Assembly (NCBI GenBank): GCA_945883285.1
Contig: CAMCXH010000014.1
Coordinates: 1-33,107, forward strand
DNA from: Bordetella parapertussis
GTDB taxonomy: Bacteria; Pseudomonadota; Gammaproteobacteria; Burkholderiales; Burkholderiaceae_E
Direction of reading: 5' to 3'
DNA length: 33,107 nt
The position numbers were made by a program, and so were the translations under genes. Position 1 is the first letter of the stretch. Every line of letters starts with the position of its first letter. Of this stretch, positions 1 through 33,107 are shown piece by piece. The notes below the pieces were generated by a model. The model did not search any database, had not been told where the DNA came from, and saw nothing but the letters and a program-made list of their open reading frames with translations.

Positions 1-2
1 GC

Positions 3-338
3 GACTGGGCGCAAAAAGGCGCTGCAAGCGAGCATGTGCTTGAGGCGGGCGAGGCCAGCCAACGTCTGGCGCCTGCCGATCCGGCGATTGCGCAGGCCCA
101 TGCACACTTTCGGCTGGGTCAGCACCTGCTCAGAAGCGGTCAGGCAGACCAGGCGCGAGTTCAGTTCGACGAGGCCATTCGACTGCACCCCGACTCCTGG
201 AATATCTGGCGGCAGGCAGCTGAGAAGGATTCGCGCGGGCTCGCCGCCGGGCCCGAGTTCTGGGCACGGGTCGATGCCCTCGGCGAGAAGGCCTACTACG
301 CGCCGATCGAGATGAAAGGCGTACAGCCTGCGGGCTGA
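3..338 (+). CDS. C-terminal end of a TPR-containing redoxin-like protein (5' truncated by window)
   Basis: The reading frame is open from base 3 to the TGA at 336-338, so the gene begins before the window. A GTG at 36 could be read as a start, but the frame continues upstream without a stop, so this is taken as a 3' fragment of about 111 residues. The visible part contains one TPR-like helix pair (AHFRLGQHLLRSGQ followed by ARVQFDEAIRLHPDSW) and an aromatic C-terminal tail. From memory this resembles the tail of TlpA/redoxin-like proteins that carry a C-terminal TPR, but the redoxin domain itself lies outside the window. The gene converges on the hydrolase at 343, with only 4 bases between the two stop codons. 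The TPR reading is fairly safe; the redoxin assignment is a guess. Confidence 0.55.
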   Translation, partial: DWAQKGAASEHVLEAGEASQRLAPADPAIAQAHAHFRLGQHLLRSGQADQARVQFDEAIRLHPDSWNIWRQAAEKDSRGLAAGPEFWARVDALGEKAYYAPIEMKGVQPAG

Positions 339-342
339 GCGA

Positions 343-1320
343 CTAGAGCCCGCGAAGAAAGTCCAGGAGCAGCCGGTTCACTTCGGCCGGCCGCTCCTGC
401 TGCACCCAGTGGCCCGGGCCGTCGATGATGTGACTGCCGCGAATGCCCGGCAACGTACGCGGGAACGCTTCGATCTGCTGCATCGAAGCCGGAAACTTGA
501 GCACGCCGTCACGGCTGCCGGCGATGAACATCGAGGGCTGCCTGATCGGCTGGCCTTGCCAGACCGCAGACAGCCGCCAGTTGCGGGTGAGATTGCGGTA
601 CCAGTTGAGGCCACCGCGAAAGCCGGTGCGACCGAATTCTCCGGTAAACCAGTCGAGGTCGGCTTCCGATAACCATGCCGGAAAGGTCTGAGGGTCGACG
701 GTGTTGGCAAAAAAGCCCCCCGTCTCCGGGATCATCGCGAATCCCTTGCCCTTCTCGGTCACATCGCCGCTGGCGGTGAAATAGATGCGGCGCAGGGAAG
801 TACGAACATCCGCCTCGAACTCCGCCTCGGCCACCCCCGGCTCCTGAAAATACTGGAGGTAAAACCGGGTGATGCCGAGCTTTTGCAATGACGAGAGCAT
901 GTCGATGCTGCCGCGAGGCGACCAGGGCACGCTCATTCCGACCACCGCCCGAAACACATCCGGGCGCCACAGAGCACAATGCCATGCAACTGGTGCACCC
1001 CAGTCGTGCCCGATCACTACGGTTTGCGTCTCACCCAGCTCCTTGACGAGCGCAACCATATCGCCCACCAGATCAAAAAGGGTGTAGCACTCGATCTCGG
1101 CAGGCGCGTCGGTACCGCCATAGCCACGCATATCGGGCGCCACGCATCGATACCCGGCAGCGGCAATCGCCAGCATCTGATGGCGCCAGGAGTACCAGCT
1201 CTCAGGCCAGCCATGACAGAAGAGCACCATTGGCCCGCTGCCGCACTCGGCATAGCGCTGAGTGATGCCATTGGCGGTCACGGTCTTGAGGGCGATGCCC
1301 TCGATCGGAGAGGTGTCCAT
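343..1320 (-). CDS. Alpha/beta hydrolase, epoxide-hydrolase type
   Basis: A 325-residue soluble alpha/beta hydrolase of the epoxide hydrolase/haloalkane dehalogenase class. Visible motifs are the oxyanion HGWPE (36-40), the nucleophile elbow GHDWGA with Asp106, and a C-terminal GPGHW placing the catalytic His at 304. An Asp nucleophile in place of Ser favours an epoxide hydrolase or dehalogenase over an esterase. The HGWPE form is usual for epoxide hydrolases, which add water to epoxides to give diols. The length is normal for the family. The start is the ATG at 1320, which shares one base with the TGA of the upstream permease gene (TGATG), so it is probably translated by coupling as the last gene of the ABC uptake operon. 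The operon position suggests it acts on the imported compound or a product of it. The substrate is unknown. Confidence 0.88.
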   Translation of the reverse strand: MDTSPIEGIALKTVTANGITQRYAECGSGPMVLFCHGWPESWYSWRHQMLAIAAAGYRCVAPDMRGYGGTDAPAEIECYTLFDLVGDMVALVKELGETQTVVIGHDWGAPVAWHCALWRPDVFRAVVGMSVPWSPRGSIDMLSSLQKLGITRFYLQYFQEPGVAEAEFEADVRTSLRRIYFTASGDVTEKGKGFAMIPETGGFFANTVDPQTFPAWLSEADLDWFTGEFGRTGFRGGLNWYRNLTRNWRLSAVWQGQPIRQPSMFIAGSRDGVLKFPASMQQIEAFPRTLPGIRGSHIIDGPGHWVQQERPAEVNRLLLDFLRGL

Positions 1321-2318
1321 CAGACTGTCCTGTCGAGTGGTGCGGGTTCTTGCGCGATCGAAGGTCTGGCTCGAAGCGCCGATCGCAGACGATGAAAGAG
1401 TCCGATCAGACCTCCCGGGAAAAACGCAAGGGTGGCCACCAGTACGCTGCCCAGGACGATCTTGTCGGCATAGCCGCCGAGCGACAGAAATTTTTCCTGC
1501 GACAGGACCAGCACCGTCGCGAGCAAGGGCCCCAGCAGCACACGCCGACCGATCAGCACCACCGCAGTCAGCATCAGGATCAGAAAATAGGCGTCGAGAA
1601 TATCGGCGCTGACATAGGCCCGCTGATAGGCATAGAGCCAGCCGGCCGCCGCAGTCAGGGGCGCAGAAAACAGGAAAACCTTCAACCGCACCGCCTGCGG
1701 ATCGACACCCGACATGATCGCAAGGCGTGGATTGAGGTGAGACATGATCGCGGCCGACCCCAGGCGTGAACGACGAAAGCGCTCAACCAGGTAGAGCGCG
1801 ACACATAACAAGGCAAAAGCGAAAGGCCAGATCTCACGATCATTGCCGGCTTTCAGCGTGATGCCGAAGAAGGACATATCAAGCGGCGGGATGCCCCTGA
1901 GACCGTCCGAGCCTCCGAGGAAGGACCAGTTCTGCGCCACGGTCGCGGCAACGACGGCAATCGCATAAGTCACCAGCGAGAAGACGAATTCTCGCAGCCG
2001 CAAAGTGATCAGACCCAGTATCGCGGCAAAAATCAGTGCGGCCGCCAGCGAGGCCACCAGCGTCGTCCAACCGCCTGCGCCCAGCCGGGTCGAGAGCAGT
2101 GCCGTGGTGTAACTGCCCACCGCAAAGAACACCGTGTGCGCAAGGCTGACCTCACCCAGATCGGACACGATCAGATCAAGGCCATAGGCCATCACCGCAA
2201 AGATCGCCATCAGCACGAAGGCACTGTAGATCGCCCCGGAGCCACCTGCGATGGCAGGCGCAAAAAACAGCAGCACCGCCAGAGCCGGCACAAGCAGATT
2301 TCGGAATCGAGTCATCAT
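1320..2318 (-). CDS. livM: Branched-chain amino-acid-type ABC transporter permease (LivM family)
   Basis: A 332-residue polytopic membrane protein with about eight to ten hydrophobic segments, typical in length for LivM. Family hallmarks include the GSDGLRGIPP stretch in the middle and the ALREN-like cytoplasmic coupling region, here seen as SHLNPRLAIMSGVDPQAVRLKVF. It forms the translocation pore with the LivH-type partner encoded just upstream and is driven by the two LivG/LivF ATPases of the same operon. There are two consecutive ATG codons at the start (2316-2318 and 2313-2315). A 17-nt gap separates it from the preceding permease gene, and its stop overlaps the hydrolase start by one base. 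The true substrate need not be an amino acid, because this family also carries amides, urea, aromatic acids and other small acids. Confidence 0.92.
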   Translation of the reverse strand: MMTRFRNLLVPALAVLLFFAPAIAGGSGAIYSAFVLMAIFAVMAYGLDLIVSDLGEVSLAHTVFFAVGSYTTALLSTRLGAGGWTTLVASLAAALIFAAILGLITLRLREFVFSLVTYAIAVVAATVAQNWSFLGGSDGLRGIPPLDMSFFGITLKAGNDREIWPFAFALLCVALYLVERFRRSRLGSAAIMSHLNPRLAIMSGVDPQAVRLKVFLFSAPLTAAAGWLYAYQRAYVSADILDAYFLILMLTAVVLIGRRVLLGPLLATVLVLSQEKFLSLGGYADKIVLGSVLVATLAFFPGGLIGLFHRLRSALRARPSIAQEPAPLDRTV

Positions 2319-2335
2319 CGTCGCTCTGCGAGGTT

Positions 2336-3196
2336 TCAGCGGGCACCGGCGGCAAGGCCGCCCGGACGAAGGACCAGCACCGCGATCAGCACCACGAAGG
2401 CTGCTGCCGTGGTGTAGGCCGGCGAGACCATCGCGCCGAAAAAGGCGGTGAACAGGCCCAGCGCGATACCCGCGAGATAACTGCCGGTGACACTGCCGAT
2501 ACCGCCCAGCACCACCACCACGAAGGTCATGATCACTTCATCAAACCCCATCGAGGTCAGAATCGGCGTGCGCGGACCGACCATTGCACCGGCAAAGGCC
2601 ACCGCCGCGCCCTCGAAGGCAAACACACCGAGATAGACATTGCGCACATTCACGCCGGCGAGTTCGGCAAGCTTGGGATCTTCAGCCACCATGCGCACCA
2701 GCCGACCGATGCGGGTCCGATCGATGATCATCTTGAGCACGATGAACTCGACGATCGCGACCACCACGATCGCGGCATCCTGCCAGGTCAGCCAGAAATC
2801 GCCAAAAGCAATTTCTTTCGTTGACAGCGGGGTATCGAGGATCTGGCCGGTCGAGCCGAAAAACAGCGCGGCAGCGCCATGCAGCACGTAGCCGAAACCC
2901 AGCGTCATGATCATGATCGAGACCAGATTCTGCTCGATCGTGGCCTGCAGCATGATCCGCTGCATCAGCAGACCGACCAGCACGCCGACCACGATGGCCA
3001 GCGGAATCGCGACCAGATAGGGCATCCCGAGCGTCGCGATCGCAAACCAGGTGACGAAGGCGCCGAGCATGTACATCTGCCCGTGACCGAAATTGACCAG
3101 TCTCGCCACACCGAGCAGCACGGTCCAGCCGATCGCGACCAGCGCGAAGGCATGCCCCATTACCAGCCCGTTAATCAGTTGCTGACCGAAATTCAT
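2336..3196 (-). CDS. livH: Branched-chain amino-acid-type ABC transporter permease (LivH family)
   Basis: A 286-residue inner-membrane permease with about eight hydrophobic segments. It starts with the characteristic LivH N-terminus (QQLINGLVMGHAFALVAIG). It also carries the conserved FGHGQMYMLGAF region and a C-terminal VVVVLGGIGSVTGSYLAG segment. It pairs with the LivM-type subunit to make the heterodimeric channel of a HAAT-family importer. Its ATG at 3196 overlaps the stop of the upstream ATPase gene by four bases (ATGA), which indicates translational coupling. Length and architecture are standard. Only the substrate is uncertain. Confidence 0.93.
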   Translation of the reverse strand: MNFGQQLINGLVMGHAFALVAIGWTVLLGVARLVNFGHGQMYMLGAFVTWFAIATLGMPYLVAIPLAIVVGVLVGLLMQRIMLQATIEQNLVSIMIMTLGFGYVLHGAAALFFGSTGQILDTPLSTKEIAFGDFWLTWQDAAIVVVAIVEFIVLKMIIDRTRIGRLVRMVAEDPKLAELAGVNVRNVYLGVFAFEGAAVAFAGAMVGPRTPILTSMGFDEVIMTFVVVVLGGIGSVTGSYLAGIALGLFTAFFGAMVSPAYTTAAAFVVLIAVLVLRPGGLAAGAR

Positions 3197-3939
3197 ATGC
3201 TGCTGGCTCCGAGATAGGCCTGGGCAATGCGAGGATCGTTCCGCATGGCATCGGACGGGCCTTGCGCCACCACCCGACCCCGCTCCAGTAGGACCAGCCG
3301 ATCAACGACATCAATGGCGGCGCGAACATTTTGCTCAACAAGCAGCACCGCCAGACCGGTTGACGCGAGCGTTCGCATGGTCTGCAGCACGGTCGAGACC
3401 AGGCGGGGCGCCAGCCCGATGGAAGGCTCATCGAGCATCAAGGCTCGCGGACCCAGCATCAGGGCACGGCCGATGCCCAGCATCTGCCGCTCGCCGCCCG
3501 ACAGTTGCGACCCGAGATGGTTACGGCGTTCACTGAGTCGCGGAAAAAGTTCGAAGACCGCAGCCCGATCGTAGAAGCGGCGATCGGCATCCGGACTCAT
3601 GCCGACCAGGGAACTGAGGTTTTCATCGACGGTCATCTCGCCGAAGACGAGCTTGCCCTCCGGTACCAGGAGCAATCCGGCACGGGCACGGTCATGGGGC
3701 GGCATCGCACTCAGGTCGACGCCATCGAGCATCACCTGACCGCTGACTCGCGGGGCACCTCGCGACCAGCCAGCCAGCGCATTGACCAGGGTTGACTTGC
3801 CGGCGCCGTTGGCACCGACGACGCCAAGCACCTCGCCTCGCCGCACCTCGATCTGATCGATCGACAGCGCAGTGTTGCCGGCATAGGCCACTCTCAGGTC
3901 CCTGGCTTGAAGAACAATCGACTCACTGCGATCACTCAT
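3193..3939 (-). CDS. livF: ABC transporter ATP-binding protein, LivF type
   Basis: A 248-residue cytoplasmic ATPase. It has Walker A GANGAGKST, a VPEGK segment typical of LivF after the first strands, a perfect signature LSGGERQ, Walker B ALMLDEPSIGL followed by AP, and a switch region with EQN in place of the usual H-loop His. The EQN form is normal for LivF. It works with the LivG-type subunit encoded upstream to power import through LivH/LivM. The ATG at 3939 overlaps the preceding stop by 4 nt, and its own stop overlaps the next gene by 4 nt. No anomalies are seen. Confidence 0.94.
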   Translation of the reverse strand: MSDRSESIVLQARDLRVAYAGNTALSIDQIEVRRGEVLGVVGANGAGKSTLVNALAGWSRGAPRVSGQVMLDGVDLSAMPPHDRARAGLLLVPEGKLVFGEMTVDENLSSLVGMSPDADRRFYDRAAVFELFPRLSERRNHLGSQLSGGERQMLGIGRALMLGPRALMLDEPSIGLAPRLVSTVLQTMRTLASTGLAVLLVEQNVRAAIDVVDRLVLLERGRVVAQGPSDAMRNDPRIAQAYLGASSI

Positions 3940-4724
3940 TCGGTGCGTCCCAGATAAGCCTCGAGCACCGCGGGATCGCGCTGAACTTCAGCGGGGGTTC
4001 CGTTGGCGATGCAACGGCCCTGTTCGAGCACGACGATCCGATCGGCGACCGCCATGATCAGATCCATATGGTGCTCGATCACAACCAGGGCGAGCCCGTC
4101 TCGCTTGAGCGAGAGCAAAAGCTGAATGAGTCGCTCCATGTCGTCGCCGCCCAACCCAGCACCCGGCTCATCAAGCAGCAGCACTTTCGCCCCGGTCCCG
4201 AAGGCGAGCGCCACCGACAGCATCCGCTGCGTGCCATAGGGCACGGCAGTCGGCAACCGGTCGTGATACTCGCTGCCGATACCGAAGCGCTCGAGGGTCG
4301 CCACCGCCAGCCGCGACGCCTGTAATCGCCGGCGAGCCGCAGCCCAGGGCGTCAGGATGCTCGACAGCAATCCGCTGCCGTGATCATCATTCATCACGGC
4401 CAGCATGTTCTCGATCACCGTCAGGTCGTGGAAGAACGCATTTTGCTGAAAAGCCCGCTTCAAACCTCGCTCGGGCAGACGATGCGCTGGCACGGCGCTC
4501 ACATCTTCGCCGCGCAGATACACCGTTCCGGCACGACTCACCATCGCGGTCACCGCGTCGTAGCAGGAACTCTTGCCCGCGCCATTAGGGCCGATGATGC
4601 CAAGCAGTTGTCCGGCGCCAACCGACCAGCTCACCTCATCGAGGGCAACCAGATTTCCGTATCGAACACCTAGCCCGTCGACCTGCAAAACAGGCGACGG
4701 GCTGCTTTGCAGGACTGCGCTCAC
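3936..4724 (-). CDS. livG: ABC transporter ATP-binding protein, LivG type
   Basis: A 262-residue ATPase of the importer. Walker A is GPNGAGKSS (45-53), the Q-loop region is AFQQNAFF, Walker B is LLLDEPGAGL with Asp185-Glu186, and the H-loop is IEHHMDL. The ABC signature is degenerate: VPYGTQR (161-167) stands where LSGGQ is canonical. LivG proteins commonly carry LPYGxQ here, so this is a family trait and not damage. The start is a GTG at 4724 that overlaps the stop of the binding-protein gene (GTGA). A non-ATG start inside a coupled junction may lower its translation relative to the abundant binding protein. The next gene, LivF type, overlaps by 4 nt. Confidence 0.93.
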   Translation of the reverse strand: MSAVLQSSPSPVLQVDGLGVRYGNLVALDEVSWSVGAGQLLGIIGPNGAGKSSCYDAVTAMVSRAGTVYLRGEDVSAVPAHRLPERGLKRAFQQNAFFHDLTVIENMLAVMNDDHGSGLLSSILTPWAAARRRLQASRLAVATLERFGIGSEYHDRLPTAVPYGTQRMLSVALAFGTGAKVLLLDEPGAGLGGDDMERLIQLLLSLKRDGLALVVIEHHMDLIMAVADRIVVLEQGRCIANGTPAEVQRDPAVLEAYLGRTE

Positions 4725-5860
4725 TTGGACTCGACAACCATCTTCTGATTCTGAACACTGAACACATAGTGGCGCGAGGCAAGCTGGCCATTCGGGGCGA
4801 AATTCATGTCACCCATGATGGTGTTGCGAAAGCTGCCGCCGCGAATCCGCTTGGCAATCGCCTCCCGGTCGAGGGTCTTGAGCTCATTGGCGCTCATCGC
4901 CCACACCTGCAGTGCCGCAGCACCCAGGGCCATGAACTTGTCGGGCGTCTGCTTGTGCTGCTCCTGGAACTTCGCCACGAAGGCCTTGTTGGCAGGGTTG
5001 GACGCAAAGGGTTCGACATCCGGGAAATAGATGTCGGCGCCGACCACCGCATTGGCCGACTCGCCCGCAACACTGATCACGCTCGGCGCGATCGTGCCGA
5101 CCGCAGCGATCAGGGTGCCGGGGGTCTTCGACTGTCGTGCCTGACGGATCAGTGCCGGCATGCCGAGGCCTTCGCTGGCATTGATCGCCACCACTGCATC
5201 CGGATTAGCCGAACGCACATTAGTCAGCGCCACGCGAAAGTCGGCCTGCGTGAAAGGAAATTTTTCTTCCGCGACTTTCTCGTAGGTGTAGTTGAGCTTC
5301 TTGAGTTCATTCTCGATCGAAGCCTGAGCGCCGTTGCCATAGGCGTCGTTCTGCGTCATGAATGCGATGCGCTTTGCCTTCAGGCGATTGGCGATGTAGT
5401 CGGCAATGACCGCACCGTCCTGCGAATTCGAGCTGTTCAGACGAATCGCCAGCGGGTTGCCCTCTCCCGAGAGAATCGGATCAGCCTTCGAGATCGCAGT
5501 GATGTCGAGGATGCCAGCACGGCTGAGAACCGGCTGCATTGCAAGTGTCACCGGGCTGTTCCAGCCTTCGATCACCACTGACACACCGGCCGATGCCAGT
5601 TCATTAGCCCGCGATACGCCGACCGCAGGGGTCGACTCGTCGTCACGCGCTTCGATCACAATCTGTCGACCCAGCACACCACCGGCGTCATTGATCATCG
5701 ATGCCATGGTCTGCAGCGACTTTACGATGTACTGGCCCTGCGGACCGGCACCGCCACTCAAGGGAAAAATCGCACCAACCTTGACCGGCTGGGCGACCGC
5801 GGTGCCGGCCAGCATGAGTCCTGCAAACGCAGTAAATACCGCTTTCTGAATTGATCGCAT
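4721..5860 (-). CDS. Periplasmic substrate-binding protein of HAAT ABC importer (LivJ/LivK-like)
   Basis: A 379-residue secreted type I periplasmic binding protein. The N-terminus has a clear Sec signal peptide: basic MRSIQK, a hydrophobic core, then TAVAQ with likely cleavage near residue 23-24. The mature start PVKVGAIFPLSGG is the classic Leu/Ile/Val-binding-protein opening. IEARDDESTPAVGVSRANEL follows as the typical second segment, with QNDAYGNGAQ and an ADFRVALTNVRSANPDAVV segment after it. It delivers the ligand to the LivH/LivM channel and is the first gene of the operon. The ATG at 5860 is preceded by a CCGGAGAC ribosome-binding sequence at somewhat long spacing. The promoter should lie in 5861-6012, shared divergently with the reductase gene. 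Which ligand it binds cannot be read from the sequence. Confidence 0.92.
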   Translation of the reverse strand: MRSIQKAVFTAFAGLMLAGTAVAQPVKVGAIFPLSGGAGPQGQYIVKSLQTMASMINDAGGVLGRQIVIEARDDESTPAVGVSRANELASAGVSVVIEGWNSPVTLAMQPVLSRAGILDITAISKADPILSGEGNPLAIRLNSSNSQDGAVIADYIANRLKAKRIAFMTQNDAYGNGAQASIENELKKLNYTYEKVAEEKFPFTQADFRVALTNVRSANPDAVVAINASEGLGMPALIRQARQSKTPGTLIAAVGTIAPSVISVAGESANAVVGADIYFPDVEPFASNPANKAFVAKFQEQHKQTPDKFMALGAAALQVWAMSANELKTLDREAIAKRIRGGSFRNTIMGDMNFAPNGQLASRHYVFSVQNQKMVVESK

Positions 5861-6012
5861 GATCGGGCTTGTCTCCGGGTGGTGGGTCGTTGTGTTTGGG
5901 CGCCTGCCTTGAGAAGCTGGTCCGGCGGGTCGCGTTTTGCAGGCGTGGAGTGTAACGTCGCAACGATCCGTCCGCCCTGAAACGACACGATTTTTGATAA
6001 CGGGAGCACTGA
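5861..6012. promoter_or_regulatory. Divergent intergenic region driving the ABC operon and the PRISE-like reductase
   Basis: This 152-base gap separates two divergently transcribed genes, so both promoters must lie here. A GGGAGC ribosome-binding sequence sits about 6 nt before the ATG at 6013, and a GGAGAC sits before the opposite start at 5860. I do not see a confident -35/-10 pair or a long palindrome, so the promoter call rests on gene orientation alone. Confidence 0.5.
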
Positions 6013-7116
6013 ATGGCGCAAAAAACCGTTCTGATCGCTGGCGCCACCGGCGTCGTCGGGCGCGCGGCGCTCGAGCACTTCGCGCAATTGCCTGCGTGGC
6101 GTGTGGTGAGCATTTCGCGTCGGCGGCCCGATGGCCCGCAGGCCCATCGTACCCGGCACCTGAGTGTCGATCTCACCGACCCGCAGGCGTGCGCCGATGC
6201 CATTGCCGCGATCGGCGAGATCACGCACGTGGTTTATGCAGCACTTTTCGAGAAGCCAGGACTGGTCAAGGGCTGGCGCGAACCGGATCAGATGCAGACC
6301 AATCTGACCATGCTGCGCAATCTTCTCACCCCCCTGACGAGCACAGGCCACAGCCTGCAGCATGTCAGTCTGCTGCAGGGAACGAAGGCCTATGGTGTAC
6401 ATCTGCATCCGGTGGCGGTCCCGGCACGCGAAGATCAGCCTCGCGATTTGCACGATAATTTTTACTGGCTGCAGGAAGACTTTTTGCGAGCGCTGGCGCA
6501 GCGAGAAGGCTTCGGTTTCACCATCTTTCGGCCACAGCTGATTTTTGGCGACGCCTTGGGCGTGGCCATGAACCTCGTGCCGATCATCGGCGCCTATGCA
6601 GCGATCAGACATGCGCAAGGCCGGCCCTTCAGCTATCCAGGCGGCCCCGCCAACATTCTGGAGGCCACCGATGCCAGGCTGCTCGCACGTGCGATGGCCT
6701 GGGCAGCCGAGTCAGCGAAGGCGCACAACCAGACTTTCAACATCACCAACGGCGATGTCTTCGCATGGCGCACCGTCTGGCCTGCGATTGCCGATGCGCT
6801 CGGGGTCGAATGCGGCACCGACGAGCCCTTGCGGCTCGCGCACTATCTGCCCGAACAAGCGTCGGTCTGGGATCGGATCGTTGCCGAGCATCGGCTCAAC
6901 GCGCCCGCGCTGTCAGAAATGCTTGGCGAGTCGCACCATTACGCGGACTTCTGCTTTGGTGCCCATGCCCGTCAGGCTCCACCGCCAGTCATCGTGAGCA
7001 CGATCAAGTTGCGCCAGGCCGGATTCGCCGACTGCATCGATACCGAGCGCATGTTTCGCGACTGGATCACCGTCTTGCAGGCACAGCGGATTCTGCCGAA
7101 AGCAAGAGCCGACTGA
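6013..7116 (+). CDS. NAD(P)-dependent SDR oxidoreductase, PRISE-like (progesterone 5-beta-reductase/iridoid synthase family)
   Basis: A 367-residue extended short-chain dehydrogenase. The Rossmann motif is GATGVVGRA (10-18), followed by SRRRPDG for cofactor phosphate binding, which suggests NADPH. Lys125 lies in LLQGTKAYG and Tyr151 in NFYWLQED, with IFRPQLIFGD after it. This motif set matches the PRISE group of enone reductases (plant progesterone 5-beta-reductase and iridoid synthase, and bacterial homologues), which saturate activated C=C bonds. The family motif usually reads NFYY; here the second Tyr is Trp. Start: ATG with GGGAGC upstream. It faces away from the ABC operon and converges on the lipoprotein gene 27 nt downstream. 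The physiological substrate is unknown. Confidence 0.85.
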   Translation: MAQKTVLIAGATGVVGRAALEHFAQLPAWRVVSISRRRPDGPQAHRTRHLSVDLTDPQACADAIAAIGEITHVVYAALFEKPGLVKGWREPDQMQTNLTMLRNLLTPLTSTGHSLQHVSLLQGTKAYGVHLHPVAVPAREDQPRDLHDNFYWLQEDFLRALAQREGFGFTIFRPQLIFGDALGVAMNLVPIIGAYAAIRHAQGRPFSYPGGPANILEATDARLLARAMAWAAESAKAHNQTFNITNGDVFAWRTVWPAIADALGVECGTDEPLRLAHYLPEQASVWDRIVAEHRLNAPALSEMLGESHHYADFCFGAHARQAPPPVIVSTIKLRQAGFADCIDTERMFRDWITVLQAQRILPKARAD

Positions 7117-7143
7117 CATCGCATCAACCCGACTCACCGGACA

Positions 7144-7383
7144 TCAGTAAACGTATCTGCACCCAAACTGATTGCAGATCTGCTGCGGCTGATAACCGTA
7201 CGGCTGCGATCGGGACACCGCCACAGCCGCTGCGCCAATGATCAATGCCGTCCCAAGAACCAGAAGCGCCTGCTGCCCCTGTTCGGTCAGATAGCTGGTC
7301 TGCTCGCCGGTATAGGGGTTGCGATAGGTCGCGCAACCCTGAAGCGCCATCGAGGCACACAGAACAATCGCCATCTTTCTCAT
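7144..7383 (-). CDS. Small predicted lipoprotein
   Basis: A 79-residue protein. A longer reading from 7506 exists, but the ATG at 7383 is preferred because it is preceded by a GGGGGCAGGA ribosome-binding stretch and opens directly with a lipoprotein signal: MRKMAIVLCASMALQGC, lipobox LQGC with the lipidated Cys at 17. The mature part reads ATYRNPYTGEQTSYLTEQ, then a hydrophobic stretch (about residues 36-54), then a Tyr/Gln-rich tail with two Cys (CNQFGC). It was not recognised as a named family. It probably sits in the inner or outer membrane by its lipid anchor plus the hydrophobic segment. It lies downstream of, and on the same strand as, the adhesin-E-like ORF, with a 123-base gap. Confidence 0.75.
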   Translation of the reverse strand: MRKMAIVLCASMALQGCATYRNPYTGEQTSYLTEQGQQALLVLGTALIIGAAAVAVSRSQPYGYQPQQICNQFGCRYVY

Positions 7384-7506
7384 TCCTGCCCCCTGTGTTG
7401 TGAAGGCGGAGTCGCCTTGCACGGTTTCGTGTGACCGAAAGTGCGCTAACGGCCAGTGCACAAGCCGGGTTGACCAATCAAAGCACGCCAACAACGATCG
7501 ATCCAC

Positions 7507-7737
7507 CTATTTCAACTCGACCGAACAAACCTGTTTCATCGTTTGCGCCGATGCAGTATCAGGAGGAGGGACTTCCCAACCGGTCGGCTTGATATCCGAC
7601 ATCACCACCTCCCCCTCGCCCATTCGCGCAGCGTGGCGGTATGACTGCAGCACGCGAGTCTTCTCGTCGATACAGTCGAACTCCCTCAAGTACTTGATGG
7701 AGCGGTAGGGTTCCGGTCCCTTCTGGGATCGCTTCAT
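7507..7737 (-). CDS. Adhesin-E-like (surface-adhesin E) C-terminal half, apparently N-terminally truncated
   Basis: A 76-residue reading from the ATG at 7737, which has a GGGAGGG ribosome-binding sequence about 4 nt upstream. An ATG at 7791 would add 18 residues with no signal-peptide character. The sequence (YRSIKYLREFDC, a central RVLQSYRHAARMGEGEVV, then PTGWEVPPPD and a terminal MKQVC) resembles from memory the second half of the small secreted surface-adhesin E family found in Beta- and Gammaproteobacteria. The two conserved Cys that would form a disulfide are present. The usual signal peptide and the N-terminal strands (a W.K.....YY.D pattern) are missing, so without export the protein would be cytoplasmic. 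It may be a decayed remnant or a short paralogue. Confidence 0.55.
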   Translation of the reverse strand: MKRSQKGPEPYRSIKYLREFDCIDEKTRVLQSYRHAARMGEGEVVMSDIKPTGWEVPPPDTASAQTMKQVCSVELK

Positions 7738-7847
7738 TGTCCCTCCCCGTCCCAATCGGCCATTGTGACAAGTCGCCCAGACCCGGTCCATCCAGCCCTG
7801 CCCTGAGATCGAATCACTTGCCTGCGCAAGCGACCGACATGCAGGCC

Positions 7848-10196
7848 TCAGTCCGGCTCCCCACCCAACTTGCCGGAGATATCGCCCAGAACCAGATTCG
7901 CCGCGTGATACCCAGAACGCTGCAACCTCATGATCGAAGCCAGCGAAAAATCGTAGTCGCGCGAGGCCGGCTCACCATGCGCATCGCGGCGCACGATCCG
8001 CATGATCTTCTGGTCATGGTCTTCGCCCATAAGCTGAATGTAGCTCGGTCGCTGACGCAATTGCGAGGCGACCGTCGGGTCGACATGACTCAGTGATTCA
8101 TCGACCAGCTTGCGGTAGTCGCTCACCAGTTGGCGGTGATGTGAGTCTCGTCGGTAACGCTCGGCATAGACGATCTCATCGCGCCGCGCAATGACCTCAA
8201 GCAGGCTGGTGGGCAGGGGTTTGCGATGCGGAAACAGATCGACGATGTAGATCTGTTTGCCGTAAGCGCCGCACCGATCGATGACCTGATCCAACGGCGA
8301 ATTGCTCACGATGCCGCCGTCCCAATAGTGCCTGCCATCGATGGTGGTCCAGGGCAAGGCGAGCGGCAAGCTGCCGCTGGCAATGATGTGCTCGGGGGTC
8401 AGGTCATCAACATAGCTGTCAAACACACGCAGGGCCGCGGTTTCGACATCCACGGCACTGATGAGCAGACGCACAGGACTCGATTTCAGGACATCGAAAT
8501 CGACATACCTCTGAAGCAGCGACTTCATCGGTGCTGCATCGTAGAGGTAGGTCCATTCGCTCGGCAATTCATTGAGAACCGAACGAGCGTTGAGCCAACG
8601 CGGCCTGAAAAATCCTGGCACGCCCAGGGTGAAGATTTCCCAGGAGGTCATCAGTTGCTGGGCACGCTTGTCGGGCAGCTCGGTGGTCAGCACCGCCAGT
8701 TCCTTCCAGAACGCCTTCAGTACTTTGGCGGATTTCCCGGGATGGCTGGCAATGATCGCTCCATTGAACGCACCGATCGACACGCCAGCGACGATGTCGG
8801 GGCAGATTCGGTTTTCCTCGAGCGCACGAACAACACCCCACTCGAACGCACCGAGCGCACCGCCCCCCTGAAGAATCAGTACGGTCTGGGCAGGCACTGA
8901 ACTGAGCTTAAAGCCGGGGAAGTTCAGATGAGGCAACCACTTGCCGATATGCGTTCGAAAGCGTATCAACGCCTGGAGGGCATGCGTTTCCTGGGCAGGG
9001 CGGCCGGTCGTGAAGACCGCGCGAAGCACGCCCTGCCTCAGATAAAGCAGCGCACTCGAATGGGTCTTGAGCGATCCGATCTCGCTGGTCTCGTCGGTCT
9101 CGATCGGCAGACCGAAAAACTGATAACTCGCGTCGAAGAGCTCGCCAAAGAAGTAGGACACCTCGTCGTAGCGAAGCCTGTGACCGAGCATGTTCTTTGC
9201 CGCAATCCTCCCCTGTTTGGCCGCGTTATCCCAGTGCTCCATGCGGCGGCGAACATTGAAGACCACATCCCTGAAATTTGCGACGTCGCCTGCCGCATAG
9301 ACTTCGGCATGATTGCTGCACAGAAATTCATCGACGATCACGCCGTCATCGACCGCGATTCCACTGCCTCGCAAGAAGTCGATCTCGGGCGTAACGCCGA
9401 TGCCGACCGCCACGAAATCGCAAGACAACTTGAGCCCGCCGGCGGTGACCACCCCTGACACGCGAGGATGCATCGCTGATTCAGTCCGGACCCGGCGGCC
9501 TCGCTTTGCGAGCGGATCAGCGCCGCTCGATGCAAAGCTGACAGCCTCATCGAAATGAACCTTGACGCCACGTTTTTGATAGATATCGAAGAAATAGTCG
9601 CTGACTCGCGAGTCATGCAAAGTATCGAAAACTCGGCTCTCGCGAACCAGCAGCGTGACATCGACCCCCGCTTGCCGAAGGCTTGCGGCCAGTTCCATCC
9701 CGATAAAGCTCGCACCGATGACGACCGCACGCGATCCAGCGCGAATTTCCGCGCGCAGCGCCCGAGCATCTTCGACTGTACGAAGGTAATGAATGCCAGG
9801 CAGATCCGAGCCGGGCAGCTTCATGCGAATGACCTGCGTTCCAGTCGCAATCAGCATTCGGCCGTAGTGCCAGACAGCGCCTGTCTGCGTGGTCACGAGC
9901 TGACTGCGCGCATTGACGCGCACCACCCGCGTACCGAGTGCAATGTCAATGTGATGGCTGGGGTAGAAGTCAGCCGCCAGGACTGGCGCAGGGTCTCGGG
10001 CAGCGACCGTCTGACGCAAGATGTTTGCCAAGGCTGTGCGGTGGTAGGGCAGCGCGGGCTCGCCGCAGATCATCGTGATCGAGCCGCCCGCGCCTTCAAT
10101 ACGCAGGGTTTCAGCAGCACTGGCGCAGGCAACGCCGCCCCCCACGAGAAGGAAGTCGGCATGCTTTGGGTGGCTGGCTGGCTTGGCGATCGGCAC
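7848..10196 (-). CDS. Fusion protein: FAD/NAD-dependent oxidoreductase + patatin-like phospholipase
   Basis: A single 782-residue ORF with two enzymes. Residues 12-425 form a pyridine-nucleotide disulfide-oxidoreductase-type flavoprotein. It has an FAD-binding GGGVACASAA (19-28), PYHRTAL, an NAD-binding GASFIGME (161-168), VYAAGDVA (299-306) and an EHWDNAAKQGR segment like ferredoxin/rubredoxin reductases and AIFM3-type proteins, with a C-terminal reductase domain. Residues 438-782 form a patatin: oxyanion GGGALGAF (444-451), GVSIG with Ser473, and DGG with Asp626, followed by a long C-terminal extension as in patatins carrying DUF3734. All catalytic motifs look intact. The start is GTG at 10196, the first start after an in-frame TGA; the ribosome-binding site is poor. 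There is no signal peptide. It is divergent from the aldo/keto reductase gene. Known patatins hydrolyse acyl lipids; coupling to flavin redox is inferred. Confidence 0.9.
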   Translation of the reverse strand: MPIAKPASHPKHADFLLVGGGVACASAAETLRIEGAGGSITMICGEPALPYHRTALANILRQTVAARDPAPVLAADFYPSHHIDIALGTRVVRVNARSQLVTTQTGAVWHYGRMLIATGTQVIRMKLPGSDLPGIHYLRTVEDARALRAEIRAGSRAVVIGASFIGMELAASLRQAGVDVTLLVRESRVFDTLHDSRVSDYFFDIYQKRGVKVHFDEAVSFASSGADPLAKRGRRVRTESAMHPRVSGVVTAGGLKLSCDFVAVGIGVTPEIDFLRGSGIAVDDGVIVDEFLCSNHAEVYAAGDVANFRDVVFNVRRRMEHWDNAAKQGRIAAKNMLGHRLRYDEVSYFFGELFDASYQFFGLPIETDETSEIGSLKTHSSALLYLRQGVLRAVFTTGRPAQETHALQALIRFRTHIGKWLPHLNFPGFKLSSVPAQTVLILQGGGALGAFEWGVVRALEENRICPDIVAGVSIGAFNGAIIASHPGKSAKVLKAFWKELAVLTTELPDKRAQQLMTSWEIFTLGVPGFFRPRWLNARSVLNELPSEWTYLYDAAPMKSLLQRYVDFDVLKSSPVRLLISAVDVETAALRVFDSYVDDLTPEHIIASGSLPLALPWTTIDGRHYWDGGIVSNSPLDQVIDRCGAYGKQIYIVDLFPHRKPLPTSLLEVIARRDEIVYAERYRRDSHHRQLVSDYRKLVDESLSHVDPTVASQLRQRPSYIQLMGEDHDQKIMRIVRRDAHGEPASRDYDFSLASIMRLQRSGYHAANLVLGDISGKLGGEPD

Positions 10197-10411
10197 GATG
10201 GTCCATCACGGCGGGCGCCTGATGATCAGACGCGTTGCACCGACCGGCGCTGATCGCAATCAATATCGGGTTGATCAGCGGCCGTTCGATGATCTGCGAC
10301 AGGCACTCATCAACCGGGGGATAATCGTCGACCAGAGCGGCTTGTCAGTTGATGCGTGGCGGCCTCACGACTCAGGGATGACGCCAGGCCGCCATCAAAC
10401 AGGAGAAGACG

Positions 10412-11440
10412 ATGCAATATCGCCCACTGGGCCGCAGCGGGGTCCGGGTTTCGGCCCTGTGTCTTGGCACGATGATGTTCGGCGACCGGACAAGCGAAGC
10501 CGAGTCAAACGAGATTGTTGCTGCCAGCCGTGATGCCGGCATCAACTTCATTGATACCGCAGACGTCTATTCAAAAGGGGAATCGGAGCGCATTACCGGA
10601 CGGGCGATCAACGCCGATCGCAACCGCTGGGTCGTCGCTACCAAGGTGGCCAATGCGATCGGATCGGATACCAATCGGCGAGGACTGTCTCGACGCTGGC
10701 TGTTCCAGGCGATCGACGAATCGCTTGAACGTCTGGGGCTGGACCATGTCGACATCTGGTACCTGCACCGCGAGGACCTCCAGACGCCACTGTCGGAAAC
10801 CATCGGCGCGGTGGCAGACATCGTGCGGGCAGGCAAGGTGCGTTATCTCGGTGTCTCAAACCATCGTGCCTGGCGAGTTGCCGAGATCGTTCACCTTTGC
10901 CGCGAAGCCGGTCTGGCCCCCCCCGCAGTCTGTCAGCCCTACTACAACGCTTTCAATCGGATGCCCGAGGTTGAACTGCTGCCCGCCTGCGCGCATTACG
11001 GCATCGGCGTCGCGTCCTACTCGCCGGTGGCCCGCGGCGTACTCGCGGGCAAGTACCGACCCGGCGAAGCCCCCCCCCAGGACTCACGCGCCGCGCGCAA
11101 CGATCGCCGGCTGATGCAGACCGAGTGGCGCGACGAATCGCTGGTACTGGCCCAGCGGGTCGCGGTTCATGCGGCAGCGCGTGGTGTGACTGCATCGCAA
11201 TTTGCGGTTAACTGGGTCCTTCATAACCGCCTGATCAGCTCAAGCATCGTCGGCCCGAGGACGATCTCGCAAATGAAGGAATATCTCGGTGCCCTCGACC
11301 ACCGTTTCGGCACCGAGGATGAGGCGCTGATTGCGTCGATGGTGGCTCCGGGCCATCCCTCCACCCCAGGCTACAACGATCCGGCCTATCCGATCGAGGG
11401 CAGGCTGGTGGCGGAGAATCAGAATTCGCCCGAACGCTAG
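10412..11440 (+). CDS. Aldo/keto reductase
   Basis: A 342-residue NADPH-dependent TIM-barrel oxidoreductase. The opening [20 protein letters not shown] is typical of the family. The catalytic tetrad is complete: Asp48 and Tyr53 in [10 protein letters not shown], Lys78 in VATKVA and His119 in WYLHRED. The cofactor-binding end [10 protein letters not shown] is present. It reduces aldehydes or ketones; the closest style is the YghZ/potassium-channel beta-subunit-like group. The ATG has an AGGAGAAG ribosome-binding sequence (10401-10408). It runs in the same direction as serC, which starts 46 nt after its stop, so co-transcription is possible but no functional link is evident. Confidence 0.92.
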
Positions 11441-11486
11441 AATTCAACAACTACTTCCACAACGCCAATCAACACAAGAGGCATCG

Positions 11487-12614
11487 ATGCGACCCTCGGT
11501 CAAGCCCACCATCCCCAATTTTTCGTCCGGTCCGTGCGCCAAGCGTCCGGGCTATGACGTCAGCGCCCTCAAGCTCGACACGCTCGGCCGATCGCACCGG
11601 TCGTCGGTTGGTAAGAAGGCGCTGGCGCTTGCCTGCACTGAAACCGCCCGACTGCTCGGGCTGCCGGATGGCTATCGGGTGGCGGTGGTGCCCGGCTCGG
11701 ATACCGGCGCGATCGAAATGGCCATGTGGTCGCTGCTCGGCCCCCGCGGTGTCGACGTGCTGGAGTGGGAGTCGTTCAGCGCGGGATGGGTTACTGACAT
11801 CGTGAAGCAGCTCAAGCTGCCGCAAGTCAAAGTGATCAAGTCCGAGTACGGCGATCTGCCCGACCTCTCGAGCGTCGACTTCAATAATGACGTGGTCTTC
11901 GTCTGGAACGGGACGACCTCCGGCGTGCGGGTTCCAGACGGCGACTGGATTGCTGCCGATCGTGGCGGCCTCACGCTGTGCGATGCAACCTCGGCGGTCT
12001 TCGCAATGGACATGCCCTGGGACAAGCTCGATGTCGTCACCTACTCATGGCAGAAGGTGCTGGGCGGCGAAGGTGGTCACGGGATGCTGATCCTCAGTCC
12101 TCGAGCAGTCGAAAGGCTGGAGAGCTACAGCCCGCCATGGCCAATGCCCAAGGTCTTTCGCATGAAATCGGGTGGCAAGATCACCGAGGGGCTTTTCAAG
12201 GGCGAAACCATCAATACGCCCTCGATGCTGTGCGTCGCCGATTATCTGGATGCGCTGCAATGGGTCGACAGCCTTGGCGGCGTGAAGGCCACGATAGCCC
12301 GCAGTGAGGCGAATCTGAAGGTGATCACCGATTTCGTTGTGGCGAACGACTGGATCTCGTTTCTGGCGAAAGATCCGGCAACGCGCTCGAACACCAGCGT
12401 GTGCCTGAGCCTCGCGCTGCCGGCGGACAAGGTGAGCGCCATGGTCAAACTGCTTGATACCGAGGGCGTGGCCTTTGACATCGGCGCCTACAAGGATGCG
12501 CCTGCAGGGCTGCGGATCTGGTGTGGTGCGACCGTTGAGACATCCGACCTCGAGGCCCTCATGCCTTGGCTGACCTGGGCTTATCTGCAGGTCAAACATT
12601 CAGCTTCAGCCTGA
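11487..12614 (+). CDS. serC: Phosphoserine aminotransferase (TIGR01365-like type)
   Basis: A 375-residue PLP-dependent class V aminotransferase that converts 3-phosphohydroxypyruvate and glutamate to phosphoserine and 2-oxoglutarate. The ATG at 11487 is chosen over an upstream in-frame start at 11331 because the family opens with [17 protein letters not shown] and an AAGAGG ribosome-binding sequence lies 5 nt upstream. Motifs: [11 protein letters not shown] substrate loop, Asp166 in LCDATSA for the PLP pyridine nitrogen, and the PLP Lys190 in [12 protein letters not shown]. The sequence matches the phosphoserine aminotransferase type common in Alphaproteobacteria and methanogens, not the E. 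coli type. The next gene, serA, starts 8 nt after its stop, giving the first two steps of serine synthesis in one unit. Confidence 0.92.
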
Positions 12615-12622
12615 GCGACGCA

Positions 12623-13822
12623 ATGCACAAGGTTCGAACTTACAACAAGATCGCGGTCAAAGGCCTGAACTGCTTCGATCGGCAGACCTATGAGGTGGGC
12701 AGCGACATCGGCCATCCCGAGGCGTTTCTGATTCGCAGCCAGAAACTTCAGGACGTCGCCTTTCCCGACACGCTGCTGGCTATCGCGCGTGCCGGGGCCG
12801 GTGTCAACAACGTACCGGTTCCCCAGTGCAGCGCAGCCGGGATCGTGGTCTTCAATACACCCGGCGCAAACGCCAATGCAGTCAAAGAGCTGGTCGTCGC
12901 TGGCATGCTGCTGTCTGCGCGCGGCATCCTGCCTGGCATTGACTATGTCAACAGCCTCGGGGCCATCACCGATACCGCCGAGATGTCGAGCCTCCTCGAA
13001 AAGGAAAAGGCCCGTTTCGCCGGCATTGAGCTGCGGGGCAAGACCCTGGGCATCGTCGGACTTGGCGCCATCGGGTCGATGGTGGCCGACGTAGCGCTGG
13101 CCTTTGACATGAAGGTCATGGGTTTCGACCCGGCCCTGTCGGTCGACGCGGCATGGCGGCTGTCCAATGCCGTGACCCGGATGGAAAACCTGCAGGCGCT
13201 GCTGGCGCGAGCCGACTTCATCTCGCTGCATGTGCCGGCCATCGAGGCGACCCACCATCTGATCAACGATGATGCGCTCAAGCTGGTCAAGCCAGGCACG
13301 GTGATCCTGAATTTCGCTCGTGAAACCATCGTTGATGCCGCCGCAATCAAGCGAAGCCTCGATGCCGGCAAGCTGGGCCGCTATGTCTGCGATTTTCCCG
13401 AGCCTTTGCTGCTGAACCATCCAAAGGTGATCGCGATGCCTCACATCGGGGCCAGCACCGAGGAATCTGAAGAAAACTGCGCGGTCATGGCCGCCAACCA
13501 GATCATCGACTATCTCGAGAACGGCAATGTCACGAACTCGGTGAACTTTCCCGCAGTTCGGCTTGAGCGCGCTCCGGGTGCCACTCGCATCACGGTGCTC
13601 AACGACAATGTGTCGGGTGTGCTTGGGCAGGTGTTGTCTGTGCTTGCCGAAAATCGCATCAACGTCATCGACATGGTCAACAAAAGCCGTGGCGACCTGG
13701 GCATCAACATCATCGATGCCGAAAGCAGCCTCACCGATTCGGCGGTTGCGGCCATCAGGGCGGTGCCGCATGTGATTCGCGTGAGGGTCTTGCCGCCCGC
13801 TTCAGCGGCAGCGCCCGCCTGA
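12623..13822 (+). CDS. serA: D-3-phosphoglycerate dehydrogenase with ACT domain
   Basis: A 399-residue NAD-dependent dehydrogenase that oxidises 3-phosphoglycerate to 3-phosphohydroxypyruvate, the step before SerC. The substrate-binding region opens with RAGAGVNNVP. The Rossmann motif is GLGAIG (146-151). The catalytic set is Arg233 (NFARE), Glu260 (DFPEP) and His274 (MPHIGAST). A C-terminal ACT domain (about 322-390, ITVLNDNVSGVLGQVLSVL) is expected to bind serine as feedback inhibitor. The start at 12623 gives the normal N-terminus; an in-frame start at 12566 lies inside serC and would add 19 unlikely residues. The ribosome-binding site is weak, so coupling to serC translation is likely. 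Confidence 0.95.
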   Translation: MHKVRTYNKIAVKGLNCFDRQTYEVGSDIGHPEAFLIRSQKLQDVAFPDTLLAIARAGAGVNNVPVPQCSAAGIVVFNTPGANANAVKELVVAGMLLSARGILPGIDYVNSLGAITDTAEMSSLLEKEKARFAGIELRGKTLGIVGLGAIGSMVADVALAFDMKVMGFDPALSVDAAWRLSNAVTRMENLQALLARADFISLHVPAIEATHHLINDDALKLVKPGTVILNFARETIVDAAAIKRSLDAGKLGRYVCDFPEPLLLNHPKVIAMPHIGASTEESEENCAVMAANQIIDYLENGNVTNSVNFPAVRLERAPGATRITVLNDNVSGVLGQVLSVLAENRINVIDMVNKSRGDLGINIIDAESSLTDSAVAAIRAVPHVIRVRVLPPASAAAPA

Positions 13823-14069
13823 CTGCCGTGACATCGCCGCGCAGCTTGATCAGATTCGCACTGTCGAGGGCAGCTTCGGGCCGGTAGCTTGCGCTCGTCA
13901 GAATCGACTCGCTTCCTGGACCAGTCGCTTGCAGACGGGCATGATCGACTGAAACACAGGGAGACAGGGTCTTGTCGATCGCCATTGCACTCAGGCGTCA
14001 TCCGCGTTTCGCCGTCGATTCGTCCGAGTGCGCGCACGGCGCAACGCCTGTCGAAAGATCCGACGCGCG
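13823..14069. other. Intergenic region between serA and the MFS gene
   Basis: About 250 bases with no convincing gene. A minus-strand ORF (13755-13985, 76 codons) overlaps the end of serA, has no ribosome-binding site and matches nothing I recognise. No terminator hairpin with a T-run is seen after serA. The promoter of the MFS gene, if it has its own, should be here. Confidence 0.4.
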
Positions 14070-15326
14070 ATGAGCTCAATCGCTGCGCTGGCGCCCTTTC
14101 GCACCCGAAGCTTCCGCTTCCAGTGGCCAGCCGATCTGTGCACCGCCTCGGCAATGGAGATGGAAACCCTGATTCTGGGTTGGTATGTCCTGGTTGAAAG
14201 CGGATCAGTCACTCTGCTCACGATCTTCGGAGCACTGCAGTTCGTCGGCACCTTGCTGTCACCGCTGATCGGTGTGATCGGCGATCGGCTGGGCGCGAGC
14301 AAGGTGCTGTGCGCGATGCGCTTTTGCTATGCCATCTTTGCAGCGGTCATTCTCTTTCTGGCAAGCACCGAACAACTCAGCCCGATCGCGGTGCTGGTCA
14401 TCGCTGCCCTGTCAGGACTGATTCGGCCGACCGATATCGGCCTGCGCAGTGCACTGGTCGGCGCGACCGTACCCCCCTCCCATCTGGTTGCCGCCATGGG
14501 CATCTCGCGCACGACCATGGACTCGGCCAAGATCGGTGGTGCGCTGCTCGGCACAGGATTCATGGCGATTTTCGGTATGGCGCCGGCTTACATGGTGATT
14601 ACCGGCATCTATCTCGCCGGCGCACTGCTGACGCTGTTCACAGACGGCAAGCCGATCGCCGGCCCGGCAAGCGCCGTCGGGATCAATGCTGCCCCCAAAG
14701 CCTCGCCATGGCTCGACCTGAAGGAAGGCATCGCCTACATCTGGCGCACACCAAGAGTGCTGGCCTCGATGAGCGTCGCCGCGCTGGTCAATCTGACGGC
14801 CTATCCGCTGACCCTCGGTCTGATGCCCTACATCGCACGCAATGTCTTTCATCTGGACCAGCAGGGCCTGGGCCAATTGGTCGCCAGCTTTTCACTCGGC
14901 GCCCTGATCGGGTCAATCGCGATCAGCGTGCTGGGCCCCTATTTGCGCCCGGCCCGCACGATGGTGGCGTCCTGCGCGGTCTGGTTCATCTTTCTGCTGG
15001 GATTTGCAATGTCGAGCGATGTGCACGTGGCGATGGGTCTGCTGCTGTGTGCCGGCATCATGCAAAGCCTCAGCATGCTGACGCTCACCGTTATTTTGCT
15101 GCGCACATCAGATCAGCGTTTCAGAAGCCGGATCATGGGCGTGAGGATGCTGGCGATCTATCCCTTGCCGCTCGGACTGCTGATTGCCGGCGCGCTGATC
15201 CCCAGGATCGGCTACCAGGAGACGGCGATCAGCATGGTGGTCTGCGGACTGCTGCTCACGCTTGCACTGGCGATCACCTGGCGTCGGGACATCCTTCCGC
15301 GCGACGCACCCGGCAATGGCATGTAA
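14070..15326 (+). CDS. MFS transporter (EntS/MFS_3-like)
   Basis: A major facilitator superfamily transporter with about twelve hydrophobic segments, 418 residues from the ATG at 14070. An in-frame ATG at 14028 would add 14 Arg-rich residues (432 in all), and neither start has a good ribosome-binding site. The opening LAPFRTRSFRFQWPADL with an N-terminal membrane segment, the motif-A-like loop GVIGDRLGASKVL between helices 2 and 3, and the central cytoplasmic loop ASPWLDLKEGIAYIWRTPRV resemble the EntS/MFS_3 group of exporters. A charged residue lies in the first helix (AMEMETLILGWYV). Substrate not predictable; drug or siderophore-like export is typical for relatives. It converges on the HMA gene, with 46 bases between the stops. 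Confidence 0.87.
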   Translation: MSSIAALAPFRTRSFRFQWPADLCTASAMEMETLILGWYVLVESGSVTLLTIFGALQFVGTLLSPLIGVIGDRLGASKVLCAMRFCYAIFAAVILFLASTEQLSPIAVLVIAALSGLIRPTDIGLRSALVGATVPPSHLVAAMGISRTTMDSAKIGGALLGTGFMAIFGMAPAYMVITGIYLAGALLTLFTDGKPIAGPASAVGINAAPKASPWLDLKEGIAYIWRTPRVLASMSVAALVNLTAYPLTLGLMPYIARNVFHLDQQGLGQLVASFSLGALIGSIAISVLGPYLRPARTMVASCAVWFIFLLGFAMSSDVHVAMGLLLCAGIMQSLSMLTLTVILLRTSDQRFRSRIMGVRMLAIYPLPLGLLIAGALIPRIGYQETAISMVVCGLLLTLALAITWRRDILPRDAPGNGM

Positions 15327-15372
15327 ATCGACCCTGGGGAATTTTCGCTGCGCACCAAGATCGTCCCGCGGC

Positions 15373-15570
15373 TCAGGTCACGACGGTATATCCCTCTTCC
15401 CGAATCGCCTCGACCAGACGCTCACGGGGCACGGCCGAGTTGATCACCACCTTGCCGGAATCGAGCTCAACCGAGACCGCCGCCGCATTGTCGAGAAGCT
15501 GTACCGCATGGGTCACTGCCTTCACACAGTGACCGCAGGTCATGCCTTGCACCTTGAATTTTTGCTGCAT
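15373..15570 (-). CDS. Heavy-metal-associated domain protein, copper-chaperone-like
   Basis: A 65-residue single HMA domain. The metal-binding loop GMTCGHC sits at residues 9-15, with the two Cys ready to bind Cu(I). The fold pattern (beta-alpha-beta-beta-alpha-beta) ends with EAIREEGYTVV, as in CopZ-type chaperones. A strong AAGGAG ribosome-binding sequence lies 8 nt before the ATG at 15570. It would carry copper in the cytoplasm to a P-type ATPase or regulator, but neither is encoded in this window, so the partner lies elsewhere. It is divergent from the VOC gene. Confidence 0.93.
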   Translation of the reverse strand: MQQKFKVQGMTCGHCVKAVTHAVQLLDNAAAVSVELDSGKVVINSAVPRERLVEAIREEGYTVVT

Positions 15571-15744
15571 GGATTCACTCCTTCACGTCGGTTTCAACCA
15601 TGATGCCTGTTGATATCACAGTTGCGATGTGGGAGAGGTGCGCGCCTGTCAAGCGAAGCGAAGCGAACGGTGCACACACGACCATCGGTTAACATCCCCT
15701 GAGCCCGCTGCATTCGAAGCAGGGCCAACAACAAGGAGATAAGC
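15571..15744. promoter_or_regulatory. Divergent intergenic region (HMA gene / VOC gene) with a short AAGCG tandem repeat
   Basis: This 174-base gap lies between divergent genes and must hold both promoters. It contains three tandem AAGCG units at 15651-15665. Both ends carry strong ribosome-binding sites: AAGGAG before 15570 on the minus strand, and AAGGAG at 15733-15738 before the VOC start. I cannot point to a MerR-type copper operator or a clear -35/-10 pair. Confidence 0.45.
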
Positions 15745-16128
15745 ATGTTCAGTCACGTGATGGTCGGCGTAAACGATCTCGAGGTTTCAAAGAAGTTTTA
15801 CGACGCCCTTCTCGGCACGATCGGCATCGGCCCCGGCGTCGCCAACAACAATCGCTATTTCTACCGCAGCCCCGCTGGCACTTTCGCAATCACCACGCCG
15901 ATCAACGGCCAGGCCGCGACCTTCGGCAACGGCAGCACGCTCGGATTCCTGCTCGAGTCACCCGAACAAGGCGCTGCCTTTCATGCAGCCGGAATCGCCA
16001 ACGGCGGCACGACCTGCGAAGACCCTCCCGGCTTTCGTGAAGGCCCGGCAGGCAAGCTCTATCTGGCCTACCTGCGCGACCCGGACGGCAACAAGCTTTG
16101 CGGCCTGCATCGCCCGCCCAAGAAGTAA
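15745..16128 (+). CDS. VOC family (glyoxalase/bleomycin-resistance-like) protein
   Basis: A 127-residue single-module vicinal oxygen chelate protein. It opens with MFSHVMVGVNDLEVSKKFYDALL and ends with YLRDPDGNKL, both classic for the fold. His4 could be one metal ligand. The Glu that usually follows DPDGNK in metal-binding members is not there (NKLCGLH), so metal binding is doubtful. Ribosome-binding site AAGGAG lies 6 nt before the ATG. Proteins of this type include glyoxalase-like, dehalogenase-like and antibiotic-binding members, so the activity cannot be stated. The alcohol dehydrogenase gene follows after 60 nt on the same strand. Confidence 0.88.
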   Translation: MFSHVMVGVNDLEVSKKFYDALLGTIGIGPGVANNNRYFYRSPAGTFAITTPINGQAATFGNGSTLGFLLESPEQGAAFHAAGIANGGTTCEDPPGFREGPAGKLYLAYLRDPDGNKLCGLHRPPKK

Positions 16129-16188
16129 GGCTCCCCACCCTCAACCCGCGTGGGTCGACCCGCGCGCCAGACTGAAGGACAAGCCATC

Positions 16189-17193
16189 ATGAAAGCCGCG
16201 GTGTTTCACGGCCCACGCGATATCCGATTCGAGGACGTTCCCCGGCCCGAATTGAATGAGGGCGAAGCGCTGATGCGAATCAGAGCCTGCGGCATTTGCG
16301 GGTCCGATCTGCATACCTATCGTGAAGGCCTGTTTCTTCAGCTTGGGCTGCCGATCGAGCAGGGCCGAATTCTCGGCCACGAGTTCAGCGGCGAGATCGT
16401 GGAAATTCGCGGCGAGATGCCGTCTGTGAAGGTCGGCGGGCGCTACACCACGGTCAGCATGGGCGGCAACGCCGAGTTTTTGCGGATCACGCCCCAGATC
16501 GCCAGCCGCATGATTCCGATTCCTGACGACATCAGCTTCGAAGAGGCCGCAACCAACGAACCACTGGCCACCTCGATTCATGCGGTCAATCTGGCTGACC
16601 CGCAAGACGATCAGGTCCTGGTGATCATGGGCGCCGGCATCATCGGACTCGGGATCCTCCAATGCATCAAGGCACGCTGCAAGGCGCGCACGATTGTTGT
16701 CGACCTCTCGCCACGACGTCTGGCACTGGCCGAGCAACTCGGTGCTGATTTCACGATCAACGCCTCGCAGGAAGATGCGGTTGCCCGCCTGAAGGCCATG
16801 CACGGCGCGGCCGAATTGAGTCTGCTCGCATCCGCCGAGAGCGATATCGACACTGTCTTCGACTGCGCAGGCGCGACCGCCCATTTCAAAGGCACGACCG
16901 TCCTTGAGCAGGCCATCGGACTGGTTCGCCAGAACGGCAAGGTGATCGTGGTGGCGGTCTTTGAGCGCAAGATCGAGCTGGACATCAATGTGCTGGTGCG
17001 CAAGGGCATCCAGCTGGTCGGATCCTGGGCCTGGACGCCGGCCGACTTCGCCCAGGCGATGGAACTCATCAGCACACGAGCAATCGATCGCAAGCCGCTG
17101 ATCACACACCGGTTTGCGCTTGAAGACGCCTCGCAGGCCTACGAAACACAGATCCAGGCCAATGAAGCCGTCAAAGTGGTGCTGACCCCTTGA
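16189..17193 (+). CDS. Zinc-type medium-chain alcohol dehydrogenase lacking the structural-zinc lobe
   Basis: A 334-residue MDR dehydrogenase. The ATG at 16189 is preferred over an in-frame start at 16150 because a GAAGGA ribosome-binding sequence precedes it and MKAAVFHGPRDIRFEDVP is the standard opening. Catalytic-zinc residues are present: Cys37 in GICGSDLH, and His64-Glu65 in GHEFSGE. The NAD-binding GAGIIG (148-153) follows. In this family a four-Cys structural-zinc lobe normally follows the GHE motif after a VGDRV-like strand. Here the chain goes from KVGGRYTTVSMGG straight to AEFLRIT, with no Cys, so the lobe is deleted. Relatives include threonine, sorbitol and butanediol dehydrogenases; the substrate is unknown. 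A strong terminator follows. Confidence 0.9.
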   Translation: MKAAVFHGPRDIRFEDVPRPELNEGEALMRIRACGICGSDLHTYREGLFLQLGLPIEQGRILGHEFSGEIVEIRGEMPSVKVGGRYTTVSMGGNAEFLRITPQIASRMIPIPDDISFEEAATNEPLATSIHAVNLADPQDDQVLVIMGAGIIGLGILQCIKARCKARTIVVDLSPRRLALAEQLGADFTINASQEDAVARLKAMHGAAELSLLASAESDIDTVFDCAGATAHFKGTTVLEQAIGLVRQNGKVIVVAVFERKIELDINVLVRKGIQLVGSWAWTPADFAQAMELISTRAIDRKPLITHRFALEDASQAYETQIQANEAVKVVLTP

Positions 17194-17210
17194 GGCCTCA
17201 CCGTCGACAG

Positions 17211-17235
17211 GCCCGCAGCAATGCGGGCTTTTTTT
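17211..17235 (+). terminator. Rho-independent terminator
   Basis: A perfect 6-bp GC stem (GCCCGC at 17211-17216, GCGGGC at 17223-17228) with a 6-nt loop is followed at once by seven T (17229-17235). It lies 17 nt after the alcohol dehydrogenase stop and should end that transcript, separating it from the MDR reductase gene at 17291. Confidence 0.93.
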
Positions 17236-17290
17236 ATTGCAGACCGACAGCCGGCAAAGACCATACGATCACGACCCCAGGAGACGCGAT

Positions 17291-18322
17291 ATGAGCCAGA
17301 GCTCGCACCAGTACACCTCGACCAATACCCGCATCCTGCTCGCCAAGCGCCCCTCAGGCTGGCCGGACGAGTCCTGCTTTCAGATCGAGACCTGCGCCGA
17401 GCCCGAGTGCGGCCCGCAAGACGTTACCGTTCAAGCGGTCTGGTTATCGCTTGACCCCTACCTGCGTGGCCGTATGGACGCCGGCCAGTCGTATGCACCC
17501 GGCTTTGCGCTCGGCAAGCCGATGGTGTCTAGGGTGGTCGGACGCGTGATCGAATCGCGCAATGAGCGCTTTCGCGAGGGAGATTTCGTCTGGGGCTTTC
17601 TTGATTGGGCGCTGCGCACGGTGGTGGCGCGAGGCGAAGGTCTGCACAAGATCGGGCCAGAGCTGGGGCGACCGAGCCTGGCGATTTCGGCGCTCGGCAT
17701 GCCGGGGCTGACCGCCTGGGTCGGTGCGATCGAGCTTGGCAAGCCCAGCCCGGGCGACACCGTCTATATCTCGTCGGCGGCAGGCACTATCGGGCAACTT
17801 GCGGGGCAATTCGCCAAGCGCGCCGGCGCGCGCGTCGTCGGTTCTGTCGGCAGCGACGACAAGGTCGACTTCGTGCTCAAGCATTGCGGCTACGACGCCG
17901 CCTTCAATTACAAGACCCGCGACATGGACGAGGCGCTGAGCGAGTTGTGCCCCAAGGGCATCGACGTCTATCTGGACAATGTCGGTGGCACAACGCTTGA
18001 AGCCGCGCTGCGGCATGCGAATGTCGCTGCACGCTTTCCGCTGTGCGGCATGATCTCGCGCTACAACGACGTCAAGGATCCGGGCGTACGCGGCATGCAG
18101 CTGATGGTGTCCAAGCGAATCGCGATGACCGGCTACATCGTCTATGACCATGTGCACAAGCTGCCGGCCTATCAGCTTCGTGCTGCGCCCTGGTTCAATG
18201 CCGGCGAGATGACCTTTCACGAAGACATCGTCCATGGCATCGAACAGGCGCCCAAGGCCTTGCTGGGAATGCTCAAGGGCGATGCGCTGGGCAAAAAACT
18301 GGTTCAGGTCTGTGCCGCCTGA
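17291..18322 (+). CDS. NADP-dependent MDR reductase (leukotriene B4 12-hydroxydehydrogenase/CurA-like)
   Basis: A 343-residue zinc-free medium-chain reductase that saturates enones or enals with NADPH. The ATG at 17291 follows an AGGAG ribosome-binding sequence; an in-frame ATG at 17237 overlaps the region just after the terminator and is rejected. Motifs: LSLDPYLRGRM near residue 60, LGMPGLTAW before the nucleotide domain, AAGTIGQLAGQFAKRAGARVV for cofactor binding, and FNYKTRD, DVYLDNVGG and ALCGMI-like (PLCGMISRYN) segments typical of the LTB4DH/YncB/CurA group. The next gene begins 24 nt later with its own ribosome-binding site, so the two are probably one transcript. Confidence 0.92.
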   Translation: MSQSSHQYTSTNTRILLAKRPSGWPDESCFQIETCAEPECGPQDVTVQAVWLSLDPYLRGRMDAGQSYAPGFALGKPMVSRVVGRVIESRNERFREGDFVWGFLDWALRTVVARGEGLHKIGPELGRPSLAISALGMPGLTAWVGAIELGKPSPGDTVYISSAAGTIGQLAGQFAKRAGARVVGSVGSDDKVDFVLKHCGYDAAFNYKTRDMDEALSELCPKGIDVYLDNVGGTTLEAALRHANVAARFPLCGMISRYNDVKDPGVRGMQLMVSKRIAMTGYIVYDHVHKLPAYQLRAAPWFNAGEMTFHEDIVHGIEQAPKALLGMLKGDALGKKLVQVCAA

Positions 18323-18346
18323 CCAACCAGTACGGAGATCACCCTA

Positions 18347-20083
18347 ATGACAACACGCAATGACCTGGCGGCCAGCTTCGCGCCGAACGATTCGGCGACG
18401 AGCCTCGGACCGCAAGGCCAGCGCGCACACCGGCTGGCCGTCGAACAGGCGGACCGCATTGCGGAGCGCTTCGAGGAGATTCGCGAGGGTGTCTGGAGCT
18501 TTGTGGGCAACGGTCTGTCGAACCAGACATTCGTGCAGGGGCCGCTGGGCGTGATTGCGATCGACACCGGTGAGTCGATCCAGGAAATGCAGTGCGCCAT
18601 CGACCGTCTGCGCGAAAAAACTGACGCACCGATCGTCGCCGTGATTTACACGCATTTTCACTATGTGGCCGGCACCGCCGCCATACCCGGCAGCGAGTCG
18701 CTGCCGATCTGGTCGCACGCCAGGGTCGTCACCAATCGACAGCGCACCGGTGGTGAAATCGCGCCGATGTACCAGCGAGGTCTGGTGCAGCAATTTGGCA
18801 TCCGGATGCCGCTTGATGGCGCCGACGGCGTGGTCAGCGTGGGCCTGGGGCCCTTTTTTCGCAACCCGGCGCATGCGCCCTTCACGACCGGCTTCGTGCC
18901 GCCGACCAATGTATTCGATACGCCTACCTCGGCCACGATTGCAGGCCTTCAGGTCGAATTCATGCCGGCGCCGTCAGACGCCGATGACTCGGTGACGATC
19001 TGGTTTCCGCAGCTGGGTGTGGCGGTCAACAATCTGGTGTGGCCGGCCCTCTTCAATGTGTTTGCGATCAGGGGCGAGGAATACCGCGACCCGAGAGTGC
19101 TCCTTGCCGGCCTGGACCACCTCAACGCACTGAATGCCGAGCATCTGGTCGGAGCCCACGGCCCGGCGCTGTCGGGGGCTGAGCAAATCAAGGCAGTGGT
19201 GACCGATTACCGAGATGCAATCCAGTTCCTGTGGGATCAGACGGTTCGCGGTCTCAACAAAGGCTTGTCGGCCGATGAGCTCACGCAGTTCGTGCAACTG
19301 CCCGAGCGCTTCAAGCGCACCTATTTCACGCAGCAGTTCTACGGTCTGGTCGAGCACCATGTCCGCCAGATCCAGACCGGCCTGATCGGCTGGTTCGATG
19401 GTGTCGAGTCGTCGCTCTTTCCGATGCCGCCACTGGAGCGTGCCAATCGACTGATCGCCGGCTTCGGCGGACGTGATGCGGTGCGACAGCAATCGATCGA
19501 GGCGCTCGCCGGCGACGATGTGCGCTGGGCACTTGAGCTCGCAAGCTGGTTGGTCAGATCGCAGCCGGGGCCGCACGGCCGGGCCGATGGCGGCTCGCCT
19601 GAAGAACGCGCTCAGCTGGCTGCGGTGCTGCGCACGATCTCTCAGCGTACAACCTCAGCCAACGTCCGAAACTGGTGCGCGACCCGTGCCCTCGAACTCG
19701 AGGGTCGGCTCGAATTCGCTCGCCTGAGGGGACACAGCTTTCGGGCCCCCGAGGTGGCGGATGCACCCGAAAACTCGATCAAGGTCTTGCGTGTCCTGCT
19801 TGACCCCGAACTGGCAAGCGCTGTCGATTGCGAGTTCGGGGTGGACTTTGGTGGCGACATTCGGGTCGGACTGCACATTCGCCGAGGCGTCGCCATCCCG
19901 ACATCGGGCGAAGGGGCGACCATCGCATGGCGCATTTCGCCTCAGGACTGGGGCCAGGTGCTGGCCGGCAAATCAAGCATCGACGAGGCCTTCGAGGCGG
20001 GCAAGATCACCATGACCCGCGGCAACTGGGGCCAGGCCAGGACTGCGCTGGCCTGCTTCGATCATCCGTCGCTCAGTCGCTGA
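18347..20083 (+). CDS. Alkyl-sulfatase-like metallo-beta-lactamase-fold protein with altered metal site
   Basis: A 578-residue protein built like the SdsA1 alkyl sulfatase family: an MBL domain (about 45-280), a helical dimerisation region (about 285-430) and a C-terminal SCP2-like sterol-carrier domain (about 455-575, ending in ITMTRGNWGQA). Typical members cleave primary alkyl sulfates. The metal motif, canonically HxHxDH, reads THFHYVAG: His103 and His105 are kept, but the Asp and third His are Val107 and Ala108. His271 in GAHGP is kept; the Glu-rich segment in the middle reads AVNNLVWP. It is therefore either a mono-metal variant or not a sulfatase. Ribosome-binding GGAG lies upstream of the ATG. 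No signal peptide. The 3' end overlaps the convergent nitroreductase gene by 11 bp. Confidence 0.85.
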   Translation: MTTRNDLAASFAPNDSATSLGPQGQRAHRLAVEQADRIAERFEEIREGVWSFVGNGLSNQTFVQGPLGVIAIDTGESIQEMQCAIDRLREKTDAPIVAVIYTHFHYVAGTAAIPGSESLPIWSHARVVTNRQRTGGEIAPMYQRGLVQQFGIRMPLDGADGVVSVGLGPFFRNPAHAPFTTGFVPPTNVFDTPTSATIAGLQVEFMPAPSDADDSVTIWFPQLGVAVNNLVWPALFNVFAIRGEEYRDPRVLLAGLDHLNALNAEHLVGAHGPALSGAEQIKAVVTDYRDAIQFLWDQTVRGLNKGLSADELTQFVQLPERFKRTYFTQQFYGLVEHHVRQIQTGLIGWFDGVESSLFPMPPLERANRLIAGFGGRDAVRQQSIEALAGDDVRWALELASWLVRSQPGPHGRADGGSPEERAQLAAVLRTISQRTTSANVRNWCATRALELEGRLEFARLRGHSFRAPEVADAPENSIKVLRVLLDPELASAVDCEFGVDFGGDIRVGLHIRRGVAIPTSGEGATIAWRISPQDWGQVLAGKSSIDEAFEAGKITMTRGNWGQARTALACFDHPSLSR

Positions 20084-20750
20084 AGCCGACAAATACCGCG
20101 GCTTCATCGACCGATTTGCGCTGCGACACCACCGCGTTGGCCGGAAAGGTATCGTCCGGCCAGCCCATCGCCACACAGGTCTGGATGACCTGATCGTCGG
20201 GGATACCGGCTTCGGCACGCACGACGGGTGATTGCATGATGCCCTGGCTGTTGATGACGCAACCGAGTCCACGCGACCAGGCAGTGTTGACCAGAGCATT
20301 GACCACGCCGCCGCAGTCGAAGGGCGCAATGTCGCCGCCGTGGATAGAACGATCGTAGGTCACGACGATCGAGACCGGCGCATCGAACTGGCGAAAGCCG
20401 CGCAGCACCCAGTCCTGGCGCTTTTCCTTGTTGTCGCGCTCGATACCCATCGCAGCGAACAACTGCTTGGCAATACCGATCTGGCGCTCGCGATGGACAC
20501 CGTCATAGCCCGGGCCCATGCGGAATTCGCGCGAATCAGGCACACCGGCCAGGTTGCGCTCGACATTGCCCTGGCGGATGCGATCGAGCACATCGCCGGT
20601 GACAACATAAAAATTCCAGGGCTGTGTATTGAGCGAGGTCGGCGCACGCATCGCAATTTCGAGAACTTCCCGGATCAGCGACCTGGGCACCGGCTTCTTG
20701 AGATATCCGCGGATACTGCGGCGTCCCTGAACGACATCATCAAATTGCAT
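20073..20750 (-). CDS. Nitroreductase family protein (FMN-dependent)
   Basis: A 225-residue NAD(P)H:FMN oxidoreductase. The opening FDDVVQGRRSIRGYLKKPV is the standard FMN phosphate-binding start. APTSLNTQPWNF follows, and the C-terminal half has CGGVVNALVNTAWSRGLG and VAMGWPDD. It reduces nitro groups or quinones, or acts as an enone reductase. The start at 20750 (GGAG about 6 nt upstream) is preferred; in-frame ATGs at 20765 and 20837 are possible but add residues not seen in the family. It converges on the sulfatase-like gene, overlapping by 11 bp, and is divergent from the KTSC gene. Confidence 0.9.
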   Translation of the reverse strand: MQFDDVVQGRRSIRGYLKKPVPRSLIREVLEIAMRAPTSLNTQPWNFYVVTGDVLDRIRQGNVERNLAGVPDSREFRMGPGYDGVHRERQIGIAKQLFAAMGIERDNKEKRQDWVLRGFRQFDAPVSIVVTYDRSIHGGDIAPFDCGGVVNALVNTAWSRGLGCVINSQGIMQSPVVRAEAGIPDDQVIQTCVAMGWPDDTFPANAVVSQRKSVDEAAVFVGFSD

Positions 20751-20910
20751 TGCTGTCTCCGACATGGTTGGATGGGTCGTTGTCCCATGGGCCGCGGCCA
20801 AGTGGAAACGGCTTGTCGAGCTCTGATCCGACTTCAAGGTCCAATACTATCGCGACACGCAGACCGCCAATCGCGAGCCTGCCGTCGTGACCATCGCCAG
20901 TGAGACAAGC

Positions 20911-21180
20911 ATGCCCACCATGACCTTCAGCAGCGGTCGAATCAGAAAGGCCGACTACGACAGCGCCACGCGCCAACTCGAACTGCATTGGGACAACAAG
21001 TCCGTCACCGCCTACAAGAATGTGCCGGAAGAGGTCTATCGGCGACTATGCAGTTCACCCAATCCGGCAACTTACTGGGAGGACCGGATCGCGGATGAGT
21101 ACCCGAAGGGCACTCCGGTCACACCTTCGACCGATGCGCATGCCGCCAGGAAACTAAGTGACCTTTTTGGCGGCGACTGA
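20911..21180 (+). CDS. KTSC domain protein
   Basis: An 89-residue protein from the ATG at 20911; a GTG at 20887 and an ATG at 20920 are alternatives. The pattern SSGRIRKADYDSATRQLELH, then KNVPEEVYRRLCSSPNPATYWEDRIADEYP, resembles from memory the KTSC domain. That small domain of unknown function occurs alone or fused to other proteins in many bacteria. It is soluble, with no signal peptide. It lies 159 bases upstream of the caspase-like gene on the same strand; whether they are co-transcribed is unclear. Confidence 0.72.
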   Translation: MPTMTFSSGRIRKADYDSATRQLELHWDNKSVTAYKNVPEEVYRRLCSSPNPATYWEDRIADEYPKGTPVTPSTDAHAARKLSDLFGGD

Positions 21181-21339
21181 TGCAGCGATGGCGCTGGAGC
21201 GAGTCGCCAGAGGCAAAAGAGTAAAAAACGCGGCAACTATTCGATGACTGGCAGCCAGACACCGACGGACTGACTCGCGCCCGGGTCGCTTCCGGCGGTA
21301 TCGTCAGACGGATACGATGCCACGAGAGACGCTCAGTCG

Positions 21340-22833
21340 ATGAACAGGAAATTGATGCTGGTTTTGTACCTGGTGCTTTTCATTTGTTCATTGCCAGAAA
21401 TCGCATCGGCGCAGACCACACCGCCCGGTACAGGCACTGAAAATGAATGTGGCGTTTTTGAAGGCAACCTGACTTTCAAACTCGCAGATGGCAAGACCGG
21501 CTGCGTCAAGTCGCTGATGACCAAGCTGAATTATTCGGCTGACAACCGCGACCGAATTCTTCGTGCAGCCGACATGAACGGGGCACCGAGAACATTTGTC
21601 TGGCTCATCTCTGACGTCAAAGCCTGCCCGACCCTGACCTGGATCTCATCCCCGATGGATACCAGTCGAGAAGCCGCCGAACAGCGGATTTTTGCCGAAT
21701 GTCAGAAGGAACTTGATTCCAGGGTCGTCAAGCTTGGACGCACCCCCGGCCCGCAGTGCCAATGTGAGCTCGTCGTTCGGGATGGCGTGTCGCCGCTCAC
21801 CGGCATTGCCCTTCAAAAGCGAATCAACGACATCCTTGAAGCTCGCGCGAAACCTCAGCCACGCGCCGATCAGCTTGCCTCAAACCCTCGTGAGACAGCC
21901 ACCACCTCGGCCGGCAATGTACCCGCGATCAAGCCGCCGGCCACTGGCACACCGGGTACCCCATCACCATCTCTGGTGACCCAGGCGCCCGCGACCGCGC
22001 CGTCCGCTCAACCCGCCTACCAGAACGCCGTCGCGACCGCGTCACCTGCTGCCAATCAGACCACCAAGGCAACTGTGTCCGTGCCGCCCCCTGCCGGGCC
22101 ATCTGCCACAGCCGCACCGGCTCAGATTTTTGCCCATCGCAAGGCACTCGTGATCGGCAACGACAACTACACCTCAGTCTCGAAACTGCTCAACGCCCGA
22201 GCCGACGCCAATGCCCTGGGCAAAGTGCTCGTCGAGCTGGGCTACAAGGTCACGGTTCGCCAGGACCTGAATGAAAAAGAGATGAAGTCGGCATTGCGGC
22301 AATTTCGCAATGAAGTCGAAGGCGGTGATGAAGTGCTCTTTTTCTACGCTGGCCATGGTGTCCAGCTTGGATCGGCAAACTACCTGCTGCCAATCGACAT
22401 CAAGGGTGACAGCGAAGAACAGGTCAAAGACGAAGCCATCGAATTGCAGCGCATTCTCGACAGCTTCAATGAAAAGCGCGTCAAATTGGCTCTCGCTGTC
22501 ATCGATGCCTGCCGGGACAATCCGTTTCCCAAGAGCGGTCGCGCCATTGGTGGCCGAGGGCTCGCGCCGACAACCGCAGCCACCGGGCAGATGGTGGTCT
22601 TCTCGGCGGGATCAGGTCAGCAGGCACTGGATAAGCTCGGCCCTGGCGACAGAGATCCGAATGGCTTGTTCACACGCGTTTTTCTCAGCGAGATTCGGAC
22701 ACCCGGGGTCAGAGTCGACAACGTGATTCGCGAAGTCAGAAAGAAGGTTGTTGACGCAGCGAAGTCGGTCGGTCATGAGCAGGTCCCGGCCATCTACGAC
22801 CAGGTCGTCGGCGACTTTTACTTCAAGAGATAG
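21340..22833 (+). CDS. Secreted caspase-like (peptidase C14 family) protein with Cys-rich N-terminal domain
   Basis: A 497-residue exported protein, first gene of the envelope cluster. Signal peptide: residues 1-24, cleavage likely after ASA24. Residues 25-165 form an unrecognised domain with six Cys (37, 55, 96, 121, 140, 142), which suggests disulfides in the periplasm. Residues 170-262 are a Pro/Ala/Thr-rich linker. Residues 265-497 are a caspase-fold domain: RKALVIGNDNY opening, catalytic His339 in FFYAGHG, and catalytic Cys391 in VIDACRDNPF, so the dyad is complete. Bacterial members (orthocaspases and relatives) often cleave after Arg/Lys, but the specificity here is not readable. The ribosome-binding site is weak (GAGAGACG). 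The next gene begins 9 nt after the stop. Confidence 0.9.
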   Translation: MNRKLMLVLYLVLFICSLPEIASAQTTPPGTGTENECGVFEGNLTFKLADGKTGCVKSLMTKLNYSADNRDRILRAADMNGAPRTFVWLISDVKACPTLTWISSPMDTSREAAEQRIFAECQKELDSRVVKLGRTPGPQCQCELVVRDGVSPLTGIALQKRINDILEARAKPQPRADQLASNPRETATTSAGNVPAIKPPATGTPGTPSPSLVTQAPATAPSAQPAYQNAVATASPAANQTTKATVSVPPPAGPSATAAPAQIFAHRKALVIGNDNYTSVSKLLNARADANALGKVLVELGYKVTVRQDLNEKEMKSALRQFRNEVEGGDEVLFFYAGHGVQLGSANYLLPIDIKGDSEEQVKDEAIELQRILDSFNEKRVKLALAVIDACRDNPFPKSGRAIGGRGLAPTTAATGQMVVFSAGSGQQALDKLGPGDRDPNGLFTRVFLSEIRTPGVRVDNVIREVRKKVVDAAKSVGHEQVPAIYDQVVGDFYFKR

Positions 22834-22842
22834 GCGTTCACC

Positions 22843-23286
22843 ATGCGATCGTTCGTGCCTGTTTTTCTCGCTTTCGCGGGATACCTGTTTCATGCTGCAG
22901 GCGCCTTTGCGGCGCCGCTGATCATGACTGAAGAAGCGGCGCTTCCAGATGCCCACTCTGGCCCAGGCACCAGAGGTATCGGTCGAGGCCCGGGCATCAA
23001 AGTCACTTCTCCCGCCGACGGCGCTTCGCTGAAATCCCCCTTCGTTCTGAAGCTCGATTTCGAAACGCGTGGAGGCGTCCAAATCGACCCCGGTTCGGTC
23101 AGGGTGGCTTATCTCAAAGCGACACCGATCGATTTGACACCTCGTCTGAAAGGCGCGATTTCCGCAGCCGGGATCAATTTTGCGAACGCCGAAGCACCCG
23201 AAGGCAAGCATGTCCTGAAAGTGTCCGTGAAGGATATTGATGGGAGAGAAACGAATTCGGTTGTGACGCTTATCGTCGGCAAGTAG
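22843..23286 (+). CDS. Small exported protein of unknown function, possibly Ig-like
   Basis: A 147-residue protein with a signal peptide (MRSFVPVFLAF..., cleavage probably near AFAA at 22-24). The mature part has a Gly/Pro-rich start, then a segment from GIKVTSPADGASLKSPF to DGRETNSVVTLIVG that looks all-beta. The ITSPADGAxxxxPF opening and final strand resemble Ig-like/fibronectin-type modules that bind partners in the periplasm; this is a pattern impression, not a family match. Only 9 nt from the upstream caspase gene and 3 nt from the next gene, so it is surely in the same operon. No Cys in the mature chain. Confidence 0.75.
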   Translation: MRSFVPVFLAFAGYLFHAAGAFAAPLIMTEEAALPDAHSGPGTRGIGRGPGIKVTSPADGASLKSPFVLKLDFETRGGVQIDPGSVRVAYLKATPIDLTPRLKGAISAAGINFANAEAPEGKHVLKVSVKDIDGRETNSVVTLIVGK

Positions 23287-23289
23287 CCG

Positions 23290-24105
23290 ATGAAGTGTCC
23301 TTACTGCGTCTCCGAGCTTCCAGACGAAGCAGTCGTCTGCAGGGTGTGCAAGAGAGACCTGTATCTCTTCAAGCCGCTGCTCGGAAAGATCACAGAACTG
23401 GAGGCGCGTCTCAGCTCAGGGCCAGATGCGTCAGCCCTCGAAGCAAGGATCACCGAGCTCGAACTGACGCTGGCGAACCGATCACAGGCCACGTCACCAC
23501 AGACCATCGATGCCGGAAACGCTAGGGCGGTAAAGCGAACGTTCAGGGCCAGTGACATTCTTTTCTTTCTGATCGCGCCACTTGCAGTGCTGCTGATCGC
23601 TCACGCGCTGATCACGATCGTCTATGACGCACCGCTGATTTACCTGCGAATCGTTTCGATCATTCTGCCGCTTCCTTTCGGGTTTTTTCTTTTTCGTCGC
23701 GGCGCCGGAAATTTCGCCCTGTGGTTTGCAGCGGCCCTGTTGCTTGCTGTCGCCTCGGTCGTTGGCATGAGCGCATCCACCAGCGCGGTCGACCACACCC
23801 CGATCTGGCCCCAGTCGGCGATCGAATGGCGCGAGGTTCTGGAGTACTCGGCAAGTATTGCCTTCAGCTTTCTCGCAGGGATGGTACTGGGCGGAATTCG
23901 CTCGGGTCGGCAGACACAGTCTGGCGAAATCGATCCGACAGGATGGTCATATCGCATCGCCAGCCTTGGTCGCAGCGGCCAACTTTCGCTTGAGTCCTTT
24001 CATGAGCGAGTAAAAGCCCTGTCTGAGTTCGGCGCCACGACCGCAGCCCTGGGTGCCACGGCAGCGTCGATCTATACCGGGCTCAAGGGCGTTTTGGGCG
24101 CATAG
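23290..24105 (+). CDS. Zinc-ribbon polytopic membrane protein of unknown function
   Basis: A 271-residue protein. It opens with a zinc ribbon (Cys3, Cys6, Cys17, Cys20 in MKCPYC and CRVC). A short coiled-coil-like stretch rich in Glu and Leu follows (about 30-63). Four hydrophobic segments come next (about 90-111, 117-135, 143-163, 186-204), then a cytoplasmic-looking tail with helical GATTAALGATAAS. The ribbon and tail should face the cytoplasm. It is not a family I recognise. It starts 3 nt after the preceding stop, so it is translationally linked with the exported protein. In this cluster it may connect the cytoplasm to the exported caspase-like proteins. Confidence 0.8.
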   Translation: MKCPYCVSELPDEAVVCRVCKRDLYLFKPLLGKITELEARLSSGPDASALEARITELELTLANRSQATSPQTIDAGNARAVKRTFRASDILFFLIAPLAVLLIAHALITIVYDAPLIYLRIVSIILPLPFGFFLFRRGAGNFALWFAAALLLAVASVVGMSASTSAVDHTPIWPQSAIEWREVLEYSASIAFSFLAGMVLGGIRSGRQTQSGEIDPTGWSYRIASLGRSGQLSLESFHERVKALSEFGATTAALGATAASIYTGLKGVLGA

Positions 24106-24176
24106 GGTGCTCCTGACTTCAAATATTGCGCACCAAGGCGCCACGCAATCTGATCTTCGGATATAAGCTCACAACG

Positions 24177-25799
24177 ATGAAGCGACCTCTTGCTCTTGGC
24201 GGTTTGATCCTTGGACTTCTTCTGGGTACGACGGGCATCAGTGCCCATGCGGTCGAGGGCCGATACGCACTCATCGTCGGGATTGGCAACTACTCCGAAG
24301 CGTCCAATACACCGCCATTGAAAGGCGCTCCGCGCGATGTCGACAACGCGCGAAAGATGGCGCTCGCCATCGGCGTGGACCCTGCTTCGATCACAGAGTT
24401 GCGTGACAGCGCCGCAACAAAGCCTCGAATTCTTCGGGAGTTGGCCAAGCTTCAAGACACCGTCAAACCTGGCGATCGAGTCTTTATTTACTGGACGGGC
24501 CATGGATCACGATACGCGGGGCCAAACGGCTGCGTCGAAGGCTTGCAAACCTATACAGACGGCGTGTTCACGCAAGCGGATGTGATGAGCGAGGCGGAGT
24601 TGGCGGTCCATCTTCAGCCGATCAGCAAGGTGGCCGACAAAGTGCTGACGGTGATGGACGCCTGTTTCTCAGGCGGTGTCATCAAGGGCAGTACACGAGG
24701 CCTCCTGGAATCGAGCCGGCCGCAGGCCAAGTTCAATGATCAGTCGGGTGGCCAGTGCGATGTCGGGATCAATCAGCCTCGCACCCGAGGTCTTCTGAGC
24801 GAAATCTCCAGACTTGGCGTCAGGCAGGAAAACTTTGTGCAGATCGCTGCCGCCGCAGATAACGAAGTCAGCTGGGACAGCGAGGTTTACGGCGGGATCG
24901 CCACCAACGCCCTGGCCCAGTGCCTGCTTGGCGAGGCACGGGATCTCAACAGCAGCGGCGCGGTATCACTTGAGGAGGTGCGGATCTGCGCGCAGGTCCG
25001 CATGAACAGCCTCATGGAACCCTACCGGCAACTGGGCATGGCGCCCTCGACGCTGCAGATCAAAGGCAACCGCAACCTGGTGATTGCGCCTGCAACGCCC
25101 GCTCAGGCGCTTGCCTCTCGGCCGCCGGTCGATTCTCCGCCGCCCGCACCGTTGCCACCGACCACAACCGTGGCGGTGCCACCCAGACAGCCGATCCGCA
25201 CGTCCGATCTGCCGGGGTCAGTCGCTACGCCGCCCCAAGGGGCTGGGGTGATTCAATCCCAACCGGTGATCACTTCGATTCAAGAGCCGTTACCGCCCTC
25301 GCCGATTGGTTCGCGCGGAACGCTTGAAGACATTTTCAATCAACGCGACCCGCGCATCCAGATCGATGTGTCGGCACCGAAGCAACTCACGATCGGTCGT
25401 GACCGCTTTGCATTCTCGGTAAAGCCTTCAAACGACGGCTACCTTTATGCGGTACTGCTGGGTAGCGATGAGAAAAGTTTCTATCTCCTCTTTCCAAACA
25501 AACTCGATGCAGATAACCGAGTCAAGGCCAACCAGACGTATTCAATGCCGCGCGCGGGTTGGCAGGTTGGCGCAGCCGGGCCTGAAGGCACCGACCGGAT
25601 TCTCTTTGTGCTCAGTCAATCGCCGCGCGATCCGAAGATCTTTGCGAGCGATGACAGCAGCGCGGGCGGTCCTTTCTCATATTCGGTCGCTGATTTCGGC
25701 TCAAGACAGCGGCTGCTTGATTTTTTTCTGGGCAAGGGTGTCAAGGGCCGTAACGCTGCAATGGGTGCAGCAATGATCGAGGTCGAGGAAGTACGATGA
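24177..25799 (+). CDS. Secreted caspase-like protein with DUF4384-like C-terminal domain
   Basis: A 540-residue exported protein. The ATG at 24177 is chosen over a TTG at 24126 because it opens directly with a signal peptide (MKRPLALGGLILGLLLGTTG, cleavage near AHA25). The caspase-fold domain spans about 28-305: RYALIVGIGNY, His109 in WTGHG, Cys163 in VMDACFSGG, dyad complete. A loop at 256-267 (DLNSSGAVSLEE) fits the EF-hand Ca pattern. A Pro-rich linker (about 305-385) leads to a domain at about 395-490 resembling DUF4384 (FAFSVKPSNDGYLYAVLLGS...SFYLLFPN). The stop overlaps the OmpA-family start by 4 nt. It is distinct from the upstream caspase-like protein, so not a recent tandem copy. Confidence 0.9.
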   Translation: MKRPLALGGLILGLLLGTTGISAHAVEGRYALIVGIGNYSEASNTPPLKGAPRDVDNARKMALAIGVDPASITELRDSAATKPRILRELAKLQDTVKPGDRVFIYWTGHGSRYAGPNGCVEGLQTYTDGVFTQADVMSEAELAVHLQPISKVADKVLTVMDACFSGGVIKGSTRGLLESSRPQAKFNDQSGGQCDVGINQPRTRGLLSEISRLGVRQENFVQIAAAADNEVSWDSEVYGGIATNALAQCLLGEARDLNSSGAVSLEEVRICAQVRMNSLMEPYRQLGMAPSTLQIKGNRNLVIAPATPAQALASRPPVDSPPPAPLPPTTTVAVPPRQPIRTSDLPGSVATPPQGAGVIQSQPVITSIQEPLPPSPIGSRGTLEDIFNQRDPRIQIDVSAPKQLTIGRDRFAFSVKPSNDGYLYAVLLGSDEKSFYLLFPNKLDADNRVKANQTYSMPRAGWQVGAAGPEGTDRILFVLSQSPRDPKIFASDDSSAGGPFSYSVADFGSRQRLLDFFLGKGVKGRNAAMGAAMIEVEEVR

Positions 25800-26311
25800 A
25801 ATCTCTGATGGCATTGATTCTGCTTCTTGTTACACCGCTGCTCGCAGCAGCCCAGGTTTCGCAGGGGGTCAAGGCGCCCGTCGCCAACGCATCAGTCGAC
25901 GAACTGGTCGATGCACTGAAGCCGCAGGTCGTCACCCGAGGCCTCGGCAGAAACCTCACCGTGGAGCCCTCGAAGATCGACCTGAGCGTGAACTTCGAGT
26001 TCAACTCGGCCACCCTGCGCCCCGAGAGCATTCCCTTGCTGGAGCGATTGGCCGCTGCGATGAAAACCGACCAGCTGGCGCAGTCAGGGTTTCAGGTCGA
26101 GGGGCATACCGATGCAACCGGCAGCATGCCGTACAACGACGCACTGTCGGTTCGACGAGCACAGACGGTCGTTGAATTCCTGATCCGAAACAAGATCGAT
26201 CAGTCGCGGCTGCAATCGATCGGCAAGGGCTCGAGCGAACTGCTTGTGCCCGACGATCCAGCGGCTGCAGCAAACCGGCGGGTCAGAATCTCGTCGGTCG
26301 AAATGCGGTAA
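25796..26311 (+). CDS. OmpA-family peptidoglycan-binding protein
   Basis: A 171-residue exported protein. Signal peptide: MKSLMALILLLVTPLLAAAQ, cleavage near residue 19. An OmpA C-terminal domain follows (about 64-170): INFEFNSATLRPES-like strand (LSVNFEFNSATL), VEGHTDATGSMPYNDALSVRRA with the conserved Asp106 and Arg residues that bind diaminopimelate, and a final NRRVRI. No lipobox and no beta-barrel, so it is probably a soluble periplasmic protein held on peptidoglycan. The ATG overlaps the stop of the caspase-DUF4384 gene (ATGA), so the two are coupled and probably made in fixed ratio. It ends the cluster. Confidence 0.92.
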   Translation: MKSLMALILLLVTPLLAAAQVSQGVKAPVANASVDELVDALKPQVVTRGLGRNLTVEPSKIDLSVNFEFNSATLRPESIPLLERLAAAMKTDQLAQSGFQVEGHTDATGSMPYNDALSVRRAQTVVEFLIRNKIDQSRLQSIGKGSSELLVPDDPAAAANRRVRISSVEMR

Positions 26312-26447
26312 GGCTGTCAACCGCTGCGCGCCGACCGCGCCCGTCTGCCTGGTCCGCAGGCTTGCCTGTCTCGACGGCGAGCCCACGACGCACCGGCTTC
26401 GCGGCTATCATGACCGTAGCCCCACCGACACTTACCCTCAGGTCACC

Positions 26448-27629
26448 ATGCTCGAAGGAATCAAGGTTCTCGATCTGTCGCGCGTCATCGCGGGACCTTA
26501 TTGCGGAATGCTGCTTGCTGATCTAGGCGCCGATGTCATCAAGGTCGAGCGGCCTGGCGCTGGCGACGACATGCGTCATATCGGCGGCAAGGACGGCATC
26601 AGCCCGGCCTTCGCGGCGGTAAACCGCAACAAGCGCGGTATCGCGATCGACCTGAAAAAGCCCGAGGGCCGCGATCTCGCGCTGATCCTCGCGGCCCGCG
26701 CCGATGTGGTCATCGAGAACTTCCTGCCGGGCACTGCCGCCGAGATGGGTCTCGGATACGAGGCGGTGCGCGCACGCAACCCGGCGATCATTTATGCGTC
26801 GGTCTCCGGCTTCGGACAGGACGGCCCGAAGGGTCACAAGCCGGGCTACAACGGCGTGGCGCTCGGCATGAGCGGCATCAGTGCACTCACCGGCGTACCC
26901 GGCGGGCCGCCGCTGCGCCCGGGAGGATCGATGGCCGACGCGGCCAGCTCCTATATGGCTTTCGCGATGATCAACGCGGCGCTGGTCCATCGCCTGCGGA
27001 CCGGTCAGGGCCAGCACATCGACGTCAACCTGCTGTCGTCGGCGCTCGGCCTGCTGCCCGACCCGGCGGCCAACTACCTGACCGGCGGCGTTGTGCCCGC
27101 GCGCGCAGGTAATCGCAACGCAGTGGTCTGTCCGGCTGAGGTGTTCGAGACGAAGGACGGACTCATCAGCATCACACTGCTGAATCCGGCGCAATGGGGC
27201 CGCTTTTGCGATGCACTGGGCGACTCGCCGCTTGGCCTTGACCCGGCCTTTGCCAACAATGCGGCGCGCATCGCCAATCACCCCGCCCTTCGCGCACGCA
27301 TCGACCCGATCTTCCGCTCCCGCCTGACCGACGATTGGGTCGATCGCATGGAGGCCGCATCAATCGCAGCCGGGCCGGTCTACGAGTTCCCGCAAGTCTT
27401 CGAAGACGACCAGGTCAAGCATCTGGGTCTGATCGCCGAGGTCGACCAGCCGGGCATCGGGCCGATGCGCGAGTTGGGATTTCCGGCACGCGCCTCGGGC
27501 TGGAAGGCAAGCGTGCGCAGACCCGCACCGGCCATCGGCGAGCACACACTCGAAGTGCTGCGCGAGGCAGGTGTTACCGAGGATCGGATCCAGCAGGCAT
27601 TGAAAGACAGGGTGCTGCAGGCGACCTGA
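26448..27629 (+). CDS. CaiB/BaiF (class III) CoA-transferase
   Basis: A 393-residue enzyme that moves CoA between carboxylic acids. The ATG at 26448 is chosen because MLEGIKVLDLSRVIAGPYCGMLLADLGADVIKVERP is the normal opening; an in-frame start at 26244 lies inside the OmpA gene. Motifs: NRNKRGIAIDLK, VIENFLPGTAAEMGLGY, SGFGQDGP and the catalytic Asp164 in RPGGSMADAASSYM (equivalent to the Asp of formyl-CoA transferase). The substrates are not readable from sequence. The gap from OmpA is 136 bases with nothing recognised. A 14-bp tandem duplication covers the stop codon, and the ArgE-like gene converges from the other side. Confidence 0.93.
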   Translation: MLEGIKVLDLSRVIAGPYCGMLLADLGADVIKVERPGAGDDMRHIGGKDGISPAFAAVNRNKRGIAIDLKKPEGRDLALILAARADVVIENFLPGTAAEMGLGYEAVRARNPAIIYASVSGFGQDGPKGHKPGYNGVALGMSGISALTGVPGGPPLRPGGSMADAASSYMAFAMINAALVHRLRTGQGQHIDVNLLSSALGLLPDPAANYLTGGVVPARAGNRNAVVCPAEVFETKDGLISITLLNPAQWGRFCDALGDSPLGLDPAFANNAARIANHPALRARIDPIFRSRLTDDWVDRMEAASIAAGPVYEFPQVFEDDQVKHLGLIAEVDQPGIGPMRELGFPARASGWKASVRRPAPAIGEHTLEVLREAGVTEDRIQQALKDRVLQAT

Positions 27630-27650
27630 TGCAGGCGACCTGATGCAGGC
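27617..27650. repeat. 14-bp perfect tandem duplication across the CoA-transferase stop codon
   Basis: The unit GCAGGCGACCTGAT occurs at 27617-27630 and again at 27631-27644, and a third partial copy (GCAGGC) follows to 27650. The first unit holds the in-frame TGA (27627-27629), so the second copy lies outside the gene and the protein is not changed. GCAGGC at 27645-27650 can also pair with GCCTGC after a 3-base loop, but no T-run follows. Confidence 0.9.
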
Positions 27651-27713
27651 AAAGCCTGCGAGGGCAAGGTCAGCGCACCGGGTCGATCAGCGTGGGGACT
27701 GCAAGCACGCGCA

Positions 27714-28940
27714 TCAGCGCCAGTCGAACTTCGATTCAATCAGCCGCTGCATGAAGGTGTCGCAGTCGGCAAGCTGCTGCAGCGACACGAATTCATCGGG
27801 TCGGTGCGCATCGTCGATGCTGCCAGGCCCGATGATGACCGTCGGAATGCCTGCCTCGGAGAAGATGCCGGCTTCGGTACCGAAGGTCACCTTGCCCGCA
27901 CCCTGTGTGCGCGCGAGCCGGCGCGCGTAGTTCACGATCGGCGCTGTGTCTTGCACAACGAAAGCCGGCACGCCAGCGAGAAACTCCACCTCGCAGCCGG
28001 TCTCGGGTGACTCGCGTTTCATCTGCGCATCGAGCTGGGCGGCGAAGTCACGGATCTGCGCATGCAGGGCCTCAAACGAGGTGCCAGGCATGGTGCGCAG
28101 ATCGACGGTCAGCTCGCAATGATTCGGCACGATATTCTGAGCGGTTCCACCGGCAATGGTGGTGGTCTGGATGGTGCTGAAGGGCACAGGAAAACCCTCA
28201 TCACGCGGCTCGTCTCGCACGAAGCGCGCGGCCACCTCACGCATGAACACCACCAGCTGCGCGGCGTATTCCACCGCATTGACACCATGGGTGGGCATGG
28301 CGGAGTGAGCTTCGCGCCCCCGGAAACAGCAGCGCAGTCGCCAGGTACCTTTGTGCGACACCACCGGTTGCATGAGGGTCGGCTCACCCACAATGCATCC
28401 CGCCGGCTGAATGCCTGCTTCCTGCAGATCCTTGATGAGCTCGTGCACGCCAAAGCAGCCGACCTCTTCGTCATACGAAAACGCGAAGTGCACTGCACTG
28501 GGCAGATTGGCCTGCAGGATGGCCGGCGCCGCAGCCAACGCGCTCGCGATATAGCCCTTCATGTCGGCGGTGCCACGCCCGAAGAGCTTGCCGTCACGCT
28601 CGGTGACCTTGAACGGATCGCTATGCCAGTCCTGGCCGTCAACCGGCACCACGTCGGTGTGCCCTGAAAGCACGATGCCTGGCGCTCGGCCATCGCCCAG
28701 GGTGGCGAACAGATTGGCCTTGCGCCGATCAGGATCCCAGGTCAGGCGAGACACCACACCCAGCCTCGCCAGTTCATCGCGAACCCATTCGATGAGCCCG
28801 AGGTTGGAATTACGGCTGACGGTATCGAACCCGACCAGCGTGTGCAGAATCTCGAGGGTCCGCGCACTGGGGCGGCCGGCATCAGACGATGCAGCCGCGT
28901 CGCGGGAAGCAAAACCGGGAACAGTCTGGATCAGAGCCAT
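27714..28940 (-). CDS. argE: M20-family deacetylase, acetylornithine deacetylase-like (ArgE)
   Basis: A 408-residue zinc hydrolase. Metal-site motifs: SGHTDVVPV with His94, GRGTADMKG with Asp126, and YDEEVG with the Glu158-Glu159 pair. Later parts include GEPT, HSAMPTHGVNAV in the dimerisation domain and FGTEAGIF. This matches ArgE, which removes acetate from N2-acetylornithine to give ornithine. In-frame starts at 28940 and 29009 are both possible; neither has a good ribosome-binding site, and 28940 gives a family-like length. No other arg gene is here, so related M20 activities (succinyl-diaminopimelate or amidase-like) cannot be excluded. The 98-base gap to the ABC ATPase gene (29 bases if the 29009 start is used) leaves co-transcription possible. 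Confidence 0.85.
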   Translation of the reverse strand: MALIQTVPGFASRDAAASSDAGRPSARTLEILHTLVGFDTVSRNSNLGLIEWVRDELARLGVVSRLTWDPDRRKANLFATLGDGRAPGIVLSGHTDVVPVDGQDWHSDPFKVTERDGKLFGRGTADMKGYIASALAAAPAILQANLPSAVHFAFSYDEEVGCFGVHELIKDLQEAGIQPAGCIVGEPTLMQPVVSHKGTWRLRCCFRGREAHSAMPTHGVNAVEYAAQLVVFMREVAARFVRDEPRDEGFPVPFSTIQTTTIAGGTAQNIVPNHCELTVDLRTMPGTSFEALHAQIRDFAAQLDAQMKRESPETGCEVEFLAGVPAFVVQDTAPIVNYARRLARTQGAGKVTFGTEAGIFSEAGIPTVIIGPGSIDDAHRPDEFVSLQQLADCDTFMQRLIESKFDWR

Positions 28941-29038
28941 GGCGTGCAGGAATGGTAAGCGTCGACCGAACGAGCTTACCGCAGCCAGCGCAGGGTGCAG
29001 TGCCAGCACCGCCGTCGGGGTGGCTCGCTGGCTGGCGG

Positions 29039-29962
29039 TTATCCGATCACGGCATCGTCGCCGACCAGCTCCAGGTAAGCATCTTCCAGGGTCACAGCTT
29101 GAACGCTGACCGCGCTGACCTCCGGACCGTCCAGCGCATCCACCACCTCGCGCAAACTGACATGGCGCGGAAGCAGACAGCTGAGTTGCCCCGCACGCTG
29201 GAGTACGACCCAGCCCTGACTGTGCGCGCGCCGTATGGTCGCGGCATTGTCTCGCGACTGCAGCTTGGCCACCGCCTGACCGGGTACACGGGCCAGCAAC
29301 TCAGGCACGGTGCCCAGAGCCGCCACCCGTCCAGACTGCATCAGCGCGACGCGGCTGCACAGGCGTTCGGCCTCGGCGAGCTGATGACTGGTCATCAGGA
29401 TGGTGGTGCCGCTGTCGCGCAGGCCTTCGATCAGCCGCCACAGGTCGAGTCTTGCGGCAACATCAACCGCCGCCGTTGGCTCGTCCAGTATCAGGAGTTC
29501 GGGGCGATGCATCAGTGCCACGGCCAAATGCAGGCGCTGCTGCCAGCCACCCGAGAGTCGGCCTACCCGGGTGGTCGCATGCGGACCCAGACCAAAACAT
29601 TCCATCAGTTCGTTGACGCGTGCGTGGCGCTGAGCGGCTGGCAGCCCGTGAAGACGGCCGAAAAAGTGCAGGTTTTCCTGAGGCAGCAAGTCAGGATAGA
29701 GCGCGCAGTCTTGCGCGCACAGGCCTACCCGCGCGCGGGCACCGGCACCGAGTTGGGCCATGGGTTGGCCCATCAGTTGAACCTGTCCGGCATCGGCCTG
29801 CAGCAATTGGCAGACGATGTTCAGCACGGTGGACTTGCCACAACCGTTCGGACCCAGCAGGCCCATGACCTCACCGCGCTGCACCTGCAAGCTGAAACCG
29901 TCGAGCACCTGCCGACCGGCAAAACGCTTGTGCAGGCCTTCGATCGCCAGGGCAACTGTCAT
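29039..29962 (-). CDS. ABC-2 type exporter ATP-binding protein
   Basis: A 307-residue ATPase with Walker A GPNGCGKST (37-45), signature LSGGWQQ (136-142), Walker B LLILDEPTAAVD (Asp160-Glu161) and an H-loop MTSHQ. The C-terminal about 75 residues form the extra domain common in DrrA/CcmA-like exporters. It pairs with the permease encoded just upstream; the two genes overlap by 4 nt (ATGA) and surely form one complex. Exporters of this group handle drugs, polysaccharides or lipids. The substrate is not evident. Confidence 0.93.
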   Translation of the reverse strand: MTVALAIEGLHKRFAGRQVLDGFSLQVQRGEVMGLLGPNGCGKSTVLNIVCQLLQADAGQVQLMGQPMAQLGAGARARVGLCAQDCALYPDLLPQENLHFFGRLHGLPAAQRHARVNELMECFGLGPHATTRVGRLSGGWQQRLHLAVALMHRPELLILDEPTAAVDVAARLDLWRLIEGLRDSGTTILMTSHQLAEAERLCSRVALMQSGRVAALGTVPELLARVPGQAVAKLQSRDNAATIRRAHSQGWVVLQRAGQLSCLLPRHVSLREVVDALDGPEVSAVSVQAVTLEDAYLELVGDDAVIG

Positions 29963-30738
29963 GGACGCTGCTCCAGTACCAGCAGTTGCCGATAGGACCT
30001 GACACCCAGCGCGAGTGAAAGGCCACAGAACACCACCAGGAAAGCCAGCTCGAAACGCAGCTCGGTCACTCCCATGCTGTAGGCCGCCACGCCCTTGAAG
30101 GCCTGGTTCATGTGCAGCATGGGGTTCAGCTGAGCCACTGCCTGCATGGTGCTCGGCATGATTTCAAGCGGAAAGAAGGTGCCACCCAGGACCAGCAACG
30201 GTACACCGATGGCCGACAGGGCGACCACCACCTCTTCGCTGCGCCGGGCAAATCGTGCACCCAGAAAAAACCCCATACCAACGTAAGCAAACACCGAGAG
30301 CAACAGGATCAACCCACCCAGCCACAGGCTGCCGTGGTAACGCGCACCGATGAGCCGGGCAATGCTGTAGAGCATCACCACTTGCACCACTGCCAGCAAC
30401 AACTGCGCCAACACCACGCCAAGGAAATAGGCTGCCGGATGCAAGGGTGAGGCCAGCAAACGGCGCAGGGTACGGCGCTCGCGCTCGGCTGCGATGATCG
30501 CCACCGTCCCGCCGAGACAGCTGAAAAACAGCGCCGCACCCATCAGAATGCCTGCTGCTGCCGCATCCAGGCCGGCTCGCATGCTGTCGTTATGCGCATA
30601 GACCAGCCCGAACAGCAGCATCATCGCCGCTGGAAACACAGCCCAGAAGATCAGGCCTCGCCGCTGACGCCACTGCTCCACCAGCAGGCGCTGGGCGACG
30701 GCGAGGGTCTGTTCGAGCAGCAGGCGTCGAGGGGACAT
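29959..30738 (-). CDS. ABC-2 type transporter permease
   Basis: A 259-residue inner-membrane protein with about six hydrophobic segments. The N-terminal part shows MSPRRLLLEQTLAVAQRLL, then WAVFPAAMMLLFGLVY. The loop AAERERRTLRRLLASPLHPAAYFLG is the coupling helix region typical of ABC-2 permeases. VLGGTFFPLEIMPSTMQAVAQLNPMLHMNQAFKG is the classic last-loop signature. The start at 30738 is preferred over the longer in-frame ATG at 30927, whose 63 extra residues are hydrophilic and unlike the family. First gene of the two-gene exporter operon. Confidence 0.92.
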   Translation of the reverse strand: MSPRRLLLEQTLAVAQRLLVEQWRQRRGLIFWAVFPAAMMLLFGLVYAHNDSMRAGLDAAAAGILMGAALFFSCLGGTVAIIAAERERRTLRRLLASPLHPAAYFLGVVLAQLLLAVVQVVMLYSIARLIGARYHGSLWLGGLILLLSVFAYVGMGFFLGARFARRSEEVVVALSAIGVPLLVLGGTFFPLEIMPSTMQAVAQLNPMLHMNQAFKGVAAYSMGVTELRFELAFLVVFCGLSLALGVRSYRQLLVLEQRP

Positions 30739-30983
30739 GAAGTGACTTGGGCAATGATCAAACGGTCGATGTCGCGACCTCGGGCATCCGAACAAATCGA
30801 CCGACCGCATTCGGCGAGATTGTACGTCTCGGCCGCCAATACGCTGCCGGACCTGAATGGACAGGCGGTCAGCGCTGCGCTGATGAAATCGGCTGAACCC
30901 AGCGCGAACCGGCAGATACGTCGGCATTTATCGCGCGCGATTTTTCTGCCGCCCGATCTTTGCATCGAAGGCGAGCCGTTGAT
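30739..30983. other. Intergenic region upstream of the ABC exporter
   Basis: About 245 bases without a supported gene; it should hold the exporter's promoter on the minus strand. A perfect palindrome ATCGCGCGCGAT lies at 30930-30941 and runs into four more T, but with no loop it cannot form a stable hairpin. The plus-strand 161-codon reading across this gap is unsupported. Confidence 0.4.
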
Positions 30984-31112
30984 TCAGACATGGCTGCGCG
31001 AGTTCAGGCGGATCATCGAATGCGTGGCGAGTGAGGCCAGCGTGCATGCGAGTACGCCTGCGATCGACATCAGATAAAGGACCATCACCATCTGAAACCC
31101 ATCAGGGATCAT
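30984..31112 (-). CDS. Possible 42-residue single-span membrane peptide downstream of formate--THF ligase
   Basis: The ATG at 31112 lies one base after the TGA of the ligase gene (TGACATG). The ORF of 42 codons ends with TGA at 30984-30986. It has a hydrophobic core of about 22 residues (MVMVLYLMSIAGVLACTLAS...) followed by a short tail with Arg and His (MIRLNSRSHV), as in a one-helix membrane protein with a positive end. No good ribosome-binding site is seen at the first ATG; internal ATGs at codons 8 and 10 are alternatives. Coupling to the ligase stop is plausible. It is not a known family to me and could be chance, but hydrophobic ORFs with such placement are unusual in high-GC noise. Confidence 0.4.
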   Translation of the reverse strand: MIPDGFQMVMVLYLMSIAGVLACTLASLATHSMIRLNSRSHV

Positions 31113-31113
31113 G

Positions 31114-32802
31114 TCAGAACAGACCGATCACCCTGCCCTGCTCGTCAAGGTCAATCTGCTCGGCAGACGGCAGCTTGGGCAGACCCGGCATGGTCATGAT
31201 GTCGCCGCAGACCATCACGACGAACTCGGCACCCGCTGACAGCCGCACCTCGCGTACGTTCACGGTGTGGTCAGACGGCGCGCCGCGCAGCGCCGCGTCG
31301 GTCGAAAAGCTGTACTGCGTCTTGGCCACGCACACCGGGTAGTGGCCGTAGCCGGCATCTTGCAGGCGCTGCACCTGCGCCTTCACATCGGAGGACGCGC
31401 TGATGCCGGCAGCGCCATAAATCTTTTGAGCCAGCGTCTCCATCTTTTCCCACAGCGGCAGGGCGTCATCGTAGGCAAAGCGTACCGGCGTGATCTGATC
31501 TCGGGGCTGCTCGCACAAGCGCACTACCTCTCGCGCCACGTCGGATGCGCCACGCCCGCCCTCGGCCCAGTGGCGCGCGGTGAGCACCGGCACGCCCAAG
31601 GCGCCGATGCGCTGGCGCAGCAATTCGTGCTCAGCCTCGGTGTCGGCAATGAAGTGGTTGATCGAGACCACGCAGGGCAGCCCGAACACCTCGCGCAGAT
31701 TGCGGACATGGCGCTCAAGGTTTGCCAGGCCACGACCCAGTGCGGGCAGGTCCTCGATGCTCAGTGCATCCAGGTCAACACCACCGTGATACTTCAGCGC
31801 CCTCACGGTGGCGACGACAACGGCGCAGTCGGGGCGCAGCCCGCTCTTGCGGCATTTGATGTCGATGAACTTCTCGGCCCCGAGGTCTGCGCCGAAGCCG
31901 GCCTCGGTGACCACATAATCGCCCAACTTCAGCGCCGCCTGAGTCGCAATCACACTGTTGCAGCCATGCGCGATGTTGGCAAACGGGCCGCCGTGCAGGA
32001 TGGCCGGATTATTCTCCAGCGTCTGCACCAGGTTCGGCGCCAGCGCGTCTTTCAGCAGTACAGTCATCGCGCCATGCACCTTCAGGTCGGCAGCGCGTAT
32101 CGGTTGGCGGTCGCGCGTCTCGGCCACCACGATGCGGCCCAGCCGCGCCTTCAGATCTGCCAGCGAGGTGGCCAGGCAGAAGATGGCCATGACTTCGGAC
32201 GCGACGACGATGTCGAAGCCGTCCTGACGCGGGTAGCCGTTGCCTGGCCCGCCCAGCCCGGCAGTGATGTTGCGCAGCGCACGGTCGTTCATGTCGATCA
32301 CCCGTTTCCAGGTAATTCGCCGCATGTCGATGCCCAGCGCGTTGCCATGGTGGATGTGATTGTCGATGGCCGCGGCCAGAAGATTATTGGCCGAGGCGAT
32401 GGCCGCGAAGTCACCGGTGAAGTGAAGGTTGATGTCTTCCATCGGCACCACCTGCGAATAACCACCGCCAGCGGCCCCGCCCTTCATGCCGAACACCGGC
32501 CCCAGGCTCGGCTCGCGCAGCGCAATCACCGCCTTTTTGCCGATGTGGTTCAGCGCGTCGCCCAGGCCCACCGTGGTGGTGGTCTTGCCCTCGCCGGCCG
32601 GCGTGGGGCTGATCGCGGTGACCAGCACCAGCTTGCCGTCGGGCCGGTCGCGCATCGACTCGAGGTAACCCAGGTCGATTTTCGCCTTGTAGTGACCGTA
32701 GGGCACCAGTTGCGCATCGGCGATGCCGAGGCGTTCTTGCGCCAGGTCGGTAATGCGGCGCAAGGTGGCGCGTTGGGCGATGTCGATGTCGCTGAGTCGC
32801 AA
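31114..32802 (-). CDS. fhs: Formate--tetrahydrofolate ligase
   Basis: A 562-residue ATP-dependent enzyme that makes 10-formyl-tetrahydrofolate from formate, supplying one-carbon units for purines and formyl-Met-tRNA. P-loop: [11 protein letters not shown] (67-77). Further family segments: [77 protein letters not shown], and a C-terminal [17 protein letters not shown]. All look intact, and the length is normal. The ATG at 32802 opens with RLSDIDIAQ, as usual. The gene is on its own on the minus strand, apart from the tiny ORF that follows it. Antisense long ORFs here are by-products of the GC bias. Confidence 0.97.
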
Positions 32803-33069
32803 GGCAGGCTCCGAAGTGGGGGAAGGCGCGGCGAATTGTCGCGCTGGCGCGCCCCGCTCGGTCTCAGACGCATTTTAGCGTTCTACTCACTGCATCGCCC
32901 GGAATTGGCAACGCCATTTGTGGCAATCTGGTGTGCCTTCGGCGCCTTGCCCGCTACAGCAGGTGCGCTGCTCGGGCCCCGATTGTTGCACTGGCTGGGT
33001 TTTCAACGATCTCATCGCGCATCGTTCAATCGGATGCTCGCGCATAACGCTTAACCGAGCCTTCACCAC
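32803..33069. promoter_or_regulatory. Upstream region of fhs
   Basis: About 267 bases between fhs and the possible gene start at 33070. It should hold the fhs promoter. I see no riboswitch-like or palindromic structure I can support. The plus-strand frame here has some hydrophobic residues but no start codon of its own and is not called. Confidence 0.4.
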
Positions 33070-33107
33070 ATGGAAACCATCTCAGTCTTTCCGCTCTCGA
33101 CCGGCCT
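33070..33107 (+). CDS. Possible 5' end of a gene cut by the window
   Basis: An ATG at 33070 starts an open frame (METISVFPLSTG) that runs to the window edge. It lies on the plus strand, divergent from fhs, where a new gene would be expected. The ribosome-binding site is poor (CCTTCACCAC) and only 12 complete codons are visible, so no family can be named. Confidence 0.3.
   Translation, partial: METISVFPLSTG

Follow-up and report, generated by a model that had tools for sequence, protein, structure and literature searches.

An accessory gene block with two caspase-like genes in Bordetella parapertussis suggests an undescribed envelope protease system

The window, by which we mean the whole 33,107-nt stretch of Bordetella parapertussis DNA that was analysed, carries five neighbouring genes for the proteins we call Casp1, Small, ZnTM, CaspDUF4384 and OmpA-domain protein (Table 1). 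They are spaced in order by 9, 3 and 71 nt, and CaspDUF4384 and the OmpA gene overlap by 4 nt. The five reading frames with their positions and spacing were borne out as given in the original prediction, which also assigned signal peptides to four of the proteins; judging the N-termini of all five by eye, we likewise found genes 1, 2, 4 and 5 exported-looking and gene 3 (ZnTM) not.

Table 1. Positions in the window of the five genes, the residues and motifs discussed, and the accessory block.
Feature	Position	Strand	Remark
Casp1	21340-22833	+	ORF; exported-looking (N-terminus by eye); Pfam C14
Casp1 dyad His H339	22354-22356	+	pattern match
Casp1 dyad Cys C391	22510-22512	+	preceded by D389 (DAC)
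Small	22843-23286	+	ORF; 147 aa, Ig-like, exported-looking
Small motif T43-R44-G45-I46-G47-R48	22969-22986 (codons)	+	conserved two-arginine motif
ZnTM	23290-24105	+	ORF; zinc ribbon and four predicted TM helices
CaspDUF4384	24177-25799	+	ORF; exported-looking; Pfam C14 and DUF4384
CaspDUF4384 dyad His H109	24501-24503	+	pattern match
CaspDUF4384 dyad Cys C163	24663-24665	+	pattern match
OmpA-domain protein	25796-26311	+	ORF; exported-looking; Pfam OmpA
OmpA motif T47-R48-G49-L50-G51-R52	25934-25951 (codons)	+	linker before OmpA domain; resembles motif of Small
Accessory block	21173-26398		missing from same-genus genome G005

Both caspase-like proteins matched the Pfam C14 family (PF00656, cut-off 21.4), Casp1 with 113.3 bits (E 1.9e-32) and CaspDUF4384 with 56.8 bits (E 3.4e-15), and the latter also matched DUF4384 (PF14326) with 58.1 bits (E 9.8e-16, cut-off 27). 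The whole 3.5-Mb genome gave no further C14 match, and a PADLOC scan of the five window proteins gave generic matches of 47.7 and 64.2 bits to PDLC02987, a model for caspases of anti-phage defence. In Casp1 about 240 aa of other or low-complexity sequence precede the C-terminal caspase domain, while CaspDUF4384 starts with its caspase domain and continues through a Pro-rich linker into a C-terminal DUF4384; sensing or docking is the probable role of the DUF4384 tail and of the part of Casp1 before its caspase domain. GHG and DAC are read in both proteins, hence the His/Cys dyad is intact in each, as had been predicted. The Asp of DAC, an S1-pocket residue, is a hint of cleavage after basic residues, and from this active site we tentatively read the protease of the C14 type as Arg-specific. 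Orthocaspases are described as cleaving after positively charged residues (PMC6426788).

ZnTM consists of an N-terminal zinc ribbon, helices and four predicted TM helices, with a conserved loop at about residues 164-180 that is predicted to be periplasmic, and the zinc-ribbon cysteines C3, C6, C17 and C20 are invariant in all 16 aligned rows. No Pfam model exceeded its cut-off for the window protein, zinc ribbons being among the sub-threshold matches, and NCBIfam gave zero matches; across the 16 rows the best NCBIfam E-value was 0.0093 with no model matching more than one row. A Variovorax relative passed the cut-off only for the generic Zn_ribbon_3, and a Foldseek search with the ZnTM model (modest pTM, 0.51) gave no structural match. 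Small had no Pfam match at E 1 and no NCBIfam family, and none of the structural matches listed for it (Foldseek E 1.5e-3 and Z 8.1 at best) is more specific than the widespread Ig-like fold. A conserved segment, LITxEEAxLP, lies N-terminal in Small, and the motif, TRGIGR in the window protein, stands between the segment and the Ig domain. Two arginines between the signal peptide and the Ig domain occur in 24/24 Small copies of the window's type, as scored with a text pattern that was widened to fit the variants encountered; shuffling of the window Small gave a marginal 0.054 for the motif. In the model of Small the segment before the motif has a pLDDT of about 80, residues 43-45 with the first motif arginine fall below 50, and the block 41-50 averages 60. 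Samples of the class contained no strong ZnTM match besides that of the window (248 genomes), and for Small the window's own match plus one copy of a second type, Small-B (274 genomes).

The five genes form one unit that is present or absent together within the genus, because in G005, of the same genus, the flanks (90-93% identical to those of the window) meet without them, a KTSC-domain gene directly adjoining a CoA-transferase-like gene, and because the set is found again in two other families of the same order. Gene content and much of the gene order are kept in related genomes, and the four genes shared with the nearest relative have dN/dS values of 0.09-0.22 against it, which indicates purifying selection. 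With only two C14 genes in the genome, the set recurring elsewhere and these dN/dS values, the arrangement is more than chance, and the prediction of a single exported-looking module holds. The block has 57-59% GC against 61-65% in the 5 kb on either side, which says little since 58-60% also occurs at 7-10 kb of the window. The two edge stretches compared had no direct or inverted word of at least 10 bases in common.

Further we collected 21 ZnTM loci, pooled from sets of 12, 1 (G002), 3, 4 and 1, which represent at most 13 genera and are not independent. Small and ZnTM are paired in all 21, and the caspase-clan gene by the pair is a C14 caspase in ten and a CHAT protein in the remaining eleven. 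The pair is carried by, among others, Paucibacter oligotrophus CHU3 and Variovorax paradoxus VAI-C, in which a CHAT gene is annotated. The peptidase domain lies on the same contig within 2.9 kb of ZnTM in 19 loci; in the other two (G340 and G180) the contig stops within the clan-CD gene, next to the pair, and the matching remainder starts another contig. C14 was found in 117 of 399 genomes (223 matches) and CHAT in 46 of 160 (67 matches), and with about one such gene per genome a distance below 3 kb is expected by chance at roughly 0.2%. DAC is present in every C14 protein of the ZnTM loci, and the His/Cys dyad in 20 of the 21 C14 proteins to which the search pattern could be applied, the exception being the distant G629 protein from outside the 21 loci. 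The catalytic His and Cys are found in 12/12 CHAT proteins; the seven CHAT proteins of ZnTM loci that were scanned scored 156.7-205.8 bits against PF12770 (cut-off 24), and five of them combine TPR repeats with the CHAT domain. Weaker matches to ZnTM, with E 1e-3 to 1e-7 over a short part of the profile, were excluded from the 21, namely 5 of 17 genomes (G070, G104, G111, G197 and G249), 6 of 7 and 3 of 8 in three sets. Those in G070, G197 and G111 look like other proteins, although one of the three (L094) has a CHAT gene at a distance of about 2 kb.

By sequence, Small and ZnTM thus form a reusable pair that stands beside one or other branch of the caspase clan. The original prediction had tied the middle genes to caspases. 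The gene order was largely kept in relatives as it expected, and the part that did not stand is the restriction to C14; taken to the letter this goes against the prediction, yet CHAT, which takes its place, belongs to the same peptidase clan as C14, though to a different branch. The earlier focus on caspases was too narrow. An exchange of C14 and CHAT partners on the ZnTM tree is suggested only, since the 21 rows need four label changes of which well-supported branches force just one, and a single clade for the double-caspase loci has a p-AU of 0.088. The window ZnTM clusters with CHAT-linked ZnTMs (support 94/95).

The OmpA-domain protein is probably a peptidoglycan anchor. It matched the OmpA C-terminal domain (PF00691) with 71.8 bits (E 6.1e-20, cut-off 27.2) and, through this OmpA-like part, the ZorB models of PADLOC; among the best 25 of 40 NCBIfam models the equivalog cut-off was reached for no named OmpA lipoprotein (YiaD, Pal, YfiB and others), YiaD coming closest with 81.2 bits against 175. 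It had been taken as a member of the module, but among the loci collected its gene is seen with the double-caspase type only and the nearest relative retains just its start, hence it lies outside the core. In the caspase-DUF4384 proteins the catalytic Cys is followed by stretches resembling TRGL or TRSL, and no two-arginine motif was found in Casp1 or ZnTM. We rejected the OmpA motif as proof of a common caspase site, since in a plasmid control it also occurs without an annotated caspase or CHAT neighbour. There the motif was present in 7/7 OmpA relatives whose surrounding stretch included an annotated caspase or CHAT gene and in 7/10 without (6/10 if TR[GS][LI] is required; one-sided Fisher 0.18 as run and 0.09 strict), with flanks of 4, 5 or 9 kb and incomplete plasmid gene tables. 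The control covers 17 of 19 fetched regions, leaving out L128 and L132, the latter without annotation. Shuffles of the window's own proteins gave marginal values here too, 0.034 for CaspDUF4384 and 0.11 for the OmpA protein. From the control and the marginal shuffles, the OmpA motif is a subfamily trait and no evidence for caspase cleavage.

Starting from the observed architecture and conservation, we infer export, activity, cleavage and relay. We suggest that the block is an accessory module of the envelope: a clan-CD protease with Arg specificity would act together with Small, probably cutting at its motif, and ZnTM would relay inward; we favour this reading tentatively, at somewhat less than an even chance. 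The exported-looking protease (C14 or CHAT) would act in the periplasm and be switched on by some signal. Once active it would cleave the two-arginine loop of Small, and cleaved Small would alter its contact with the conserved periplasmic loop of ZnTM, which would hand the state inward through its zinc ribbon in the cytoplasm. The OmpA protein would tether the double-caspase version to the wall. Proteolysis with a signal relay by ZnTM, as originally proposed, is plausible. Further, we speculate that Small and ZnTM might serve exported proteases of the caspase clan generally as an adaptor. In such a trans-envelope signalling system C14 and CHAT would be interchangeable, the one conserved two-arginine site would be cut outside the cytoplasm and ZnTM would read the cut inside. 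This is rather unlikely; if true, it would be a protease cascade across a bacterial membrane, for which the literature searched gives no precedent.

Against cleavage, the motif could instead be a docking site. Small would then be a regulator of the protease (inhibitor, chaperone or adaptor) whose motif docks ZnTM or the protease, with ZnTM recruiting the protease to the inner membrane; this is a real if unlikely possibility. The motif largely tracks ZnTM, as 23 of the 24 motif-bearing Small copies come from ZnTM-containing genomes and the three Small-B copies (G276, G028 and G629) are without it, and no gene is more constrained against G002 than Small (dN/dS 0.09). However, the second Small copies of G180 and G363 carry the motif away from ZnTM, Bradyrhizobium japonicum pS11L-1 has CHAT and a motif-bearing Small with no annotated ZnTM alongside, G276 holds both Small types, and the first arginine sits in a low-confidence stretch, as expected of a cut site.

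Self-killing or defence, where the clan-CD protease of an attacked cell frees a membrane-active ZnTM fragment or harms the envelope and death follows, seems improbable. The patchy presence (ZnTM in 2/12 same-genus genomes), the discrete block and the moderately hydrophobic C-terminal helix of ZnTM would fit, and caspase-like peptidases are described as effectors or constant parts of predicted conflict systems, EACC1 with a caspase being a membrane-associated two-gene one (PMC7159879). The proteins look exported, however, no defence genes were noticed in the neighbourhoods inspected (PADLOC covering the five window proteins), and both caspases, at 57.1 and 30 bits, fall far short of the 140 bits that the model NF047832 for EACC1-associated caspases requires. 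Still less probable is the maturation of a surface structure. Here the protease would trim the N-terminal segment of Small for assembly, as gingipain, of a different peptidase family (C25), does with the Mfa/Fim proteins of Porphyromonas. The analogy is one of an Arg-specific protease, a beta-sandwich partner and an Arg loop behind a packed N-terminal segment (PMC4789730), but no pilin (type V, Mfa/Fim-like) is among the structural matches listed for Small, only general Ig-like ones, there is no tip or anchor set, and ZnTM has no counterpart. That the genes are chance neighbours of unrelated function, as one 71-nt gap and promoter/terminator signals not above shuffles might allow, is practically refuted for Small, ZnTM and the clan-CD gene by 21/21 loci and presence or absence as a unit.

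Bacterial caspase relatives are mostly treated as cytoplasmic effectors of death or defence, and the module could reveal a role of caspase-clan proteases outside the cytoplasm. We found no description of the five-gene set in the literature searched, in line with its having been put forward as a candidate undescribed system; because the middle genes are a reusable pair beside either clan branch, the findings suggest that an envelope protease system so far undescribed exists here. The conserved exported-looking set brings two undescribed partner families, and Small with its one short motif is a testable substrate candidate.

Among known systems, prokaryotic metacaspases and orthocaspases share the C14 His/Cys dyad, and in some an N-terminal helix is a possible signal peptide (PMC3501461). 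In the parts of that survey cited here, OmpA occurs in 14 of 217 metacaspase operons, and more than one metacaspase in 20, all from Alphaproteobacteria, Bacteroidetes, Cyanobacteria and Deltaproteobacteria; unlike in our loci, these parts name no partner such as Small or ZnTM and no exchange with CHAT. The EACC1-caspase pair (System 4) similarly has a small membrane protein, a proposed sensor, beside a caspase-superfamily protein with a function proposed near the membrane, but EACC1 is a single-TM domain against the zinc ribbon and four predicted TM helices of ZnTM, and the system as described there lacks an Ig-like exported partner (PMC7159879). TPR-CHAT proteases (Craspase) have the same TPR and CHAT combination with catalytic His and Cys, whereas the CHAT proteins here look exported and no Cas7-11-like neighbour was noticed. 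The gingipain/Mfa-Fim system differs in its lipoprotein fimbrial subunits and, in the account cited, the lack of a membrane zinc-ribbon partner; if our preferred reading holds, it would share with the module an Arg-specific cut behind the N-terminal segment of a beta-sandwich partner (PMC4789730).

All five open reading frames of the original prediction are present as it described them, in a window that is one entire contig of a genome of 249 contigs and 3.5 Mb. Searches of Pfam and NCBIfam placed a C14 caspase domain in genes 1 and 4 (Casp1 and CaspDUF4384), DUF4384 also in gene 4, and an OmpA domain in gene 5. Gene 2 (Small, an exported-looking 147-aa Ig-like protein) and gene 3 (ZnTM, a zinc-ribbon membrane protein) gave no match above cut-off in either collection. 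Elsewhere in the window, a 782-aa product appears by eye to be an unusual fusion of an FAD/NAD-linked reductase with a patatin-like phospholipase.

The block is a unit that is present or absent as a whole. In G005, a genome of the same genus, the window's flanks are matched on either side at 90-93% identity, with only about 60 bases between the counterparts of window positions 21172 and 26399 and none of the five genes. Another genome, G001, has a different gene at this place, coding for 602 aa and antiporter-like by eye, between the same flanking genes. Of 12 same-genus genomes, counting the window's, two gave a ZnTM match. The nearest relative, G002, keeps genes 1-4 in order at 82-93% identity, and its gene 5 ends after 43 codons. 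As dN/dS against G002 is 0.22, 0.09, 0.19 and 0.10 for genes 1 to 4 (513 codons compared for gene 4), their products are under purifying selection.

A ZnTM search of 399 genomes of the order gave 17 matches, 12 of them strong (E under 1e-50). Five genomes of one genus (G059, G106, G224, G283 and G340) carry Small-ZnTM-Casp1-CaspDUF4384-OmpA, split in G340 over two contigs with the break within Casp1. In G276, which belongs to a third family, Small, ZnTM, CaspDUF4384 and OmpA follow one another as in the window; its Casp1 is divergent, and OmpA is followed by another Small-like gene, Small-B. The histidine kinase directly after this Casp1 is a possible regulator. In G028, of the window's own family, the order is CaspDUF4384-OmpA-Small-B-Casp1 on a contig that starts inside CaspDUF4384, and the search found no ZnTM in this genome. 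The remaining strong loci have a CHAT protein beside the pair and no C14 gene there. A distant cluster in G629 adds a subtilase, a further protease family in this theme.

Positions of the five-gene block and of other features
Sequence	Position or locus tag	Strand	Feature
Window	21340-26311	+	Casp1, Small, ZnTM, CaspDUF4384, OmpA-domain protein
Window	7848-10196	-	782-aa open reading frame
L040 (G276)	12811-14718		Histidine kinase with 7TMR-DISMED2 sensor domain
L041 (G629)	5914-12038		Caspase-DUF4384, subtilase (S8), Small-B-like protein, caspase-PEGA-FGE-sulfatase fusion
L084	11282-14660		DUF4384-matching region near OmpA gene
L085	7648-10713		DUF4384-matching region near OmpA gene
Variovorax paradoxus VAI-C CP063167	INQ48_34565, 34560, 34555		CHAT, Small, ZnTM

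We compared 21 ZnTM loci: the 12 strong ones, G002, three of Sheuella, Uliginosibacterium and Paucibacter, four from a 185-genome phylum sample (outside the window's class by kinship label) and one named plasmid, that of V. paradoxus. They are not all independent, as they belong to at most 13 genera. Small adjoins ZnTM in all 21, and every locus has a gene of peptidase clan CD, to which both C14 and CHAT belong. The partnership with caspases originally proposed holds for the 10 loci with C14; a CHAT protein takes that place in the other 11. In 19 loci ZnTM and the peptidase domain share a contig, as neighbours in most cases and with a largest distance of 2.9 kb, in Uliginosibacterium. At the other two, G340 and G180, a contig end beside the pair cuts the clan-CD gene, and a matching remainder starts another contig. 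C14 gave 223 matches in 117 of 399 genomes and CHAT 67 in 46 of 160; at about one such gene per genome, the chance of finding one within 3 kb is roughly 0.2% per locus. A tree test on the C14/CHAT exchange was not significant (p-AU 0.088), which weighs against the reading favoured below. TPRs were found in 5 of 7 CHAT proteins scanned against Pfam, and Small occurs with a CHAT gene and no ZnTM beside it in one case, B. japonicum pS11L-1. Three genomes of one genus (L110, L111, L112) hold a 65-aa free-standing zinc ribbon, resembling the N-terminus of ZnTM, between Small and ZnTM. A second Small gene lies beyond the TPR-CHAT region in G363 and G180 (L039, L098), so a single protease may serve both Small proteins there.

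By text pattern, GHG and D-x-C are kept in 20 of 21 C14 proteins, the sole miss being the distantly related protein of G629, which is not among the 21 loci, and His and Cys are kept in all 12 CHAT proteins. Every C14 protein of the ZnTM loci has DAC, and an acidic residue in front of the catalytic Cys is associated with cleavage after Arg or Lys. Orthocaspases are reported to cut after positively charged residues (PMC6426788).

Two closely spaced arginines, around G/A/S and I/L/V (e.g. TRGITRGP), are common to all 24 copies of this type of Small, as counted with a pattern that had been broadened to cover the variants seen. In the AlphaFold2 model (17-row alignment, mean pLDDT 80.5) the conserved segment 21-40 has pLDDT about 80, T43-R44-G45 falls below 50 and an Ig-like domain begins at about residue 51. 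The 17 rows gave no convincing NCBIfam match (best E 0.012). In ZnTM, C3, C6, C17, C20, H105, D113, D168 and P174 are invariant over 16 rows, and the predicted structure combines a ribbon with two helices and four TM helices; neither family match nor structural match to the model was found. Positive charges average 0.8 in loop 164-180 vs 4.7 after TM4, from which both ends are predicted to be cytoplasmic and the conserved loop periplasmic.

We favour a reading in which the module's proteins other than ZnTM would be exported, the clan-CD protein would be an active protease cutting Small at the two-arginine motif, Small would contact the ZnTM loop and ZnTM would relay this state to the cytoplasm, with the OmpA protein as putative anchor to the wall. 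The main rival takes the motif as a docking site and Small as a regulator; the absence of the motif from Small-B (0 of 3) supports it, and the motif's presence in Small copies away from ZnTM, namely the second copies of G180 and G363 and that of B. japonicum, counts against it. Against the favoured reading, a similar motif occurs in OmpA proteins without annotated caspases: among 10 plasmid cases the pattern as run finds it in 7 and a strict version in 6, so likeness of the motif from one protein to another does not prove a common cleavage site. On Rhodobacterales plasmids L115, L124 and L133, genes for a caspase, an M15 peptidase, OmpA (TRGL in its linker), a Ser/Thr kinase and PP2C adjoin the type VI secretion genes tagF and tssM. 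In Ruegeria L130, OmpA, kinase, PP2C and tagF are again together, with no annotated caspase in the stretch. L084 and L085, which also hold small exported-looking proteins with NxNAxA-type stretches, look like a different envelope cluster.

Our literature search, which covered few subscription papers, turned up no description of Small, of ZnTM or of the C14/CHAT alternation. Linkage of caspases to OmpA is already known, as a 2012 survey has OmpA in 14 of 217 metacaspase operons; several metacaspases share an operon in 20 cases from four groups, Betaproteobacteria not among them (PMC3501461). A caspase with a membrane protein as its neighbour is likewise known, from the predicted EACC1 system (PMC7159879), but EACC1 is a single-TM domain, unlike ZnTM with its four predicted helices, and the window's caspases score far below the cut-off of the model for EACC1-partner caspases. 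We do not claim membership in the gingipain/Mfa kind, since the gene set differs and the structural neighbours listed for Small are only general Ig-like folds. The nearest working analogy for the protease-Small pair is gingipain, which cuts an Mfa subunit after Arg53; the N-terminal extension ahead of that site packs as a strand (PMC4789730).
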